Source of the DNA: an uncultured bacterium
GTDB taxonomy: Bacteria > Patescibacteriota > Saccharimonadia > Saccharimonadales > Saccharimonadaceae
Assembly: GCA_903952435.1 (NCBI GenBank)
Contig: CAJBFN010000001.1
Location: forward strand, 104,678-168,677
DNA: 64,000 nt
Direction: 5' to 3'
Shown here piece after piece: positions 1 to 64,000 of this stretch; the stretch's first letter is position 1, and every line of letters starts with the position of its first letter. A model generated the notes under the pieces. That model was not told the DNA's origin and made no database searches. It was given only the letters and a program-made list of their open reading frames with translations. The translations under genes and the position numbers were made by a program.

Positions 1-9
1 ATATAAAAC

Positions 10-831
10 ATGAGATTATTGAATGGAGCCGAGCTGGCCGATTACATAAAAGAGCGCCAGCTAAAGCAATCTAGGAACTTGATACAGGAATACAAGATTA
101 TTCCACGGCTAGCTATTATTAGGACTGGCCAAAATACAGTGACTGATACATATTTACGATTAAAAACCAGTTATGGCGAAGATATTAATGTTGAGGTTGG
201 TGTATATGAATCAGCTGACGAAGATTTAATGGCGCTAATTAAGAAATTAAATGATGACGTCAACACGCACGGCATTATCATACAATTGCCGCTAGAGAAC
301 GCCGATCAAACTGATGCGGCAGTTAATGCTGTGGCACCAGAAAAAGATGTCGATGGCCTTGGTTTGATTGCTGATTTTACTCCAGCTACAGCTATGGCAA
401 TTGACTGGTTGTTGGTTGGCTATAATGTTGATTTGGTTGGCAAAAAAATTGCAATTGTTGGTAATGGTCGTTTGGTCGGTGCGCCACTGGCTAAATTATG
501 GCAGGGTATTGGTCGCGATGTTTCAGTTTATGATGATACAACTATCGACCTTGCGGATAAACTAAAAATTGCCGATATCATAGTTTCAGCGACTGGCATG
601 CCTGGTTTGATAAAATCTAATATGATTCGACAAAAAGCAGTTGTAGTTGATGCCGGTACAGCGTCTGAAAACGGCAAAATCGTTGGTGATGTTGCCGATG
701 AAGTTCGCGATCGCCAAGATTTAACAATTACGCCAATTCGTGGAGGCGTTGGCCCACTAACAATTGCTGCATTATTTGATAATTTGATAACCGCCGCTCG
801 AAAAAGTATCGAGAAAAAAGTATCTAAATAA
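10..831 (+). CDS. folD: FolD, methylene-THF dehydrogenase/cyclohydrolase
   Basis: Bifunctional enzyme that interconverts 5,10-methylene-THF and 10-formyl-THF in cytosolic one-carbon metabolism. The 273-residue length fits the family (about 280-300). Visible signatures are the catalytic-lysine segment TYLRLK near residue 50, GIIIQLPLE near 95, PEKDVDGL near 115, the Rossmann segment VGNGRLVGAPLAKL near 155, and the C-terminal RGGVGPLTIAAL. The usual GRSxIVG motif is shortened to GRLVG, so the NADP-binding loop is slightly reduced. An AT-rich ATATAAAAC precedes the ATG, but the window edge hides a full promoter. Its 3' end overlaps the convergent SLOG-like gene by 8 nt. Function is confident from motifs. 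Confidence 0.93.
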   Translation: MRLLNGAELADYIKERQLKQSRNLIQEYKIIPRLAIIRTGQNTVTDTYLRLKTSYGEDINVEVGVYESADEDLMALIKKLNDDVNTHGIIIQLPLENADQTDAAVNAVAPEKDVDGLGLIADFTPATAMAIDWLLVGYNVDLVGKKIAIVGNGRLVGAPLAKLWQGIGRDVSVYDDTTIDLADKLKIADIIVSATGMPGLIKSNMIRQKAVVVDAGTASENGKIVGDVADEVRDRQDLTITPIRGGVGPLTIAALFDNLITAARKSIEKKVSK

Positions 832-1306
832 GTTTAGCGTCTAAATTATCAATATTTATATATTCAACCAAAAAATTAATTTCCTCTGGTAATTCGGCGG
901 AAATAAACTCTTTTAATATATAAATCTTCTTTTTGTTGAAATATTGAGCGCAAGCAATCTCTTTCAGCGCACCCCAAGCATAGCCAACACAAACAAAAAT
1001 TTCGCATTGTCTATTGAATTCATCAGCTTGTTTATCCCAATCTTTACAATTAATAACTTCGCCAATTTCAGCGTTAAGATAGTTATTATAATCTTTTTCT
1101 TCGGTCGGGATGACTAACGATATTTTTTTGCCACCAAACTCCATAAATTTATTGCCAAAATACTCTAACAGAGAATCTTTATCTGGGGTCAAGATTATTT
1201 TATTACCACTGTCGGCTATAATTTGCGCAACTTTATCTAATAGTATTTTTCGTTCATTAATATCACCAGAATAAATTTTATTTGGCCCAATTACGCCTAT
1301 CTTCAT
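824..1306 (-). CDS. SLOG/LOG-like Rossmann nucleotide-binding protein
   Basis: 160-residue protein beginning MKIGVIGPNKIYSG, a Rossmann-type beta-strand/glycine start, with a later segment IFVCVGYAWGALKEIACA resembling the part of SLOG/LOG (lysine-decarboxylase-like) folds that binds a nucleotide ligand. The classic PGGxGTxxE motif of cytokinin-activating LOG enzymes is not present, so a phosphoribohydrolase activity is not claimed. It is divergent from the Ham1-like gene across a 33-nt gap. A TATGAT box on the minus strand ends 6 nt before the ATG, suggesting a leaderless transcript. Exact function unknown; a nucleotide or nucleoside-derived ligand is an inference. Confidence 0.6.
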   Translation of the reverse strand: MKIGVIGPNKIYSGDINERKILLDKVAQIIADSGNKIILTPDKDSLLEYFGNKFMEFGGKKISLVIPTEEKDYNNYLNAEIGEVINCKDWDKQADEFNRQCEIFVCVGYAWGALKEIACAQYFNKKKIYILKEFISAELPEEINFLVEYINIDNLDAKLI

Positions 1307-1312
1307 ATTTTA

Positions 1313-1318
1313 ATCATA
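1313..1318 (-). promoter_or_regulatory. -10 box for the SLOG-like gene
   Basis: TATGAT on the minus strand, 6 nt before the ATG at 1306. No Shine-Dalgarno sequence, consistent with leaderless transcription. Confidence 0.55.
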
Positions 1319-1326
1319 GCATTTGC

Positions 1327-1332
1327 TATAAT
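1327..1332 (+). promoter_or_regulatory. -10 box for the Ham1-like gene
   Basis: Consensus TATAAT, 7 nt before the ATG at 1340, so the predicted +1 falls at or next to the start codon. It lies back to back with the minus-strand box at 1313-1318. Confidence 0.65.
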
Positions 1333-1339
1333 CATATCA

Positions 1340-1888
1340 ATGAAACAGATAACTTTAGTTACAAGCAATAGTAGAAAATTAGGAGAAGCGCAATTAGCGC
1401 TTAAAGATTTTGGCATAACCGTCCATAACAAACAATTTGATATCGATGAAATTCAGGCTCGTGATCCAATAGTTATAGCTAGGCATAAAGCTAAAGAAGC
1501 TTTCAAAATAGCCAAGGAGCCTATAGTGGTAACCGATACCTCGTGGGATATCCCAGCGCTAAATGGTTTTCCAGGTGGATACATGAAGGATGTAGCCGAC
1601 TGGCTGACGACTGATGATTTTATTAATTTATTAAGAATCCATAAAGATAAAAGTATTAGTTTTACCGAAACAATTGCATATCAGGATGACAAGCAGAATA
1701 AGGTTTTTAGCCAGAAATTTATTGGAAAGTTAGCTAGTAAACCGCGCGGAACTGGTAATTCTATCGAGCAATTGGCCGAATTTGATGGTTTTACGATTGG
1801 CGAGCGCCAACAACAGGGAAGATTCAGCCATGATCCAAAAGATTATGTTTGGTATAAATTTGCTCAGTGGTTTGTTGATTTAAATTAA
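1340..1888 (+). CDS. Ham1/RdgB-like noncanonical NTP pyrophosphatase
   Basis: 182-residue protein with the family N-terminus TLVTSNSRKLGEAQ (usual TxNxxKxxE). Further matches are the central VVTDTSWDIPALNGFPG (usual xDDSGLxxxxLxGxPG) and a C-terminal SHDPKDYVWYKF corresponding to the substrate-proximal part. Known members hydrolyse ITP/XTP/dITP to the monophosphate and clean the nucleotide pool. Here the DDSGL acidic pair is DTSWD, so the sequence is a divergent member and substrate range is uncertain. It has its own leaderless promoter and converges on the response regulator, overlapping it by 4 nt. Confidence 0.7.
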   Translation: MKQITLVTSNSRKLGEAQLALKDFGITVHNKQFDIDEIQARDPIVIARHKAKEAFKIAKEPIVVTDTSWDIPALNGFPGGYMKDVADWLTTDDFINLLRIHKDKSISFTETIAYQDDKQNKVFSQKFIGKLASKPRGTGNSIEQLAEFDGFTIGERQQQGRFSHDPKDYVWYKFAQWFVDLN

Positions 1889-2256
1889 GCTATTTTAAGT
1901 GTTTCTTTAACTTGTTGCACAACTTGTCGAGGGGTCAGGTTGGCTTTCACAATATAGCTATTAACACCTAGTGATTTCAATGATTTTGGTGCTTCTTCTA
2001 GGCCGACATTTGTCAGTATAATTACAGGTACTGTTTTGCCCCAGTTGGCTTTTCGGATGATAGTCAATGCTTCTTCACCGTCCATTACTGGCATTTGTAA
2101 ATCAAGTAATACGATATCGGGGCTAAAAGATTCAACCAAGGCGACACCTTCTTCGCCATTGTGGGCTAATTGCACATCAAACCCGTCAGATTCAAATTTC
2201 ATTCGATACATTTGGCTGATAACTGGATCGTCTTCGATGATAGCAATCTTTGTCAT
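1885..2256 (-). CDS. Single-domain response regulator receiver (CheY-like)
   Basis: 123-residue receiver domain with no output domain. The acidic pair is in IAIIEDDPV at the N-terminus, the phospho-acceptor Asp is in DIVLLDLQMPVMDG, the Thr-type switch in VIILTNVG, and the conserved Lys in SYIVKANLT. I prefer the ATG at 2256: the upstream TTG in frame overlaps the -10-like TATTAT that ends about 6 nt before it. There is no adjacent kinase. The only kinase in the window is the orphan at 27879, and any pairing between them is speculation. Stand-alone receivers of this kind usually relay signals by protein interaction. Confidence 0.88.
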   Translation of the reverse strand: MTKIAIIEDDPVISQMYRMKFESDGFDVQLAHNGEEGVALVESFSPDIVLLDLQMPVMDGEEALTIIRKANWGKTVPVIILTNVGLEEAPKSLKSLGVNSYIVKANLTPRQVVQQVKETLKIA

Positions 2257-2312
2257 AATTTTATAATACAACTTTATATCAAATTGCTCAAGTAGCTAAT
2301 GGTTTTTATGTT

Positions 2313-2352
2313 TATAATATAAAAACCCAAATTACAAGCACCGTCCTTGCAA
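2313..2352 (+). repeat. Dispersed intergenic repeat, copy 1
   Basis: TATAATATAAAAA followed by TTACAAGCACCGTCCTTGCAA at 2332-2352. It matches copies near 6491, 40139 and 59507. The 7-bp arms (TTGCAAG/CTTGCAA in the consensus) surround a CACCGTC loop. It sits between the divergent response regulator and beta-lactamase-like genes. Confidence 0.7.
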
Positions 2353-2393
2353 TCCCAACAGAGATAAATAACCTAAAAACATTTTTATACTGC

Positions 2394-2399
2394 TATAAT
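2394..2399 (+). promoter_or_regulatory. -10 box for the beta-lactamase-like gene
   Basis: TATAAT, 6 nt before the ATG at 2406. No Shine-Dalgarno sequence; leaderless type. Confidence 0.65.
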
Positions 2400-2405
2400 T
2401 TACTT

Positions 2406-3824
2406 ATGAATAAAAAAGCATTAGATCACTCAGTTAAATATATTAATTCATGGTTAGATCTTAGGTATGAAAATAATGATCTGCCAGGGTTTGTGGTCGC
2501 TATTTCCTATAAAGGAAAGATTCTTTTAAATAAAGCTTACGGATACGCGGATATTGATAAAAAAGTTAAATTAACACCAAATCATATCTTTAGAGTTGCT
2601 TCACACTCGAAAACTTTCACAGCGACAGCTCTTATGCAATTGCAAGAACAAGGTAAGCTAAAAATTGATGACTATGCAGTGACTTATTTGCCTTGGTTAA
2701 AAGATCATAAGGACAAGAAGTGGCAAAATGTTACCATTCGTCAGTTAATGTCTCATGGAGCTGGAATTATTAGAGATGGCCAAAATAGTAGTTTTTGGCA
2801 ATTAGAGCGCCCATTTCCTAATGCCAAGCAATTAAAAGAAGAGATTTTACAATCAGACCTAGTTATCGATAATAATACAAAACTAAAGTACTCAAACTTT
2901 GGCTATTCGTTACTTGGTTTATTAATTGAAAGTATTTCTGGTAAGACATACAACAATTATGTATTAGAAAATATTAGTGAACCACTAGGACTCAAGAATA
3001 CTGGACCAGATTATAAATCTGAAATTGCGGATAAATTGGCGGTTGGCTACACTCGCAAGATTAATGGTTATCGTTTGCCGATTGATAATATCGAGACAAA
3101 AGCAATGTCAGCGGCAACAGGCTTTTATTCCACATCAGAAGACTTGTGTAATTACTTTACGGCTCAATTTGTGGGTTCGGAAAAACTTATCAATGATGAG
3201 TCAAAAAAAGAAATGCAAAGAACACATTGGCGCGCTACTAAACCGTTCCAGAACTTTCAAGAAGATTACGGACTTGGTATTGAAATTGAATATATTAATA
3301 ATAGAAGAACTATTAGTCATGGAGGCGGTTTTCCAGGTTTCGCCACGAAAAGCATAGGAGACCCTAAAGATCAGCTAGTAGTCGTCGTGCTAACTAACTG
3401 TCACGATGGTTTATCGTCGATGATTGCAAGAAACATTTTTCCAATAATCGATTATTTTCTAAATAATACTTCGACGGTTAAGCCAAAACATAATCTAAGT
3501 ATTCTTGAAGGTCGCTATGTTGGGCGTTTAGGTTTTATCACCGACATAATCGTGACTGGCGATAAAATTGTTTCAAATTCTCCAAATAATTGGCAACCAA
3601 TGCAAAATTTAGAGAGTTTAGAATATATTGACGATACGACATTCAAGATTGTTGATGCAGACAGTTTCAGTAATGAAGGAGAGAAAGTGATCTTTAAGGT
3701 AATAGGCAGCAAAGTCGAGTCGATCGATTATAGTGGAGTTATTATAAAACCCGAGAATATTTGGCGAAAAGACATAAAGGGACAAGAACGTATAAAATTG
3801 CTTGAACCAAAGCTAGATATGTAA
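2406..3824 (+). CDS. Class C beta-lactamase/PBP4*-family serine hydrolase
   Basis: 472-residue protein of the beta-lactamase (serine peptidase S12) fold. The nucleophile motif is S66-H-S-K69 (SxxK) in RVASHSKTFT, the second motif is YSN in KYSNFGYSLLG, and the third is HGG in ISHGGGFPGF. A C-terminal domain of about 110 residues follows the catalytic domain, as in PBP4*/EstB-like hydrolases. No signal peptide is evident, so the protein is probably cytoplasmic, which argues against classical beta-lactam resistance. It may be an esterase, D-aminopeptidase or peptidase. It is a single-gene unit with its own leaderless promoter. Confidence 0.82.
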   Translation: MNKKALDHSVKYINSWLDLRYENNDLPGFVVAISYKGKILLNKAYGYADIDKKVKLTPNHIFRVASHSKTFTATALMQLQEQGKLKIDDYAVTYLPWLKDHKDKKWQNVTIRQLMSHGAGIIRDGQNSSFWQLERPFPNAKQLKEEILQSDLVIDNNTKLKYSNFGYSLLGLLIESISGKTYNNYVLENISEPLGLKNTGPDYKSEIADKLAVGYTRKINGYRLPIDNIETKAMSAATGFYSTSEDLCNYFTAQFVGSEKLINDESKKEMQRTHWRATKPFQNFQEDYGLGIEIEYINNRRTISHGGGFPGFATKSIGDPKDQLVVVVLTNCHDGLSSMIARNIFPIIDYFLNNTSTVKPKHNLSILEGRYVGRLGFITDIIVTGDKIVSNSPNNWQPMQNLESLEYIDDTTFKIVDADSFSNEGEKVIFKVIGSKVESIDYSGVIIKPENIWRKDIKGQERIKLLEPKLDM

Positions 3825-3825
3825 T

Positions 3826-3846
3826 CACGCTAAAACGGTGCGTGAA
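3826..3846. other. Small hairpin after the serine hydrolase
   Basis: TCACGC and GCGTGA arms (6 bp) just after the stop codon. There is no U-run, so terminator function is uncertain. Confidence 0.35.
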
Positions 3847-3899
3847 TAAGAACGATGCCTATTGTACCTATACAACATGGCGGGTATGGGATTTGAGTG

Positions 3900-3922
3900 T
3901 ATAATCAAACTATATAAAAAGG
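3900..3922 (+). promoter_or_regulatory. Promoter -10 and ribosome binding site for the Nudix gene
   Basis: TATAAT at 3900-3905 lies 23 nt before the ATG at 3929, and AAAAAGGA around 3916-3923 is a Shine-Dalgarno-like sequence. This gene therefore appears to have a short conventional leader, unlike its neighbours. Confidence 0.5.
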
Positions 3923-3928
3923 ATATAA

Positions 3929-4411
3929 ATGAAGCCAGATTTACTAGATAGTTTTGAATTCCGCGGGGAGCATATTGATGTTGAGTGGTTTGATGTGTTG
4001 TCGAAGGATAAAATTCCTAATTTACCATGGCAACAAGTTTATGTGATTGGTGATTTATCCGGCAAGGTGCCTATTGTCACTTACGAAAATGATAATGATA
4101 ATTTACCTGGCGGTAAGACCGAGCCGGGCGAAACGCCTGATCAAACTATCAGGCGCGAGATACAAGAAGAGCTAAATTGTAATGTTATATCCTGGGAGCC
4201 ATTGGGTTATCAGCGCTGTTCAACTAAGGGTAAGAATGAGGTCTATCAATTAAGAGCTTTTGCGCGATTAGAAAAAATTGGCGAATTTGAATCCGATCCC
4301 GACGGAAGTGTAATCGGATATTACACAATTGACTTAGGTGATTTAGATAAGGCAATTCAATGGGGATTAGTAGGCGAACGTTTGCAAAATATCGCAAAAA
4401 AGCATTTTTAG
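3929..4411 (+). CDS. Nudix hydrolase
   Basis: 160-residue protein with a complete Nudix box: GKTEPGE, then seven residues, then REIQEEL (GX5EX7REUXEE). Family members hydrolyse nucleoside diphosphates linked to another moiety, using the box glutamates to bind Mg2+. The fold around the box (DNLPGGKTEPGE; ISWEPLGYQ; YQLRAFARL) is typical of small one-domain hydrolases. The substrate cannot be read from the sequence. A NADAR protein follows, so both may handle ADP-ribose-type or damaged nucleotides. Confidence 0.88.
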   Translation: MKPDLLDSFEFRGEHIDVEWFDVLSKDKIPNLPWQQVYVIGDLSGKVPIVTYENDNDNLPGGKTEPGETPDQTIRREIQEELNCNVISWEPLGYQRCSTKGKNEVYQLRAFARLEKIGEFESDPDGSVIGYYTIDLGDLDKAIQWGLVGERLQNIAKKHF

Positions 4412-4475
4412 ATATATTTTCTGGATTATCTTATCATGAAATATAGATATAAAATATTATCTCGACCACTTTTGT

Positions 4476-4481
4476 TATAAT
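4476..4481 (+). promoter_or_regulatory. -10 box for the NADAR gene
   Basis: TATAAT, 6 nt before the ATG at 4488. Leaderless type. Confidence 0.62.
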
Positions 4482-4487
4482 GATTTT

Positions 4488-4937
4488 ATGGATGACAATA
4501 TTGCAGGATTCTTTTTGGATGGTTGGTGTGTTTTTGATAATTTTGCGCCATTTCAGGTTGAGTGGAGGGGTAAATTATATCCAACGTCCGAACATGCATT
4601 TCAAGCTGCTCATTTTATTGAAGCATATCCAGAATTAGCCGAAAAAGTCAGACTGTGCCGGTCGCCTCGTCAAGCGTCTGATTTTGCTAATGAAAATTCT
4701 AATTTTGATGATCCGCAGTGGAAGCAAAAAAGAGTTAGCACTATGGAAGAGATTGTGAAGTGTAAATTTGATCAACATCTTTTTATAGCTGAAACTCTGA
4801 AATTATCTGGCAACAAAATAATAGTCGAAATGAATGATAATGATTCATTTTGGGGTTGGGGCCCAGATCACAACGGTAATAATGAACTTGGTAAGATTTG
4901 GATGAAGTTAAGAGATACGATGATATGGAGCAATTAA
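4488..4937 (+). CDS. NADAR-family protein (YbiA-like)
   Basis: 149-residue NADAR domain. The visible family signatures are FDNFAPFQVEW near residue 17, YPTSEHAFQAAHF near 32 and WGWGPDHNGNNELGKIWM near the C-terminus. Characterised relatives are N-glycosidases acting on riboflavin-pathway intermediates or on ADP-ribosylated substrates. Length and motif order match a complete stand-alone domain. Its 3' end overlaps the start of the APH-like gene by 13 nt, implying translational coupling. It could be a nucleotide-repair enzyme or take part in ADP-ribose removal; the sequence does not decide. Confidence 0.82.
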   Translation: MDDNIAGFFLDGWCVFDNFAPFQVEWRGKLYPTSEHAFQAAHFIEAYPELAEKVRLCRSPRQASDFANENSNFDDPQWKQKRVSTMEEIVKCKFDQHLFIAETLKLSGNKIIVEMNDNDSFWGWGPDHNGNNELGKIWMKLRDTMIWSN

Positions 4938-5956
4938 AAAAAGAAATGGAAAATACTATATCACCCGTAGGTTGTGAAGCAGCCGCTAGTGAATTAGGAT
5001 GTAACGTCTCTGATATTCAGGTCGTTGGAGTCGATGACGGTTACTCGCGTAATCGTCGATCTTTGGTGGGGTATGCGGATAAATGGATTTTTGCCAAAGA
5101 GGTTGACCATGATTTACTGCCAGGCGACGGCGTAGAGGAGATGAGATGGTTGCACAAAGATTTCGAGTGTACTAATGCTTTAAGGCAAACAGTCCCTGAG
5201 ATTGTGCCCGAATGGGAAAAATTAACAGCAAATAATCACGTGCTTCTGATGCCGAGCTATAGGGTTGATGATGGATGGCTATGGTCTTTGCCGTTGAAGG
5301 CAGACGATCAATCTTTGTATATCCAAGCAGTGGTTGACGCTACAAAAAAGCTCGAGACTGTCAATTTTGATCAAAATGCCATAGATAATCTAAATTTAAG
5401 TCCATATTTTAGAGATAAACTCGCCCTGGATGATGGACTTGTTTTAATCCTGAAAAATGAAGATATTCGAAATCAACTCCAAGATAAATATACTGCGATG
5501 GAGCAGGATGATTCACTTATAAGTTTGCGCCATGCAATTCGTAAAATGCGCGACTTACTGAAGGACGAAGCGGCGCTTGATGATCTATCAAAAAAAGCAG
5601 CCTCACTTATCAACCAGCCAAATAATTGTTTTGGGCACTGCGATGTTCGTAGCGATAATATTACCTTTAATCCGCTGACTGGTCAAGTAAAGTTTGTTGA
5701 TTGGAACTGGGCGTCTTTTGCCACTTCGGGATTTGGTGCGACGGAGTTTTTGATTGATATAGCAAGGCGCGGTGTTAATGTTGAGCCTTGGCTTGATAGT
5801 CTAAATATAGAAATGCTTGCCGCAACTGTGGGATTTTACGCAAAACGATGCCTTGAAGACCCACTTGCGCCAGGTAATACATTGCGCGATATGCAGGCTC
5901 AATCAGCTGCTGTTGCATTAGATTTGTACGATATGGCCGTTAGCGCTAATAGATAA
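4925..5956 (+). CDS. Aminoglycoside phosphotransferase (APH)-family kinase
   Basis: About 343 residues with the kinase-like catalytic segments of APH/choline kinases: FGHCDVRSDNITF (HxDxxxxN catalytic loop) near residue 238 and VKFVDWNWAS (metal-binding DxD-like segment) near 255. The N-lobe is divergent. I chose the ATG at 4925; a TTG at 4898 in frame is possible. It is coupled to NADAR by overlap. Substrates of this fold range from aminoglycosides to sugars and choline, so antibiotic resistance is not established. No membrane segment is seen. Confidence 0.75.
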   Translation: MEQLKKEMENTISPVGCEAAASELGCNVSDIQVVGVDDGYSRNRRSLVGYADKWIFAKEVDHDLLPGDGVEEMRWLHKDFECTNALRQTVPEIVPEWEKLTANNHVLLMPSYRVDDGWLWSLPLKADDQSLYIQAVVDATKKLETVNFDQNAIDNLNLSPYFRDKLALDDGLVLILKNEDIRNQLQDKYTAMEQDDSLISLRHAIRKMRDLLKDEAALDDLSKKAASLINQPNNCFGHCDVRSDNITFNPLTGQVKFVDWNWASFATSGFGATEFLIDIARRGVNVEPWLDSLNIEMLAATVGFYAKRCLEDPLAPGNTLRDMQAQSAAVALDLYDMAVSANR

Positions 5957-5968
5957 TAAAGGCCATAC

Positions 5969-5974
5969 TATAAT
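5969..5974 (+). promoter_or_regulatory. -10 box for the GrpB-family gene
   Basis: TATAAT ending 4 nt before the ATG at 5979. Leaderless type. Confidence 0.55.
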
Positions 5975-5978
5975 TAAT

Positions 5979-6476
5979 ATGCTAAAAATATACAAAAGCA
6001 AAAAGTCATTCGGCAAGTTATTTATCAATACTAAAAAAGAATTAGAAAATATATTAGGCGATGATTGCATAATCGAGCATGTTGGCAGCACGGCAATACC
6101 TGGTGTTGATGGCAAGGGTATTATTGATGTCTTGATAGGTTTTGATAATGAAGAGCAAATTATTAAGGCGGCCGATAAATTATTACGTCATGGTTATTTT
6201 TCTGCAAGAAAAAAATTAGAAGGTCGGAAGGATCGCGTATTTATGTCGTCCAGTAATGACGATACTACTATCGGTGACGTGCATTTACATATGGTTTTAA
6301 AAAATAGCGCAGATTTTATCGATTTTATTAAAGTTAGAGATTTTCTTCGCCAAAATCCAGATGAAGCTGAAAAATACTCTGAATTAAAATATAAAATTGC
6401 AAAAGATGCTGGTTTTGACAGGGAAGAATATAAAAAACAGAAGAGTAAATTTATCGAAGAAATATTAAGGAAATAG
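5979..6476 (+). CDS. GrpB family (UPF0157) nucleotidyltransferase-fold protein
   Basis: 165-residue protein with the GrpB signature EHVGSTAIPGVDGKGIID near residue 28 (GS motif of the nucleotidyltransferase fold with following acidic residues), VHLHMV near 108 and FIKVRDFLRQNP near 122. The family is often found near resistance or modification genes, but its biochemical role is poorly defined. Complete length for the family. It has its own leaderless promoter. Confidence 0.82.
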   Translation: MLKIYKSKKSFGKLFINTKKELENILGDDCIIEHVGSTAIPGVDGKGIIDVLIGFDNEEQIIKAADKLLRHGYFSARKKLEGRKDRVFMSSSNDDTTIGDVHLHMVLKNSADFIDFIKVRDFLRQNPDEAEKYSELKYKIAKDAGFDREEYKKQKSKFIEEILRK

Positions 6477-6490
6477 TTTAATTTTATAGG

Positions 6491-6530
6491 TATAGCATAA
6501 AAACTTGAATTGCAAGCACTGTCCTTGTTC
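6491..6530 (+). repeat. Dispersed intergenic repeat, copy 2
   Basis: TATAGCATAAAAACTTGAA followed by TTGCAAGCACTGTCCTTGTTC at 6510-6530. The right arm is degraded (TTC for CAA). It lies between the GrpB and S66 peptidase genes. Confidence 0.65.
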
Positions 6531-6538
6531 TAAGGTGA

Positions 6539-6544
6539 TATAAT
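6539..6544 (+). promoter_or_regulatory. -10 box for the S66 peptidase gene
   Basis: TATAAT, 6 nt before the ATG at 6551. Leaderless type. Confidence 0.62.
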
Positions 6545-6550
6545 TCTTAT

Positions 6551-7537
6551 ATGATTATCCCAGATAAGTTAAAACTTGGTGACGAGATACGTGTGATTGC
6601 CCCTGCAAGATCAATGGGTATTTTAAGTGACGAATTAAAAGATATTGCCAATAAGCGTCTTTCGGAATTAGGTTATAAAGTTAGTTTTGGCAAAAATGTC
6701 GATGTTATGGACGATTTTAAATCTTCGAGCGTAGATTCCAGAGTTGCGGATTTGCACGATGCTTTTTCGGATAAGAATGTTAAGGGCATTCTTACGGTTA
6801 TTGGGGGCTTTAATAGTAACCAGATGCTTGATTATATTGACTGGGATTTAATAAAAAATAATCCAAAAATATTTTGTGGCTTCTCGGACATTACAATTTT
6901 AAATAATGCTTTTTATGCAAAGACTGGCCTAGTTTCTTATTCTGGACCTCATTATTCAACTTTTGGTCAGAAATTATATTTTGGCTATACTCTGGATTAT
7001 TTTAAAAAATGTTGTGTTGATAGTGCGCCTTTCATCATTGAAGCTTCTTCTGAATGGAGCGATGACCCATGGTATAAAGATCAGGATAGTAGGCAACCAG
7101 CAAAAAATAATGGCTTTCTAGTGATTAATGAAGGTAAGGCAGAGGGTATTGTGATCGGGGCTAATTTATGCACTTTTAATCTATTACAAGGCACACCGTA
7201 TATGCCGAGCCTAACTGATACGATTCTATTTATTGAAGACGATGCCCATGCTGACGGAACGGACGTCATGGAGTTTGACAGGAACTTACAATCAATAATA
7301 CAGCTTCCAGATTTCAAAAATGTAAAAGGTATTGTTATTGGCAGATTTCAAAAAGCTGCAAATATGACAAATGATTTATTAACTAAAATTATTAAAACCA
7401 AAAAAGAACTCAATAATATCCCTATTATTGCAGGTGTTGATTTTGGCCATACGGACCCCAAGGTAACTTTACCTATAGGAGGCAAAGTTAAGATGGATAC
7501 CGATAGTAAATCGTTATTGACGATAATAGAACACTAG
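6551..7537 (+). CDS. S66-family LD-carboxypeptidase/MccF-like peptidase
   Basis: 328 residues. The family catalytic triad is recognisable: Ser in CGFSDIT near residue 115, Glu in LFIEDDAHADG near 227, His in GVDFGHTDP near 300. S66 enzymes cleave the L,D-peptide bond of muropeptides (LdcA) or inactivate peptide-nucleotide antibiotics (MccF). The DDAHADGTDVMEFDR segment after the Glu makes the MccF-like branch possible. No signal peptide, so cytoplasmic. It lies 2.5 kb upstream of a nonribosomal peptide cluster; a role in self-immunity is only an inference from location and family. Confidence 0.85.
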   Translation: MIIPDKLKLGDEIRVIAPARSMGILSDELKDIANKRLSELGYKVSFGKNVDVMDDFKSSSVDSRVADLHDAFSDKNVKGILTVIGGFNSNQMLDYIDWDLIKNNPKIFCGFSDITILNNAFYAKTGLVSYSGPHYSTFGQKLYFGYTLDYFKKCCVDSAPFIIEASSEWSDDPWYKDQDSRQPAKNNGFLVINEGKAEGIVIGANLCTFNLLQGTPYMPSLTDTILFIEDDAHADGTDVMEFDRNLQSIIQLPDFKNVKGIVIGRFQKAANMTNDLLTKIIKTKKELNNIPIIAGVDFGHTDPKVTLPIGGKVKMDTDSKSLLTIIEH

Positions 7538-7582
7538 ACTAAATAACCACTATCCTTGTTAAGATTATTTAATTATAGATGT

Positions 7583-8326
7583 CTATACCTTAGTAACAAT
7601 TTCTAGCGCAATTTGAAATAGTTTTGCTGAATTTCGTTCGTTCTCTTGCGGGTTTTTGCCGTCGATGTTATCATCGGTGATTAAAAAGCTAGCAAAACTT
7701 ATACTGCGAAACTGTGCAACAGCTAGCAGTGATGCCAGCTCCATATCAACAGCTACGCATCCATTATTCTTCATTGTCTGTAATTTTCCAGCCGTTTCTC
7801 GATACACGGCATCGGTTGTCCAGACTTTGCCGTTTAGAAAAGGTATGCTATTTTCAGAAAATAATTTCTTCATTATATTTATTGAATTATCATTCTGGGC
7901 AACTTCATCGCTTGGTGATAAATAATGATAGCTTACGCCCTCTTCGCGAAATGCAGAATTTGGAATAATAATAGTATTTTTGTTAATTTCTCTGTTTATT
8001 GCACCGCATGTGCCAAACGCGACAATTTTGTTTATACCGCTTGCAATTAGTAGCTCCATGTCTGCAGCCGACATAGACGCACCGCCAGCTCCACTGGCTG
8101 GTGATACCAACAATATATTTTCTTGTTCATGCTGATACATAAGAAAATTATTAAAAACTCTTCCACTGGCATTTTTAGCTGGAAAAACTTCAATATTACC
8201 TTGTTCGCTTACATAATTTTCCCAAACTTCATCATCAAAAATCATTAAAGCTTTTTTGGGGCCGCCGAGAAGGTTAAGATTAGGCGGGTTAAATAAGGCA
8301 TTTTTATCTGGGTCAAAGTTAATCAT
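7583..8326 (-). CDS. Nucleoside phosphorylase (PNP/UDP family)
   Basis: 247 residues with the nucleoside phosphorylase superfamily-1 signatures KIVAFGTCGAIN (phosphate-binding glycine-rich region) near residue 98, VWTTDAVYRET near 160, and CVAVDMELASLLAVAQFR near 185 that contacts the ribose. The enzyme splits nucleosides with phosphate to free base and ribose-1-phosphate, a typical salvage role in auxotrophic Patescibacteria. Whether the base is purine or uracil cannot be fixed. Upstream on the minus strand lie two TATAAT-like boxes and AAAAGGA about 6 nt from the ATG. Confidence 0.85.
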   Translation of the reverse strand: MINFDPDKNALFNPPNLNLLGGPKKALMIFDDEVWENYVSEQGNIEVFPAKNASGRVFNNFLMYQHEQENILLVSPASGAGGASMSAADMELLIASGINKIVAFGTCGAINREINKNTIIIPNSAFREEGVSYHYLSPSDEVAQNDNSINIMKKLFSENSIPFLNGKVWTTDAVYRETAGKLQTMKNNGCVAVDMELASLLAVAQFRSISFASFLITDDNIDGKNPQENERNSAKLFQIALEIVTKV

Positions 8327-8426
8327 TTTTTATCCTTTTTGATTATAAAATTAATTATAACATCATGCACGTCTTATAATATTTGGCATAAGGTTAATTT
8401 GGGCTTTAGTTTATCTACGGCTTTGT

Positions 8427-8432
8427 TATAGT
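8427..8432 (+). promoter_or_regulatory. -10 box for the GNAT gene
   Basis: TATAGT, 7 nt before the ATG at 8440. Leaderless type. Confidence 0.5.
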
Positions 8433-8439
8433 TATAGCT

Positions 8440-8991
8440 ATGAACGATATAATTTCAAAGGCCGGTAGCCTAAAAATAAAACTAACCAAACCAGATGTTA
8501 ATCGTGATGCGCCTTTTGCCTTGGGTTGGTTCGAATCTATTCACGGAAAGCAAACATTATTACTTATGGGTAATGCTGAAAACGAAATAAAACCACCCAC
8601 TCTTGAAGGTGAAAAGAAAACACTTCAAAAATTTATCGAATTAGAAAAATCTAATGAACAGCTGACTTGGATGATTCAGGCTGATAATAAGACAATCGGA
8701 GCTGTATGGATTGAGCTGAAGGATACTGAGTTTGTTAAGTCACCAGCCGTTCATATGATGATAGGTGATCCAGAATATCGAGGTCAGGGTATTGGTAGGG
8801 CTATTATGTTCGAGATGATTAAATATGCAAAAGAAAAATTAAAATCTAGTGTTATATACTCTCGTCATCTCGTAAGTAATAAACCGGTCACAGCATTGCT
8901 AGACTCTTTTAGTTTTATTAATGACGGTAAAAGTTATATTGATAGTAATAATCTTGAATGGCAAAATATTAAATTGACATTTGATATATAG
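8440..8991 (+). CDS. GNAT-family N-acetyltransferase
   Basis: 183 residues with the acetyl-CoA pyrophosphate loop EYRGQGIGRAIM (Q/RxxGxG/A) near residue 110, preceded by VHMMIGDPEYRG. The C-terminal part, VTALLDSFSFINDGK, fits the GNAT beta6-beta7 region. The substrate is unknown. It has an independent leaderless promoter, so it does not look like part of the downstream operon. Confidence 0.82.
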   Translation: MNDIISKAGSLKIKLTKPDVNRDAPFALGWFESIHGKQTLLLMGNAENEIKPPTLEGEKKTLQKFIELEKSNEQLTWMIQADNKTIGAVWIELKDTEFVKSPAVHMMIGDPEYRGQGIGRAIMFEMIKYAKEKLKSSVIYSRHLVSNKPVTALLDSFSFINDGKSYIDSNNLEWQNIKLTFDI

Positions 8992-9018
8992 CAATTCGGC
9001 ATTTAATAGCGTAAATGT

Positions 9019-9024
9019 TATAAT
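9019..9024 (+). promoter_or_regulatory. -10 box opening the NRPS operon
   Basis: TATAAT, 8 nt before the ATG of the DUF2087 gene at 9033. Because downstream genes are 3-34 nt apart or overlapping, this is the best candidate promoter for the whole 14-kb cluster. A further TATAAT at 9295-9300, only 2 nt before the next start codon, is too close to be convincing. Confidence 0.5.
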
Positions 9025-9032
9025 AATAAAAT

Positions 9033-9299
9033 ATGAAGTGTAACCTCTGTAACTTTTTGGATTCTAATGGCCTTATAGAACAATGGCCATCAAAAAGGGC
9101 TAATCAGTTGGAAATTATAAAGTATCTTGCAGATAAATTCCCTATTGGATCAACATATTCCGACAAAGAAATAAATCAAAAACTTAAGGATCTGCATACT
9201 TTTGGCGATTGGGCTATACTTCGTCGCGAATTGTGCGATCTTGGGTATTTTGAACGAGATAGAAATGGCACAATCTATATCAGAGTTGAAAGAGTATAA
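9033..9299 (+). CDS. DUF2087-domain protein, possible cluster regulator
   Basis: 88 residues. From residue 20 onward it matches the DUF2087 pattern: LEIIKYLADKFPIG, YSDKEINQKLKDLH, DWAILRRELCDLGYFERD, then a Gly-Thr-Ile-Tyr ending. This pattern is a winged-helix-like module often fused to HTH regulators. The N-terminal CNLCNF is a CxxC pair that could bind metal. It is the first gene of the probable operon, 3 nt before the HDAC-like gene, so a regulatory role is plausible but unproven. Confidence 0.7.
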   Translation: MKCNLCNFLDSNGLIEQWPSKRANQLEIIKYLADKFPIGSTYSDKEINQKLKDLHTFGDWAILRRELCDLGYFERDRNGTIYIRVERV

Positions 9300-9302
9300 T
9301 AA

Positions 9303-10337
9303 ATGTCTCCAGAAAAAATTGTTTATTATAATAAAGATCACGCAAACCACAAAGGTTGGATTGATAATGAAGGTAAGCCCTGGGATGTCCCCGAAAGACT
9401 TTTTAAGGTAGTTGACGCACTATTAAGTGATGACAGCCTAAATATTGATTGGATGGTTTCGCCAGAGTTTCATAAAGAGACAATGGATCTTATATCAAAA
9501 GTACATTCAGTTGATATGATAAAGGCTATTAGCGACGCAAGCAAGAACGCCACATTGAACATCCCAGGTAAAACTTTCTACGATAAAGATGCTGAAGCTA
9601 ATACATCTCTAATTTACCCAGGGACTTTTGAGCAAGCTATTATGTCCGTCGAATGTGCGGTATCTGCCGCCGACTCATTGATAAATGGCGAGACAAATCT
9701 TGCTATTACTGTCAGTAGGCCACCGGGACATCATGCTGGTAGGGAATTTTATCATGGGTTCTGTTATCTTAATAATGCCGCTGTCGCTGCCGAGGCTATG
9801 AAGAATAACAACAAGAAAGTCGCCATACTGGATATAGATGTTCACCATGGTGATGGCACTCAGGATATTTTTTTAAATGACCCAAATGTCATGTATGTAT
9901 CTTTGCATGCTGACCCGAATTTAGTTATGCCAGGTACTGGATACAGCCATGAAATAGGTGTCGGCGAGGGTCTTGAAAGAACTGTTAATTTACCATTCCC
10001 AATAGGCATCGAGGCAAATGAATATATGAATCTATTAATAAACGCTCAAGAAAAAATAAAAGGGTTTGGCGCAGATTACTTAATCATCGAAGCGGGATTT
10101 GATGGTCATAAAAATGAATATCCTAATCTTCCACCTATTACGCAACTTGGAGATTCTGAATATAGAGAAATAGGGAGACATATTGGCGAACTTAATTTAC
10201 CAAGCTTAGTTGTATTTAGTGGTGGCTACAACCAAGACGTTACCGCTCCTGCTTTTGTTTCTTACATAAAAGGCATGGAAGACTCATTACTTATAGATAG
10301 GCCGATAGTCCATACGACCGACGAATTAATACCCTAA
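9303..10337 (+). CDS. HDAC-like amidohydrolase (acetylpolyamine/histone deacetylase family)
   Basis: 344 residues, complete class II HDAC-like fold. Visible catalytic elements are the tandem His H143-H144 in RPPGHHAG, the zinc ligands D179 and H181 in DIDVHHGDG, the third ligand D267 in EAGFDGH, and the transition-state Tyr309 in SGGYNQ. Bacterial members deacetylate polyamines or small amides. Located 17 nt before the phosphopantetheinyl transferase, it probably acts on an N-acyl group of the NRPS product or an acetylated diamine precursor. The acetyltransferase at the other end of the cluster makes an acetylation/deacetylation pair. The specific substrate is inferred from context only. Confidence 0.88.
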   Translation: MSPEKIVYYNKDHANHKGWIDNEGKPWDVPERLFKVVDALLSDDSLNIDWMVSPEFHKETMDLISKVHSVDMIKAISDASKNATLNIPGKTFYDKDAEANTSLIYPGTFEQAIMSVECAVSAADSLINGETNLAITVSRPPGHHAGREFYHGFCYLNNAAVAAEAMKNNNKKVAILDIDVHHGDGTQDIFLNDPNVMYVSLHADPNLVMPGTGYSHEIGVGEGLERTVNLPFPIGIEANEYMNLLINAQEKIKGFGADYLIIEAGFDGHKNEYPNLPPITQLGDSEYREIGRHIGELNLPSLVVFSGGYNQDVTAPAFVSYIKGMEDSLLIDRPIVHTTDELIP

Positions 10338-10354
10338 CCAAAAGACTTACCAAA

Positions 10355-10939
10355 ATGATTGATATTTATATAGTAGAAAGAGCTAAATTAAAAAACGATT
10401 CTCGTAAAGTTATTCGTCGTATAGTTGAATGTATTCTAAGTTCACGCTTAAACTCAACCAGTCTTATAGGCATGTCATTCGATGAATATGGTAAACCATA
10501 TATCAAGAAAAACTATAGAACAAATTTTAATTATTCTCATTCCAAAAACATAGTAGCTATTTCTGTTGTTGCAGATACGGAAGATATTGGCATTGATACG
10601 GAACCGTTAGACAGGAGCGTTGAGATAAGTAAAATTGCACATAGTGCTTTTTCTGAAAGAGAGCTGTTAAAAATACCTAATGATAGATTTGTAAACGCTT
10701 GGTGTTTAAAAGAAGCGTCGGTGAAAATGGTAGGAAAAGGATTTAGAGAGGCGGATCCGTCAGAGTTTTCCATTGAACAAAATCAAAATAAATTTCTTTT
10801 ACTGCAGGGATTAAGACAAATCGCCTGCGGTTACACGGAGACATGTATTTATCGTGAAGATGTTATCACGATATGTTCATCGAGTAAAATAGAAGGGATA
10901 AATATAATTTTATATAACATAGCTGATACAATATATTAA
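10355..10939 (+). CDS. Sfp-type 4'-phosphopantetheinyl transferase
   Basis: 194 residues. Core motifs are D81 and E83 in IGIDTEPLD (Mg2+/CoA-binding GxD region) and WCLKEASVKMVGKG with W116, K119, E120 and K123 (the WxxKEAxxK signature). It transfers phosphopantetheine from CoA to the carrier-domain serines (Ser525 of the A-T protein, Ser973 of the C-A-T-E protein, Ser452 of the C-T-C protein). At under 200 residues it is shorter than Sfp (about 224) but keeps both lobes. Its presence supports a functional rather than decayed cluster. Confidence 0.9.
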   Translation: MIDIYIVERAKLKNDSRKVIRRIVECILSSRLNSTSLIGMSFDEYGKPYIKKNYRTNFNYSHSKNIVAISVVADTEDIGIDTEPLDRSVEISKIAHSAFSERELLKIPNDRFVNAWCLKEASVKMVGKGFREADPSEFSIEQNQNKFLLLQGLRQIACGYTETCIYREDVITICSSSKIEGINIILYNIADTIY

Positions 10940-10955
10940 CAAGAGAGTTGACTTT

Positions 10956-12734
10956 ATGAGTAAAGATTTTTACGTACTTGGCTATAGTGGTTTAGATGGC
11001 TATCTAAAATATAAGAATAGCAATATTATTAGCCTTTCAGATAGAGAGTCGCTCGTAAGTCAAGGAATGGATGCAGCTGCTGCGCTTTTGAAAAATGGCC
11101 AAATAATTGCCGCCTCAGCAGAAGAACGTTTTGGTACTATAAAACATACAGGTAACTTTCCGATGCATGCTATTAACGCTTGTTTAAATAAGGCGGGTAT
11201 TAAGATATCTGATATTAGTTGCTTTGCTCATAATTTTAATTATGAACCATATAAAGAACTATTTTTTCTGAATGATTATTCTAAAAATTTATTTGATTCA
11301 ATACTCAGCGATAAGGCCCAGATCGATTTATTTAAATTAAATTACAATATAGATGTTAATGATAAATTCTTCGGCTTCGACCACCATATGTGCCATGCCG
11401 CATATGCGTTTGAAACAAGTGGGTATGAAGCGTCGCTAGTTATCATCGCAGATGGTTTAGGCGAATTTAATAGTATAAGCGTTTATAGTGGTGATAAAAT
11501 TCAAGGCTTAAAACTGCTAAAAACATATGGGCCATCAAGTTCACTGGGAATTTTATATTCTGCTGCAACCGATTATCTAGGGTTTCTTACAAACTCAGAT
11601 GAGTATAAGATAATGGGCTTAGCTGCGTATGGAAACAAGACTGTATATAAAAAGCTTTTTGACGAGATTGTTGTGCTTTCTGATAATGGTAGAATTGAAA
11701 TAAAAAATTTAGTTCCACAAAAAATCAATAAACCAGAAGAACGAGAGACCTATGTGTATTTTAAGAGTTGGCTATCTCAATATATATTTAAAGAAAGAGA
11801 CCCAAACGCTCCAGTCGAGCAGAAGCACAAAGACTTCGCGGCAGCCTTGCAAGAAAAAATCAATGAAGCAGTTCTGCATTTAGTTCGTCATTGGAGCCAT
11901 ACAACTGGTTTAAATAGTTTATGCATGGCTGGAGGTGTTGCGTTAAATTGTGTCGCAAATGAGCGCATTGCAAAATCAGGTTTGGTAAAAAGATTTTATG
12001 TAGCTCCAGCATCATCAGATGACGGGACTTCACTTGGTGCAGCTCTAATAGCTATGCGAAATCGTGGGATATCTTTGAGTAAAAAACATTTTCTTGACAT
12101 GCCTTTTTATGGCCCATCTATCGCAGAAGGTATCATAGATTATAGACTGCCAACTGAATTATCTGTTGAAAAACTTAAAGACGGCAAACTTATAGAAATC
12201 GTTGCTGATGCACTTGTGGATAATAAAATAGTTGCGTGGGCACAGGGGAATATGGAATTTGGGCCACGAGCTCTAGGGCATAGAAGCATATTAGCGATTC
12301 CATGTGATGCTAAAATGCGCGAAAGATTAAATATAGTCACAAAACAACGAGAAAGCTTTAGACCGTTTGCGCCAATCGTGAAAAAAGAATCTATAAATAA
12401 ATATTTTGAAACATATGATGGCGTTGTATATAAACATATGTTAGTAAATACCAAAGTACGAGAGAAATATCGTTCTAAACTCCAAGCCGTGATCCACATC
12501 GATGGTACTTCTAGAGCACAAGCAGTTGATAAAAAAGACTTACCATTATTATGGAAGCTTCTCGATGAAATCGAGCGACGAACTACAATTCCAGTACTTC
12601 TCAATACATCATTTAATTTAAAATCTATGCCAATCGTATGTTATAAAAAGGATGCAATAGAATCGTATTTAAATTCAGATATTGATTTGCTAGTTATTAA
12701 CAACGAAGTAATACGTAAGAGGCAAAAAAAGTGA
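10956..12734 (+). CDS. NodU/CmcH-family carbamoyltransferase
   Basis: 592 residues, two-domain O-carbamoyltransferase. The N-terminal Kae1-like domain has the metal-binding H143/H144/H147 cluster (FDHHMCHAAYAF), IADGLGEFNS, and MAGGVALNCVANERI near residue 325. The C-terminal YrdC-like domain carries AQGNMEFGPRALGHRS from about 429 and ends LLNTSFNLKSMPIV. Known members (TobZ, CmcH, NodU) make carbamoyl-adenylate from carbamoyl phosphate and ATP, then carbamoylate a hydroxyl (or amine) of a natural product. It starts 16 nt after the PPTase and its TGA overlaps the GTG of the next gene. Confidence 0.92.
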   Translation: MSKDFYVLGYSGLDGYLKYKNSNIISLSDRESLVSQGMDAAAALLKNGQIIAASAEERFGTIKHTGNFPMHAINACLNKAGIKISDISCFAHNFNYEPYKELFFLNDYSKNLFDSILSDKAQIDLFKLNYNIDVNDKFFGFDHHMCHAAYAFETSGYEASLVIIADGLGEFNSISVYSGDKIQGLKLLKTYGPSSSLGILYSAATDYLGFLTNSDEYKIMGLAAYGNKTVYKKLFDEIVVLSDNGRIEIKNLVPQKINKPEERETYVYFKSWLSQYIFKERDPNAPVEQKHKDFAAALQEKINEAVLHLVRHWSHTTGLNSLCMAGGVALNCVANERIAKSGLVKRFYVAPASSDDGTSLGAALIAMRNRGISLSKKHFLDMPFYGPSIAEGIIDYRLPTELSVEKLKDGKLIEIVADALVDNKIVAWAQGNMEFGPRALGHRSILAIPCDAKMRERLNIVTKQRESFRPFAPIVKKESINKYFETYDGVVYKHMLVNTKVREKYRSKLQAVIHIDGTSRAQAVDKKDLPLLWKLLDEIERRTTIPVLLNTSFNLKSMPIVCYKKDAIESYLNSDIDLLVINNEVIRKRQKK

Positions 12735-14458
12735 TAGCAAAACAATTACAAATAATCGTTAATTCAAATCCCAATAAAATATCCATAGATGATTGCAATG
12801 GAGGAGAGATTAGCTATAGGCAATTATGGGAATTAGTTTGTACTTTTTCTGCAGCAATAGATGATTTTGCTCAAGACGATAAATATATTGGCTTAATAGC
12901 CGACCAAGATGCATACGCCGTTATCGCTCTAGTTTCGACGATATTAAATGGTAGGACTATTATTCCTATAGATCCTAGGCTAAGCGCATTAGAGATTGAA
13001 GAAATATTGTCACCTTTTACTTGCAAGATTATATGCCGAAATATAGACACCCGTATTTTTAGTAAGCGCTTTGTCGCTTTAGAATGTGAAGATCTGATAT
13101 CTAGAGAGTCTACTAACTATTGCTTTAAAGATGAAGATACCGATGCATATATTATCCATACATCGGGTACTACTGGCAAACCAAAACCAGTTCTTGCCAA
13201 GCAGGGAGCCTTGTTGCATGTTGTGACTGAGTTAATTTCAAGATATTATATTGACAATAATTCCAATGTTCTGCAATTCGCTTATATGAGCTTTGACTCG
13301 TCTTTAGCAGAAATCTTTAGTACATTTCTTTCTGGTGGCACCTTGATAATTCCAGGCTGCCAATTGAGAAATGATGCATATAGCGTTCTTGAGACTTTAC
13401 TAATGCGTAAAGCTATATCTGTAGCAACGTTACCTCCGTCATTTGCCCTGGGCTGTAAGACTACCGCGCTATCAAATTTAGATACATTGATTTTAGCTGG
13501 TGAAGAATGCCCTATAAATCTAGCAAATAGTTTATATAAAAAAGTAAAGCACCTAATAAACGCCTATGGACCCACTGAGTCAATTATATGTGCGACTACC
13601 TATGAGATAAAGTCCCTACAAAATATTTGCAGAGTTCCAATTGGTACGCCTCTAAACGGCATGCGAATCGAGATCGCTAATATAAAAGAAAATTGTAGCG
13701 ATACGCCAGGATCCGGTGAGATGTTATTATTCAGTGACTATTTAGCACAAGGTTATCCAGGTCACAAGAGAGAAACATCAGAAAAATTCAAAGTCAATCC
13801 AAAAACGAATGCTATTTACTATACAACCGGAGATATTGGCCACATAAATGATGATGGCAACTACGAGTTTTTGGGAAGAATAGATAATCAGATAAAAATC
13901 AATGGCCAACGGATTGAGCTAGAAAGTATTGAATCTAACATTAAAAGAATCACCGGCATTACCGAGCTGATTGTAATTTATGACGGCCATCTATATTGCG
14001 CATACAAAAATAATGGAGCAGCCCAATCCTTTGATATTAGGGGTTCATTGTCTGGTAAAATGTCTCTTCATACAATTCCAAATGTATTTATTTTGGTTGA
14101 TTCAATCCTGCTTGATGGTAATGGTAAAATAAATCGTCGCGATATGCTTAATAAAATAAAAGAACAATTGCGTAGTACAAAAACTATAAATAAAACCGAT
14201 AATAATTTTTGTAATGAAATGATTATTCTCTGGGAAGCAACAATATCTGCATCTAATTCAATGATTAACGATAATTCAGACTTCTTTGAAGTTGGCGGTG
14301 ATTCGTTATCTGCTCTAAGACTCGTCAAGGCTATAAACGACAAATATTTAATAAATATTAAATTAGCAGAAATCCTACAGGGCACCGTAACCCCTTTAAA
14401 AATGAGTTCAATAGTAGAGAATAAGCTTATCTTGACGAGAACATTGAATGATAACTAA
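12731..14458 (+). CDS. NRPS adenylation-thiolation (A-T) protein
   Basis: 575 residues: A domain (about 1-490) and carrier domain (about 500-565). Core motifs are HTSGTTGKPKP (A3) near 142, FDSSLAEIF (A4), NAYGPTES (A5), YYTTGDIG (A7), GRIDNQIKINGQRIE (A8) and GNGKINRR (A10), with carrier VGGDSLSAL (Ser525). Aligned by eye to GrsA, the pocket code reads D-S-A-T-I-A-A-I-C. This is close to the GrsA Phe code except Trp239 to Ala, suggesting an aromatic or bulky side chain. With no C domain it is probably the initiation module. GTG start overlapping the upstream TGA. Confidence 0.92.
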   Translation: MIAKQLQIIVNSNPNKISIDDCNGGEISYRQLWELVCTFSAAIDDFAQDDKYIGLIADQDAYAVIALVSTILNGRTIIPIDPRLSALEIEEILSPFTCKIICRNIDTRIFSKRFVALECEDLISRESTNYCFKDEDTDAYIIHTSGTTGKPKPVLAKQGALLHVVTELISRYYIDNNSNVLQFAYMSFDSSLAEIFSTFLSGGTLIIPGCQLRNDAYSVLETLLMRKAISVATLPPSFALGCKTTALSNLDTLILAGEECPINLANSLYKKVKHLINAYGPTESIICATTYEIKSLQNICRVPIGTPLNGMRIEIANIKENCSDTPGSGEMLLFSDYLAQGYPGHKRETSEKFKVNPKTNAIYYTTGDIGHINDDGNYEFLGRIDNQIKINGQRIELESIESNIKRITGITELIVIYDGHLYCAYKNNGAAQSFDIRGSLSGKMSLHTIPNVFILVDSILLDGNGKINRRDMLNKIKEQLRSTKTINKTDNNFCNEMIILWEATISASNSMINDNSDFFEVGGDSLSALRLVKAINDKYLINIKLAEILQGTVTPLKMSSIVENKLILTRTLNDN

Positions 14459-17400
14459 TTTAACACCAATAGAACAAGCATTCTGGTATCAACACAAGCT
14501 TAACCCTAAAAGTGACAGCAATAACATAGTGCATAAGATTATGTTTAGTCGGCCGTTATCTAAGGTTGATCTTGATTGTTGCCTTGAGAATATGTGCAAT
14601 AAATATCCCATTCTGAAATCTAGATTTATTGACATAGACGGGACGCCCGTAAGAAAAGCTATTGGGCGCGGTTACGATATCGAGATATCAGCCGACCCGT
14701 TATCATCTATAGACAAAGCCCAAAAACAATTTGATCTTGAAAATGATAATTTGTTACGCTGCGTGCTACTCGATAGTAAAGTATTGTATGTGACAGTACC
14801 TCATATAATATTTGACGAAATTTCTTGGAATATATTCGTTAAAGATCTTTGCAAATACATCAAAGGAGATAATAATAAAACATTTGAAATCACCAAAGAT
14901 ACTAATTATATTCCATCAGATTTAAATACGGACATACGAATATATTGGAAGAACGAGTTAATAGGCGCCAGTGATCGAGTTGGTTTGATGAGCAATAATA
15001 GAATAATCTCAGATGGTGACAAGGACCTCTCGTTTTTCAAGCACAAGATAGATAAAGAGACGAGCAGGAAGTTAAAACAGCTTGCGATTTCACTACATTC
15101 ATCGATGAATAGTATGTTGATGACGCTGTTTTGTGTCACTTTAAATAAAACCACCTCAGACAATGACATAGTAATTGGAACGCCCGTTACAATTCGAGAC
15201 GAACAATCAGAAGATCAAATAGGTTGCTATATAAATGTATTACCTTGTAGATTTATTATTAAAAATGAAGATCAAATAAATAATTTTATAAGTAAGAAAT
15301 CAATGGACATGTGGAGTCATCTAGACATGCGCAACTTCTCACTACCAGAACTTTTGCGCGACCTGAAACTTGATCAAAATGACGAACTTAGGGGTTTGTA
15401 TAATGTGATATTTGAGTATGTCCCACAAAAACTAGAGCAAGATAAATTAATCGTTTCTGATGATATCCTACCTAATTTAGCCGTTAAATTAGACTTAATG
15501 GTAAGCCTTTTTGAATCATTAAACGGTACAGATATTTACGTCGAATATCGTAATACTCAATATTCCAAAGAATATATTGAAAATATTATTAAACGATTTA
15601 TTAACGTCTGCGATCACACGATAACTAATCCTGACTCAAAAATTAAGGACATATCAATATTATTTAGAGGCGAGGATAAAACTCTAATTGAGATAGGATG
15701 TGGCGATAAACGAGTCATTAAAGCCCCATATATTTGGAATAGATTCCAGACTAATGCATTTGCTAACCACGATAGTATTGCAGTAAAAAGTAATTACAAA
15801 ACGTTAACTTATTCTGAGCTTGAATATCTTTCTGCATCTTATGCAGATAAACTAGAAGAGTTAGGTGCTAGCGAAGGTTCGATTATTGGAGTATATATGA
15901 ATCGTTCGGTTGAATATGTCGCAACCATGCTAGCCATCTGGTCGCTTGGAGCCATTTATGTACCGCTCGATATTAATCAGCCAAGCGAGCGCATAACAAG
16001 TATGATTACCCAAGCCAATATAGGTTTTATTGTAACCAATTCGGATAATCGAAAAAGTATTAATGTATCTGTTCCATTTTATATTATAGATAGTCCACTA
16101 ACGTTAGAATTGAAAAAAAATAGGAAAATCACGCGGAAGTATGAACCAACAGCAAATGACGTCGCATATATAATCTTTACTTCAGGGTCTACTGGATTAC
16201 CGAAGGGGGTTATGATAAAACACCAAGGATTTATGAATCATCTAGAGATAATGATCCATGAACTAGGCCTCAATAAATCCAGTGTTGTCGCTCAGACGGC
16301 CGAGGTATCATTCGATATATCAGTATGGCAACTAATATGCCCACTTCTTACTGGCGGTGCAGTGCGTATATGCAATAAGGATGACGTAACTAGTGTCCAA
16401 AAAATATACAATATTATTAATAAAGATAGAATATCCGTATTAGAAATAGTCCCATCGTTATTGTCTGTTTATCTCGAAGCTGAACAATCCAATTTGGTAG
16501 ATAGAAAATGCTTAAAAAACACAATAATTATCACTACTGGCGAGGCTATTAGCCCTTCAATTGTAAAGCAATGGTTTAATATCTATCAAAATAAACCTCT
16601 CTTAAACGCATACGGCCCAGCTGAGGCGTCTGATGATACCCATTTTTACCATATTAAGACAGATTCTAGCATTGAACAGACTATACCGATTGGACACCCG
16701 TTATTTAACATTGAAACCTACATCCTTAATAATGATATGCAATTATGCCCGATTGGGATAATAGGGGAAATACATATTGGCGGAATCGCTGTTGCTGATG
16801 GATATATTAACGACAAAAAACTTACAGATAAGGTTTTTATAGATAATCCTTTTTTAAATAACAAGAGCAAAATGTACAAAACTGGTGATTATGGAATGTG
16901 GCGCAATGACGGCGCACTAAACTTTTTAGGCAGGAAGGACTATCAGGTAAAGATAAACGGACAACGGCTTGAACTTGGTGAAATAGAAAACAAGATTCTT
17001 AATCTTGATTATGTAAAAGATGCAGCGGTTATATTTGAAGACACGCCTAGCGGTAAGCGTCTTCGAGGATATGTTACCTTCAAAGACAAAGCCCATGGCA
17101 ATGATGATATAAAACGAGATCTTGAAAACAAACTACCTAGTTTCATGATTCCAAGAAGCATAGAAATAATTGATAATATCCCAAGAAATTCTAACGGAAA
17201 ACTTGATCGAAAATATTTAGAGAGTTTAAGAGATACGGTAGTAAAAGACGAATGCCTTTATCAAATCAATAACACGACGCTCAATAATATTATAAGAATA
17301 TGGTCAGACAATATTGGGCGTTCAATTAAACCAGACACAAATTATTTTGATGCTGGCGGCGATTCTCTACTTAGTGTAAAAATAGTTAATAACCTGAACA

Positions 17401-18731
17401 AAGCAGGAGTCCCCGTAAGTGTTAGGGATATATTAATGTATCAGACACCAGAAGAACTGGCAGCCACCGTTGAAGATAGGCAACTGGAGCAATTTAATCC
17501 CAATATGAAGCTTAGCGGTGATACGCCCATACAGCTTGATTATCTAGAAGAATCAGGTAAGTATAGAGAATATGGAGAGATTCAGGCAGCTTTATTACGT
17601 TTTAGGATTAATAAAAAAGATATCAATTTTGAAAATGTTATCTCAAGAATGTTACAAACGCATTCGTCCCTTAATCCGAAGGATCTTAAGAACATACTCA
17701 AAAGAGATGACAGTCTGGCTATATTATCAGTAGAGCAGATTGAGAATATGGTTGAATTAATGCGTAAAGATGTCAATATTGAGCATCGACCAGCTACCTT
17801 GCGTTGGACTATATCGGATGGGATTATATATTTATTAATAGTAACACATCATTTTGTGATAGATTATTATTCATGGAAAATCATATATGATGATATCTCA
17901 TTATTATTAAACGGCATAACTCCAGAAATACATAATGATCAAATTATTAAGATATGGCTTGGAAATCGACTAAATAATTTGAGCGTGAGGAACCAAAGTA
18001 GTGATGAGTTTAAAAATAACTCAAATACAAATATCATTCACACTAAAAATAAACAGCTGATATTAGCGAGTGATACTAAAATTATTTATCACAATTTTTC
18101 TGTAGGCTATGACATAGAACTGCTATTATCAGAGAATGATATGGATATTAATAGTTTCGTCTGTTATTCAATAGCTAAAGCATATATCCAGATAACTGGT
18201 GATTCTATGTTCGAATACAATATTGAGGCCTCAATTCGACAACTCGATAAGTCTAATATACTAAGTAAAGAGATCGGATGGATGACTTATAAATACCCCA
18301 GAGTAATTAATCATAACGACAGTGCTGCGGAAGTTTATAATGACCTGTCTAATAGTATAAATAGCGGAGTAGATTATGGGCTAATGAAATACAATATTGA
18401 CTATGACGAAAGCCCAAGAATAACCAACCCATTATGGACTATCAATTACATAGGAAAAACACTAAACGAGAATGATGATCTTAAAATTATAAAAACAAAA
18501 TCCTATAAGGAAGTACCTTATATTGAACTAGACATTATCAATAGTGGGGATCATATTACCTTTGAATGTATGACAAATACCAATCTAAGCGATAGATTTT
18601 TTGGTGATTTATGGGAAAAAATGGATAATATCATGCATACTATTTTGAACGACCTACGCACGCCCAATATAGCTATAAATCTAAGTAGCAATCGCGAAAA
18701 GAATATTTTAGATAGGATCAAAAATGGATAA
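14448..18731 (+). CDS. NRPS C-A-T-E module
   Basis: 1427 residues. Condensation domain (about 1-420) has a degenerate active site, P118-H119-I-I-F-D123-E124 instead of HHxxxDG. The A domain (about 430-925) has FTSGSTGLPKG, FDISVWQL, NAYGPAEA and YKTGDYG, with pocket code D-I-W-E-I-T-A-D-D by eye. The three acidic residues E278/D330/D331 fit a cationic residue such as 2,4-diaminobutyrate. Then come a T domain (AGGDSLLSV, Ser973) and an E domain (about 1020-1420) with H1134-H1135-x3-D1139, IGWMTYKYP and LMKYNID motifs, so the residue is likely converted to the D form. ATG overlaps the previous stop by 11 nt. Confidence 0.93.
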   Translation: MITNLTPIEQAFWYQHKLNPKSDSNNIVHKIMFSRPLSKVDLDCCLENMCNKYPILKSRFIDIDGTPVRKAIGRGYDIEISADPLSSIDKAQKQFDLENDNLLRCVLLDSKVLYVTVPHIIFDEISWNIFVKDLCKYIKGDNNKTFEITKDTNYIPSDLNTDIRIYWKNELIGASDRVGLMSNNRIISDGDKDLSFFKHKIDKETSRKLKQLAISLHSSMNSMLMTLFCVTLNKTTSDNDIVIGTPVTIRDEQSEDQIGCYINVLPCRFIIKNEDQINNFISKKSMDMWSHLDMRNFSLPELLRDLKLDQNDELRGLYNVIFEYVPQKLEQDKLIVSDDILPNLAVKLDLMVSLFESLNGTDIYVEYRNTQYSKEYIENIIKRFINVCDHTITNPDSKIKDISILFRGEDKTLIEIGCGDKRVIKAPYIWNRFQTNAFANHDSIAVKSNYKTLTYSELEYLSASYADKLEELGASEGSIIGVYMNRSVEYVATMLAIWSLGAIYVPLDINQPSERITSMITQANIGFIVTNSDNRKSINVSVPFYIIDSPLTLELKKNRKITRKYEPTANDVAYIIFTSGSTGLPKGVMIKHQGFMNHLEIMIHELGLNKSSVVAQTAEVSFDISVWQLICPLLTGGAVRICNKDDVTSVQKIYNIINKDRISVLEIVPSLLSVYLEAEQSNLVDRKCLKNTIIITTGEAISPSIVKQWFNIYQNKPLLNAYGPAEASDDTHFYHIKTDSSIEQTIPIGHPLFNIETYILNNDMQLCPIGIIGEIHIGGIAVADGYINDKKLTDKVFIDNPFLNNKSKMYKTGDYGMWRNDGALNFLGRKDYQVKINGQRLELGEIENKILNLDYVKDAAVIFEDTPSGKRLRGYVTFKDKAHGNDDIKRDLENKLPSFMIPRSIEIIDNIPRNSNGKLDRKYLESLRDTVVKDECLYQINNTTLNNIIRIWSDNIGRSIKPDTNYFDAGGDSLLSVKIVNNLNKAGVPVSVRDILMYQTPEELAATVEDRQLEQFNPNMKLSGDTPIQLDYLEESGKYREYGEIQAALLRFRINKKDINFENVISRMLQTHSSLNPKDLKNILKRDDSLAILSVEQIENMVELMRKDVNIEHRPATLRWTISDGIIYLLIVTHHFVIDYYSWKIIYDDISLLLNGITPEIHNDQIIKIWLGNRLNNLSVRNQSSDEFKNNSNTNIIHTKNKQLILASDTKIIYHNFSVGYDIELLLSENDMDINSFVCYSIAKAYIQITGDSMFEYNIEASIRQLDKSNILSKEIGWMTYKYPRVINHNDSAAEVYNDLSNSINSGVDYGLMKYNIDYDESPRITNPLWTINYIGKTLNENDDLKIIKTKSYKEVPYIELDIINSGDHITFECMTNTNLSDRFFGDLWEKMDNIMHTILNDLRTPNIAINLSSNREKNILDRIKNG

Positions 18732-21321
18732 CAATATAAACATAGAAAAAGTACTGCCAATATTGCCAGTACAGAGTGGCATGATAGCTGATAGCGCAGC
18801 TGGCACCGACGGCTATTACATTGAGCAGATTTGCATACAATTAAAACCAAGTATAAACGACAAAATATTATTATCGCGTATTAAGAGAATCGTTGAATCA
18901 AATGAAATCCTTAGAACAGTTTTTGACTGGTCGGAAGACAACGCAATACAGGTCATTATATCAGGGATAGAGCCTATCACAGCCATAATGTCCATAAATT
19001 CAGATATAGAACTAGACGCTATATTAAATAAAGAAAGACAAACTTTAAAACCGATTAATATAGCTCCGCCGATCCGCTTTGCTATTGTTCATAATAAGGC
19101 AATCCAATATTTAGTCGTTACTTATCACCATGTACTTTTAGATGGCCCTAGTGTAAACAGTCTACTTGATATTCTATGCACAGATGGCGGTTACTCAAAG
19201 AACTCAACAGAACAATATATTAAATGGCAAAATGATAACACGTCGAGGCAACAACACATAGGAACATGGCAGGGATTATTAGACGGATTAATACCAGAGG
19301 ACGGAATATTACCGATATCTCGTGACAATAAGGGTAAGTTAGCTATATCAAAAATTATGGTAGATATTGATTTTCGAGATAAATTGATTAAAAAAACAAA
19401 ATCAATGAGCCTTACTCCAGCAGTTTGCATGCAAGTTCTCTGGGGGCAATGGTTAGCTTCTTATTTTTCCAAAAATAAGTTACTGTATGGGCTAGTAGTT
19501 AGTACTCGCATCAATGGGATCAACGATCGGGCAATTGGCCCGTATATAGCGACTATACCATGTCTTGATAAATTAATGATCGGTAGTAGTTTTGTCGAAG
19601 TTAGTAAAAAGAAGCAAGAAGATGTTCTTGCAATCGATATAGCTAAACATATTTCACTAAGGAATATTACACAAAATGTATCGCCATATACTGGACTATT
19701 TGATGCAATTCTTAACATAACGACACATCCCGTAGTAAGCAAAAAATATTATGAGGTAATAAATACTTATGAGAATACAGGATATAAGCTTAGCGCTGAT
19801 ATTATAATTACCGACAATATCGAAATATTGTTTTCTTCATCTTGTCTAAAGAATAATCAGCTTAATGATGCTATACGGTCATTTTCGGAATATTGTTCTG
19901 TGCAGATAGAACAAGAAAATATAATCGACATAGATCAAAAATATAAGATACATAAAATTAATCATATAAATGATAAAAAAACCATTAAAGATATCGACGT
20001 ATTAGTTGCCCAATCTATTAATATAGAGCCAAAAGTTGTCGATATGGAGATGTCATTCATCGAAAATGGCGGCGACTCAATAAATGCCCTTCGTCTGGTA
20101 AATTTATTACAAGCAAGAGACATAGCCTGTTCTGTTGGTGATATCCTAAGAGCTAAGTCACTAAATAACATAACTGATAAAAATGCTGATAATGTTGGCA
20201 TTCAGACACAGAAAAAAAATAACAGCAAAGTAGAATACGAGGTAGACGTATTAAATATTCCATTTTCAACACAGCGTATAATCGACGCTTACAAAACGGG
20301 TTACGGACAGGACTATCACGAACAAACTGCGTTTAAGCTTGCATCCGACCTTGATGTTAACATAATGAAGCTGGCATTATATGAACTTGGCATGGAAATA
20401 CCAACTTTACGCTTGAAGTACTCAGAAGGGCATATAAACAAACAGAAACTAACCAATAAGCCCCGCATAAGCCTAAAGAATATTAAAAGAAATACAACTT
20501 TTGATGATTTTATCAAAAGAGTCTCCGATGATGATATGAAGCATGAAATTAATATTAACCATGGAGATTTATTTAGAGTAGTAATGCAATCATATAAAAA
20601 TGGCTATTACTTCCTCATAGGTTTTTCAGCACTGGTAACCGACGGATGGTCTTTTTCAAAATTATTATCGAGGTTATTCGAAATTTATGGAGATATATCA
20701 AAAAATTGCCATACACGTCGTGTGGATGTATCTTATATTAATTACTGTAAACAATATCAAACCGACAACACTCAAATAGAGCAAGATCTACCTATAAAAA
20801 AATTATCATATTCATTTGATGTATCTCAAAAAAAATATTATATAAATAAGGCACAAACTAATAAGATAATTAGTAACTGTAAATCTAAGAATCTAACTAT
20901 TAATGATTATTTATTAAAACAAGCCATATCTATTCTTACCGGTCGAGATTTTTCAAATCTTGAAATTTATGAAAATGGTCGCAACAATTTCAGTCTTTAT
21001 GATTCTGTGGGGCCGTATAGTCATTTATTAACAAAAACAATAAATAACGTAATATCAAATAGGGCATATTTTGTTTTTGAGAATTACCCAAAAGATGATG
21101 AAAATCGCTTAAGAAATAATATGATAGAGAATTTTAAAGAAAACGGCAATTGGCGACGCACATTATTGCCACCAGCTACAATATTAGGCTTATCGTTTGA
21201 AACAACAGAAGACGAGATTATTGTGCTAATCGCGGCTCGTAGAGGAAGTGACATTAAAATTAATGATTACTGGGAGGACTTAATTAATATTATAAATAAG
21301 GAGGATAAATATGGATTTTGA
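18724..21321 (+). CDS. NRPS C-T-C protein without A or TE domain
   Basis: 865 residues. The first C domain (about 1-420) has an intact YHHVLLDG around residues 134-140. The carrier domain has ENGGDSINAL (Ser452). A second condensation-like domain (about 515-865) has SALVTDGWS at 635-643 in place of HHxxxDGWS, so both histidines are gone. There is no A domain, so the carrier must be loaded in trans, perhaps by the A-T protein or an enzyme elsewhere. There is no thioesterase or reductase either; the terminal C-like domain may release the product, or its loss of His may make it a docking or scaffold domain. Start overlaps the previous stop by 8 nt. Confidence 0.88.
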   Translation: MDNNINIEKVLPILPVQSGMIADSAAGTDGYYIEQICIQLKPSINDKILLSRIKRIVESNEILRTVFDWSEDNAIQVIISGIEPITAIMSINSDIELDAILNKERQTLKPINIAPPIRFAIVHNKAIQYLVVTYHHVLLDGPSVNSLLDILCTDGGYSKNSTEQYIKWQNDNTSRQQHIGTWQGLLDGLIPEDGILPISRDNKGKLAISKIMVDIDFRDKLIKKTKSMSLTPAVCMQVLWGQWLASYFSKNKLLYGLVVSTRINGINDRAIGPYIATIPCLDKLMIGSSFVEVSKKKQEDVLAIDIAKHISLRNITQNVSPYTGLFDAILNITTHPVVSKKYYEVINTYENTGYKLSADIIITDNIEILFSSSCLKNNQLNDAIRSFSEYCSVQIEQENIIDIDQKYKIHKINHINDKKTIKDIDVLVAQSINIEPKVVDMEMSFIENGGDSINALRLVNLLQARDIACSVGDILRAKSLNNITDKNADNVGIQTQKKNNSKVEYEVDVLNIPFSTQRIIDAYKTGYGQDYHEQTAFKLASDLDVNIMKLALYELGMEIPTLRLKYSEGHINKQKLTNKPRISLKNIKRNTTFDDFIKRVSDDDMKHEININHGDLFRVVMQSYKNGYYFLIGFSALVTDGWSFSKLLSRLFEIYGDISKNCHTRRVDVSYINYCKQYQTDNTQIEQDLPIKKLSYSFDVSQKKYYINKAQTNKIISNCKSKNLTINDYLLKQAISILTGRDFSNLEIYENGRNNFSLYDSVGPYSHLLTKTINNVISNRAYFVFENYPKDDENRLRNNMIENFKENGNWRRTLLPPATILGLSFETTEDEIIVLIAARRGSDIKINDYWEDLINIINKEDKYGF

Positions 21322-22558
21322 GATAATAGAAGATAATGAGTCGGTCGTTAGATCATACTCAAGATCGTTTCCCGTAGTGTTCACACATTCTACTGGATCT
21401 TTGATTTTTGACAAAAACGATAATGAGTATATAGATTTCTTTTCAGGAGCTGGCGGCCTTAATTATGGTCATAATAGCCCAACAATTAAACAGTCAATGG
21501 TTGACTACATAAACAAAGATGGCATCATACATGGTCTAGATATGGCGACCGAAGCAAAGATAGATTTTATATCTACTTTTCAAAAGCATATCCTTAAACC
21601 AAGAAATCTTGACTATAAGATACAATTCACAAGCCCAGCTGGAGCTAGCGCGGTTGAGGCTGCCTTAAAACTGGCAAGGCTCGTAAAAAAGAAACCAAAC
21701 ATAATAGCCTTCACTCATTCATTTCATGGTGTCAGTCTCGGCGCGTTGGCCGTAACCTCAAATTCATGGTTCAGAAGTGCCGCCGGCACTGAATTAAGTA
21801 ATGTGACTTATATCCCTTATGACGGCTATATTGATAACTTTGATTCTTTAGATTTATTCGAGAAAATGCTAGATGATCCAAGCGGAGGTATTGATCAATC
21901 CGCCGCAGTTATAGTTGAAACTATACAGGGTGAGGGCGGAGTCAATATTGCAAGTATTGGATGGCTACGAAAGCTAAGAAAAATTACTCTAGATCGTAAA
22001 ATACTCCTAATTATTGATGATATTCAAGCAGGCTGTGGCCGTAGTGGCGATTTTTTTAGCTTCGAACAATCCGGTATAAATCCAGACCTAGTCGTCCTAT
22101 CAAAATCAATTTCAGCATCAGGGCTTCCGATGTCTTTATTGCTCATCAAGCCAGAGTATGACATATGGAAGCCAGGCCAACACAGTGGAACATTCAGGGG
22201 AAATAACTTGGCTTTTGTTTCTGCGGCAAAAGCTATCACCGAATTTTGGACGAACGATAAACTATCGCTAGAAGTAAGACGCAAAGAAAAGATAATTGAC
22301 GAACAACTTAATAAGATTGCTAAAATGTACCCAGAAAAAATAGCCGCGGTTCGCGGTAGAGGCATGTTTTATGGCCTGGCCTTTAAAGAATATGAGGATG
22401 CTAAAAAAGTCGCCAATATATCATTTTCTAATCACCTAATAATTGAGACTTGTGGCAGCCAAGACGAAGTACTAAAACTTATGCCAGCGCTTACAATTGA
22501 TGATGATTTATTAATAAACGGGCTAGATATCCTTGCTAATAGTATTGCCGGGCTTTAA
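21311..22558 (+). CDS. EctB-type diaminobutyrate:2-oxoglutarate aminotransferase
   Basis: 415-residue class III PLP aminotransferase. The PLP lysine is K265 in VLSKSISASGLPMS, close to the EctB consensus SKSxSGxGLP. Other matches to the EctB subgroup are FFSGAGGLNYGHN near residue 36, FTSPAGASAVEAALKLAR, HSFHGVSLGALA, VETIQGEGGVN and IIDDIQAGCGRSG. EctB enzymes convert L-aspartate-4-semialdehyde to L-2,4-diaminobutyrate with glutamate. Ectoine synthase is absent here, so the diaminobutyrate most likely feeds the NRPS, matching the acidic A-domain pocket. Translationally coupled to the C-T-C gene by an 11-nt overlap. Confidence 0.9.
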   Translation: MDFEIIEDNESVVRSYSRSFPVVFTHSTGSLIFDKNDNEYIDFFSGAGGLNYGHNSPTIKQSMVDYINKDGIIHGLDMATEAKIDFISTFQKHILKPRNLDYKIQFTSPAGASAVEAALKLARLVKKKPNIIAFTHSFHGVSLGALAVTSNSWFRSAAGTELSNVTYIPYDGYIDNFDSLDLFEKMLDDPSGGIDQSAAVIVETIQGEGGVNIASIGWLRKLRKITLDRKILLIIDDIQAGCGRSGDFFSFEQSGINPDLVVLSKSISASGLPMSLLLIKPEYDIWKPGQHSGTFRGNNLAFVSAAKAITEFWTNDKLSLEVRRKEKIIDEQLNKIAKMYPEKIAAVRGRGMFYGLAFKEYEDAKKVANISFSNHLIIETCGSQDEVLKLMPALTIDDDLLINGLDILANSIAGL

Positions 22559-22577
22559 TATATAAACAATAACATAC

Positions 22578-22583
22578 AGGAGA
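22578..22583 (+). promoter_or_regulatory. Shine-Dalgarno sequence of the cluster GNAT
   Basis: AGGAGA, 9 nt before the ATG at 22593. Notable because the preceding cluster genes have no clear Shine-Dalgarno sequence and rely on overlap. An ATG at 22587 opens only a seven-codon reading frame. Confidence 0.55.
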
Positions 22584-22592
22584 AAATGCGTA

Positions 22593-23096
22593 ATGATCAC
22601 TATATATGACGACCTAAAACATTCAAATGAAGTTAAAAGTTTATTGATAGACTTTCAAAAATATTTGCACAGTATTGATACTACAAATGAGATAAAAGAA
22701 TTAAAAAATGAAGAAGATGCAAAAAGGTATCTAACAAAGATGTCATCTGACTGCAAAGAGATGAACGGAAAAATGTTAGTATCAATCGAAAATGAAAAAA
22801 TAGTTGGATTTATCCAGGGTGTTGTTATTACGAAAGACGATCCTGAAGATATTATGTACGCCACAACTCATGATGCATCAAAACAAGGATGGATTGGCGT
22901 TTTGTATATAACTCCAGAAATGCGCGGCAAAGGACTAGGTACAGAGCTAATAGATAGTATTAAATCATACTTTATCGAACAAGGCTGTAAAACTATGCGA
23001 TTATTAGTAGCGTCTGATAATAAGCCTACTATAAAAACTTATCATAATTATGGGTTTATCGATGGCGACGTCGAGATGTCTTTAAAGATATCTTGA
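22593..23096 (+). CDS. GNAT N-acetyltransferase, last gene of the NRPS cluster
   Basis: 167 residues with VLYITPEMRGKGLGTELID, the acetyl-CoA loop (RGKGLGT), near residue 112 and the C-terminal NKPTIKTYHNYGFIDGDVEMSL typical of GNAT small-molecule acetyltransferases. It lies 34 nt after the EctB-type gene. EctA (diaminobutyrate acetyltransferase) is also a GNAT, but this protein looks like a generic member, so EctA activity is not claimed. Candidate roles are tailoring or self-protection by N-acetylation, opposite to the HDAC-like deacetylase that begins the cluster. Confidence 0.82.
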   Translation: MITIYDDLKHSNEVKSLLIDFQKYLHSIDTTNEIKELKNEEDAKRYLTKMSSDCKEMNGKMLVSIENEKIVGFIQGVVITKDDPEDIMYATTHDASKQGWIGVLYITPEMRGKGLGTELIDSIKSYFIEQGCKTMRLLVASDNKPTIKTYHNYGFIDGDVEMSLKIS

Positions 23097-23214
23097 ATTG
23101 GTTGAATTTGGGTTAAAAAAGCTACCTAGCCATATGTTATAAATTAAGCATTGCACCTTGCGATGTGGAGATTATTTGAGGGGATAATTATAACTAATTA
23201 ACTAATTATTAAAT

Positions 23215-23220
23215 TATACT
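23215..23220 (+). promoter_or_regulatory. -10 box for the HExxH protein gene
   Basis: TATACT, 7 nt before the ATG at 23228. Leaderless type; separates this gene from the NRPS operon. Confidence 0.5.
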
Positions 23221-23227
23221 TATTATC

Positions 23228-23947
23228 ATGAAATACGATTATAAAATCATTTACGATATCAAAAAGGATATGTGGAACTGGCGCGGGTCACTAGAGGATC
23301 ATCTGACTGATGATTGGTGTTTGAGCAATATTAAAAAATATGGCAACAAAATTGATCAAAAGATTGCTGATCAAATTTTGTGTCTAAATAAATCAGAGAC
23401 CGAAGCTATCTTGCGGCCATATTTACTGTCGCTTAAAAATAATCCAAATAGTAAGCTCAACAAATTTATTAAATTGGCCGAGGACGAATTTGCGGACAAA
23501 TATGTTGACGCGTGCAAGGCGCTCGAGCGTGTTACGAAACGCCCGATGATGTCAGATGAATTTATTTTTTACGTTACGACATTCCCGCGTATGACTGTAT
23601 TTTTTGATGAGCACATAATTTTTATGTATGATTCGATAGAAGGGGTTTGGGGTATGCCGATAGATGGCTTTTTGCACGAAGCGCTGCACTTCCAGTTTTA
23701 TTATTATTGGAGATTGGATAAAAAGTCGCCAGTTTCAAAACTTAGCGAAGATGAATTTTTCTATCTGAAAGAATCTTTGACAGTGATATTGAATGAAGAA
23801 CTAAGACCAATAATAACTTTGCCAGATTGTAGTTATTCGTCGATGCAGCCATTCCGTGATATCTTGCACGAGCATTGGCGAAAACATCATGATTTTGATA
23901 GGTTGATTGAGCTTGGATTAGAAAAATTGCCTGATTATATATCGTAG
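23228..23947 (+). CDS. Hypothetical protein with HExxH zinc motif
   Basis: 239 residues, not recognised as a named family. FLHEALHFQFYY around residue 155 contains HEALH, the HExxH zinc-metallopeptidase motif, followed about 34 residues later by LTVILNEELRP, where a Glu could be the third ligand. No signal peptide or membrane segment. The rest is acidic/basic helical sequence with several Trp. It may be a cytoplasmic metallopeptidase-like protein. It follows the NRPS cluster but has its own promoter, so a functional link is unproven. Confidence 0.55.
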   Translation: MKYDYKIIYDIKKDMWNWRGSLEDHLTDDWCLSNIKKYGNKIDQKIADQILCLNKSETEAILRPYLLSLKNNPNSKLNKFIKLAEDEFADKYVDACKALERVTKRPMMSDEFIFYVTTFPRMTVFFDEHIIFMYDSIEGVWGMPIDGFLHEALHFQFYYYWRLDKKSPVSKLSEDEFFYLKESLTVILNEELRPIITLPDCSYSSMQPFRDILHEHWRKHHDFDRLIELGLEKLPDYIS

Positions 23948-24056
23948 GCTGGTTATTATATCTTGTGATGTGGCAGGAAGGGGATTTGATGGGGGGGTGA
24001 TATATATCTGTATATAAATTAATCTACAGCCACTATTCTTTTGACTGTTGATTATA

Positions 24057-25178
24057 TTATTTATTAACCATCTCTTTTATAATATTGATGCCTTTTTTTA
24101 TATCCTCCATTGGGCCGCCGAAAGCGATTCTGAAATAGGAATTATGTTGCGAAAAGGCTCTTCCTGGTAAAATTATTAGTCCATGTGTAATAGCTTCATT
24201 TATGAACTCTATGTCATCTTTGTATTGTGCGGGAACTTTTAGAAACAAATAGAAGGCGCCTTGTGCTCCATGTATTTCGAAAAAGGGTGATAACTCTTTG
24301 ATTATAAAATCTTTTTTTTGTTTATATCTAGTTGTCATTTCTTTAGGATTGCAATTTAGTGCCGCCAGGCTGGCTATTTGGCTAATTGAATTTGTTGAAA
24401 AAACGGTATATTGTAATAATTCGTTTATCGCATTTATTATTTCTTTTGGACCGGTCACATATCCTATCCTCCAACCCGTCATCGCATAAGCTTTTGAGAA
24501 TCCGTTAAGTGTTAGCGTGTTTTTATATATACTTCCTATACTGAAATGTTCACTTTCATAACTAAAATGTTCATATATCTCATCTGATAATATTATAATT
24601 CCATGTTCTTCCGCTAACTTTGCTATATTTTTTAGTTCACCAGTTTCATATACGGCGCCCGTGGGATTATTGGGCGTGTTAATAAATATAATTTTAGTTT
24701 TTTTCGTTATCTTTCTTTTAACTTGTTCGGCTGTTAACTTAAAGCTTGGGGCGGTATCTATAAAAACCGGCTTAGCGCCTAACATCAATGCTATATCCCT
24801 ATACGGTGGAAAAAATGGGTCCGGTATAATAATCTCATCACCAGGGTCTAAGAGCGCTAAAAATATCATTAATATTCCGGTTGTCGCTCCGGGTAATATG
24901 CTTATTTGATCTGCAGACGTAACTAAGTTGTTTTGTTTAATAAATTTATTAGCCAACGCTTCACGCAAATCCTTTATTCCATTGGATGGTGTATATCGAG
25001 TTAGATTGCTTCTTATGGCTTTTATAGCTTCTTCTTTTATGTTGTCGGGCGTATTGTCCTCTGGGAACCCAACACTTAGATCAATGGGATCTTTTATTTT
25101 ATGAGCCAAACTGAACGCTTGCCTAATCGCGCTACTATCAATTTTGTCCATCCTGTTCGATATTATTTTTTTAATCAT
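24057..25178 (-). CDS. Class I/II PLP-dependent aminotransferase
   Basis: 373 residues, fold-type I aminotransferase of the aspartate aminotransferase superfamily. Visible parts are LPGATTGILMIFLALLDPGDE near 90, FINTPNNPTGAVYE near 165, DEIYEHF near 200, and the PLP lysine in NGFSKAYAMTGWRIGY near 230, followed by the C-terminal substrate Arg region FRIAFGG. The exact amino-acid specificity cannot be read. It diverges from the PaaK-like operon across 57 bp, so shared regulation with that operon is plausible and it may provide its amino or keto substrate. Confidence 0.88.
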   Translation of the reverse strand: MIKKIISNRMDKIDSSAIRQAFSLAHKIKDPIDLSVGFPEDNTPDNIKEEAIKAIRSNLTRYTPSNGIKDLREALANKFIKQNNLVTSADQISILPGATTGILMIFLALLDPGDEIIIPDPFFPPYRDIALMLGAKPVFIDTAPSFKLTAEQVKRKITKKTKIIFINTPNNPTGAVYETGELKNIAKLAEEHGIIILSDEIYEHFSYESEHFSIGSIYKNTLTLNGFSKAYAMTGWRIGYVTGPKEIINAINELLQYTVFSTNSISQIASLAALNCNPKEMTTRYKQKKDFIIKELSPFFEIHGAQGAFYLFLKVPAQYKDDIEFINEAITHGLIILPGRAFSQHNSYFRIAFGGPMEDIKKGINIIKEMVNK

Positions 25179-25190
25179 TATTATGTTAAA

Positions 25191-25196
25191 ATTATA
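25191..25196 (-). promoter_or_regulatory. -10 box for the aminotransferase in a divergent promoter region
   Basis: Minus-strand TATAAT ending 12 nt before the ATG at 25178. The plus strand of the same 57-bp gap contains TATACTATAAAC, which could serve the PaaK-like gene. Confidence 0.45.
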
Positions 25197-25235
25197 CTAT
25201 AAACAAGGTAATTAATAGAAAATGGTTTTTGAGAA

Positions 25236-26762
25236 ATGCCTTTAGTGAAGTATAAAAAAATACAAAACACGAATGTTAATAAGGTTTTATCGAAGCTCAA
25301 TAAGAGCAAAGAAGGATATTTTTCAAAGCGCGGTAATATTATGGCCTTTAGCTTATTTAAGGAAATGTCAAAGAGAGTTCCGGCATATAAAAAATTTCTT
25401 AAAAAAAATAATTTTGACCCTAATACGGTAAAGTCCATAAAAGACTTTAGTAAAATACCAACGATAGACAAAGATAATTATCTAAAAGAATACCCAAGAG
25501 AAGAGCTTTGTTGGGATGGTGATTTTAGGCACAATAGCTGGGTAATATCTACGACTTCTGGTTCAACCGGGGAGCCTTTTTATTTCCCTAGGCAAGATGA
25601 ACAAGATGAGCAATATGCATTTACGGCTGAGCTATATCTCTTGAATAATTTTAATATTGATAAAAAAAGCACGCTTTATATAGTGGCTTTTCCGATGGGG
25701 GCTTGGATAGGTGGCGTGTTTACCTACGAGGCTATAAAAACTGTTGCCGAAAGTGGTAAATATAATCTAAGTATTATTACACCCGGTATTAGCAAGGTTG
25801 AAGTGATAAAGGCAGTTAAGAATTTAGGAAAAGATTTTGATCAAATAATTATTGGCTCCTATGGGCCTTTTTTAAAAGATATTATCGATGATGCATCTAC
25901 TTATGGCGTAGATTGGGTTGATTATGATGTTAAATTTGTGATGTCGGCAGAAGCCATTAGCGAAGGTTTTAGAGATTATTTACAAAATAAAACTGGATTT
26001 AAAAATATCTTTTTGGACACATTGAACCATTATGGAACTGTAGATATGGGTACTATGGCTCATGAAACACCACTTGCAATTTTAGTTAGGAGGTTAGCGG
26101 TTGGCGATAAGGATATATTTAGAAGTATATTTGGCGATATAGGTAAAACGCCAACATTGGCGCAATTTATCCCAGAAATGTTTTATTTTGAGTCTGATAA
26201 CGGAAGGCTATATTGCTCTGCCTATAGCGGAGTGCCATTAGTCAGATATGACCTGAAGGATAATGGTGACGTCTTTACGCTTGATAGTTTGGTTAAAAAA
26301 TTAAAAGACAAAGGGTTAGATCTAAATAAATTAATAGAGAAAGAAAAATTGAAGCCGTATATCTGGAATCTTCCTTTTGTACATGTTTTTGAGCGTAATG
26401 ATTTTTCTGTAAGTTTCTTCGCTTTCCAAATATATCCAGAAACAATTAAAAAAGCTTTTTTAAATGACAAGATACAAGAATTTGCGACTGGTAAGTTTTG
26501 CATGGAGGTAAATTACAATAACGACGGTCGTCAGATATTTAATATACATACTGAGCTAAGACGCAATATGGTTAAAGAAAAATCTATGGGTGATATTATA
26601 AATAAAGAAGTTTTGGCTCATTTACTTTCGGATAATTCAGAATTTAGAAAAACATATGAAATGTATGGTGATGAAATTAGCCCAAATATCATATTTTGGG
26701 AATATGAGGATGATAAATATTTTAAGGTAGGAGGAAAGCAGAAATGGGTAACGAAGTGTTAG
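25236..26762 (+). CDS. PaaK-like adenylate-forming enzyme
   Basis: 508 residues of the ANL superfamily, closest in layout to phenylacetate-CoA ligases. The ATP-binding P-loop is TTSGSTGEPFYFPR at about residue 105, FVMSAEAISEGFR near 230 fits the central region, and VRYDLKDNGDVFTL near 335 carries the aspartate that contacts the ribose. The C-terminal part is divergent and lacks an obvious PaaK C-terminal lysine motif. It would activate a carboxylic acid as an acyl-adenylate. The next gene, an E1-like adenylyltransferase, overlaps its end by 19 nt. The acyl substrate and acceptor are unknown. Confidence 0.78.
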   Translation: MPLVKYKKIQNTNVNKVLSKLNKSKEGYFSKRGNIMAFSLFKEMSKRVPAYKKFLKKNNFDPNTVKSIKDFSKIPTIDKDNYLKEYPREELCWDGDFRHNSWVISTTSGSTGEPFYFPRQDEQDEQYAFTAELYLLNNFNIDKKSTLYIVAFPMGAWIGGVFTYEAIKTVAESGKYNLSIITPGISKVEVIKAVKNLGKDFDQIIIGSYGPFLKDIIDDASTYGVDWVDYDVKFVMSAEAISEGFRDYLQNKTGFKNIFLDTLNHYGTVDMGTMAHETPLAILVRRLAVGDKDIFRSIFGDIGKTPTLAQFIPEMFYFESDNGRLYCSAYSGVPLVRYDLKDNGDVFTLDSLVKKLKDKGLDLNKLIEKEKLKPYIWNLPFVHVFERNDFSVSFFAFQIYPETIKKAFLNDKIQEFATGKFCMEVNYNNDGRQIFNIHTELRRNMVKEKSMGDIINKEVLAHLLSDNSEFRKTYEMYGDEISPNIIFWEYEDDKYFKVGGKQKWVTKC

Positions 26763-27874
26763 GTGATATTAAAAACCAGTCTAGTGATTTGTTGTGGCAG
26801 GAACCTATTATTTTTAATCTGAGCGAAGATAGTGACAGGATTAGCCTTTTGGATCTGAAAAGATCAAACAAGATAATTAAGGTTATAGATAACATAAGTT
26901 TAGCTTGGGGCGAGTTATTTGATATAGAATACCCAGCTAAGAAGGACAACAAATCGGAGCTTGAGGTTGGTGAGTTCGTTAATAATAAAATAGGCGGATC
27001 TACAAAAGAATATGGCTACTGGGTATTTTTCCCTTGGTCGGGATATTTGGTGCATTTTCCAGAAAAAAATGATTTGAGAAAATTAAGAACTTCACGAAAT
27101 AGAAATTTGATCAACAAAGAAGAGCAGAGTAAATTATATAAAACTAGGGTCTTAGTATTAGGACTGAGCATAGGTAGTAATGTCGTTGAAGCTTTGGTAT
27201 CCCAAGGAATAGGCGGGGCTTTGGGGATTGTCGATTTAGATATTCTAGAGCCAACAAATCTTAATCGAGTGAGATCTTCTTATTTTGAGGTTGGTATACA
27301 TAAAGTTGATGTCGTGGCAAAAAAGATATCAGAGATAGATCCATTTATAGAACAGATTCATTTTAGGGATGGGATAACGGAGGCTAATTATCAAGATGTG
27401 ATGTCAAGGGTTAAGCCAGATGTAATTATAGACGAGATGGATGATCTCAGGATGAAGATTATGATTAGGGAATACGCTATGTCAAATAACATACCAGTAG
27501 TAATGGCAACCGATGATGGTGATGATGTGTTGGTAGATATTGAAAGGTTTGATGTTGAAGGTGTGGACGATATTTTTCATGGTATTTTGCCATTAGACAT
27601 AATCTCTAGGGTTAAAAATAAGGAGATTGAGAATAGAAATAAACTTGGCCAAATAATAGGGCAATATTTTGTTGGTTTTGAGAATGTACCTCCTCGAATG
27701 ATGGAGTCTTTGAAGGAGGTGGGCGTAACCTTGCCAAGTTGGCCTCAGCTTGGCGGTGCCGCTGCTATGGCGGGCATATCAGTTGCTTATGCTGTAAAGG
27801 AAATTATTATTGGCAGTGATAATAAATCGAGACGCTTTTTATGTGGCCCCGGCGTTTCTAAAGAGCTAATGTAG
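26744..27874 (+). CDS. ThiF/E1-like adenylyltransferase
   Basis: 376 residues. The E1-like Rossmann domain starts near 135: VLVLGLSIGSNVVEAL (the usual GxGGxG is GLSIGS), GIVDLDILEPTNLNRVR near 160-175, IDEMDDLRMKIMIREY near 225, and VVMATDDGDDVLVD. The N-terminal ~120 residues include WVFFPWSGYLVHFP and TSRNRNLINKEEQSKL. From memory this layout resembles the ThiF part of Rv1355c-type actinobacterial proteins, an impression rather than a search result. No C-terminal catalytic Cys motif of ubiquitin E1s is obvious. It probably adenylates a carboxyl group. Overlaps the PaaK-like gene and precedes the kinase by 4 nt. Confidence 0.78.
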   Translation: MGNEVLGDIKNQSSDLLWQEPIIFNLSEDSDRISLLDLKRSNKIIKVIDNISLAWGELFDIEYPAKKDNKSELEVGEFVNNKIGGSTKEYGYWVFFPWSGYLVHFPEKNDLRKLRTSRNRNLINKEEQSKLYKTRVLVLGLSIGSNVVEALVSQGIGGALGIVDLDILEPTNLNRVRSSYFEVGIHKVDVVAKKISEIDPFIEQIHFRDGITEANYQDVMSRVKPDVIIDEMDDLRMKIMIREYAMSNNIPVVMATDDGDDVLVDIERFDVEGVDDIFHGILPLDIISRVKNKEIENRNKLGQIIGQYFVGFENVPPRMMESLKEVGVTLPSWPQLGGAAAMAGISVAYAVKEIIIGSDNKSRRFLCGPGVSKELM

Positions 27875-27878
27875 CGCT

Positions 27879-30047
27879 ATGGTGGAGATTATAATCCTAG
27901 TAATCTCATTGATAATAAATGCATCAATAGGCTTTATGGTTTTGTCAAAAAAAAATAAAACCGCTACAAATGTAACATTCCTGGTGCTTATGATATCTTT
28001 GATAATTTGGACTCTATTTACTTTCTTATCCACGTCCAATTCAAGCTATTCATTATTAATGATGAGGCTTGTTATGTTTTCGGTAGTATTAGAGAACACT
28101 AGCTTTTATGTATTAACAAAAGTTTTTCCAGATAGAAAAATATATCTGACTAGGAGATTGAAGTTGGAGCTGACGTTTTCAATAGCAGTGATGGCTATAA
28201 GCCTCAGTCCGTTACTTTTTAGCGATTTTACTATTGGAGCTGATGGTTCTTTATCGCCAGTGCCTGGCCCTGGCATGGTGTTCTTCCTTCTTCATGTGGT
28301 TTGGTTTGTGGCTGGTGGATTATTATCCTTGTTTAAAAAATTTCTAAAAAAATCAGGCATAGAAAAAGCCCAAATCAAATCTTTATTAATCGGCGGTGCG
28401 ATATTATATGCTTTAATACCATTATCAAATTTTATAATGCCATTAATATTTAAGATGTCTAATTTGGTTGCCTTAAGCTCTGCGTACACTACGATATTTG
28501 CGGTTATTATAGGTTATTCAATAATCAAACAAAGGCTGTTCGATGTTCGGCTGGCTATAGTTAGAACATTAACCTATGTTCTTTCTCTTGGCCTATTAGG
28601 AGGGGCGTATTATTTAATAGCCTTTGGTCTTTCTAGTGTTTTTATGAGCGATCAAGAAATTATAGGTCGAAGCCCTTTGAATATAGGGTTGGCTTTGTTG
28701 TTAGCCTTTTTCTTTCAGCCAGTTAAAAAATTCTTTGATCGAGTAACGAACCACTTTTTTTACAAAGACAACTATAACACCGACGATTTCTTTGCGAAGT
28801 TAAACAAGATACTTGGCTTTACGACGGATTTGCGAGGGCTACTAGAACGGACTGCGACTGAAATTGCTAGGACCTTGAAGGGCGAGCAGGCGATATTTTT
28901 TATCAATACCGACGAAGGTCATTTTACGACTGCTGGTACGTTAAAACATAGGCAATTGTCAAAATCTGATATTGACCAGCTTGCTGGTGTGCCGATTGGT
29001 AAAACTGGTTTGATTATCGCGTCATTGATGGACGATAATGATCCGATCAAGCGTATGATGATTAGCCACCGAATTGAATTGGCTTTGCCGTTGGTTCAGG
29101 ATAATAAACCAATTGGCTACTTGTTCTTGGGCGATCATTTAACTTCAAATTATAATAACCGTGATATCAAAGTTCTAAATACTATCTCGAACGAATTAAT
29201 TATCGCGATTCAAAATGCTTTGGCGGTCCAAGAAATTCGTGAATTTAACGTTACATTGCAACAGCGCATTGCTAACGCTACGCGCGAGCTGCGGGCTAGT
29301 AACGCTCAGTTGAGGCACCTAGACAAAGCAAAGGATGAATTTCTTAGTATGGCGTCACACCAGCTGCGTACGCCGCTTACTAGCGTCAAGGGCTATATAT
29401 CTATGATAATGGACGGTGATGTAGGTAGGGTATCGGTTGATCAGAAAAAGCTGCTGGGCGAAGCCTTCAATAATAGCGAAAGGATGGTGGGGCTGATTAA
29501 TGACTTTCTGTCGGTCTCGCGAATCCAGACTGGCAGGTTTGTGATCGACAAAGTGCCAATTGACCTATCGCTAGTGGTCGAGCAAGAGGTAGATAGCTTA
29601 CGGGCTAACGCCAACGCTCGCCAGATGGAGCTTGTCTACAACAAGCCTGACGACTGCCCAATAATGGATATCGATGAGGGCAAGATACGACAAGTAATCA
29701 TGAACTTCATCGACAATGCAATCTACTATTCTCACCCAAACACGAAGATTAATATAAATCTGAGTGTAACAAAGGGTGAGATTTTGTTTACAGTTAATGA
29801 TACTGGTATCGGTGTGCCAAAGGCTGAACGCGACCAGTTATTTACAAAATTCTATCGCGCCAGCAACGCCAAAAAAACCCGACCAGATGGTACGGGTGTT
29901 GGTTTGTTCCTTGCCAAGAAAGTTGTTGATGGTCATGACGGCGATGTTGTATTTGATTCTGTCGAAGGTAAGGGAAGTACATTTGGATTTAAGCTACCGA
30001 TCAAGCCGCTAGTTGCCGCTGGCGATACGAACGATTTGAAGAACTAA
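27879..30047 (+). CDS. 7TM sensor histidine kinase with GAF domain
   Basis: 722 residues. Residues 1-215 contain about seven hydrophobic helices (histidine-kinase 7TM-type input), with two further hydrophobic helices at about 225-275. A GAF-like domain follows at about 310-455, then a coiled segment, HisKA with H494 in MASHQLRTPL, and HATPase with the N box NFIDNAIYYS, G1 DTGIGVP and G2 GTGVGLFLAKK. No receiver is fused and no regulator gene is adjacent. It starts 4 nt after the ThiF-like gene, so it is probably co-transcribed with the PaaK/ThiF pair. A sensing role for that pathway's product is a testable idea. Confidence 0.9.
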   Translation: MVEIIILVISLIINASIGFMVLSKKNKTATNVTFLVLMISLIIWTLFTFLSTSNSSYSLLMMRLVMFSVVLENTSFYVLTKVFPDRKIYLTRRLKLELTFSIAVMAISLSPLLFSDFTIGADGSLSPVPGPGMVFFLLHVVWFVAGGLLSLFKKFLKKSGIEKAQIKSLLIGGAILYALIPLSNFIMPLIFKMSNLVALSSAYTTIFAVIIGYSIIKQRLFDVRLAIVRTLTYVLSLGLLGGAYYLIAFGLSSVFMSDQEIIGRSPLNIGLALLLAFFFQPVKKFFDRVTNHFFYKDNYNTDDFFAKLNKILGFTTDLRGLLERTATEIARTLKGEQAIFFINTDEGHFTTAGTLKHRQLSKSDIDQLAGVPIGKTGLIIASLMDDNDPIKRMMISHRIELALPLVQDNKPIGYLFLGDHLTSNYNNRDIKVLNTISNELIIAIQNALAVQEIREFNVTLQQRIANATRELRASNAQLRHLDKAKDEFLSMASHQLRTPLTSVKGYISMIMDGDVGRVSVDQKKLLGEAFNNSERMVGLINDFLSVSRIQTGRFVIDKVPIDLSLVVEQEVDSLRANANARQMELVYNKPDDCPIMDIDEGKIRQVIMNFIDNAIYYSHPNTKININLSVTKGEILFTVNDTGIGVPKAERDQLFTKFYRASNAKKTRPDGTGVGLFLAKKVVDGHDGDVVFDSVEGKGSTFGFKLPIKPLVAAGDTNDLKN

Positions 30048-30230
30048 AATAACTACAGCGATTGCGATGCCAGAGGTTATTAAGATTGGTTTTAGTAACT
30101 TCTTTTTCTCAAACCAAAACTGACCGATTTTAGACCGTTGAACGGCTTCAATCCGAGTAATGATAGGTTTAGTTATGGCCGCATCGGCACCTGCGTAAAT
30201 TTTGTTGCGTTTTTTCTTGTTCTTGCTCAT
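30009..30230 (-). CDS. Small single-pass membrane protein
   Basis: 73 residues: a very basic N-terminus (MSKNKKKRNK), a middle segment and one C-terminal transmembrane helix PILITSGIAIAVVILVLQIV near residues 47-66. Unrecognised. Its 3' end overlaps the convergent histidine kinase by 39 nt. The reading frame is clean and the hydrophobic pattern is real, but no start signal is strong. Confidence 0.6.
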   Translation of the reverse strand: MSKNKKKRNKIYAGADAAITKPIITRIEAVQRSKIGQFWFEKKKLLKPILITSGIAIAVVILVLQIVRIASGN

Positions 30231-30309
30231 AAATATATTTTAGCAGATATGTAGTTGTGGGATATAAATTTGACAAAAAAGTTATTGAATTTTGCTAAAT
30301 AAAATATCG

Positions 30310-30344
30310 ATAAGCTAGCGCTTGAGATGCTAGCGAATTTATCT
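30310..30344. other. Inverted-repeat hairpin upstream of the coiled-coil gene
   Basis: GCTAGC arms separated by about 9 nt inside a larger GATAA/TTATC pairing, in the 186-bp gap before the gene at 30417. Could be a leader hairpin; function unknown. Confidence 0.4.
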
Positions 30345-30416
30345 TATTATTATGTAAACGCGTAAATCTTTTATGCACGTTTTGCCCTTTTTGAATTCGG
30401 AGAGGAGTTGGTTTAG

Positions 30417-30977
30417 TTGTTGGAAGATAACAATGAGCTTTACGGGCTAGAATTAATCGTAGAAGAAAAATCGCAAAAGGTTGGTTTTTCGCAAGAAGCG
30501 TTTAGTCTACAAAAAGAAAAATTAAGGCAAGTTGAGACTGATAACGCTAAACTGATAGGTAGGTTAGCTAAACGCATAGAGCGAAAGCTAAACGAGGCAA
30601 AGGGTTATGCTAGAAGGTCTAAAGTGGCAAGTAGTCGCATCAGCGCAAGACAATATTTAGGTCATGAGATTGCCTGCTATGATGAGGTTTTTTTGTTAAA
30701 GCAAGATCTAGACGATCTTATGCGCAAAGTTAGACCTTTTAAATCTCGTTATACTACTGCTTTAACTAACCTTTTGTTGGCCGAAAGGGAGCTTGAGACC
30801 GCCAAGAATGATTTGGTAGTTTATCAAGAAGAGCTCCTTGAAACCAATGAATTCAGCAACAAAAGCGTCAAGCAAGAAGACGATAATCATGATGATCAAC
30901 GATTAATCTTAGCTATCGTTCGTCGTGTTATCCAAGCCTTGACGACTATTTTCCGTCGCTGGCGGTTGAAATATTAA
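30417..30977 (+). CDS. Hypothetical coiled-coil protein
   Basis: 186 residues starting with TTG, supported by a strong Shine-Dalgarno GGAGAGGAG ending 9 nt upstream. The sequence is almost entirely charged helix with heptad-like spacing (residues 10-150) and ends in a basic amphipathic helix (LAIVRRVIQALTTIFRRWRL) that could bind membrane or nucleic acid. No family recognised. It is followed by a bidirectional terminator. Confidence 0.68.
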   Translation: MLEDNNELYGLELIVEEKSQKVGFSQEAFSLQKEKLRQVETDNAKLIGRLAKRIERKLNEAKGYARRSKVASSRISARQYLGHEIACYDEVFLLKQDLDDLMRKVRPFKSRYTTALTNLLLAERELETAKNDLVVYQEELLETNEFSNKSVKQEDDNHDDQRLILAIVRRVIQALTTIFRRWRLKY

Positions 30978-31008
30978 TAACCCGGCGATGAGATGAAGAA
31001 AACTAAAA

Positions 31009-31041
31009 AGCCCCACTGGCTAAGGTGGGGCTATTCTTTTT
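31009..31041. terminator. Bidirectional intrinsic terminator
   Basis: Stem AGCCCCAC/GTGGGGCT (8 bp) with an 8-nt loop. T-rich tails flank it on both strands, between the convergent coiled-coil gene and the first LPVTG surface protein. Confidence 0.88.
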
Positions 31042-31052
31042 ATTGATCTTTT

Positions 31053-32417
31053 CTATTGTTTATTCAAAGTTTTGCGGCGGCTAGCTAGATAGTAGCCTAA
31101 TGCGGTAATAATTGCGCCGAGGCCTAGGAAGCTAGTTATGTCTTCGACCGGGCCAGTTACTGGTAATTTACCGGTTGGCGTAACGGTTTGGTAAATAACA
31201 GTAGGAGCAGGCGTTACTGGCGCTGCAGGTGTCGGCGTCGTACATGTTCTAGTTACAGTTACGTCAGCTGTATCTTGCGCTGAAGTTCCATTTATTTTTA
31301 TTTGAGCCGTACTGGTAATTGTGTTTGATCCACAGTTTGGTAGATTGTCATTAGTTGCGACTTTGGCGCTATATCTGATATAAACGGTAGTATTTGGTGT
31401 ATAGCTACCAATATTAACTCCATTTGATGAATTAATACCTTCGCCAATTGGCACGTTGCTTTGGTTATAGGTGCTAGTTACGGTTGTTGAATTTGGGACG
31501 TAAGTCAGGCCATTGGCAAGTAAGTCACTGACAATAATATTATTTTGTTGAGTATAGCTGTTATTAGTATAAGTGACCTGGAAATTTACAGTGTCTCCTG
31601 GGTTGACGGGTTGACTATCCGTCCAAGAATTTAGGTTTGAATTATTATTAACCTGTTTATTGATAGTGAAGTTGTTTGACTGTTGCTGCTCAGCTTGAAC
31701 TGTAAATGTTACATAGCCGGCACCATAATTGTAGCTATTGTAGGATATGTTTGCACTAGGAATTACTCCGTTAAGTGAGTCGTGACCGATTGGTGCGCCA
31801 GATGTTACTATATTATCTGAAAGTGTGTGGCCATTAGTTGAGCCTCGGTTGTAGATTGTTGCCGATCCTGGAACGTAGCTTAAAGCTATGTTGCTGCCGG
31901 TGTTATTGTTGAAATAAACACTGTCAGAAACTTGTTGTGGATTAACTGCGTTATTAGCGCCGATGTATCCGGTTAATGCAACATTTGTGTTGCCGTTGTT
32001 TATCGTCGCAGGTAGGTTAGCTAAAACATAGCTGCCAGTTGCGCTTAAATTAAGATTACTGTTGGCGTCATTGTGGTAATACATATAAACGATATATTGA
32101 TGACCAGGAGTGACTGATACGGAATTATTGTATGAGTAATTATAGGTGTTAGAATCGCGAATTTGCATAAAATTGCGCTCATCTACGGTTGGTACAAAAC
32201 CAGTTGGGTTTTGACGAGAATTATTGTCGACGATAGAGTTAAATGTCACATAATTAGGTGGATTATTGGCATAAAGTGGCGATCGGCTTGGTCCCCATGC
32301 AAGCAATGCTCCCGGGACGATAATTGCACTGGCAATTATTACTAGTGCCATTAAGGCTGCGATTACGCTTTTTGGCGCATACTTTAGATATTTTAATTTA
32401 GAAGATAAATTTTTCAC
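31053..32417 (-). CDS. LPVTG-anchored DUF11-type surface protein A
   Basis: 454 residues. The N-terminal hydrophobic segment (about 16-45, IAALMALVIIASAIIVPGAL) is a signal or anchor. The ectodomain is Asn/Ser/Thr-rich with DUF11-like repeats (NPGDTVNFQVTYTNNSY; IVSDLLANGLTYVPNS). The C-terminus has LPVTG, a hydrophobic helix and RRK, the layout of a sortase substrate. GTG start supported by GGAGGA on the minus strand. Clearly paralogous to the next gene. No sortase is in the window. Likely a cell-surface adhesin or S-layer-type protein relevant to host contact. Confidence 0.85.
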   Translation of the reverse strand: MKNLSSKLKYLKYAPKSVIAALMALVIIASAIIVPGALLAWGPSRSPLYANNPPNYVTFNSIVDNNSRQNPTGFVPTVDERNFMQIRDSNTYNYSYNNSVSVTPGHQYIVYMYYHNDANSNLNLSATGSYVLANLPATINNGNTNVALTGYIGANNAVNPQQVSDSVYFNNNTGSNIALSYVPGSATIYNRGSTNGHTLSDNIVTSGAPIGHDSLNGVIPSANISYNSYNYGAGYVTFTVQAEQQQSNNFTINKQVNNNSNLNSWTDSQPVNPGDTVNFQVTYTNNSYTQQNNIIVSDLLANGLTYVPNSTTVTSTYNQSNVPIGEGINSSNGVNIGSYTPNTTVYIRYSAKVATNDNLPNCGSNTITSTAQIKINGTSAQDTADVTVTRTCTTPTPAAPVTPAPTVIYQTVTPTGKLPVTGPVEDITSFLGLGAIITALGYYLASRRKTLNKQ

Positions 32418-32523
32418 ACATTCCTCCGTTGTTATAGATTCTTATGAAACTGCTCTATCGTGATTATAGAACAACATATTACCAATTGCAACAAGTTTAC
32501 TGTTTAATTATGTAAAGTAAAAC

Positions 32524-32548
32524 AACCCTCTTTTTTAAGGAGGGTTGT
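32524..32548. terminator. Terminator after surface protein B
   Basis: Stem CAACCCTC/GAGGGTTG with A/T-rich flanks on both sides. It lies just past the stop codon of the minus-strand gene at 32579 and upstream of surface protein A. Confidence 0.8.
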
Positions 32549-32578
32549 TTATAGTTTTGAGCGGTCAGACTCGACGGA

Positions 32579-33793
32579 TTATTTTCGTGATAAGATTTTG
32601 CGGCTTGCAAAGTAATAGCCGGCAGATGTGGCGATTGTGCCGATTCCTAAAATAGATAGGATATCTTCACTAGCACCAGTTACTGGTAGAGTGGTAACTT
32701 CACATTGTTTTATGACTGTTATCTTTACACTATTGCTTTTTGAGCCGTTGTCGGTTCGGGCTTCGGCATAGTTATTCAGGTCATTTTGGCCACAATTTAG
32801 TAGATTAATATTGCTTGCGACCTTGGCGCTAAACTTGATATAAGCAGTAGAATTCGGAGCGTAATTACCAATATTTATTCCACCATTAACTATCTCGTCG
32901 TTAACCTTTACGCCGCTAGGGTTTAAAGAGTTGGCAAGAAATGTTGAGTCTTTAGTGTAACTAACGCCATTTGGTAGGGTATCTTTAATTACGACATCGT
33001 TTTGTTGAGTTGTGCCGGTATTTTTATAGGTTATAAGATAGTCGATATTACTGTCAGGATTTACAGTTTCGCCATTTTGCCATTCTTTTTCGCCAGTTTT
33101 GCGAACTTGTTTAGTAATAGTAAAGTTTGGCTGGTCGGCTTGAACATTAAAGGTTACATAGCCGGCATATTGGTTACAGCCGGGAACTACACCATCAAGC
33201 GCGTTATAGCCGATAATTGCACCAGATGTGACAATACTATCAGATAAAGCTTGACCGTTAGTTGCGCCAAAATTATGAATAGTGGCTGAACCTGGAACAT
33301 AACGCAAAGCTATATCGCCACCAGTCGCATTATTGAAACTGATATCATCATGAACCTCATTAGGTCTGGCATTACTTGAAGTTACGTAGCTGTTGGCTAT
33401 AACCCCATTACTGCCGTTGTTAACAATAGCTGGTATCTCGGCACGGACGTAGGTGTTAAGAGATTTAAGACCAAGATTTGCAGCAGCATTATTGTGGTAA
33501 TACACATAAACAGTATATTGGTGACCAGCAACTAGATTAGCTTGATTGCTGTATGTAGTATTGCTATCTACAGAGTCGCGGACTAACATGAAATCTCGTT
33601 CGTCGCCCTGTGATGGGTTATCCGTAATCGAGTTAAATGTTACATATCTGGCAGGCACAGCTGTAGTAAATGTAGGTCGGTCTGGTCCCCAAGCAAATAG
33701 ACTTGCGGGAATAGCAATTACTGCCGCGATTATTAAAAGGATTGCAATTGTACGTTTTGGAGCATATTTTAATATGTTTAATATTTTTTTCAT
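32579..33793 (-). CDS. LPVTG-anchored DUF11-type surface protein B
   Basis: 404 residues with the same plan as its neighbour: N-terminal hydrophobic segment (about 14-35), shared ectodomain phrases (YVTFNSI near 50, HQYTVYVYYHNNA, LRYVPGSATIHN, DTLPNGVSYTKDS), then LPVTG, a hydrophobic helix and a basic tail. The shared order marks a tandem duplication followed by divergence. ATG start supported by GAGGA about 5 nt upstream. Separate terminators suggest each paralogue can be expressed independently. Confidence 0.85.
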   Translation of the reverse strand: MKKILNILKYAPKRTIAILLIIAAVIAIPASLFAWGPDRPTFTTAVPARYVTFNSITDNPSQGDERDFMLVRDSVDSNTTYSNQANLVAGHQYTVYVYYHNNAAANLGLKSLNTYVRAEIPAIVNNGSNGVIANSYVTSSNARPNEVHDDISFNNATGGDIALRYVPGSATIHNFGATNGQALSDSIVTSGAIIGYNALDGVVPGCNQYAGYVTFNVQADQPNFTITKQVRKTGEKEWQNGETVNPDSNIDYLITYKNTGTTQQNDVVIKDTLPNGVSYTKDSTFLANSLNPSGVKVNDEIVNGGINIGNYAPNSTAYIKFSAKVASNINLLNCGQNDLNNYAEARTDNGSKSNSVKITVIKQCEVTTLPVTGASEDILSILGIGTIATSAGYYFASRKILSRK

Positions 33794-33859
33794 ATGTTCC
33801 TCGCTTTCTTTGTCTTATTAACTTATTTTGTTGAACGAAACCTTATCATTTGATAGGGC

Positions 33860-33887
33860 CAAATCAGATTATTACAATGTGCATGTC
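33860..33887 (+). repeat. Left copy of an inverted repeat flanking the Pro-rich gene
   Basis: Starts CAAATCAGATTATTACA and ends TGCATGTC. Its reverse complement recurs at 35235-35260 (25 matching positions, one 2-nt gap). The two copies bracket 1.35 kb that contains exactly one gene. Confidence 0.75.
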
Positions 33888-33890
33888 GAG

Positions 33891-33966
33891 TCATAATGAC
33901 TCACTAGGAATCTTCTCAAACTGCGAGCTTTTTTAAAAGCTCAAGCAGGATTAGATTCCTAGTGAT
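33891..33966. other. Nested palindromes downstream of the Pro-rich gene
   Basis: Starts next to GAGTCATAATGACTC (33889-33903). Then come ACTAGGAATCT (from 33903) and AGATTCCTAGT (ending 33963) as the outer stem, with GAGCTTTT/AAAAGCTC as an inner stem. It probably forms a cruciform-like RNA or DNA structure acting as terminator or attenuator between two minus-strand surface genes. No clear U-run. Confidence 0.6.
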
Positions 33967-33979
33967 CAATAAGTGACGG

Positions 33980-35077
33980 CTAGAATGGATTAGCGGGATT
34001 ACCGCTACTTACATCTCCGCCGTTGCCGGTGTTTGGTGCTGCCGGAGCTGGAGGGGCGGCATTATTGTTTGAGTCGCTGGCTCCTGGGGCTGTTTCGCCA
34101 GAGGATGAGCCGGGCGTATTTCCACTACTACCACCTCTACTACTGTTAGGTGCAGATGTCTGCACCGGTGCAGGAGTTGATGGCGGTTGTGTAGGGGCAG
34201 GCCTTGGATCTCTTGTGCCTGTACCGGACCCATTAGTTCCATCTTCTCCTGGATCTTTGTAATCCGTTGGACTCGAATCTTTAGGCTGTGTGTAACCTCC
34301 ACCACCACCGCCACCATGATGATGTGTAGGTGTAGGTGTAGGAGTAGGAGTCGGTGTAGGTTTTGGAGTCGGGTTTATCGGTGGCGTTGGTGTTGGTGTT
34401 GGTGAAACTACCGGTATGGTCGTTTCTGGCGTTGGTATCACGGGCACTGGCACAACCGTTTGAGGGTTGGCACAGGCGCCACGAACTATCATTACCTCTC
34501 CGCTTGGAGATACGTATATAAAAAATATGTCTCCTGAATCGCCTTTTCCTTGTTCTGCCGGGATAATACCTTTCTTAAAAGCTGTATTTCCTGGATAAAT
34601 AAATGGTATTCCAGGTTGCACAGCTATCCATCTGGCTGGATCTAGAACATCATCCTTTGTGGAGGATGTGGTTTCTATTCCTCGTTTCAATAATGCTTTT
34701 GCGCTTTCTTTATTAGATCTTAAAAATCCAACCATTTCGTCTGGGGTTTTAACCCCATCTAAAGTGAACGCATTAGCGCCGCCAGCTTTTGACTTGTCTT
34801 TTGACGTGTCGACATTGACGACAGTATATTGACTTTTATCCCATCCGGCGGCTTGCATAGTTTTATCGACTGTGTCGACTATGCTCGCCGTAGGTATAGG
34901 TGTTGGTGTCGGAATTGGCATTTTTTGATCTTTTTGATTTGGTAAAAATACCACTACAACCAAAAGTACCACTATACATATACCTATTACCATTTTAAAC
35001 TCTGCTCTCATGAAGTTTGCAATTTTCCTAATAAAAGGAGAAATTGCATTCCTTACTTTTACAAAAAATCTTTTCAT
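33980..35077 (-). CDS. Anchored Pro/Thr-rich protein with His/Gly tract
   Basis: About 365 residues from the ATG at 35077; the upstream in-frame ATG at 35095 overlaps the Shine-Dalgarno AGGAG, so the internal start is preferred. One N-terminal membrane helix (VIGICIVVLLVVVVFLP), then a compact region of about 150 residues (AAGWDKSQYTVVNV, MVGFLRSNKESAK, GDIFFIYVSPSGEVMI), then a long TP-repeat linker, an HHH-GGGGGGG tract and a Pro/Ser/Gly-rich tail. It looks like a cell-wall-spanning exported protein. No family recognised. Flanked by the inverted repeats at 33860 and 35235. Confidence 0.7.
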   Translation of the reverse strand: MKRFFVKVRNAISPFIRKIANFMRAEFKMVIGICIVVLLVVVVFLPNQKDQKMPIPTPTPIPTASIVDTVDKTMQAAGWDKSQYTVVNVDTSKDKSKAGGANAFTLDGVKTPDEMVGFLRSNKESAKALLKRGIETTSSTKDDVLDPARWIAVQPGIPFIYPGNTAFKKGIIPAEQGKGDSGDIFFIYVSPSGEVMIVRGACANPQTVVPVPVIPTPETTIPVVSPTPTPTPPINPTPKPTPTPTPTPTPTHHHGGGGGGGYTQPKDSSPTDYKDPGEDGTNGSGTGTRDPRPAPTQPPSTPAPVQTSAPNSSRGGSSGNTPGSSSGETAPGASDSNNNAAPPAPAAPNTGNGGDVSSGNPANPF

Positions 35078-35234
35078 TTTCTTTTCTCCTCTCATATTTA
35101 CCCGAAAATTTTCACAGTTAAACTGTGGCTATTCCCGGGGTATCGGGAGTAGCCGCTAACTAACCGTATAGATTAGCAAACGTGCTACTTCCGACAAAAA
35201 GGAAAAAAATGAAACAAATACATTGTCTTGATCA

Positions 35235-35260
35235 GACATGCACTGTAATAATCTGATTTG
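35235..35260 (-). repeat. Right copy of the inverted repeat flanking the Pro-rich gene
   Basis: Reverse complement of the sequence at 33860-33887 with a 2-nt gap. It sits inside the predicted 5' leader of the Pro-rich gene. Confidence 0.75.
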
Positions 35261-35313
35261 TTAACGATCCTCCGTTATTTCAGGCTCTCACACCTGACGC
35301 AACTGATATCATT

Positions 35314-35342
35314 AGGTTATCATAAAAGGTCGCAAATGTCAA
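35314..35342 (-). promoter_or_regulatory. Promoter for the Pro-rich gene
   Basis: Minus-strand TTGACA (35337-35342), 17 nt, then TAACCT (35314-35319). The -35 is perfect and the -10 weak. Predicted start near 35307 gives a leader of about 230 nt. Confidence 0.5.
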
Positions 35343-35422
35343 TGATTAAGCTAATGTTTTTGCTGTAAGCGCAATTAGTTATTATTTAAATCAAAAACGC
35401 CACCAAGGTGACGTTCTTAATT

Positions 35423-35497
35423 TGGTGATCTCACCGAGAATCGAACTCGGATTGCCAGGATGAAAACCTGGTGTCCTAACCGTTAGACGATGAGACC
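35423..35497 (-). tRNA. tRNA-Glu (TTC)
   Basis: On the minus strand: acceptor stem GGTCTCA/TGAGATC, T arm with GTTCGATTC, D-arm CTAACGGTTAG, anticodon stem CCAGG/CCTGG with loop TTTTCAT giving anticodon TTC (reads GAA/GAG). Discriminator A and the 3' CCA are encoded. All cloverleaf parts are present. Confidence 0.95.
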
Positions 35498-35602
35498 ATA
35501 ATTGAAGTTTCCAGATGATTATATCAAAAAGACTCTATCTTGGGTAGGGGTATGTTGTTATATTTTTTTCTGCTAAAATATATACAGATAAAAAGGTGGG
35601 TG

Positions 35603-36229
35603 ATGGCTTTTCATAAAAAAACAGTTCGAGATGTGCCGGTTGATAATATGACTGTTTTAGTCAGGGTCGATTTTGACGCGCCTTTAAATGAAAATGGTGA
35701 AGTTATTGATGATTTATGGATAAAATCTAGCGTTACGACTATTGAATATTTATTAAATCGTGGCTGTAAAGTTGTAATTGTTGCCCATTATGGCAAGCCA
35801 ATTGATCGTGATAAAAAATACACTTTAGAGCCAGCAGCCGCGAGGTTGGCGCAGTTATTACGTCAAGATATTAGATTTGTCAACGAAGTTATTGGTGATA
35901 AGGTGTTGCAGGCTGTAAAGCGCGCTCCCAGTAAAAGCGTCGTAGTGCTTGAAAATCTCAGATTTCATCCTGGTGAAGAAGATAATGATTATGAGTTTGC
36001 TAAACAGTTGGTTGAAAGTACTGGCGCACGTTATCTGATTCAGGATGGTTTTAATGCTGCTCACCATCGACATGCTAGCACTAGCGCGATCACGGCTTTT
36101 TTGCCGAGCGTAGCTGGTATATCACTGGAATATGATTATTTGACCATTTTGCGGGCGCTTGCTGTAACTAAGGCAGCAAATCAGATAAATTTACCAGGTG
36201 TAGAGATATTGCTGGACGCTGGCAGATAA
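35603..36229 (+). CDS. Phosphoglycerate kinase N-lobe only
   Basis: 208 residues that match only the N-terminal (3-phosphoglycerate-binding) half of PGK. RVDFDAPLNENGEVIDD corresponds to RVDFNVPLxx with Asn changed to Asp; then VAHYGKP (usual SHLGRP), VVLENLRFHPGEE, and QDGFNAAHHRHAST (usual DAFGTAHRAHAST). The usual ~390-residue enzyme continues with GGAKVSDK and an ATP-binding lobe, which are absent: the frame ends 53 nt before tpiA with no room for remnants. Start at 35603 is supported by AAGGTGG; an upstream in-frame ATG at 35540 is rejected. It may bind phosphoglycerate or regulate, but cannot work alone as PGK. Confidence 0.8.
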   Translation: MAFHKKTVRDVPVDNMTVLVRVDFDAPLNENGEVIDDLWIKSSVTTIEYLLNRGCKVVIVAHYGKPIDRDKKYTLEPAAARLAQLLRQDIRFVNEVIGDKVLQAVKRAPSKSVVVLENLRFHPGEEDNDYEFAKQLVESTGARYLIQDGFNAAHHRHASTSAITAFLPSVAGISLEYDYLTILRALAVTKAANQINLPGVEILLDAGR

Positions 36230-36265
36230 TTAGAGTAAACTATAAATAATAAACGTAAGTATTTT

Positions 36266-36271
36266 TATAAT
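36266..36271 (+). promoter_or_regulatory. -10 box for tpiA
   Basis: TATAAT, 10 nt before the ATG at 36282. Leaderless or near-leaderless. Confidence 0.55.
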
Positions 36272-36281
36272 AGAATAACAG

Positions 36282-37070
36282 ATGGCGGGCGACAAAAAAA
36301 TTATAATCGGCAATTGGAAAATGAACCTCAATTTACACGAGGCTAGTTTGTATCTTCATAAATTATCTAATTTGATTCAAATTCGTCGTGATGTCGAGGT
36401 TGTCTTGGCGCCAACAGTTTTAACTTTGCAATCTTTAAGCTTGCAGGTTAATTTGCGACAGTTTAAGTTGGCTGCCCAGAATTTTTATTGGCGCGATCAC
36501 GGCTCTTATACTGGTGAGGTTTCAGCGTCGCAACTTCGTGGTATTGTTCAATATGCTTTTATAGGTCATTCCGAGCGTCGCCATATCTTTAATGAGACTG
36601 AAAAAGATATGCGCAACAAGGTGGCAGCGGCAATTCGTAATGGTATTTGTCCGATTCTGTTTGTTGGTGAAACTGCTTGGGAAAAATCAAATAATGAAAC
36701 CAGGGATGTTTTGCACGATCAATTAAATTCCGGTTTGGCGAATATTACTAGCCATGAAGTCAAAGATATAATCATCGCCTATGAACCAGTTTGGGCTATT
36801 GGTACTGGTCATAATGCATCGCCAACAGATGTAGCATTGGCTATAAAAGCAATCCGAGCTCAGATTGAACATCTTTTTGGTGAAAGACAGGCAAAGGCAA
36901 TAACGGTTTTATACGGCGGCAGCGTAACACCAGACAGCTCAAATGATTATTTGGCAATTGACGGTGTTGACGGGCTAGTTATTGGTATAGACAGCTTGAA
37001 CGCTTTTACATTTAGTGAGATAGTAAAGAAAGCACATAAAGGATCGGCTTTGGCCAAAATTAGGGGGTAG
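36282..37070 (+). CDS. tpiA: Triosephosphate isomerase
   Basis: 262 residues, complete TIM barrel. Substrate and catalytic parts are GNWKMN (Lys), IGHSERR (electrophilic His) near residue 93, AYEPVWAIGTG (catalytic Glu, flexible loop) near 165, and LYGGSVTPDS with GVDGLVIG (phosphate binding) near 210-230. It interconverts dihydroxyacetone phosphate and glyceraldehyde-3-phosphate. The adjacent PGK half-gene marks a remnant glycolytic pairing. The following gene starts 2 nt later. Confidence 0.96.
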   Translation: MAGDKKIIIGNWKMNLNLHEASLYLHKLSNLIQIRRDVEVVLAPTVLTLQSLSLQVNLRQFKLAAQNFYWRDHGSYTGEVSASQLRGIVQYAFIGHSERRHIFNETEKDMRNKVAAAIRNGICPILFVGETAWEKSNNETRDVLHDQLNSGLANITSHEVKDIIIAYEPVWAIGTGHNASPTDVALAIKAIRAQIEHLFGERQAKAITVLYGGSVTPDSSNDYLAIDGVDGLVIGIDSLNAFTFSEIVKKAHKGSALAKIRG

Positions 37071-37072
37071 TA

Positions 37073-38005
37073 ATGCAAGATCTTGACTTTGAAGAATTAG
37101 ATAAGGCGGTAAATTCGTTAATGCCATCGCCCTCTGATAACAATTCTAATAAACCGGCTATATCGGTAAATTCTGATACGCCTATAGCTAGTAATCAAAA
37201 TCCAACTCGATCTCAGCCGGTACTCAAAACAGCTCCTGACATGAAATCAATAGATCGACCATCGACTGGGCGATTTATGGATGTAGTGCACCCTTCATCT
37301 GATATGAGAGCATCTTTAAATGTGCCTCAAAGGTCATTGTCGCCATCTTTGGCGCCTCAACCAACTGCGCCTATCGCAAATACCCCATTAATTGAGGAAA
37401 AACCGGTTGATAAACCAGTTGTGCCTGTTTCAAATAAAGAAAATTGGGCTGGATTACCCAATTATCAGTCGTCAGCATCTAATACACCATCCGAATCTCC
37501 ATTTTTACCAGATACAAAGGTTGAAAAGCGACCCTTGGGGGCTTTTTCGGATGACAATAAGTCTGATAAACCTGTCGATGAAGCAATAGTCGCCGAAGGT
37601 AAAGATGCTAATAAGGATTGGGCCGAGGCTCCTAAGATCGAAGCACCAGCCAATACCGCTAGCGAGGCTGAATCTGATATCCCAGCCGAACTTGATAGCT
37701 CAATATTAAATATTGAGGCTAACAGTTCGACCCATAAAAATGATGTCGATATGAATAATAATCCGCTTAGCTATACTTCCAGCGCTACTTCAATTAATCA
37801 ACAATACAAAGAAAAATCTGGTTCAGATAAACCCGTGAATGGCTCAATTTATGATACAAGTTCATATAATACAACTACTTCTAAGTCGGTCAAGAAAAAA
37901 TCAAGCTGGATGATGGTTGTTTGGATTTTAATTTTGCTAGTTGTTGGTGTTGGCGCTGGATTAGCTTTTTATACTTATATGCCTGACTTTAAAATGCCGT
38001 TTTAG
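37073..38005 (+). CDS. Low-complexity protein with C-terminal membrane anchor
   Basis: 310 residues. The first ~270 are disordered, rich in Pro/Ser/Asn/Asp/Lys with no repeats of fixed length; a single hydrophobic helix at about 278-303 (WMMVVWILILLVVGVGAGLA) and a short tail follow. Tail-anchored orientation is likely. Unrecognised. It begins 2 nt after tpiA, so co-transcription is probable. Confidence 0.65.
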   Translation: MQDLDFEELDKAVNSLMPSPSDNNSNKPAISVNSDTPIASNQNPTRSQPVLKTAPDMKSIDRPSTGRFMDVVHPSSDMRASLNVPQRSLSPSLAPQPTAPIANTPLIEEKPVDKPVVPVSNKENWAGLPNYQSSASNTPSESPFLPDTKVEKRPLGAFSDDNKSDKPVDEAIVAEGKDANKDWAEAPKIEAPANTASEAESDIPAELDSSILNIEANSSTHKNDVDMNNNPLSYTSSATSINQQYKEKSGSDKPVNGSIYDTSSYNTTTSKSVKKKSSWMMVVWILILLVVGVGAGLAFYTYMPDFKMPF

Positions 38006-38007
38006 TC

Positions 38008-38013
38008 TATAAT
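38008..38013 (+). promoter_or_regulatory. -10 box for the UvrD-like helicase
   Basis: TATAAT, 7 nt before the GTG start at 38021. Leaderless type. Confidence 0.6.
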
Positions 38014-38020
38014 AGATATA

Positions 38021-40129
38021 GTGAATAATTTACTTGATGGTTTAAACGCAGCACAAGCAGAAGCGGCGCAGACGATATCTGGGCCTTTATTGATTTTAGC
38101 AGGCGCCGGGTCGGGCAAAACTAAAACTTTGACACATTGCATCGCTTATTTGATTGCTAATGAATCAATCAAGCCTAGTGAAATTTTGGCAGTTACGTTT
38201 ACTAATAAGGCGGCGCGGGAAATGCGCGAAAGGCTAGGTGCTTTATTAGGTCAGAATGCCAATAATCGTAATTTTATGCCATGGATGGGTACATTCCACG
38301 GTATTTGCGTCCGTATGTTGCGCCTTGATGGCAAAACTATAAATGTTGGCAGCAATTTTGTAATTTATGATGAAGATGACAGGCAGGGTTTAGTCAAGCA
38401 AGCTATGAAACAGTTGTCGATAGGTGATAGCGAAATCAAGGCTAAATCGGCTAGTGCGGCAATTTCTAGTGCTAAAAATGAGATGGTCGGGCCCGACGAA
38501 TATGAAACGACAGCTCAATTTCCTTATCAAAAAAATATCGCCAAGATTTATAAAAGATATGAAGAGTTGCGAAAAAAAGCTGGTGCGTTAGATTTTGATG
38601 ATTTGTTATTAGAGGTTGTTAGATTATTGCGTGACAACAAGGATGTGTGTAAAAAATGGCAGACTTTTTTTAAGCATATCTTGGTTGACGAGTATCAGGA
38701 TACTAACGCGGCACAGTATAACATTATAAAATTGTTAGTAAATAAGGATAAAAATATATGTGTAGTTGGGGACGACTGGCAATCGATTTATTCGTGGAGG
38801 GGTGCGGATTTTACTAATATTTTGAATTTTGAGAGGGACTTTAAGGGTGCGAAAGTTATTAAACTAGAGCAAAATTATCGCAGTACTGGTAATATTTTGG
38901 ATGCTGCTAGTAATGTGATTGCTAAAAATACTCAGCGAACAGATAAAAAGTTATGGACGGCCGAAGGGCCAGGGAATCCAGTTCAGGTTCATGAACTATT
39001 TGACGAGTCAGAGGAGGCGAATCTGGTGGCTAGTCGAATTTCATCTCACGTTGCCATTGGTGCTCGAAAATTTGGTGATTTTGCCGTTCTTTACCGGACA
39101 AACGCTCAAAGTTATACATTGGAAAGAGCATTTATCCAGTTACGAGTCCCCTATCAAATTATCGGGGGAGTGCGCTTTTATGATCGTAAAGAAATTAAAG
39201 ATGTAATCGCTTATTTACGCTTGGTTTATCAGCCGCAGGATAGAATGAGTTTTAGCCGTATCGCTAATGTGCCTACAAGAGGAATCGGCGCTACGAGTTT
39301 AGAGAAATTCTTTTTATGGCAGGCGAGTAGCGGTATGGATATTATTGAAGCTTTAGCTAACCTGGACCAAACCAGTATTATCACAACAAAAGCAAAACAG
39401 GCTATGGCTAACTTGGGTCAAAAATTAAAGTTGGTTAGTTCGATGTTGGATACGGCTAGCCCGACTGAATTAATAGAGAAACTACTGTCATTGACAGGTT
39501 ATCGCGAATATATTGCTGATGGCTCACCTCAGGCCGAAGATCGAGAGGCAAATATTGGGTCGTTGTTGTCTGATGCTCAAAATTTTGCTTCACTTCCCGA
39601 CTTTTTAGAAGAAGTTGCATTAATGTCTAGTGCCGACACCAGCAGTAGCGAACAAAAAGTTACGCTGATGACCTTGCATGCCGCAAAGGGTCTAGAGTTC
39701 CCTGTTGTGTTTATTGTTGGCGTCGAAGAGGGAATTTTGCCACATGCCAGGGTTTACGAAGCGGGGATTTCAGAATTGGAAGAGGAAAGGCGGTTGATGT
39801 ATGTCGGTATGACTAGAGCTCGCGAAGAATTGCATCTAACTTATACCCAAAGCCGTATGCAATTTGGCCAGCGATCATATAATCAAGTTTCACGATTTCT
39901 TGCCGAAATCGGTAATCAGGCAACTGTCACTTCCCCACCGTTAATTTCTACAACACGCGAACAAGACTTTTTTAGTGATGAGCCTTTTACTGTTGGCGAA
40001 TCAGTTCGATCGGCCTCATTTGGTACTGGTAAAATTATTGATGTTGATGGTTTAGCTTTGACGATTGAGTTTGACAATGGCCAGACTAAAAAATTGAATG
40101 CTGAATACGCTAGGCTAGAGAAGATATAA
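38021..40129 (+). CDS. UvrD/PcrA-type superfamily 1 DNA helicase
   Basis: 702 residues. Helicase motifs in order: Q-motif LNAAQAEA, I AGAGSGKTKTL, Ia FTNKAAREMRER, Ib GTFHGICVRML, II VDEYQDTN, III GDDWQSIYSWRGAD, IV LEQNYRSTGNI, V TLHAAKGLEFPVVF, VI LMYVGMTRAREELHL. The C-terminus carries a Tudor-like domain (GTGKIIDVDGLALTIEFDNG), as in PcrA/UvrD, which binds RNA polymerase. It unwinds DNA 3' to 5' in repair and replication restart. GTG start chosen for the -10 spacing. Confidence 0.94.
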   Translation: MNNLLDGLNAAQAEAAQTISGPLLILAGAGSGKTKTLTHCIAYLIANESIKPSEILAVTFTNKAAREMRERLGALLGQNANNRNFMPWMGTFHGICVRMLRLDGKTINVGSNFVIYDEDDRQGLVKQAMKQLSIGDSEIKAKSASAAISSAKNEMVGPDEYETTAQFPYQKNIAKIYKRYEELRKKAGALDFDDLLLEVVRLLRDNKDVCKKWQTFFKHILVDEYQDTNAAQYNIIKLLVNKDKNICVVGDDWQSIYSWRGADFTNILNFERDFKGAKVIKLEQNYRSTGNILDAASNVIAKNTQRTDKKLWTAEGPGNPVQVHELFDESEEANLVASRISSHVAIGARKFGDFAVLYRTNAQSYTLERAFIQLRVPYQIIGGVRFYDRKEIKDVIAYLRLVYQPQDRMSFSRIANVPTRGIGATSLEKFFLWQASSGMDIIEALANLDQTSIITTKAKQAMANLGQKLKLVSSMLDTASPTELIEKLLSLTGYREYIADGSPQAEDREANIGSLLSDAQNFASLPDFLEEVALMSSADTSSSEQKVTLMTLHAAKGLEFPVVFIVGVEEGILPHARVYEAGISELEEERRLMYVGMTRAREELHLTYTQSRMQFGQRSYNQVSRFLAEIGNQATVTSPPLISTTREQDFFSDEPFTVGESVRSASFGTGKIIDVDGLALTIEFDNGQTKKLNAEYARLEKI

Positions 40130-40138
40130 AAAGGCTAT

Positions 40139-40197
40139 TATAAAATAAAAAGTTGAATTGCAAGCACCGTCCTTGCAAGGTGGGCTTGCAAGGTGGG
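40139..40197 (+). repeat. Dispersed intergenic repeat, copy 3, plus tandem 13-mer
   Basis: TATAAAATAAAAAGTTGAA followed by TTGCAAGCACCGTCCTTGCAA (40158-40178), then CTTGCAAGGTGGG twice in tandem (40172-40184, 40185-40197). It lies right after the helicase stop codon. Confidence 0.72.
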
Positions 40198-40212
40198 ATG
40201 AGGCAATGAAAT

Positions 40213-40235
40213 AGGGCGGAATTATATTCCGCCCT
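40213..40235. terminator. Hairpin between convergent genes
   Basis: AGGGCGGAAT and ATTCCGCCCT form a perfect 10-bp stem with a 3-nt loop. It sits between the helicase and a convergent minus-strand gene. The T-rich tail is weak on the plus strand. Confidence 0.65.
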
Positions 40236-40268
40236 GATTGGGTTTTATGTTGACTATGCCTAGATATA

Positions 40269-40727
40269 TTACGAAATCCATCTTCTTTTTGTTTCAGTCA
40301 ATAACAATGTCAGGATATTTTGCTGTTTTAGTATTCTGCCAAGTATTCTACATCCAGTTATGGTTGCTGCAAAACCGATATCGTGATCTATTATCGATGT
40401 GCTATCAGATAACTCACCTTTTGTGGTTTTGTTTAATTTATAGTGACATTTTTTCATTCTTGCGCACATAAGACTGTGTGTAGGCATTGCTTTGGCGTTG
40501 CCAAAAAGAAAATCAACTCTACCGTAGTAACATGCTATGGTAATTACAACATAACTGTCGTCTGGTAGATCTAAATTATCTATCATCATTTTTTCTGATA
40601 TTGTCCTTCGTGCGACATTTAGTATTGTTTCAAGTGCACTTATATTGAAGCCGCTCAATGTCAATTTTCTGTTTGTAACAAAATCGTCTGTTGGTTTTGA
40701 TTTAAGCTTTAATATTTCTAGCTTCAT
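40269..40727 (-). CDS. Hypothetical protein
   Basis: 152 residues, no recognisable family. Predominantly alpha/beta with no signal peptide or membrane segment and a Cys-containing middle (TIACYYGRVDF, HSLMCARMKKCHYKL). The start is supported by GAGGTG 6 nt before the ATG. This strong Shine-Dalgarno contrasts with the leaderless housekeeping genes around it. It is preceded by a near-perfect 51-bp palindrome. Confidence 0.62.
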   Translation of the reverse strand: MKLEILKLKSKPTDDFVTNRKLTLSGFNISALETILNVARRTISEKMMIDNLDLPDDSYVVITIACYYGRVDFLFGNAKAMPTHSLMCARMKKCHYKLNKTTKGELSDSTSIIDHDIGFAATITGCRILGRILKQQNILTLLLTETKRRWIS

Positions 40728-40761
40728 ATATCACACCTCACTGTCCAGGCTAGTCTCAATA

Positions 40762-40812
40762 TTTAAGACCGCAGATTGACAATAAAATTTACTGTTAATC
40801 TGCGGTCTTAAA
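40762..40812. repeat. 51-bp near-perfect palindrome
   Basis: Arms of 16 bp (TTTAAGACCGCAGATT and its complement) extend inward with one G-T and one mismatch to a tiny A/T loop. No U-run on either strand, so it is not a typical terminator. It sits in the divergent region between the hypothetical gene and the G5/lysozyme gene. Confidence 0.75.
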
Positions 40813-40900
40813 ATTATGTAAAAGAACCAATTAACTTAGTTATAGCATAAATCGCGCCTGTATTAATAGAGCGATAATTATCAAAAACAATTATATTTGC

Positions 40901-40906
40901 TATAAT
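40901..40906 (+). promoter_or_regulatory. -10 box for the G5/lysozyme gene
   Basis: TATAAT, 46 nt upstream of the ATG at 40953, giving a short leader that contains a tiny upstream frame. Confidence 0.5.
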
Positions 40907-40932
40907 TAACTCAATCTCTTGTGGGGTTAGTA

Positions 40933-40953
40933 ATGCGAGAACTAAAGAACTAA
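40933..40953 (+). other. Six-codon upstream reading frame
   Basis: ATG at 40933 encodes MRELKN and its TAA overlaps the ATG at 40953 (TAATG). GTGGGG lies just upstream as a possible ribosome site. It could couple or tune translation of the next gene. Confidence 0.35.
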
Positions 40954-42263
40954 TGAATAGATTATTCAATAAATCAGCCATATCTTTTAGTGCTTTGGGC
41001 GGTGCTTTTTTGGTGGTTATATCGGCCGCCTTTTTTATCGTTTCTGGCGTTACTCATGCCGGAAGCGAAAAACCTGTTGGTAATGGGCGAATATTAACGA
41101 TTTACGATCGCGGATCTGAGAAAAAAATTATCTCGCAGGCGGCAACAATTGGCGATGCGTTAAAAGAGGCAAATGTATCAATTAACGAAAAAGATGTCAT
41201 CGAGCCATCGTTATCTCAAAAAATGGTCGCATCAGATTATAAGGTTAATATTTATCGCGCTAGGCCGGTAATTATAATTGACGGTACTACACGAACAAAA
41301 ATCATTACAGCTTATCAAACACCGCAACAAATTGCGGCCGAAGCCGGTGTAAAGTTATTTGATGAGGATAGGGTGTCCTTGGATTTAAGTGACGACATAA
41401 TCACTGATGGTGCTGGCCTAAGACTAACTATAAATCGGGCAACGTCTTTTACTTTTACGCTTTATGGTAAAGTCATGACTGCTAGGACTTTTAGCAAGAC
41501 TGTCGGTGAAATGTTGAATGAAAAAGGCATTAAATTGACGGCTAGTGATAAGATTTTACCAGAAATCGGTATGCCAATAAGCGAGGGCTTGGCGATTCGA
41601 GTTTGGCGAGAAGGCAAAGATGTTGTTAATATTGACGAGGCGATTAATTTTGATACAGATACGATTGAGGATATTGACCAGTCTGTTGGCTATAGCGCCG
41701 TTAGAGTTGCTGGTGAAAACGGAAATCGTAGCGTATCTTATGAGATAGCAATTCAAGACGGCGTTGAGGTTGGTCGCAAGGAAATTGCTAGTATCGTTAC
41801 TAAGCAGCCTAAAAAACAGACCATGGTTATTGGTGTTAAAGGCAAATATACAACTCCAACAGAAAACGAAAATATTACTTGGAATTACCTGCGAGCAGCG
41901 GGTTTTAGCCGGCCTCAAACAGCTGGTATAATGGGCAACTTGCAGCAAGTGCATCAGTTTAAGACTAGTGGCGATGGTTTAGCTCAATGGGCTGGTAGTC
42001 GTAAAGCAAAGTTATATTCAAAGCCATCTCCGAACAATATTTACACTCAGTTGGATTTTTTGATGGAAGAGTTAAATGGCGACTATGGGTACGTGCAAAA
42101 TAATATTAAATCTACTGATTCATTGAGCGAATCTGTTCGAATATTTCAAGACCAATTTGAGAGATGTGATCATGGCGATTCAGCAACAGGACGACCAGAT
42201 TATTGCATGGAAGATAAGAGAATCTTTTACGCAGGAAACATTCTAGCGAGCCATTTGGATTAA
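40953..42263 (+). CDS. Rpf/YabE-like wall hydrolase: DUF348-G5-phage lysozyme
   Basis: 436 residues. N-terminal hydrophobic segment (about 11-35), then two or three DUF348 ubiquitin-like repeats (ILTIYDRGSEKKIISQAATI; RAVIIDGTTRTKIITA-type strands; FTFTLYGKVMTARTFS), a G5-like domain (near 225-290) and a C-terminal phage-tail-lysozyme-like domain (WNYLRAAGFSRPQTAGIMGN; DGLAQWAGSRKAKL; QLDFLMEELNG). This is the plan of secreted resuscitation-promoting/YabE-type peptidoglycan hydrolases. It probably remodels the cell wall. It precedes rsmA by 4 nt. Confidence 0.82.
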   Translation: MNRLFNKSAISFSALGGAFLVVISAAFFIVSGVTHAGSEKPVGNGRILTIYDRGSEKKIISQAATIGDALKEANVSINEKDVIEPSLSQKMVASDYKVNIYRARPVIIIDGTTRTKIITAYQTPQQIAAEAGVKLFDEDRVSLDLSDDIITDGAGLRLTINRATSFTFTLYGKVMTARTFSKTVGEMLNEKGIKLTASDKILPEIGMPISEGLAIRVWREGKDVVNIDEAINFDTDTIEDIDQSVGYSAVRVAGENGNRSVSYEIAIQDGVEVGRKEIASIVTKQPKKQTMVIGVKGKYTTPTENENITWNYLRAAGFSRPQTAGIMGNLQQVHQFKTSGDGLAQWAGSRKAKLYSKPSPNNIYTQLDFLMEELNGDYGYVQNNIKSTDSLSESVRIFQDQFERCDHGDSATGRPDYCMEDKRIFYAGNILASHLD

Positions 42264-42267
42264 ATTT

Positions 42268-43065
42268 ATGGCAATAAAAAATAATAAATCTTTAGGTCAA
42301 CATTGGTTACGCGATCGTGATGTTTTGGCTCATATTGCCGATTGCGCTGATTTAAATAAGAACGATACTGTTTTAGAAATTGGCCCAGGGCTAGGCACTT
42401 TAACTAGTGAATTATTACGTCAGGCCGGTAGGGTTGTTGCGGTTGAATATGACGGTGAATTGGCTCGTAAATTACCCGGACAATTTCCTGGTAAGAATTT
42501 AGAAGTAATTAACGCTGATATATTAGATTTTAATCTTAATGATTTGCCGTACGGATATAAAGTTGTGGCAAATGTCCCATACTATATCACCAGTAAGATT
42601 GTGCAAATGTTGATGACGGCTGAAAATAAGCCATCAATTACTGTTTTGTTGGTTCAAAAAGAAGTGGCTGAACGTCTAGCCTCTAAACCTGGCCAAATGA
42701 GTATTTTAGCGGTTAGTGCACAGGTTTTTGCAGATGTTTCACTAGGGGATATGGTGCCAGCTAGCTTATTTACGCCGCCGCCAAAAGTCGACAGCCAAGT
42801 TGTAATATTGCAAACTCGTCAAGATTCATTTTTCGCTAGTATTAACGAAGCCGATTTTTTTAGAGTCGTCAAAGCTGGTTTTTCGGCAAAACGCAAAAAA
42901 CTCCGCAGTAGTTTGTCCGGCGGATTAAAAATTACTAAATCCGAAGTCGAGGCTATTTTAGAAAAAGCCGATATAAATCCTGATATGCGCGCCGAGGCTC
43001 TTGGCTTGGACGATTGGGTAAGATTAACTAAAATTATCAGCCCAAACAACTCTCTGTTACAATAG
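42268..43065 (+). CDS. rsmA: 16S rRNA dimethyladenosine transferase RsmA/KsgA
   Basis: 265 residues. N-terminal KSLGQHWLRDRDVL (usual KxxGQxFLxD), SAM motif I VLEIGPGLGTLT, acidic VVAVEYDGEL, IINAD-type INADILDF, catalytic NVPYYITSKI (NxPY) near residue 107, and C-terminal helical domain with PPPKVDSQVV. It dimethylates two adenosines near the 3' end of 16S rRNA. The 4-nt spacing from the wall hydrolase suggests one transcript, as in Bacillus where yabE precedes rnmV-ksgA. Confidence 0.94.
   Translation: MAIKNNKSLGQHWLRDRDVLAHIADCADLNKNDTVLEIGPGLGTLTSELLRQAGRVVAVEYDGELARKLPGQFPGKNLEVINADILDFNLNDLPYGYKVVANVPYYITSKIVQMLMTAENKPSITVLLVQKEVAERLASKPGQMSILAVSAQVFADVSLGDMVPASLFTPPPKVDSQVVILQTRQDSFFASINEADFFRVVKAGFSAKRKKLRSSLSGGLKITKSEVEAILEKADINPDMRAEALGLDDWVRLTKIISPNNSLLQ
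43058..43063 (+). promoter_or_regulatory. -10 box for metG
   Basis: TACAAT, 8 nt before the ATG at 43072, within the end of rsmA. Leaderless type; weaker than consensus. Confidence 0.45.
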
Positions 43066-43071
43066 TAGTTA

Positions 43072-44556
43072 ATGGAAAAGAAATTATATATCGCAACCGC
43101 AATACCATATGTTAATGGCTCGCCCCATGTAGGTCACGCTATGGATTATTTATTGGCGGATATTTGGGCACGTTATCAAAAACAAAATGGTCACGAGGTT
43201 AGGTTTCAGGTTGGTACTGACGAGCATGGCAGTAAAATTGCCGCCAAGGCTGCCGAAGCGGGTATAGACCCAAAAGCTTATGTTGATAAAATTTATTTAG
43301 ATTTTGAAACTTTAATTAAAAAACTGGGCGCTAGTTACACTGATTTTATTCGCACAACGGATGAAAAACATATAAAATCAGTTCAATATATCTGGCAGCA
43401 ATTAAAACCATATATTTACAAAGGCAAATACGAAGGTTGGTATTGTGTTGGTTGTGAGTGTTTTGTGACCGATAAAGAGGCAACTGATAATAATGGCGTC
43501 TGTCCAGATCATAACCAGCCATATCAAAAACTTAGTGAAGAGAATTATTATCTAAAAGCCAGCGCGTTTACTGATCAAATTAGGCAAGCTTTGGAAAGTA
43601 ATGCATTAGAAATTGTGCCGGAATTTCGCAAAAAAGAATTTTTAGAAATGATAAAAGACGGTTTGCAAGATGTCAGCATATCTAGGCCGAAAAAAAGTCT
43701 TGGCTGGGGAATTTCTGTACCTGATGATCCTGAACAAGTTATGTATGTTTGGATGGACGCGTTATCTAATTACATTACTGTTTTAGGCTATCCTGATGAT
43801 CCAACTTGGAAAGATTATTGGCCAGCTGATTTGCAGGTTTTAGGTAAGGACATCTTGCGTTTTCATATTGGAATTTGGCCAGTAATTTTGTTAGGTCTTG
43901 GTTTGCAATTACCAAAGAGGATGTTGGTTCATGGCTTTGTTAATATTGATGGTGCTAAACAGTCAAAATCACTAGGCAACGGCGTCAACCCAATTGAAAT
44001 GATTGACCAATATGGTGCTGATGCGGTTCGTTACTTCTTTTCAAAACACATCCCAACACTTAGTGATGGTGACTTTACTTGGGAAAAGTTTGAAACCGCC
44101 TATAACACCGAACTGGCTAATGATTTAGGCAATCTGGTTCAGCGAGTTGCTGGTATGGTGACGCGCTATCAATCTGGCGTAATTGGCCAAATACCTGATG
44201 TTGATCACGATACGGGTGCCTATATCGATGCTATGAATGGCTTAGAGTTTAACAAGGCGATGGAAGAAGTTTGGTTAATGGTTCGAAATGCCAATCAATA
44301 TATTGAGAATGTTAAACCTTGGGAAATTGCCAAAAATGTCAGCACCGACGCCGAATCGGTCTCGCATTTATCTGAAGTTTTAGCCTATTCAACTGGGGCA
44401 TTGCTGCAAATTAGTGAGCTTTTGGTTCCGTTCTTACCTGATACTGCCGAAAAAATTAAAAATATTTTCGGAACTGGCGTAGTTGTATTGCCAGAGACGG
44501 TCATATTTCCAAAAATTTATCTTCATACCGCTGATCCTCGCGCGCCAAAGGCTTAG
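43072..44556 (+). CDS. metG: Methionyl-tRNA synthetase (short form)
   Basis: 494 residues. HIGH-equivalent PYVNGSPHVGH at about 13-23, a CP-domain zinc knuckle (WYCVGCECF, CPDH), VYVWMDALSNYI and the KMSKS-equivalent KQSKSLGNG (Met replaced by Gln) near 300, then an anticodon-binding helical domain ending near 494. It attaches Met to initiator and elongator tRNAs. The C-terminal tRNA-binding/EMAP domain of the ~650-residue enzymes is absent, as in compact genomes. Followed 3 nt later by tatD. Confidence 0.95.
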   Translation: MEKKLYIATAIPYVNGSPHVGHAMDYLLADIWARYQKQNGHEVRFQVGTDEHGSKIAAKAAEAGIDPKAYVDKIYLDFETLIKKLGASYTDFIRTTDEKHIKSVQYIWQQLKPYIYKGKYEGWYCVGCECFVTDKEATDNNGVCPDHNQPYQKLSEENYYLKASAFTDQIRQALESNALEIVPEFRKKEFLEMIKDGLQDVSISRPKKSLGWGISVPDDPEQVMYVWMDALSNYITVLGYPDDPTWKDYWPADLQVLGKDILRFHIGIWPVILLGLGLQLPKRMLVHGFVNIDGAKQSKSLGNGVNPIEMIDQYGADAVRYFFSKHIPTLSDGDFTWEKFETAYNTELANDLGNLVQRVAGMVTRYQSGVIGQIPDVDHDTGAYIDAMNGLEFNKAMEEVWLMVRNANQYIENVKPWEIAKNVSTDAESVSHLSEVLAYSTGALLQISELLVPFLPDTAEKIKNIFGTGVVVLPETVIFPKIYLHTADPRAPKA

Positions 44557-44559
44557 TCT

Positions 44560-45327
44560 GTGTTAATTGATACGCATTGCCATATTCATTGGACGGATTA
44601 TGGTTTGGACGTCAAAGAGGTTATCAAGCACGCTCACGATAATGGCGTCACAAAAATGATTTGTGTTGGCACTGACGAAGATACCTCAAAACTAGCGATT
44701 GAATTTGCTAAAAAGCATCAAGGTGTCTATTCGGCTGTCGGTATTCATCCGCATTATGCCAGCTCTGGTCTAGGTAAACTTGAGGACTTGATCAAACAAA
44801 ACTTAACTTCAATTGTGGCGATTGGTGAAATAGGTCTAGATTATTATCGTAATCAAAGTCCAAAAGTTGACCAGATAAAACTTTTGCGCCAACAAATTAA
44901 ACTAGCTCTAAAATATAATTTACCGATTATTTTCCATGTTCGTGAGGCGTTTGATGATTTTTGGCCGATTTTTGATGAGTTTATATCCGCCGGCCGACAT
45001 ATTCGCGGCGTTTTGCATAGTTTTACCGATTCGGCCGAAAACCTACAAAAAGGGCTGGATAGGGGATTATATATTGGTATCAATGGTTACAGTACATTTA
45101 CAAAAGATGAAACTCAAAAAGCCATGTTTTCATCTGTTCCAGTCTCGAAAATTGTGTTCGAAACCGATGCCCCATTCTTGACTCCAGCGCCATTTCGTGG
45201 TAAGATGGTAAATGAGCCAGCATATGTGAGGAACGTTGCTGAATATCACGGGGAAATTCATAATCTTGGTTTAGATGAAATATCTGCCATTACGACTGAA
45301 AATGCTCGTGAATTATTTAATCTTTAG
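44560..45327 (+). CDS. tatD: TatD-family metal-dependent DNase
   Basis: 255 residues, amidohydrolase-fold TIM barrel. Metal ligands are in LIDTHCHIHW at the N-terminus (HxH), AIGEIGLDYYR (Glu) near residue 90, IIFHVREAFDDF (His) near 127, VLHSFTD (His) near 150 and FETDAPFLTP (Asp) near 203. TatD-type enzymes are 3'-5' exonucleases on single-stranded DNA or deacylases of D-aminoacyl-tRNA. GTG start 3 nt after metG, an arrangement common in many bacteria. Confidence 0.93.
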   Translation: MLIDTHCHIHWTDYGLDVKEVIKHAHDNGVTKMICVGTDEDTSKLAIEFAKKHQGVYSAVGIHPHYASSGLGKLEDLIKQNLTSIVAIGEIGLDYYRNQSPKVDQIKLLRQQIKLALKYNLPIIFHVREAFDDFWPIFDEFISAGRHIRGVLHSFTDSAENLQKGLDRGLYIGINGYSTFTKDETQKAMFSSVPVSKIVFETDAPFLTPAPFRGKMVNEPAYVRNVAEYHGEIHNLGLDEISAITTENARELFNL

Positions 45328-45346
45328 ATAATTGATTAAAAAAGTT

Positions 45347-45369
45347 AAACCTAACGCTTATTGGGTTTT
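45347..45369 (+). terminator. Weak terminator-like hairpin after tatD
   Basis: AAACCTAA pairs with TTATTGGGTTT (8 bp including a G-U), followed by a short T-run. Modest stability. Confidence 0.35.
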
Positions 45370-45380
45370 ATGAATATTTT

Positions 45381-46091
45381 ATGCCACAAAGTGAATATCA
45401 AATACCATCTGGTGAACATTCATTGTATATCGAACGAGATACGTCGATTGAAGTTGTTAAAAATAATGAGGTCGCTAAAGAAAATAGATATACTCCAAAT
45501 CGGGTTGCTTCAGCTTTGGATGATGTCTATAATCTTTACGGTGATTTAGTTGTCGATAGGGTTGTTTCGATAGAAGATGTTAAAATATCAGCTGATTTAT
45601 ATACTATTGCGGAAGATTTAGCGGCTGCTCGTCTTAATCATTTAGATTCTGCCATAGCTGACTATGCTTATTTAAGAACTAGAGCTACAGAATCAATTAT
45701 TCGGGTTTTGTTTAATCGAGAATTATCGTCAAAATATGACCGAATATTGACTGATCAAGAATTGAAAAACGAAGAAGGTAAAATTGGTGCAGATATTTTT
45801 GGGCCGATTAATCCAAATGAAACCAGAATTTTCTTTAATGATAATCGCGAAAGCTGGTTTTTCTATCAGGAAAAAACTGATTCTGAGGGTAAAAAGCATT
45901 CAATTACTCTACACTATGAAGTTCGATCTGACGGTATATGGAAGATTGACACTAAAGACGGTCTAAAGTGTGAATTAGTTATTGGCCAAGATTTAGAAAA
46001 TTTTATTAATGCCACAAAAATTTATCATCAACGCGTGATGAATAAAATCTATAAAAATCAAATCAAACAAAACGACAAAATAGCCGCTTAA
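45381..46091 (+). CDS. Hypothetical cytoplasmic protein
   Basis: 236 residues, acidic, no signal peptide or membrane helix, no motif that I recognise. Residues 30-110 are helical (VASALDDVYNLYGDL, SAIADYAYLRTRATESI); residues 130-190 look beta-rich (ETRIFFNDNRESWFFYQ, SITLHYEVRSDGIWKI). It sits between tatD and the sulfur-transfer block. Probably lineage-specific. Confidence 0.65.
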   Translation: MPQSEYQIPSGEHSLYIERDTSIEVVKNNEVAKENRYTPNRVASALDDVYNLYGDLVVDRVVSIEDVKISADLYTIAEDLAAARLNHLDSAIADYAYLRTRATESIIRVLFNRELSSKYDRILTDQELKNEEGKIGADIFGPINPNETRIFFNDNRESWFFYQEKTDSEGKKHSITLHYEVRSDGIWKIDTKDGLKCELVIGQDLENFINATKIYHQRVMNKIYKNQIKQNDKIAA

Positions 46092-46095
46092 TTGC

Positions 46096-46101
46096 TATAA
46101 T
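46096..46101 (+). promoter_or_regulatory. -10 box for the cysteine desulfurase gene
   Basis: TATAAT, 6 nt before the GTG start at 46108. Leaderless type; probably drives the desulfurase-YdcF-MnmA operon. Confidence 0.6.
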
Positions 46102-46107
46102 AAATAA

Positions 46108-47262
46108 GTGATTAAGAACTTTATATATTTAGACCATGCTGCTGCCACGCCTGTGGATAGGCGAGTTTTTGATGTAATGTTGCCGTATTTTAGCGGGCTT
46201 TTTTATAATCCATCCAGTCCATATTTTCCAGCCGTGCAGGTGCGTCGAGATTATGATAATGCTAAAAAAACTTTAGCCAATTTAATTGGTGGTAAGCAAG
46301 ACGAAATTATAATTACAGCTGGTGCGACAGAGTCGATTAACCTAGTTTTTAACAGCGTTTCTGGCCATGTGGTCGTTTCAAATATCGAGCATCACGCAGT
46401 TTTAAATTGTGCAAAAAAATGTCCACACACAATTGTGCTAGTTGATGGTCGAGGTATTATTCAAGTTGAAGTAATTGCTGCGGCAATTACGCCAAAAACC
46501 CAATTGATAAGTGTCGCTTTGGCTAATAACGAGCTAGGTACGATTCAGCCGGTTCGCGATATTGCCGAAATTGTCAAAAAAGAGCGAATGGACAGGCTTA
46601 AAAATGGCAACAAGATGCCAATTTATTTGCATGTTGATGCGTCGCAGGGCGTCGGCCAATTAAATGTTAATGTTGCTAGGCTTGGTGCTGATTTATTAAC
46701 GTTAAATTCTGGTAAGATCTATGGCCCAAAGCAAGTTGGGTTGTTGTGGGCGGCTAGTTTTGTAAAATTAAATCCGCAAATTATTGGTGGCGGTCAAGAG
46801 AGAGGTATCCGTAGTGGCACCGAAAATGTAGCTGGTGTTATTGGTTTTGCTAAGGCCCTCGAGCTAGCGGTTGATCATCAAAGTTTCGAGCAAAAACGTC
46901 TGGCGACCTTGCGTGATTATATGCAAAATAATTTAATTAAGGCGTTTCCCGAAGCCGTAATTTCTGGTAGTCAAAAAAATCGCCTGGCTGGGCATTTGCA
47001 TATTTCTTTTCCCGGCATCGATGGCGAAAGGTTGCTATTTATTTTAGAAGATCGTGGAGTATTGGTCGCTACCGGTAGCGCTTGCGCTGCTAATAAGGGC
47101 ACAAAATCTCATGTTTTAGAGGCGATTAGTATTAGCGATGAAATTGCAAACGGCAGTATTAGGATTACACTGGGCTGTTTATCTAATGAAAAAAATACTC
47201 GTCAGGCTTGCAAGATTATAATTTCTGAGCTTAAAAAAGAATACGAAAGGTTGAGAAAATGA
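46108..47262 (+). CDS. Cysteine desulfurase (NifS/IscS-like)
   Basis: 384 residues, PLP fold type I. N-terminal YLDHAAATPVD, GATESINL near residue 73, NIEHHAVL near 92, NNELGTIQP, the HVDASQGVGQ Asp/Gln contacts near 175, and the PLP lysine in NSGKIYGPKQVG near 195 (usual SxHK, here SGK). The catalytic Cys loop is ATGSACAANKG near 328. It draws sulfur from cysteine as a persulfide. mnmA lies two genes downstream in an overlapping operon, so its main partner is likely tRNA 2-thiouridine synthesis. GTG start. Confidence 0.92.
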   Translation: MIKNFIYLDHAAATPVDRRVFDVMLPYFSGLFYNPSSPYFPAVQVRRDYDNAKKTLANLIGGKQDEIIITAGATESINLVFNSVSGHVVVSNIEHHAVLNCAKKCPHTIVLVDGRGIIQVEVIAAAITPKTQLISVALANNELGTIQPVRDIAEIVKKERMDRLKNGNKMPIYLHVDASQGVGQLNVNVARLGADLLTLNSGKIYGPKQVGLLWAASFVKLNPQIIGGGQERGIRSGTENVAGVIGFAKALELAVDHQSFEQKRLATLRDYMQNNLIKAFPEAVISGSQKNRLAGHLHISFPGIDGERLLFILEDRGVLVATGSACAANKGTKSHVLEAISISDEIANGSIRITLGCLSNEKNTRQACKIIISELKKEYERLRK

Positions 47263-47864
47263 TTCGACATTTAATTGTAACTGCAATTATTTTTATGGCT
47301 TTCATTTTTGGGCTTAGTTTCTATTTGCAATCAGATGATTTGGCAAAATGCGACAAGGTGCCAAGTTTGGTTGTAGGTTGTGAAGCGGTCGATGCAATCG
47401 TTGCAATTAGTGGTGGCGATACAAATGCGCGGACTCAAACAGCAATTGAATTATATAAAAATGGCTGGGCAAAAAATCTAGTTTTTTCGGGTGCGGCTCA
47501 GGACCAAAATAGTCAAAGTAATGCTGCTGCTATGAAGAGTATTGCTATAGACTCTGGCATTCCTGAATCGGTAATTCAGATTGATGAATATGCTAAAAAT
47601 ACTCAGGAAAATGCTCAAAATTCGCAAACTATTTTTACTAAGCTTGGCTTTAAAAAGGTGATTTTAGTAACTTCTGGTTATCATCAACGTAGGTCGGGTC
47701 TAGAATTTAGCAAGCGCACTACTAGTGTGCAGATAATCAATCATCCAGACGAAAATGATAAAGATTGGTCAGTTTGGTGGTGGTTGACACCTGGCGGTTG
47801 GTATCTAGCAGTGTCTGAAATTGTAAAAATTGGCGTATTTTATGCGACAGGAATGATTCAGTAA
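47259..47864 (+). CDS. YdcF/SanA/ElyC-family DUF218 membrane protein
   Basis: 201 residues. One N-terminal membrane helix (LIVTAIIFMAFIFGLSFYL), then the DUF218 fold: VDAIVAISGGD near residue 45, RTQTAIELYKNGWAKNLVFSG, the conserved NTQENAQNSQ near 110, and ILVTSGYHQRRS near 135. The family is linked to envelope biogenesis, but chemistry is unresolved. It overlaps the desulfurase by 4 nt and mnmA by 1 nt. Confidence 0.87.
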   Translation: MIRHLIVTAIIFMAFIFGLSFYLQSDDLAKCDKVPSLVVGCEAVDAIVAISGGDTNARTQTAIELYKNGWAKNLVFSGAAQDQNSQSNAAAMKSIAIDSGIPESVIQIDEYAKNTQENAQNSQTIFTKLGFKKVILVTSGYHQRRSGLEFSKRTTSVQIINHPDENDKDWSVWWWLTPGGWYLAVSEIVKIGVFYATGMIQ

Positions 47865-49033
47865 TGGCTAAAACTAAAGTTTATGTAGGTATGAGCGGTG
47901 GCGTTGACTCTAGCTTGGCGGCTTCTTTATTAGTCGAGCAAGGCTATGATGTGACCGGCGTTTATATGAAAAACTGGTCTCAGGACCTGCCTGGCATGAA
48001 ATGTCCATGGGCGGATGATTTGGCTGATGCAAAACGGGTTGCGGTTAGATTAGGAATTGACTTTAAGGTCTTTGATTTTGAAAAAGGATACAAGCAAAAA
48101 GTTGTCGATTATATGATTGATGAATATAAACTTGGTCGCACGCCAAACCCGGATATTATGTGTAATCAAGAAGTTAAATTTAAGCTATTTTTAGATGCGG
48201 CTTTGGCCGATGGCGCCGATATGATTGCGACTGGACATTATGCGATGGTCCTTAATGAAAAAACCGAAAAATTACAATCAGTTTCCTCAGAACGGCTTCG
48301 CGCCGCGTTTGATAAGGGCCCCGGCGCCTTATCAAACTCGGGCTGCAGATGTCCTGAGGAAGCCGCTTCTAATCTTTCGGCTGGCGTTTTACTACGCGCA
48401 GTTGATGATAATAAGGATCAAACTTATTTTCTTTATCGAGTTACTGGCAAGGCTCTCACAAAAACTTTATTTCCAATTGGCGAATTTACTAAACCTCAAG
48501 TGCGTAAAATGGCTGAAAATCGTAATTTAGTTACGGCGGCCAAAAAAGATTCGCAAGGCATATGTTTTGTCGGCCAAGTTGGCATTCGGGAATTCTTAAG
48601 CGGATATGTTGATTTAAAATCTGGCGATATTATAGATAAAAAAACCGGCAAAGTCTTAGGTAGGCATGATGGTGCGATATTTTACACATTGGGCCAGCGA
48701 CACGGTTTGGATGTTGGTGGCGGGTTGCCTTATTATGTTGTCGGTAAAGATATGGCTAAAAATGAAGTTTATGTGGCTAGCGATCTAAATCATGATTCTT
48801 TATGGTTGGATAATGTTGATTTGGCCGAAGTGCATTGGATAAACGACAAGCCCCAGGTTGGGGATTATCAGGTGCGTCTGCGTCATCGGGCGCCGCTTGT
48901 AAATGCACAACTGACATTTTCGGGCAACGATGTTAAATTGAAGCTTGCTGACCCTCAACGGGTTATAACTCCCGGTCAATCAGTCGTGATTTATGATGAT
49001 CAGATCTGTCTTGGTGGCGGTATAGTAATATAG
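47864..49033 (+). CDS. mnmA: tRNA 2-thiouridylase MnmA with in-frame palindromic insertion
   Basis: 389 residues. PP-loop GMSGGVDSSLAASLL, catalytic Cys in NPDIMCNQEVKF near residue 104, ATGHYAM near 127, DQTYFLYR near 188, second Cys in KDSQGICFVG near 230, YTLGQRHGLDVGG near 270, and a C-terminal beta domain ending CLGGGIV. It thiolates U34 of Lys, Glu and Gln tRNAs, and a tRNA-Glu(TTC) target is in this window. Between MVLNEKTEK and LLRAVDDNKDQ there are about 35 extra residues, encoded by a GC-richer inverted repeat at 48283-48361. Confidence 0.93.
   Translation: MAKTKVYVGMSGGVDSSLAASLLVEQGYDVTGVYMKNWSQDLPGMKCPWADDLADAKRVAVRLGIDFKVFDFEKGYKQKVVDYMIDEYKLGRTPNPDIMCNQEVKFKLFLDAALADGADMIATGHYAMVLNEKTEKLQSVSSERLRAAFDKGPGALSNSGCRCPEEAASNLSAGVLLRAVDDNKDQTYFLYRVTGKALTKTLFPIGEFTKPQVRKMAENRNLVTAAKKDSQGICFVGQVGIREFLSGYVDLKSGDIIDKKTGKVLGRHDGAIFYTLGQRHGLDVGGGLPYYVVGKDMAKNEVYVASDLNHDSLWLDNVDLAEVHWINDKPQVGDYQVRLRHRAPLVNAQLTFSGNDVKLKLADPQRVITPGQSVVIYDDQICLGGGIVI
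48283..48361 (+). repeat. Palindromic element inserted in frame in mnmA
   Basis: Outer arms TTCCTCAG (48283-48290) and CTGAGGAA (48354-48361). Perfect inner 11-bp arms GTTTGATAAGG (48307-48317) and CCTTATCAAAC (48327-48337). The loop and flanks are GC-rich, unlike the rest of the gene, and the frame stays open. Confidence 0.75.
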
Positions 49034-49039
49034 GTATTA

Positions 49040-49068
49040 TTGACTTTATAACTATTTTGTGCTATAAT
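49040..49068 (+). promoter_or_regulatory. Consensus sigma70-type promoter
   Basis: TTGACT (49040-49045), 17 nt, TATAAT (49063-49068). The best full promoter in the window. It serves the two small genes that follow, which have a leader of about 45 nt and Shine-Dalgarno sequences. Confidence 0.82.
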
Positions 49069-49120
49069 TAAATATACGAACGATTATTCGTTTAGTTTAT
49101 TTAAAAAGGCGGTGAATGTT

Positions 49121-49420
49121 GTGGCTAGGAGCTCAGCATTAAAAAACAACAGAGATATTTTATCAAAGAATTTGGTCATTTTTGAGGATAATATTCAGAT
49201 ATTATCTAGTAGACTCGGAGGCGAATTGCATGATTTTGTTACGGAGATATATATTGTAAGACGTAATCTCGACAAGGTTAGGACAAACTGTGGGTTTGCG
49301 AAGGTATTTTTTGATTACTTTATTCTTTTACAGGAGTTTCATTTATTCGTAAAGGCAAATGATTGCCTGAGCTTAATTGATCAGAATTATACCGGGTATT
49401 TAGCCCTCGAAAAATTCTAA
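49121..49420 (+). CDS. Small helical hypothetical protein 1
   Basis: About 99 residues starting at GTG 49121, 6 nt after AAGGCGGTG. An in-frame GTG at 49112 lies inside that Shine-Dalgarno sequence and is rejected. All-helical, charged, no known motif, no membrane segment. It sits in a two-gene unit behind a consensus promoter and before a strong terminator. Confidence 0.65.
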   Translation: MARSSALKNNRDILSKNLVIFEDNIQILSSRLGGELHDFVTEIYIVRRNLDKVRTNCGFAKVFFDYFILLQEFHLFVKANDCLSLIDQNYTGYLALEKF

Positions 49421-49438
49421 CTCAAAGGATGTGAAAAC

Positions 49439-49804
49439 ATGAATAATATCTTGACTAAAGAGAATATCTGCATATTAATTTATAATGCTAGGATTACACT
49501 TCGACGTGTAAAATATTTAAATAGCTATATCAATAAGTATGCTACTAAATCTGAGGAAATTATCGACCTTACTGGCTCTAACAGGGGGCTAGCAAAGTAT
49601 GATCGTAGGCTTGTCAGAATATTGAATAGCCTGATAAGAATGCTTGATTCAGATGACAATAATATTAGTAAGATTATTGGTAAATCAGATAAGATTTATG
49701 AGGTTGTGTGTGTTATGAATGAGCTTGAGGATAGAATTGAAAGCTTATCTCATTTTAGCGAAAAACCTAGACTATCTGAAAAGTTAAGAAGTGAAAAATT
49801 TTAA
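49439..49804 (+). CDS. Small helical hypothetical protein 2
   Basis: 121 residues, helical, rich in Arg/Lys/Asn/Ile (ITLRRVKYLNSYINKY; RRLVRILNSLIRMLDS). The upstream AAAGGATGTG serves as ribosome binding site. It resembles the preceding protein in size and composition but shows no convincing alignment. Unrecognised; likely lineage-specific. Confidence 0.63.
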   Translation: MNNILTKENICILIYNARITLRRVKYLNSYINKYATKSEEIIDLTGSNRGLAKYDRRLVRILNSLIRMLDSDDNNISKIIGKSDKIYEVVCVMNELEDRIESLSHFSEKPRLSEKLRSEKF

Positions 49805-49823
49805 CACTGCATTTTTAAGTTAA

Positions 49824-49857
49824 AAACCCCGCATATTTTGCGGGGTTTCTTTTTTTA
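49824..49857 (+). terminator. Intrinsic terminator
   Basis: AAACCCCGC/GCGGGGTTT stem with a 7-nt loop, followed by TTTCTTTTTTT. Ends the small-protein operon. Confidence 0.92.
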
Positions 49858-49878
49858 GCAAAAATATTTTTATTTTGC

Positions 49879-49884
49879 TATAAT
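49879..49884 (+). promoter_or_regulatory. -10 box for alaS
   Basis: TATAAT, 8 nt before the ATG at 49893. Leaderless type. Confidence 0.62.
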
Positions 49885-49892
49885 CAACAGAT

Positions 49893-51776
49893 ATGAATGC
49901 ACAGCAAATTCGTAATGAGTATTTGAAATTTTTTGCCGAGAGAGGGCATAAAGTCATTAAGCGTGCCAGTTTAGTGCCGCAAAATGACCCAACAACCTTA
50001 TTTACTGGTAGTGGTATGCAGCCACTATTACCTTATTTGTTAGGACAATCTCATCCTGATGGTGTTCGTTTAGCTGACAGCCAGACTTGTTTTAGGGCGC
50101 AGGATGTTGATGATGTTGGTGATAATCGCCATACGACTTTTTTTGAAATGCTTGGTAACTGGAGCCTTGGCGATTACTTTAAAAAACAGCAAATTGAGTG
50201 GTTTTTTGAATTTTTGACTGAGATTGCTGGTTTGGACCCGAACAGAATTTATGTTACGGCATTTATCGGTGACGAAAAAAACGGTATCCCGCGTGATGAT
50301 GAAACGGCTGATATTTGGCAGGAGGTCTTTGCTGCAAAAGGGATTGAGGCAAAAATTGTCGAAATTGGCAGTCAAGAAAATGGCGATAAACGCGGCATAA
50401 ATCCAGGTGAGCGAATTTTCTTTTATGATGATAAACAAAACTGGTGGAGCCGCGGTGGCGGTATTGAGACTACTCCGATTGGCGATCCTTGTGGACCTGA
50501 CAGCGAAGTATTTTATGACTTTGGTGATGAAAATCACGCCGAAGGTTTTGGTTTGGCTCATCCAGCTAGCGACAGTGGCCGCTTTGTTGAAATTGGCAAC
50601 CAGGTTTTTATGCAATACAAACGTTTGGATGATGGTAGTTTCGATCCTCTGGTTAGTCAAAATGTTGATTTTGGCGGAGGACTAGAGCGAATCGCCTCAG
50701 CTGCAATTAATAGCCCGGATATCTTTAAAGTTAGCGTTTTGTGGCCAATTATTGAAAAATTGCAAACAATTAGTGGCAAAAAATATGATGATAATAAATC
50801 AAGCATGCAAATAATCTCTGACCATTTGCGTGGTGCGGTATTTTTGGCAGTTGATGGTGTGCGCCCAAGTAATAAGGAGCAAGGCTATGTTATGCGCCGA
50901 TTTATTCGCCGTGCGATTCGTAAGGCTTTTGATTTAGGTGTTGAGCAAAATCTACTGGCGGAAATTATTCCCGTGATTGCCGATATTTTTAATGATGATT
51001 ATCCTGAAGTTGCCGAAAAACGAGATGAAATTATTGAAGTTTTAGTTAAAGAAGAAAAAGTATTCAGACAAACTTTAAATAAGGGTCTTCGTGAATTTTC
51101 TAGGTTTGCGATAAACGGCTTAACTGGTGTCGAATTATTTACTTTATATGATACATTTGGTTTTCCGGTTGAGTTATCGGTCGAAGAAGCTCAAAAGCAA
51201 AATATTGATTTATCCAAAAATTGGCGTGATGAATTTGATGCTAAAATGGCCGAGCAACGCCAGCGCAGTCAAACTGCAACAAAAGGCGTATTCAAAGGTG
51301 GCCTTGAGGGTCAATCTGATATGCATATCAAATACCACACAACTGCGCATTTGATGGGTCAGGCTTTACGATTAGTTTTGGGTGATACGGTTGCTCAACG
51401 AGGCTGCAATATCAACGAAGAGCGATTGCGTTTTGATTTTAGCTATCCTGAAAAAGTTGCACCGGAAAAGCTACAACAAATAGAAGATATCGTAAACGAG
51501 CAAATCGACAAAGATTTAGTTGTTAGTTTTGCCGAATACCCGCTGGCTGAGGCTAGGGCAATGGGTGCATACGGCGAATTTGGTGATAAATATGGCGATA
51601 AGGTTAAGGTTTATAAAATCGCCGATAAAGATGGTAGCATCTTCAGCCTAGAAATCTGTGGCGGTCCGCATGTTAGCCGTACTGGCGAACTATCCGAGGG
51701 TAGTAAGCGATTTAAAATTACAAAAGAAGAATCTTCCAGTGCCGGTGTTCGTCGAATTAAAGCCGTCCTAGCTTAA
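49893..51776 (+). CDS. alaS: Alanyl-tRNA synthetase lacking the C-Ala domain
   Basis: 627 residues. Class II catalytic core: FTGSGMQPLLPYLLGQ (motif region), FFEMLGNWSLGDYF, WWSRGGG, GDPCGPDSE and GGGLERIA. Then the tRNA-recognition helical domain, and an editing domain with HTTAH (HxxxH) near residue 483 and CGGPHVSRTG (the CxxxH part) near 590. It ends right after AGVRRIKAVLA, where the usual ~870-residue enzymes continue with a coiled coil and a DHHA1-like C-Ala domain. Aminoacylation and editing are probably intact. Confidence 0.94.
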   Translation: MNAQQIRNEYLKFFAERGHKVIKRASLVPQNDPTTLFTGSGMQPLLPYLLGQSHPDGVRLADSQTCFRAQDVDDVGDNRHTTFFEMLGNWSLGDYFKKQQIEWFFEFLTEIAGLDPNRIYVTAFIGDEKNGIPRDDETADIWQEVFAAKGIEAKIVEIGSQENGDKRGINPGERIFFYDDKQNWWSRGGGIETTPIGDPCGPDSEVFYDFGDENHAEGFGLAHPASDSGRFVEIGNQVFMQYKRLDDGSFDPLVSQNVDFGGGLERIASAAINSPDIFKVSVLWPIIEKLQTISGKKYDDNKSSMQIISDHLRGAVFLAVDGVRPSNKEQGYVMRRFIRRAIRKAFDLGVEQNLLAEIIPVIADIFNDDYPEVAEKRDEIIEVLVKEEKVFRQTLNKGLREFSRFAINGLTGVELFTLYDTFGFPVELSVEEAQKQNIDLSKNWRDEFDAKMAEQRQRSQTATKGVFKGGLEGQSDMHIKYHTTAHLMGQALRLVLGDTVAQRGCNINEERLRFDFSYPEKVAPEKLQQIEDIVNEQIDKDLVVSFAEYPLAEARAMGAYGEFGDKYGDKVKVYKIADKDGSIFSLEICGGPHVSRTGELSEGSKRFKITKEESSSAGVRRIKAVLA

Positions 51777-51811
51777 ATTATTTCATCATTTTAGTTGTTG
51801 TTGATATTTAC

Positions 51812-51817
51812 TATAAT
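51812..51817 (+). promoter_or_regulatory. -10 box for the HEASH membrane protein
   Basis: TATAAT, 6 nt before the GTG at 51824. Leaderless type. Confidence 0.58.
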
Positions 51818-51823
51818 TTATAT

Positions 51824-52384
51824 GTGATCAAAAAAATTAAACGTGATATTACGCCTCTTTCATTATGGTTCTATATCATTACTTGGTTATTATTTGTCTA
51901 TCTTTTTTTTCAAATCTTTAATTTTAAGGTAGAGCAATCTGATAATCTATTACTTCGTGGTATGTATTTTATTGAGTTCGGTGTGCATGAAGCTTCACAT
52001 TTAATCGCAACAGGCTTGCCACAAATCTTAATCGCCGCTGCTGGCTTTGTTGTTGAATTATTGTTTGTAGTTTTGATTTTGGTTGCAACGTTAAAAGCCA
52101 GGTCTTACTTTGCAAGTGTATTTGTCGGTTTATGGGTTATGTTTTCGATGAATTGTATTGGTAGATATATGTCGGATGCGCGCGTCCAAATTTTACCGTT
52201 AATTGGACCAGGTAATAATCCGCAACATGATTGGCATTATATTTTTAGTTATTTTGGTTGGTTGAATTTAGATACTACCATCGGTTCTGCCACTAGATAT
52301 ATAGGGGATTTGATTGGTATCTTGGCGCTAGTCTTTGGTTTATGGCTGATAATTTACAAAATTCGTCAAATTAAAACTCCTTAA
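51824..52384 (+). CDS. Membrane protein with HExxH motif (M50-like)
   Basis: 186 residues with about four hydrophobic helices. EFGVHEASHLI near residue 50 contains HEASH at a membrane boundary, followed by a glycine- and alanine-rich helix, and RYMSDARVQILPL plus PQHDWHYIFSYFGWL near 108-135 supply further conserved-looking polar residues. This layout recalls intramembrane-type or M50-like metallopeptidases in bacteria. The usual second motif LDG is not seen, but HDWHY could complete the metal site. Proteolytic activity is inferred. GTG start chosen by promoter spacing. Confidence 0.65.
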   Translation: MIKKIKRDITPLSLWFYIITWLLFVYLFFQIFNFKVEQSDNLLLRGMYFIEFGVHEASHLIATGLPQILIAAAGFVVELLFVVLILVATLKARSYFASVFVGLWVMFSMNCIGRYMSDARVQILPLIGPGNNPQHDWHYIFSYFGWLNLDTTIGSATRYIGDLIGILALVFGLWLIIYKIRQIKTP

Positions 52385-52428
52385 ATTTCATATTAGATTT
52401 ACTACTGTAACCATAATCATAATTGTTA

Positions 52429-52434
52429 TATAAT
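52429..52434 (+). promoter_or_regulatory. -10 box for the ftsA-like gene
   Basis: TATAAT, 10 nt before the ATG at 52445. Confidence 0.52.
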
Positions 52435-52444
52435 AAACTTAATT

Positions 52445-53704
52445 ATGGTATTTGAAAACTTTTTAAATCGAAACAAAAATAAAGACGGTGATTATATTGT
52501 AGCGCTGGATATTGGTACTGAATTTGTTAAGGCCTTGATTGCTAAAATGGACGGTGACAAGATGGAGATTATTGGTGTTGGTCGTGCTCATCAGGAAATC
52601 AGCGATATGTATGCCGGGGCGATTGCCGATATCTCGGGCGTAGTGCGTAATTGCGAGAAGGCCTTGTCGGCAGCCGAAAAGCAAGCTGGCTTGCAAGCTA
52701 AAAAAGTTGTGATTGGTATTGCTGGTGAATTAGTCAAGGGCGTAACCGACACAATTCGCTATCGTCGGCCGCAACCCGACAAGCCGCTAAATAATTCTGA
52801 AATGGAATTTATTATCGAAAAGGTTCAAGAGCGCGCTGGGCGAAAAGCTCAAAAACAAATTGCGCTTGAAACTGGCAACGAGGATGTCGAAATCAAATTA
52901 GTAAATAGCGCGCTGGTTAGTATTCATATTGATGGTTACAAGGTTAATAATCCGATTGGCTTTCAAGGTCATGATGTTGCAGTTCAGATTTATACGGCCT
53001 TTGCGCCGATGGTACATATTGGTGCTTTAGAGCGAGTTGCAGAGGAATTATCTTTAGAATTGTTGGCAGTTGCGGCCGAGCCATTTGCGGTTAGTCGAAG
53101 TGTTTTAGGTACTGATGCTAACAGTAGTTTCACGGCAATTTTAGCTGATGTTGGTGGTGGCACGACTGATATTGCGGTTGTTAATGATGGCGGCGTCGAG
53201 GGAACAAAAATGTTTGGAATTGGTGGGCGAAGTTTTACACGCACAATTGCCAGTGAATTAGATCTATCTTATGAAGATGCCGAGAAGGTAAAATTAAACA
53301 TCGATGACGAAGATGCTGATAAGAAAATAGTAAAAGATGCAAACGAGGCAATCGACAAAACTTTAGATGTTTGGATAGCTGGTGTTGAACTAGCTTTAAG
53401 CGAATTTGATGCAGCTGACCATTTGCCAAATCGTATCTTGTTGTGTGGCGGTGGTGCTAGTTTGTCAAAATTAGTTGAAATTTTACAACAGCCAGACTGG
53501 CACAAAGATTTACCATTTACAAAAAAGCCGACAGTTCATTACATAAAACCATCTGATGTGGTTGGAATAACTGATGTGACTGGCGATGTTAGCGATCATA
53601 CTTTCATTACTGCCATGGGCTTACTGCGGGTTGGCTATGATACAATTATAGGCAGCAGCAGTGATACAATAAAAGAAAAACTTGATCGGATTCTTAGGAT
53701 ATAG
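52445..53704 (+). CDS. FtsA-like cell-division ATPase
   Basis: 419 residues of the actin/FtsA fold. Phosphate 1 is VALDIGTEFVKALI near residue 18, an SHS2-like insertion follows (KVVIGIAGELVKGV and after), phosphate 2 is ILADVGGGTTDIAV near 235, and the adenosine motif is RILLCGGGASLSKLV near 335. FtsA tethers FtsZ to the membrane through a C-terminal amphipathic helix; here the tail SSSDTIKEKLDRILRI could play that role. PilM is the alternative, but the neighbours are wall and division genes. Two nt before the next gene. Confidence 0.85.
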   Translation: MVFENFLNRNKNKDGDYIVALDIGTEFVKALIAKMDGDKMEIIGVGRAHQEISDMYAGAIADISGVVRNCEKALSAAEKQAGLQAKKVVIGIAGELVKGVTDTIRYRRPQPDKPLNNSEMEFIIEKVQERAGRKAQKQIALETGNEDVEIKLVNSALVSIHIDGYKVNNPIGFQGHDVAVQIYTAFAPMVHIGALERVAEELSLELLAVAAEPFAVSRSVLGTDANSSFTAILADVGGGTTDIAVVNDGGVEGTKMFGIGGRSFTRTIASELDLSYEDAEKVKLNIDDEDADKKIVKDANEAIDKTLDVWIAGVELALSEFDAADHLPNRILLCGGGASLSKLVEILQQPDWHKDLPFTKKPTVHYIKPSDVVGITDVTGDVSDHTFITAMGLLRVGYDTIIGSSSDTIKEKLDRILRI

Positions 53705-53706
53705 AG

Positions 53707-55350
53707 ATGCATAAAGACATAATTTACATAGACGTTGAAGACGATATTACGGCTATTATAGGCAAGATTAAAGCTAGCAAGGATAAAATTGTTGCGCTTG
53801 TTCCGCCGAAAAGGGTTGGTGTTTTGCAAAGTGCCGTTAATTTACGATTATTATCCAGGGCTGCAACTAATGCTAATAAACATTTAGTGCTAGTAACTGC
53901 AAATAAGGCCTTAATTGCCTTATCGGCTGCGTCAATGATTCCTGTTGCTAAAAACTTACAAAGCAAGCCTGAAATTATTGAAATTGACGAAACGGAAACT
54001 GATGAGGGCGAGGATATAATTGATGGTTCGCAAATGCCAGTTGGTGACTTAGCTAAAGTTGAAGATTCATCCAAAGATGACAAAGGAGTCGATTTAACAG
54101 AAGATATAGAATCAATGGATATTGATGGTGACGTCGAAAAGGTTTCAAAGGATATTTCTAAAAATAAATTACCAAAGGTAAAAGTTCCAGATTTTTCTAG
54201 TTTTCGTAAAAAGATTTTTATCGGTGGGGCAATTGTTATTGTTTTGGCCGTTTTTCTGGTTTGGGCTAATATTTATGCGCCAGCGGCTACGATTATTATC
54301 ACAACCAATACATCACCAGCGCCTTTTAGTGCTACTTTAAAATTAGGCACTGTCGATGCGACTGATGTGTCAAAAGGCACGATTCAGACAGTTTCAAAAC
54401 AGATTAAAAAGGATATTAATGTTCAGTTTGACGCTACTGGTCAAAAAGATTTAGGTAATAAGGCTACTGGCACAGTTTCTGTTACAAATTGCGACAGTAG
54501 TTCGCCTATAACCTTGGTGGCTGGGACGGTTTTTGTAGCTAGTTCGGGCGAAAGATATGTAAATAACGGCCAGTCTATTATTCCTGGATTTTCTGGATCT
54601 AGTAGTGTCTGTCAAAATACAGGTGCCGGCGCGGGAACTTTAGATATTGCGGTTACGGCTAGTGTGGCTGGCGAAAGCTATAATATTACCGCCAAAAGCT
54701 TCTCGATTGTTGGTGTTAGTGGTTATGTCTATGCGTCGGGTAGCGCTATGACTGGTGGTACAACTAAAATTGCAACTGTTGTAACAGCAGCAGATATTCA
54801 AAAAGCGGCACAGGCGCTAGTTGATCTTTCAAGTGATGATGTCAAGCAGCAATTAACTAATCAATTTACAAACGGCGAGATTGTCATAGCTGATAGTTTT
54901 AATATTGATCGTGCGGCTGGCGTATCAAAACCATTAGTTGATGCCGAGGCAACAGGCAAGGCGACGCTAACATCTGCAACGACTTTTACGATCTTGGCAA
55001 TTTCCAAGTCCGAGATGGAACTTTATTTAAAGGCGGTGCTAGAAAAACAAGTTACTGCTAACCAAAAAATTTATGATAATGGCATTGATGGTATTAAACT
55101 TTCAGGTTATTTAAAAACTGACCAGGCTGTGACTGTAAATGTTACAACAGTTGGTAAAATTGGTCCAAATATTGATTCTGAATTAATCAAGAATCAATCA
55201 AAGGGTAAAAAATATGGTGATGTTCAGTCTGAGATAGATGCTATTCAAGGCGTCAGTAAGGTTGATATAAAATTCCCTTATTTCTGGATTAATACGGTGC
55301 CGAATGATATTAATAAAATTGAAGTCAACTTTATCTCTCAAAATGCCTAA
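53707..55350 (+). CDS. Anchored protein with baseplate-J-like ectodomain
   Basis: 547 residues. An N-terminal cytoplasmic domain (about 1-95: IIYIDVEDDITAIIGKI, VALVPPKRVGVL, HLVLVTANKALIALSA), an acidic linker, one transmembrane helix near 175-197 (IGGAIVIVLAVFLVWANIY), then an outer region. In that region the GTVSVTN, LVAGTVFVASSGERY and GTLDIAVTASVAGESYNI strands resemble baseplate J/gp47 repeats. Proteins with this plan are common in Patescibacteria and not phage baseplates as such. Located directly after the FtsA-like gene, so a role at the division site or envelope is possible. Confidence 0.7.
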   Translation: MHKDIIYIDVEDDITAIIGKIKASKDKIVALVPPKRVGVLQSAVNLRLLSRAATNANKHLVLVTANKALIALSAASMIPVAKNLQSKPEIIEIDETETDEGEDIIDGSQMPVGDLAKVEDSSKDDKGVDLTEDIESMDIDGDVEKVSKDISKNKLPKVKVPDFSSFRKKIFIGGAIVIVLAVFLVWANIYAPAATIIITTNTSPAPFSATLKLGTVDATDVSKGTIQTVSKQIKKDINVQFDATGQKDLGNKATGTVSVTNCDSSSPITLVAGTVFVASSGERYVNNGQSIIPGFSGSSSVCQNTGAGAGTLDIAVTASVAGESYNITAKSFSIVGVSGYVYASGSAMTGGTTKIATVVTAADIQKAAQALVDLSSDDVKQQLTNQFTNGEIVIADSFNIDRAAGVSKPLVDAEATGKATLTSATTFTILAISKSEMELYLKAVLEKQVTANQKIYDNGIDGIKLSGYLKTDQAVTVNVTTVGKIGPNIDSELIKNQSKGKKYGDVQSEIDAIQGVSKVDIKFPYFWINTVPNDINKIEVNFISQNA

Positions 55351-55756
55351 AAAATTATCCATAATCTGTTTAGACGTCGGCGAAAAGCGTATTGGTGTAG
55401 CGGCTGGTGATAGTATGATTCGAATTGCAGTGCCGCTTGAAACAATTGAAGTCAATGGTGATGAGATATCAGTCATAAAAAGAATAATTGATGATGAGTA
55501 TGCCGATATTTTAGTCGTTGGTTATCCGCGCAATCAATCGGGTGTTGCTACGGCTCAGACTAAGTTTGTCGAAGATTTTGTCGACAGGTTGTCAGATGAG
55601 ATTGAAATAAAAGTTGTCTTTCAAGATGAGTCATTGACTAGCGTTATGGCCGAGCAAAGATTGATTTCATTTAAAAAACCTTATAAGAAATCAGATATTG
55701 ATGCCCAGGCAGCATCAATTATTTTGCAGGATTACATCGAGGCAAATTGTGCTTAA
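55343..55756 (+). CDS. ruvX: RuvX/YqgF-type Holliday junction resolvase or pre-16S nuclease
   Basis: 137 residues from the ATG at 55343. RNase H fold with ICLDVGEKRIGVAAGD (first Asp), ILVVGYPRNQSG near residue 60, FQDESLTSVMAEQRL (Glu) near 97, and DAQAASIILQDYI (last Asp) near 122, the YqgF signatures. It processes the 5' end of 16S rRNA and/or resolves recombination junctions. The start codon overlaps the previous stop by 8 nt. Confidence 0.92.
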   Translation: MPKKLSIICLDVGEKRIGVAAGDSMIRIAVPLETIEVNGDEISVIKRIIDDEYADILVVGYPRNQSGVATAQTKFVEDFVDRLSDEIEIKVVFQDESLTSVMAEQRLISFKKPYKKSDIDAQAASIILQDYIEANCA

Positions 55757-56873
55757 TTGGTATAGTAAGTTTAAGCCACAACCAATAAGCGGTCAAAAAA
55801 GTGGCCTAAGACATAATAAGATTTCTTCCAAAAAAGTCATAATTAAGGTTTGTATTTTTACTGGAGGATTCTTATTTCTTTCAGTTGTTGGATTAATCTT
55901 TTGGTATAACACCCAATTAAGTCCAGCTGGTAGTGATCTTGGACAATTAAAAAAGGTAGTAATTTCGGCTGGCAGTGACTCTTCCGATATTGGTCAAGAG
56001 CTAGAAAAACAATCAATAATTCGTAGTGCCTTAGTTTTTGATATTTACACTCGAATTACCAGCAAAAATAGTTTATTACAGGCCGGCACTTATCGTCTGT
56101 CGCCAGCCCAATCTATGCAACAGATTGTTGACCATCTTGTCAGGGGTAATGTTGATCAATTTAGCATTACTTTTTATCCTGGATCTACATTAACCGATAC
56201 ATCAAACAAGTCGTTATTAAAAAAGCAAGATGTGACGACTGTTTTGCAAAATGCTGGCTATTCAGCCTCAGAGATAGCTTCAGCCCTTAATATTTCTAAT
56301 ATTGGCCAATTATTTGACGGAAAACCAAGCAACTCTAATTTAGAGGGTTATGTTTATGGCGAAACCTACAGGTTTAATACCGGCGCTACGGTTGAGGATA
56401 TTTTGCAAACTGTTTTTGATGAATTCTATGATGTAATCAAATCAGAAGATTTGGTTAATAAGTTTGCTGCTCACGGATTAAATCTGTATGAAGGCATAAC
56501 CTTAGCTTCAATTGTTCAAAGTGAGTCTAGTAATCCAGATGACCAACGACAAATCGCTCAGGTATTTTATTCTAGATTAGCGCAAGGTATGGTTTTGGGG
56601 TCGGATGTTACTTATCAGTATGCGGCCGCCAAAGCAGGCTTAAAGGCTAGTCCAAGTCTTAATTCGCCATATAATACTCGCATAAATGCTGGTCTGCCAC
56701 CGGGCCCGATATCAAATCCTGGTTTATCGGCCTTAAAGGCGGTTGCCGATCCGGCACCGGGTGATTACCTGTATTTCCTTAGCGACAGTGCTGGAAAAAT
56801 ATATTTTGCCAATACCGATGCTGAACATCAATCAAACATCGTAAATTATTGCAAAGAAAATTGCCTAGAGTAA
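55749..56873 (+). CDS. mltG: MltG/YceG endolytic transglycosylase
   Basis: About 374 residues from the GTG at 55749, which overlaps the ruvX stop; an earlier in-frame TTG lies deep in ruvX and is rejected. N-terminal membrane helix (VCIFTGGFLFLSVVGLIFW), a LysM-like small domain (AGTYRLSPAQSMQQIVDHL) and the YceG catalytic domain with ITLASIVQSESSNPDD (catalytic Glu), LGSDVTYQYA, NTRINAGLPPGPISNPG and FLSDSAGKIYFANTDAEH. It cuts nascent peptidoglycan glycan strands and helps set chain length. Confidence 0.93.
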   Translation: MLNWYSKFKPQPISGQKSGLRHNKISSKKVIIKVCIFTGGFLFLSVVGLIFWYNTQLSPAGSDLGQLKKVVISAGSDSSDIGQELEKQSIIRSALVFDIYTRITSKNSLLQAGTYRLSPAQSMQQIVDHLVRGNVDQFSITFYPGSTLTDTSNKSLLKKQDVTTVLQNAGYSASEIASALNISNIGQLFDGKPSNSNLEGYVYGETYRFNTGATVEDILQTVFDEFYDVIKSEDLVNKFAAHGLNLYEGITLASIVQSESSNPDDQRQIAQVFYSRLAQGMVLGSDVTYQYAAAKAGLKASPSLNSPYNTRINAGLPPGPISNPGLSALKAVADPAPGDYLYFLSDSAGKIYFANTDAEHQSNIVNYCKENCLE

Positions 56874-56885
56874 CGATTATCATCT

Positions 56886-58151
56886 TTGACGCTGCCGTTA
56901 ATAATTGTTATACTTATAGCTAGCACATTTGTAATTCGTCTACTAAATACAAATGGCAGGAGAATAATAATTCGTAATCAAATATCGGGTTTTGCAAAAA
57001 GATTGGATGCTTTAAGGCAACAGTCGCAGCCCGTAAAAACGACCAGGCGTAAACTACGCTTTAAAATAAAGCCTTCATTAGTAGCTATCTATGTAGGTGT
57101 TTTTGTTTTTGTCGTTGCGATTATTTTCTTGGGTTATCAAAAGCCTATTAAAACTGTTTCTAGTAAGCTAAATACCTCAAATAGCATCAATAATATGGTA
57201 TCTGTTGATGATGTCGTAGCGACTAATGTTGCTGCGGTTGTTGCTAGTTCTGCCAATCTGCCGATTGCGCCAAATATATCTAACCTTGCTATTTCAACTC
57301 AAACCCAATTCCAATTTAATAACCAGGTTAATAATTCGGCTTCGGTCAAGCCGCAAATTGTCGGCTCGGTTGTTGCTAACCGATCAATTACAACTTATAC
57401 GGTAAAAGATGGCGACACGATTAACTCAATTGCGGCTAATTTCAAAATATCAAAAGACACCATAAAGTGGGCTAATGATTTAGTTTATGATAATTTATCA
57501 GCTGGTAAAGAGTTGCGTATTTTGCCAATTGACGGTACGGCCTATACGGTAAAATCTGGTGATACGGTCGATTCCTTGGCTGAAAAATATAAAGTCGACA
57601 AAACTCGGTTGGTTGTCTATAACGACCTTGACGTTAGTGGTTTGGTTGTTGGTAATGAAATTATTTTACCTAGTGGTATTTTGCCAGACACTGAAAAACC
57701 GGGCTATGTGGCGCCGGTTGTCCAGACATTCTACTATTATGCCGGTGTTGGTACTGGTTTTGGCGGTGTTACTTGGAATATTGGATACGGGACCGGGCCT
57801 TGTCCGCCATATGTTTACGGTCAATGTACTTGCTATGCTTATTCTAAGCGTATAAGTCTTGGGCTATCTGCCCCTGCTTTTATTGGTGGCGGCACATGGG
57901 GTGACGCTAGGTCTTGGGCTGAAAATGCCAGGCAGACACCTGGTTTCACTGTGGATTCTAATCCTTCCGTAGGGTCAATAATGCAAAATGGTGGTTGGCC
58001 AGGACATGTGGCAATTGTTGAGTCATTAGAAGCAAATGGAGATGTCAAAATCAGTGAAATGAATATTTCTGCTTTTGGTGGCGGATGGAATGTTGTTTCT
58101 GGTCGTATTATACCAGCCAGTAGCGTTGGTTATTATCTTTATATTCATTAG
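56886..58151 (+). CDS. LysM2-CHAP peptidoglycan amidase/endopeptidase
   Basis: 421 residues, TTG start 12 nt after mltG (no ATG alternative near; start uncertain). Two hydrophobic helices (about 3-20 and 62-85), a Ser/Asn-rich spacer, LysM 1 (TYTVKDGDTINSIAANFKIS), LysM 2 (AYTVKSGDTVDSLAEKYKV) and a CHAP domain with catalytic Cys in QCTCYAYSKR near residue 317, His in WPGHVAIVES near 373 and the Asn in SEMNIS. It cleaves wall peptides, and with MltG upstream likely takes part in daughter-cell separation. Confidence 0.88.
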   Translation: MTLPLIIVILIASTFVIRLLNTNGRRIIIRNQISGFAKRLDALRQQSQPVKTTRRKLRFKIKPSLVAIYVGVFVFVVAIIFLGYQKPIKTVSSKLNTSNSINNMVSVDDVVATNVAAVVASSANLPIAPNISNLAISTQTQFQFNNQVNNSASVKPQIVGSVVANRSITTYTVKDGDTINSIAANFKISKDTIKWANDLVYDNLSAGKELRILPIDGTAYTVKSGDTVDSLAEKYKVDKTRLVVYNDLDVSGLVVGNEIILPSGILPDTEKPGYVAPVVQTFYYYAGVGTGFGGVTWNIGYGTGPCPPYVYGQCTCYAYSKRISLGLSAPAFIGGGTWGDARSWAENARQTPGFTVDSNPSVGSIMQNGGWPGHVAIVESLEANGDVKISEMNISAFGGGWNVVSGRIIPASSVGYYLYIH

Positions 58152-58193
58152 TAAGTCACATCTGTTAAACTATCTTTTTTGACAAAAATATGC

Positions 58194-58199
58194 TATAAT
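58194..58199 (+). promoter_or_regulatory. -10 box for obg
   Basis: TATAAT, 10 nt before the ATG at 58210. TTGACA at 58179-58184 is too close (9 nt) to act as its -35. Confidence 0.5.
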
Positions 58200-58203
58200 G
58201 TAA

Positions 58204-59496
<1,293 letters not shown>

Positions 59497-59506
59497 AAAG
59501 CTTGTT

Positions 59507-59546
59507 ATAACATAAAAAGTCGAATTGCAAGCACCGTCCTTGCAAG
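59507..59546 (+). repeat. Dispersed intergenic repeat, copy 4
   Basis: TATAACATAAAAAGTCGAA followed by TTGCAAGCACCGTCCTTGCAA at 59525-59545. The core is identical to copy 3. It lies directly after the obg stop codon. Confidence 0.75.
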
Positions 59547-59567
59547 GATTGTTTGGGGGCTTGGTGT

Positions 59568-59573
59568 TATAAT
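59568..59573 (+). promoter_or_regulatory. -10 box for the exonuclease gene; decides the start
   Basis: TATAAT, 8 nt before the ATG at 59582. It overlaps the in-frame TTG at 59573, which is therefore rejected as a start. Confidence 0.6.
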
Positions 59574-59581
59574 TGTGGTTA

Positions 59582-61015
59582 ATGGCAAAAACAATGAAGA
59601 CTTTCTTTTTTTATGATCTTGAGACCAGTGGATTAAATCCGCGCGAGGATCGGATTATGCAATTTGCAGGGTTACGGACGGATTTAGATTTAAATCCAAT
59701 TGGCGAGCCTGTAAATATGCTGGTTAAAATGACTGATGATATTTTACCTAATCCCGAGGCATTGATGATTACAGGCATAACTCCACAGCAAACAATTGCC
59801 GATGGATACAGCGAAGCAGAATTTGCCAAGATATTGATGAACGAGGTATTTACGCCTGATACGATCGTGGTCGGTTTTAATAATGTTCGTTTTGATGATG
59901 AATTTATTAGATATTTATTTTGGCGTAATTTTTATGATCCGTACGAATGGACTTGGAAAGATGGGCGGTCGCGTTGGGATTTGTTGGATGTAGTGCGGAT
60001 GACCAGAGCGCTGCGGCCAGAGAATATAAAATGGCCGGTTGATGAAAAAGGCGAGGCTTCGAATCGGCTGGAGCTAATCACAAAATTAAATGATGTCGGA
60101 CATTACAAAGCACACGATGCACTAAGTGATGTTTTGGCAACAATTGATGTGGCGCGTCTAATTCGTGACAAGCAACCAAAACTATTTGATCATTTGTTAA
60201 AAATGCGCGACAAAAATGAAGTAAAAAAGTTAGTCAATTTAGATTTCAAACAGCCATTTGTTTATACTAGCGGCCGATATGATAAGGAATTTAACAAAAC
60301 AACTGTTGCTTTCCCGCTGACGACTGGAAAAAATGGTAATGTGATTGTTTATGATCTGCGACGTGACCCGACGCCGTTTTTAAAGATGAATTCTAAAGAT
60401 TTGACGGCTAAAATTTATGCCAGTTGGGATGACCGCCAAGCCGAAAATTTTGTAAGAATACCTATTAAAGAGCTAAATTATGGGCGGGTTCCAGCGGTTG
60501 CGCCAATAGGTGTTTTGTCTCAATCGGAAGGTTGGAAAAAAATTAAACTTGACCAGGCGACTATTGAAAAAAATCGGTCAATTTTGTTATCATCGCCAGA
60601 TTTTGCCGAGAATATCAGGACGGCGGTTGAAAATAGGGCGGAATATGAAAAATCACATGATTGTGAAGCGCAGCTTTATGAAGGGTTTGTGCCGGATGTT
60701 GATAAGATGCGAATTGAAAAAGTTCGAGGTTCTAGCGCTACTGAATTAGCTGATTTTCATCCTAATTTTATTGATGAAAGGCTATCGCCACTTTTGCTGC
60801 ATTATAAGGCTCGTAATTTCCCAAATAGTTTAGCTGAGGATGAAATTTTAGTTTGGGAAAAATGGCGTGCTGAACATTTAATGGCGACATTACCAATTTT
60901 TACAGAATCGTTGCAAAGAATACTACAAAAAACGAGCGACGAAAACAAGATTTTTATATTGTCCGAGCTGCATTTATGGGCCGAAAGTATTATCCCATCC
61001 GAAACTGATTTTTAA
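59582..61015 (+). CDS. Exonuclease I (SbcB-like)
   Basis: 477 residues. The DEDD exonuclease domain is visible: FYDLETSGLNP (D, E), VGFNNVRFDDEFI (D) near residue 100 and HKAHDALSDV-type YKAHDALSDVLA (H, D) near 180. The C-terminal half (about 200-477) resembles the Exo I SH3-like and helical domains (FVYTSGRYDKEFNKT; PFLKMNSKD). E. coli SbcB is about 475 residues, so length is complete. It degrades single-stranded DNA 3' to 5' in repair and recombination. Confidence 0.88.
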   Translation: MAKTMKTFFFYDLETSGLNPREDRIMQFAGLRTDLDLNPIGEPVNMLVKMTDDILPNPEALMITGITPQQTIADGYSEAEFAKILMNEVFTPDTIVVGFNNVRFDDEFIRYLFWRNFYDPYEWTWKDGRSRWDLLDVVRMTRALRPENIKWPVDEKGEASNRLELITKLNDVGHYKAHDALSDVLATIDVARLIRDKQPKLFDHLLKMRDKNEVKKLVNLDFKQPFVYTSGRYDKEFNKTTVAFPLTTGKNGNVIVYDLRRDPTPFLKMNSKDLTAKIYASWDDRQAENFVRIPIKELNYGRVPAVAPIGVLSQSEGWKKIKLDQATIEKNRSILLSSPDFAENIRTAVENRAEYEKSHDCEAQLYEGFVPDVDKMRIEKVRGSSATELADFHPNFIDERLSPLLLHYKARNFPNSLAEDEILVWEKWRAEHLMATLPIFTESLQRILQKTSDENKIFILSELHLWAESIIPSETDF

Positions 61016-61050
61016 GATGATAGTAGTTGTTGCTTAATCTGTTTTTATGC

Positions 61051-61056
61051 TATAAT
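61051..61056 (+). promoter_or_regulatory. -10 box for the giant surface protein gene
   Basis: TATAAT, 11 nt before the ATG at 61068. Confidence 0.52.
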
Positions 61057-61067
61057 TAATAGTAATT

Positions 61068-64000
61068 ATGCTTGATAGGGTGAAACAGATTATAAGCAGA
61101 TTTAAAAACGGCAGGGTTGTGTCTGTTTACAATATCCGTCGTTTCAGTTGGAATTCACAAAAATTTTCTAAAAAAATCGCAACATCAGCTGCATTTGTTG
61201 TTTTACTGGCGGTTGGTGCTATTGGTTTTAATTATATGAACACCGCTAAGGCTTATTGGCAGGATTATATTATTTGGGACAGTCAATCTGATTTTGAAAC
61301 TAATCCATCGATTGCCGGCGTTACGGGTCAAACTGCTCGTACTAATATTGATACCACATCATCTCCGGGTAATATTATGCTTAGTGCTGGAAGTGCATAT
61401 GGCACTATAGATTTAAAGATGAATACAGGCAGTGTTAGCGGTTTTAGGATAGACTACTTTTCTTTAAACTATAGCATGCCTAGTGGACCACTTGGATCTA
61501 GCATAAGAATACGGTTCAAGCAGGCAGCGACCGAAGCTGGTCTGGATTCAGTTGGTTTTAGTAGTTATTACGTTGTCAATCCTTATAATTCGGCGGATGC
61601 ATGTGATCCATATGGTTGTATCAGTGACTTTGGTAACTATTATGGCCCGTTCTATCAATGGGTTGCTATTCAAATAGAGCTAGCTACTTATGACGGATTT
61701 GAAGGTGGACAATATGAAAGTCCAATCATCCATGATTTTAGTTTATCTTATACATCCGATTTTACTCCTCCAACTGTTCCTATTGTTACTGCCTACACCG
61801 ATAATAGCCACACCACAATAATGCCAATCGATAACAGCACTTCAATGCCAACAGTTTTTTCGAATAATGATAGCCCATCATTTAAGGTCGATGGATCGGT
61901 CGATGATCAATCAGGTTTTGGCGGGGTGGCTTTTCGATTTCATAGATGGGATAATCTAGATTATGGTTATAGCGCTGGGGGTGGGATTCAGCCAATCTAT
62001 TTGGATATTGGTAACTATTATCCGTTAAGCGATCCCTATTACGCCGGGGTTAATGGATCTGGTACGTATTACATGGAGATTATTGATTTAGTAGACATAA
62101 TTGGTAACGTTGCTTATCCCGGCGATATTTTAAGGTATGTATATGATCCGGTTTCGCCAACAACACCTTCATCTTTGATTATTACGCCTTTGGGCTTGAC
62201 ATCGGTAAAGGATAATTTCCTGGTCACTTTTGATGCGAGTTTTGATCCTATATTGTCAGATGGCACTGACGGATCGGGCGTAGCCGGATATCAATATAGT
62301 ATAGACAATTCTGGCGTTTGGTCTGATATTGTGACAGAGACTTCATTTAAACTGCCAGCTAATATTATTACTGATGGCACACATAAACTTTATATTAGGG
62401 CTGTTGATAGGGCTGGTAACACAAGCGATTCTATTAGCGAGAGTTATTATTATATTGGCACATCACCCAATGCTCCGTTGCCACCATCTACGCCTGCTGT
62501 TCCTGTTGACCAGGCTGTTTCGACTGAAAATTCCTTTGACTTTCACTGGCGAGCTCCTAGTTACGCAGGTTTAATAAAGGGATACAAATGGTCGGTTACT
62601 GGTTATGATGATAATAATAATCCAATACAGCCTGCTTCTTATAATAATGAGCCTGATACAGATTTTGTTTCAGTAGCCAGCGCGAAACCAACTGCGGGTA
62701 TGACAAATTCAAGCTCAGATGATCCTGGTTTTTATTATAATGCGGCTACAGGGGTATATACATTACATAAAAAAGCCATAGCTAAATATCAGGGTAATAA
62801 TATATTTTATGTTGTTGCTGTGGGCGCTAGCCTTGAAAAAGATATGGTCACTTATGACAGTAGCCACACCCTTGCTATATCTAATGGTCAAGGCTATAGT
62901 TTCTCGTTTATTTCAGACGCACCTAGCTCACCAAGCGATCTTCAGCTATTTGACATCTCTGATCGTGGCGCTACACCCGTTCTATATAAGGTTGCATTAA
63001 AGTGGACAGAACCTGCAGTACAAAAAAGTGATTTTGCGGGTTATTCAATTCAGCGTTCCAGCTGTATTACGGTTAATGGGCAACAGGTTGCCGGTGTGTT
63101 TAGTGAAGTTGGTTTTTCAACAAATACTTCGTTTATTGATGATGGTACTGGGGCTGCAGGGGTTTTGTCAAACTCTTGTTATTTTTATCAGATTTTATCT
63201 AAAACCACTTCTGGCGCATATTCATGGGATGGTGACCCATCTAAATCATTTGATCCAAGTTTATATAACGACATTAAGTCAATAACCCCAACTGGTCGTT
63301 ATTGGGAGCCTGCAACCATTATATCTTCTCCAGAAGTTACGGTCACATCAACTGTCTCAAGGGCTTCGTTTGAGTGGAGCACTAATCGTAGTAGCTCGTC
63401 GCTAGTGGAGTTTGGTGTAGATCCTATAACCGTTCCTTGCGAAGAAGATTACGGATCTGTTCAGCCTAATGATGATTCATCTTTATATGTTAATACACAT
63501 ACGGCGTCTATAGATGGGTTAAAACCAGATACGATATATCATTACAGAGCTAAGTTCATTGATCAAGACGGCAATATTGGCTGCTCTACGGATCAGTCCG
63601 CTACTTTCCATACTCAGCCAGCTCCTCGTGTTGAAAATGTAACTATTCAAGATGTGCGTCTGTATACAGCTTTATTAAATTGGAACACCTCAGAACCGTC
63701 TAGATCAGATTTGCTATATGGTCAAACTTCAGATTATTCTGATGTTATTAAAAATGTTTCTGGTGGCAGTACGACCATTCATTCGATACGATTAGATAAA
63801 CTTCAAGATTCTAGCACCTACCATTTTGCAGTTCGCATTACCGACATTGACGGTAACCAGATTACCTCCGACGACTACACCTTCGAAACTCAAAAATATC
63901 CAAAAATATCTAATGTAAGATTCCAACCACTTAACGATCAAGCCACCGCTGCCTTCCAAGTAACCTGGAATACCAATGTCCCAGCCACATCGGTCGTTCA
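61068..64000 (+). CDS. Giant surface protein with FN3/Ig-like repeats, 5' part
   Basis: Open frame of at least 977 codons running off the right edge. The N-terminus is basic with one hydrophobic helix (about 46-65, SAAFVVLLAVGAIGFNYM), acting as signal or anchor. The ectodomain begins with a lectin/jelly-roll-like region and continues with repeated beta-sandwich units: GTHKLYIRAVDRAGNTSDS near residue 440, LKPDTIYHYRAKFIDQDGN near 820, DSSTYHFAVRITDIDGN near 912, all fibronectin type III-like. Thr/Ser/Asp/Tyr-rich composition. Likely a cell-surface adhesin; the C-terminal anchoring cannot be seen. Confidence 0.85.
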   Translation, partial: MLDRVKQIISRFKNGRVVSVYNIRRFSWNSQKFSKKIATSAAFVVLLAVGAIGFNYMNTAKAYWQDYIIWDSQSDFETNPSIAGVTGQTARTNIDTTSSPGNIMLSAGSAYGTIDLKMNTGSVSGFRIDYFSLNYSMPSGPLGSSIRIRFKQAATEAGLDSVGFSSYYVVNPYNSADACDPYGCISDFGNYYGPFYQWVAIQIELATYDGFEGGQYESPIIHDFSLSYTSDFTPPTVPIVTAYTDNSHTTIMPIDNSTSMPTVFSNNDSPSFKVDGSVDDQSGFGGVAFRFHRWDNLDYGYSAGGGIQPIYLDIGNYYPLSDPYYAGVNGSGTYYMEIIDLVDIIGNVAYPGDILRYVYDPVSPTTPSSLIITPLGLTSVKDNFLVTFDASFDPILSDGTDGSGVAGYQYSIDNSGVWSDIVTETSFKLPANIITDGTHKLYIRAVDRAGNTSDSISESYYYIGTSPNAPLPPSTPAVPVDQAVSTENSFDFHWRAPSYAGLIKGYKWSVTGYDDNNNPIQPASYNNEPDTDFVSVASAKPTAGMTNSSSDDPGFYYNAATGVYTLHKKAIAKYQGNNIFYVVAVGASLEKDMVTYDSSHTLAISNGQGYSFSFISDAPSSPSDLQLFDISDRGATPVLYKVALKWTEPAVQKSDFAGYSIQRSSCITVNGQQVAGVFSEVGFSTNTSFIDDGTGAAGVLSNSCYFYQILSKTTSGAYSWDGDPSKSFDPSLYNDIKSITPTGRYWEPATIISSPEVTVTSTVSRASFEWSTNRSSSSLVEFGVDPITVPCEEDYGSVQPNDDSSLYVNTHTASIDGLKPDTIYHYRAKFIDQDGNIGCSTDQSATFHTQPAPRVENVTIQDVRLYTALLNWNTSEPSRSDLLYGQTSDYSDVIKNVSGGSTTIHSIRLDKLQDSSTYHFAVRITDIDGNQITSDDYTFETQKYPKISNVRFQPLNDQATAAFQVTWNTNVPATSVV

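Follow-up and report, generated by a model that had tools for sequence, protein, structure and literature searches.

An accessory island of a Saccharibacteria genome carries an unbroken nonribosomal peptide synthetase cluster

RESULTS

Organization of the locus

The window is the whole 64,000-base stretch of DNA analysed here and comes from the 0.69-million-base genome (97.9% complete) of a Saccharibacterium. Positions 9033–23096 hold nine ORFs on one strand, free of internal stops and at the coordinates given in a first-pass annotation, with intergenic distances of −11 to +34 bases. That annotation had described a complete-looking, nine-gene, co-directional nonribosomal peptide synthetase (NRPS) cluster. 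The co-directional cluster is borne out: in addition to the open frames, the DUF2087, Hist_deacetyl, ACPS, Carbam_trans_N/C, AMP-binding, PP-binding, Condensation and Aminotran_3 domains passed curated Pfam cut-offs, and the EctB-type protein passed its equivalog cut-off. The features of the locus are as follows.

1885–2271, minus strand: left conserved anchor gene; homologues (73–77%) beside FolD in 7/7 congeners compared
2272–27878, no strand: accessory island of 25.6 kb that holds the cluster, between conserved anchor genes
6551–7537, plus strand: peptidase S66, MccF-like (PF02016/PF17676)
8440–8991, plus strand: GNAT acetyltransferase, probable first cluster gene (PF00583), separated from the following gene by 41 bases
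9033–9299, plus strand: DUF2087 protein, possibly regulatory (PF09860, 76.7 bits)
9303–10337, plus strand: HDAC-like zinc amidohydrolase (PF00850, 207.7 bits)
10355–10939, plus strand: 4′-phosphopantetheinyl transferase, PPTase (PF01648, 39.2 bits; GID and W..KEA motifs)
10956–12734, plus strand: NodU/TobZ-type carbamoyltransferase, CARB (PF02543 and PF16861)
12731–14458, plus strand: NRPS module 1, A1-T1 (PF00501, 133 bits; PF00550, 35.2 bits)
14448–18731, plus strand: NRPS module 2, C1-A2-T2-E (PF00668, PF00501, PF13193, PF00550; E by inference)
18724–21321, plus strand: NRPS module 3, C2-T3-C3*, without an A domain
21311–22558, plus strand: EctB-type L-2,4-diaminobutyrate aminotransferase (TIGR02407, 612.7 bits against a cut-off of 552.2)
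22593–23096, plus strand: GNAT acetyltransferase, last cluster gene (PF00583, 61.4 bits)
27879–30047, plus strand: right conserved anchor gene, a histidine kinase (HisKA and HATPase_c); homologues (43–63%) at the same place in 7/7 congeners

The proposed borders need one change. The GNAT gene at 8440–8991 probably belongs to the cluster, because a 49% identical homologue, there in two frames, adjoins the cluster of a relative (G103, described below), and the cluster therefore probably starts one gene earlier. Pfam scans of 30 ORFs revealed no thioesterase or reductase release domain; such a domain is usual in NRPS systems but does not define them. The earlier remark that no exporter is visible holds for the island genes scanned with Pfam (the scan left out 7583–8326). 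No known RNA family matched at E 0.1 in positions 8000–24000, and promoter and terminator scans were not clearly above shuffled sequences (81 versus 77.5 and 10 versus 7.2, respectively). PADLOC, run on 10 proteins, gave only weak matches, which fell on the neighbouring ThiF (E1-E2 models) and NADAR genes.

The cluster lies on an island between conserved flanks

This site was compared in seven genomes, out of 12 of the same genus that carry FolD and UvrD on one contig. The anchor homologues are 0.14–3.2 kb apart (between match ends) in all seven, as against 25.6 kb here, and none of the seven has the island there. The flanking UvrD gene was found in 28/28 genomes of the genus (73–81% identity in full-length matches) and FolD in 27/28. 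The GC content of the island is 0.352 versus 0.388 for the rest of the contig; that of the cluster is 0.350, and none of the 116 14-kb intervals of the contig outside the island is so low. The tetranucleotide correlation of the cluster, 0.559, lies towards the bottom of the range of 0.519–0.872. This foreign-leaning composition between conserved flanks is more in keeping with horizontal acquisition of the island than with a faulty join.

A search of 800 bases at either edge of the island gave no direct repeats other than short, imperfect ones. Carriage by a phage or a plasmid was considered and rejected: there was no match in the phage collection, none of 14 stretches was confirmed in viral_contigs, and none of the 118 matching plasmid records covered more than 80% of the query (24.5–25.7% identity in the eight rows displayed).

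Related clusters are few

A match over the Pfam cut-off was found in only one of 379 genomes drawn from the phylum, the genome studied here, and a draw from the order gave one full-length match among 392. The cluster is thus rare in the phylum. Other CPR occurrences, a search for which had been proposed with the first-pass annotation, were nevertheless found. A contig of 397,520 bases, named Candidatus Saccharibacteria, carries a sister cluster in which the C-T-C protein is 92% and the carbamoyltransferase 97% identical, both near full length. A contig labelled Uhrbacteria (L019) carries a collinear carbamoyltransferase/A-T/C-A-T-E/C-T-C/EctB block with identities of 63, 47, 38, 40 and 64%, respectively; no GNAT directly follows EctB, and the upstream part of the contig is cut. 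The Uhrbacteria label is not certain, because the tetranucleotide agreement of L019 with its bin is poor (0.40 for the part outside the NRPS genes, compared with 0.51–0.76 for seven other contigs).

A divergent version occurs in another genus of the family (G103), with A-T and C-A-T-E fused and with C-T-C, PPTase, HDAC-like, GNAT and DUF2087 proteins. Its homologues of DUF2087, the HDAC-like enzyme and the last GNAT are 41, 58 and 50% identical, and this GNAT sits directly upstream of the NRPS. EctB and the first GNAT are in several frames in G103, its 46-kb contig has no carbamoyltransferase, and its C1 (HHIVLSA) and E (NHLVMD) motifs are odd; from these features, the G103 copy may be decaying or may differ in product.

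NRPS domains and motifs

The three synthetase proteins have adenylation, carrier and condensation domains above Pfam cut-offs, with core motifs present. The carrier site GGDS is in all three T domains, including that of module 3, which has no A domain. The order C-A-T-E then C-T-C is supported by two further relatives (P0014 and P0015), because in both of them these are one protein.

The A1 pocket reads DSATIAAICK and the A2 pocket DIWEITADDK. The latter is identical in all five complete A2 domains (window, L019, G103, P0014 and P0015), even though the C-T-C partner in G103 is only 21% identical. The acidic residues of the A2 pocket are, in GrsA numbering, Glu278, Asp330 and Asp331, and by specificity-code rules we take them to indicate diaminobutyrate. 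A literature look-up of pocket codes gave no match for A1, A2 or the string taken as a diaminobutyrate code, and one match, for the string taken as the GrsA code.

In the window the C1 motif is PHIIFDE, in which the second His and the Asp are kept and the first His and the Gly are changed (PH for HH, DE for DG); PH is also found in L019 and P0014. No Pfam call over the cut-off was obtained for an E domain in the C-A-T-E protein. Its presence is instead indicated by the position after T2, by an HHxxxDxYSW motif in five of six aligned sequences (HHFVIDYYSW in the window; NH in G103), and, in the Uhrbacteria-labelled protein, by a PF00668 match below the cut-off at the corresponding region.

The last C domain of the C-T-C protein (C3*) has lost the catalytic His, the second His of the motif, in 14/14 rows of one alignment and in 6/6 sequences of another. 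A structure model of C-T-C (mean pLDDT 63, best in the last domain) retains the C fold in C3*. In this combination of a C fold and a lost catalytic His, C3* resembles the glycopeptide X domain (teicoplanin 4tx2; 6m7l). The X domain, for its part, recruits a tailoring enzyme. With the exception of C3* and of some altered positions at the C1 motif, core motifs are kept, so the decay of core domains that had been named as a possible objection was not found.

Tailoring enzymes and precursor supply

The PPTase match passes its PF01648 cut-off and the protein carries both expected motifs; it is predicted to arm the carriers. The HDAC-like enzyme has GHHA, DVHHG, GFD and GGY motifs, which presumably supply the zinc ligands and the catalytic His and Tyr. 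Its solved relatives include HDAC6 (184.9 bits over two stretches) and acetylpolyamine amidohydrolase (149.7 bits), and it likely removes an N-acyl group. The carbamoyltransferase resembles NodU/TobZ/NovN/GdmN in having both Pfam domains and matches of 206–314 bits to solved enzymes (NovN 314, GdmN 304, TobZ 206), but it falls in its own 29-row clade with 100/100 support and a long stem. The enzyme that carbamoylates capreomycin and viomycin is of another family. A Met replaces His before the DAAA motif of the cluster enzyme. That this reflects damage was rejected, since Met is found in 8/8 clade members displayed; four carbamoyltransferases outside the clade have, by eye, one Met, two Leu and one His at this site.

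The MccF-like peptidase upstream of the cluster has Lmo1638 (378 bits) and an MccF-like protein (376 bits) as its best solved relatives, and scores up to 166 bits against proteins named MccF. It is a candidate self-immunity gene, whose association with the cluster we infer.

Like the EctB of ectoine synthesis, the cluster EctB (and that of L019, at 608.7 bits) passes the ectoine_ectB equivalog cut-off. It carries an LSKS motif, the lysine of which we take to be the PLP lysine, and its gene overlaps that of C-T-C by 11 bases. Unlike in ectoine synthesis, the cluster has no ectoine synthase, neither cluster GNAT matched an EctA model, and aspartate-semialdehyde dehydrogenase (PF02774) had no match in the genome at E 1, whereas the same search found it in 14/14 controls. 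The CarA and OTCase families also had no match in this genome. Because Asd, CarA and OTCase were not found, the host may supply both aspartate semialdehyde and carbamoyl phosphate.

DISCUSSION

A proposed assembly line

We favour the reading, with a probability of about 0.68, that this is an unbroken NRPS cluster on a Saccharibacteria accessory island, predicted to make a short carbamoylated peptide with D-2,4-diaminobutyrate. The PPTase would arm the three carrier domains, and A1-T1 would load a first residue, aromatic-like by its pocket. EctB would provide L-2,4-diaminobutyrate, which A2 likely loads, given the three acidic residues of its pocket. C1 would join the two residues, the E domain would convert the second to the D form, and C2 would hand the chain to T3. 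Because module 3 has no A domain, T3 would have to be charged in trans, as shown for CmnI in capreomycin synthesis, where the A domain of another module charges the A-less module (PMC12400406). The capreomycin and viomycin synthetases (CmnI/VioI) likewise have a module without an A domain and use diamino-acid monomers, as is predicted here, but CmnI keeps HHxxxD (PMC12400406), whereas C2-T3-C3* has a second, His-less C domain. Condensation would be a less likely role for C3* than docking or release, for which it could serve as a platform. A carbamoyl group would be added by the carbamoyltransferase, and acetyl protection could be put on by the GNATs and taken off by the HDAC-like enzyme. The cationic, carbamoylated product with a D residue that the first-pass annotation predicted is consistent with these parts; the host or its neighbours would be its target.

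The conserved flanks, the other occurrences and the retained motifs support the view that a Patescibacteria genome does carry a genuine NRPS cluster. The word 'complete' was, however, too strong: the ORFs are unbroken, but module 3 is without an A domain, no thioesterase was found among the ORFs scanned and C3* has no catalytic His. Release, loading of the third residue, export and two precursor routes are not accounted for.

Alternative explanations

A faulty assembly, or a contig of a free-living NRPS producer placed in the wrong bin, could account for the low GC and tetranucleotide values. As the earlier annotation had argued from the flanking genes, core genus genes in conserved order on both sides oppose this, as do the sister cluster on an independent Saccharibacteria contig and the drop in C-T-C profile scores from 724 bits in the cluster's family to 343 bits for the next listed NRPS. 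Synteny and independent contigs largely refute a chimera, which we regard as extremely improbable. Clearly foreign composition with no other CPR occurrence had also been named as counter-evidence; the GC is somewhat foreign, but other occurrences exist. The same composition, the absence of the island from the seven congeners, the precursor routes not found in the genome and the multi-frame EctB and GNAT of G103 would suit a recently acquired passenger, unused and bound to decay. Against that, all ORFs here are open with most motifs kept, the sister, although diverged, has both proteins at nearly full length, and the A2 pocket has the same residues in relatives that differ greatly, so that an unused passenger seems quite unlikely.

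It is also rather unlikely, though to be taken seriously, that the NRPS is real but makes a metal chelator or another non-effector, with A2 loading ornithine, lysine or arginine. EctB adjoins and overlaps C-T-C, the pair is kept on L019, and no typical chelator-building enzymes are among the families found in the cluster. On the other hand, the acidic A2 pocket does not single out diaminobutyrate, and no source of the usual EctB substrate was found in the genome. We retain the carbamoylated D-diaminobutyrate peptide as the preferred product. More tentatively, and with doubt, we suggest that CPR bacteria have an NRPS of their own: a compact collinear line with a frozen A2 pocket and a His-less end domain, island-borne between CPR chromosomes, that would turn host precursors into a carbamoylated D-diaminobutyrate peptide used on the host.

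Implications for Saccharibacteria

CPR bacteria, Saccharibacteria among them, are regarded as minimalists in metabolism and are thought to make little themselves, which makes an NRPS cluster in such cells unexpected. Specialised metabolism does occur in such very small genomes, but the clusters named in the available parts of PMC7298704 and PMC12153355 are RiPP/LAP, lantipeptide or terpene, not NRPS. Azetidine-carboxylate synthases are described in CPR (PMC11794875). As far as the accessible text of each source goes, PMC8694215 reports no NRPS/PKS in two genomes, PMC11613949 reports no clusters, PMC9927545 mentions a Patescibacteria MAG with an antibacterial cluster but does not name NRPS, and PMC12690461 gives 2–19 clusters, types not given, for MAGs of groups called CPR (FCPU426, JAJYCY01) together with others. 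The accessible text of PMC12684718, PMC10640626 and PMC7494679 contains nothing on CPR NRPS, and no described CPR NRPS cluster was found in the portions searched of the open-licence PMC literature, supplements aside.

The 14-kb assembly line takes up about 2% of the 0.69-Mb genome, a large investment. That so much of the genome is spent on a peptide assembly line suggests a role in interaction with the host or its neighbours. The cluster provides a concrete, expressible system for asking what chemistry epibionts direct at other cells.

Gene content of the NRPS cluster

The nine co-oriented genes claimed by the first-pass annotation are all present at 9033-23096 as open reading frames, with intergenic gaps of -11 to +34 bases.

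Genes of the NRPS cluster
9033-9299, +, DUF2087 protein, first of the nine ORFs
9303-10337, +, HDAC-like amidohydrolase
10355-10939, +, PPTase
10956-12734, +, NodU/TobZ-type carbamoyltransferase
12731-14458, +, NRPS protein A1-T1
14448-18731, +, NRPS protein C1-A2-T2-E; E domain putative, not called by Pfam
18724-21321, +, NRPS protein C2-T3-C3* (CTC; C3*, C-like domain without the catalytic His)
21311-22558, +, EctB-type aminotransferase, equivalog model
22593-23096, +, GNAT, last of the nine ORFs

The earlier assignment of the aminotransferase to the EctB type held, as its score of 612.7 bits exceeds the curated equivalog cut-off of 552.2. Although Pfam called no E domain in the C1-A2-T2-E protein, we infer one from the motif HHFVIDYYSW and its location after T2; a weak PF00668 match spans the corresponding region of a relative's protein. 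Another GNAT gene (8440-8991) likely belongs to the cluster too, because a 49% homologue, in two frames, adjoins the cluster of G103, a genome from another genus of the family. Downstream, on the same strand, a 239-aa protein (23228-23947) without a Pfam, NCBIfam or PDB match contains a HEALH stretch that is metallopeptidase-like in look.

Genomic setting of the cluster

The source genome is 97.9% complete (686,464 bases, 11 contigs), and its contig C1 contains the window (bases 104678-168677). Of the 28 genus genomes, all gave a UvrD (38021-40129) match and 27 a FolD (10-831) match. The two genes share a contig in 12 congeners at a spacing of about 9 to 42 kb and lie 38 kb apart, start to start, in the window. 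We compared the FolD-UvrD intervals of seven of those 12 congeners, whole or nearly whole. In all seven, the homologue of 1885-2271 (-) lies about 0.14-3.2 kb, measured between match ends, from that of the histidine kinase (27879-30047, +), whereas the same anchors are 25.6 kb apart in the window. None of 20 tested ORFs from 2406-26762 had a match in the seven intervals (E 1e-8), although these congeners may carry the genes at other places. The close anchor spacing and the absence of the island ORFs there indicate that the cluster belongs to an accessory island, which occupies a variable site in a Saccharibacteria chromosome. The aminotransferase at 24057-25178 occurs in 1/28 genus genomes, and condensation domains in one of the 18 genus members of the family draw, the source genome in both cases. 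A ThiF homologue (38.5%) occupies the same site in one congener, G162.

The annotation had proposed comparing tetranucleotide and codon use of the cluster with its flanks. Tetranucleotide use and GC were compared. Cluster GC was 0.350, and 0/116 overlapping 14-kb C1 windows outside the island were that low. Its tetranucleotide correlation of 0.559 lay near the low end of the range, but inside it (0.519-0.872, 59 windows). The low GC and low-end correlation thus point to horizontal gain rather than a bad join.

Other features of the region

An enzyme run at 2406-7537 resembles drug-modifying or repair enzymes: a beta-lactamase-fold protein, NUDIX, NADAR, a choline-kinase-like protein (below the Pfam cut-off), GrpB and an MccF-like S66 peptidase. 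None had a match in the FolD-UvrD intervals of the seven congeners. At 25236-27874, an AMP ligase of PaaK/F390-synthetase-like type, which matched no Pfam model and NCBIfam models only weakly, adjoins a ThiF-family E1-like protein (268 bits to NF005901, below cut-off); the pair may be a second small pathway of the variable region. Two minus-strand DUF11 proteins (31053-33793) both match one single region by the histidine kinase in all seven congeners, which may reflect a duplication in the window. The ORF at 35540-36229, adjoining triose-phosphate isomerase, matches only positions 1-177 of 379 of phosphoglycerate kinase (PF00162) and appears to be a shortened or broken gene. In five congeners (G080, G101, G203, G205 and G207), the UvrD match falls in two pieces within a single frame of about 950-1076 aa, a pattern that an intein-like insert in the helicase domain would give.

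Relatives of the cluster

Searches for other occurrences, a check proposed at first pass, found: P0001, on a Saccharibacteria-named contig; G103; and L019, a contig labelled Candidatus Uhrbacteria. P0001 is 92% identical to CTC and P0108 97% identical to the carbamoyltransferase; in both cases the contig is 397,520 bases long and bears the name Candidatus Saccharibacteria. The CTC protein search gave 13 proteins. The profile search also gave 13 (P0001, P0003-P0012, P0014 and P0015) at at least 724 bits, the next scoring 343; P0002 was in the former set only. The contig of P0012, at 828,487 bases, could by its size be a CPR chromosome. C-A-T-E and C-T-C are fused in one chain in P0014 and P0015, which supports the module order. 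A GTDB 220 scan, from which records near the source genome may be omitted, confirmed 11 loci, the closest being L019; G103 is represented by its contig L020. Nine further loci, from Pyrinomonadaceae, actinobacteria and cyanobacteria, showed 19-28% identity with mostly partial query cover.

L019 is collinear with the cluster (carbamoyltransferase 63%, truncated where the contig stops; A-T 47%; C-A-T-E 38%; C-T-C 40%; EctB 64%), with a succinyl-CoA-ligase-like pair and no GNAT downstream of EctB. Because its non-NRPS part correlated poorly (0.40) with seven further bin contigs whose mutual correlations are 0.51-0.76, the Uhrbacteria label is probable, short of proof. G103 encodes A-T-C-A-T-E as one chain, C-T-C, PPTase, HDAC-like (58%), GNAT (50%) and DUF2087 (41%) proteins, plus an FAD oxidoreductase and a recombinase gene; EctB and the first GNAT are split across several frames, and its 46,357-base contig has no carbamoyltransferase. 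The contig ends fit their bin (0.79, 0.81) and the NRPS part does not (0.37), as for an island. A PF07508 recombinase gene near this cluster (L013:18163-19140) is a possible mover of the G103 island.

The carbamoyltransferase tree comprised the query and 66 homologues, from 493 matches (best 120 listed), with a midpoint root. The window protein, P0108 (Saccharibacteria) and P0135 (Uhrbacteria) fell within a 29-row clade that has 100/100 support and whose stem measures 0.6 changes per site. Matching longest-contig sizes (27,324, 17,813 and 12,251 bases) suggest a tie between several members and C-T-C relatives.

Frequency and precursor supply

NRPS clusters are rare in these groups. In overlapping draws, PF00668 was found in 2/199 genomes of the family (the source genome and G103) and 2/379 of the phylum at E 0.001, where only the source genome exceeded the cut-off and the other match was a fragment with stops. 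The CTC profile matched 2/392 genomes of the order, the second by a carrier domain alone, and 1/23 in the family to which the Uhrbacteria-labelled genome belongs. Within the source genome's own family, but in a different genus, a carrier-domain match in a 1026-aa frame (L075, G054:C1:628013-628225) is perhaps a further thiotemplate enzyme in Saccharibacteria.

With controls positive in 14/14 for each family, the source genome gave no family match to aspartate-semialdehyde dehydrogenase, OTCase/ATCase or CarA. Either the host supplies the precursors, or the genome has an alternative route such as carbamate kinase, or EctB acts on another substrate, or the 2% of the genome that is missing contains the genes.

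Available portions of earlier papers report two Saccharibacteria without NRPS/PKS (PMC8694215), Patescibacteria MAGs without clusters (PMC11613949) and 21 CPR clusters, 16 RiPP-related and five given there without a type (PMC12153355); these portions describe no NRPS cluster in CPR. The product of the present cluster and its use are predictions; the cluster itself is a real and surprising one, rare and of conserved design.
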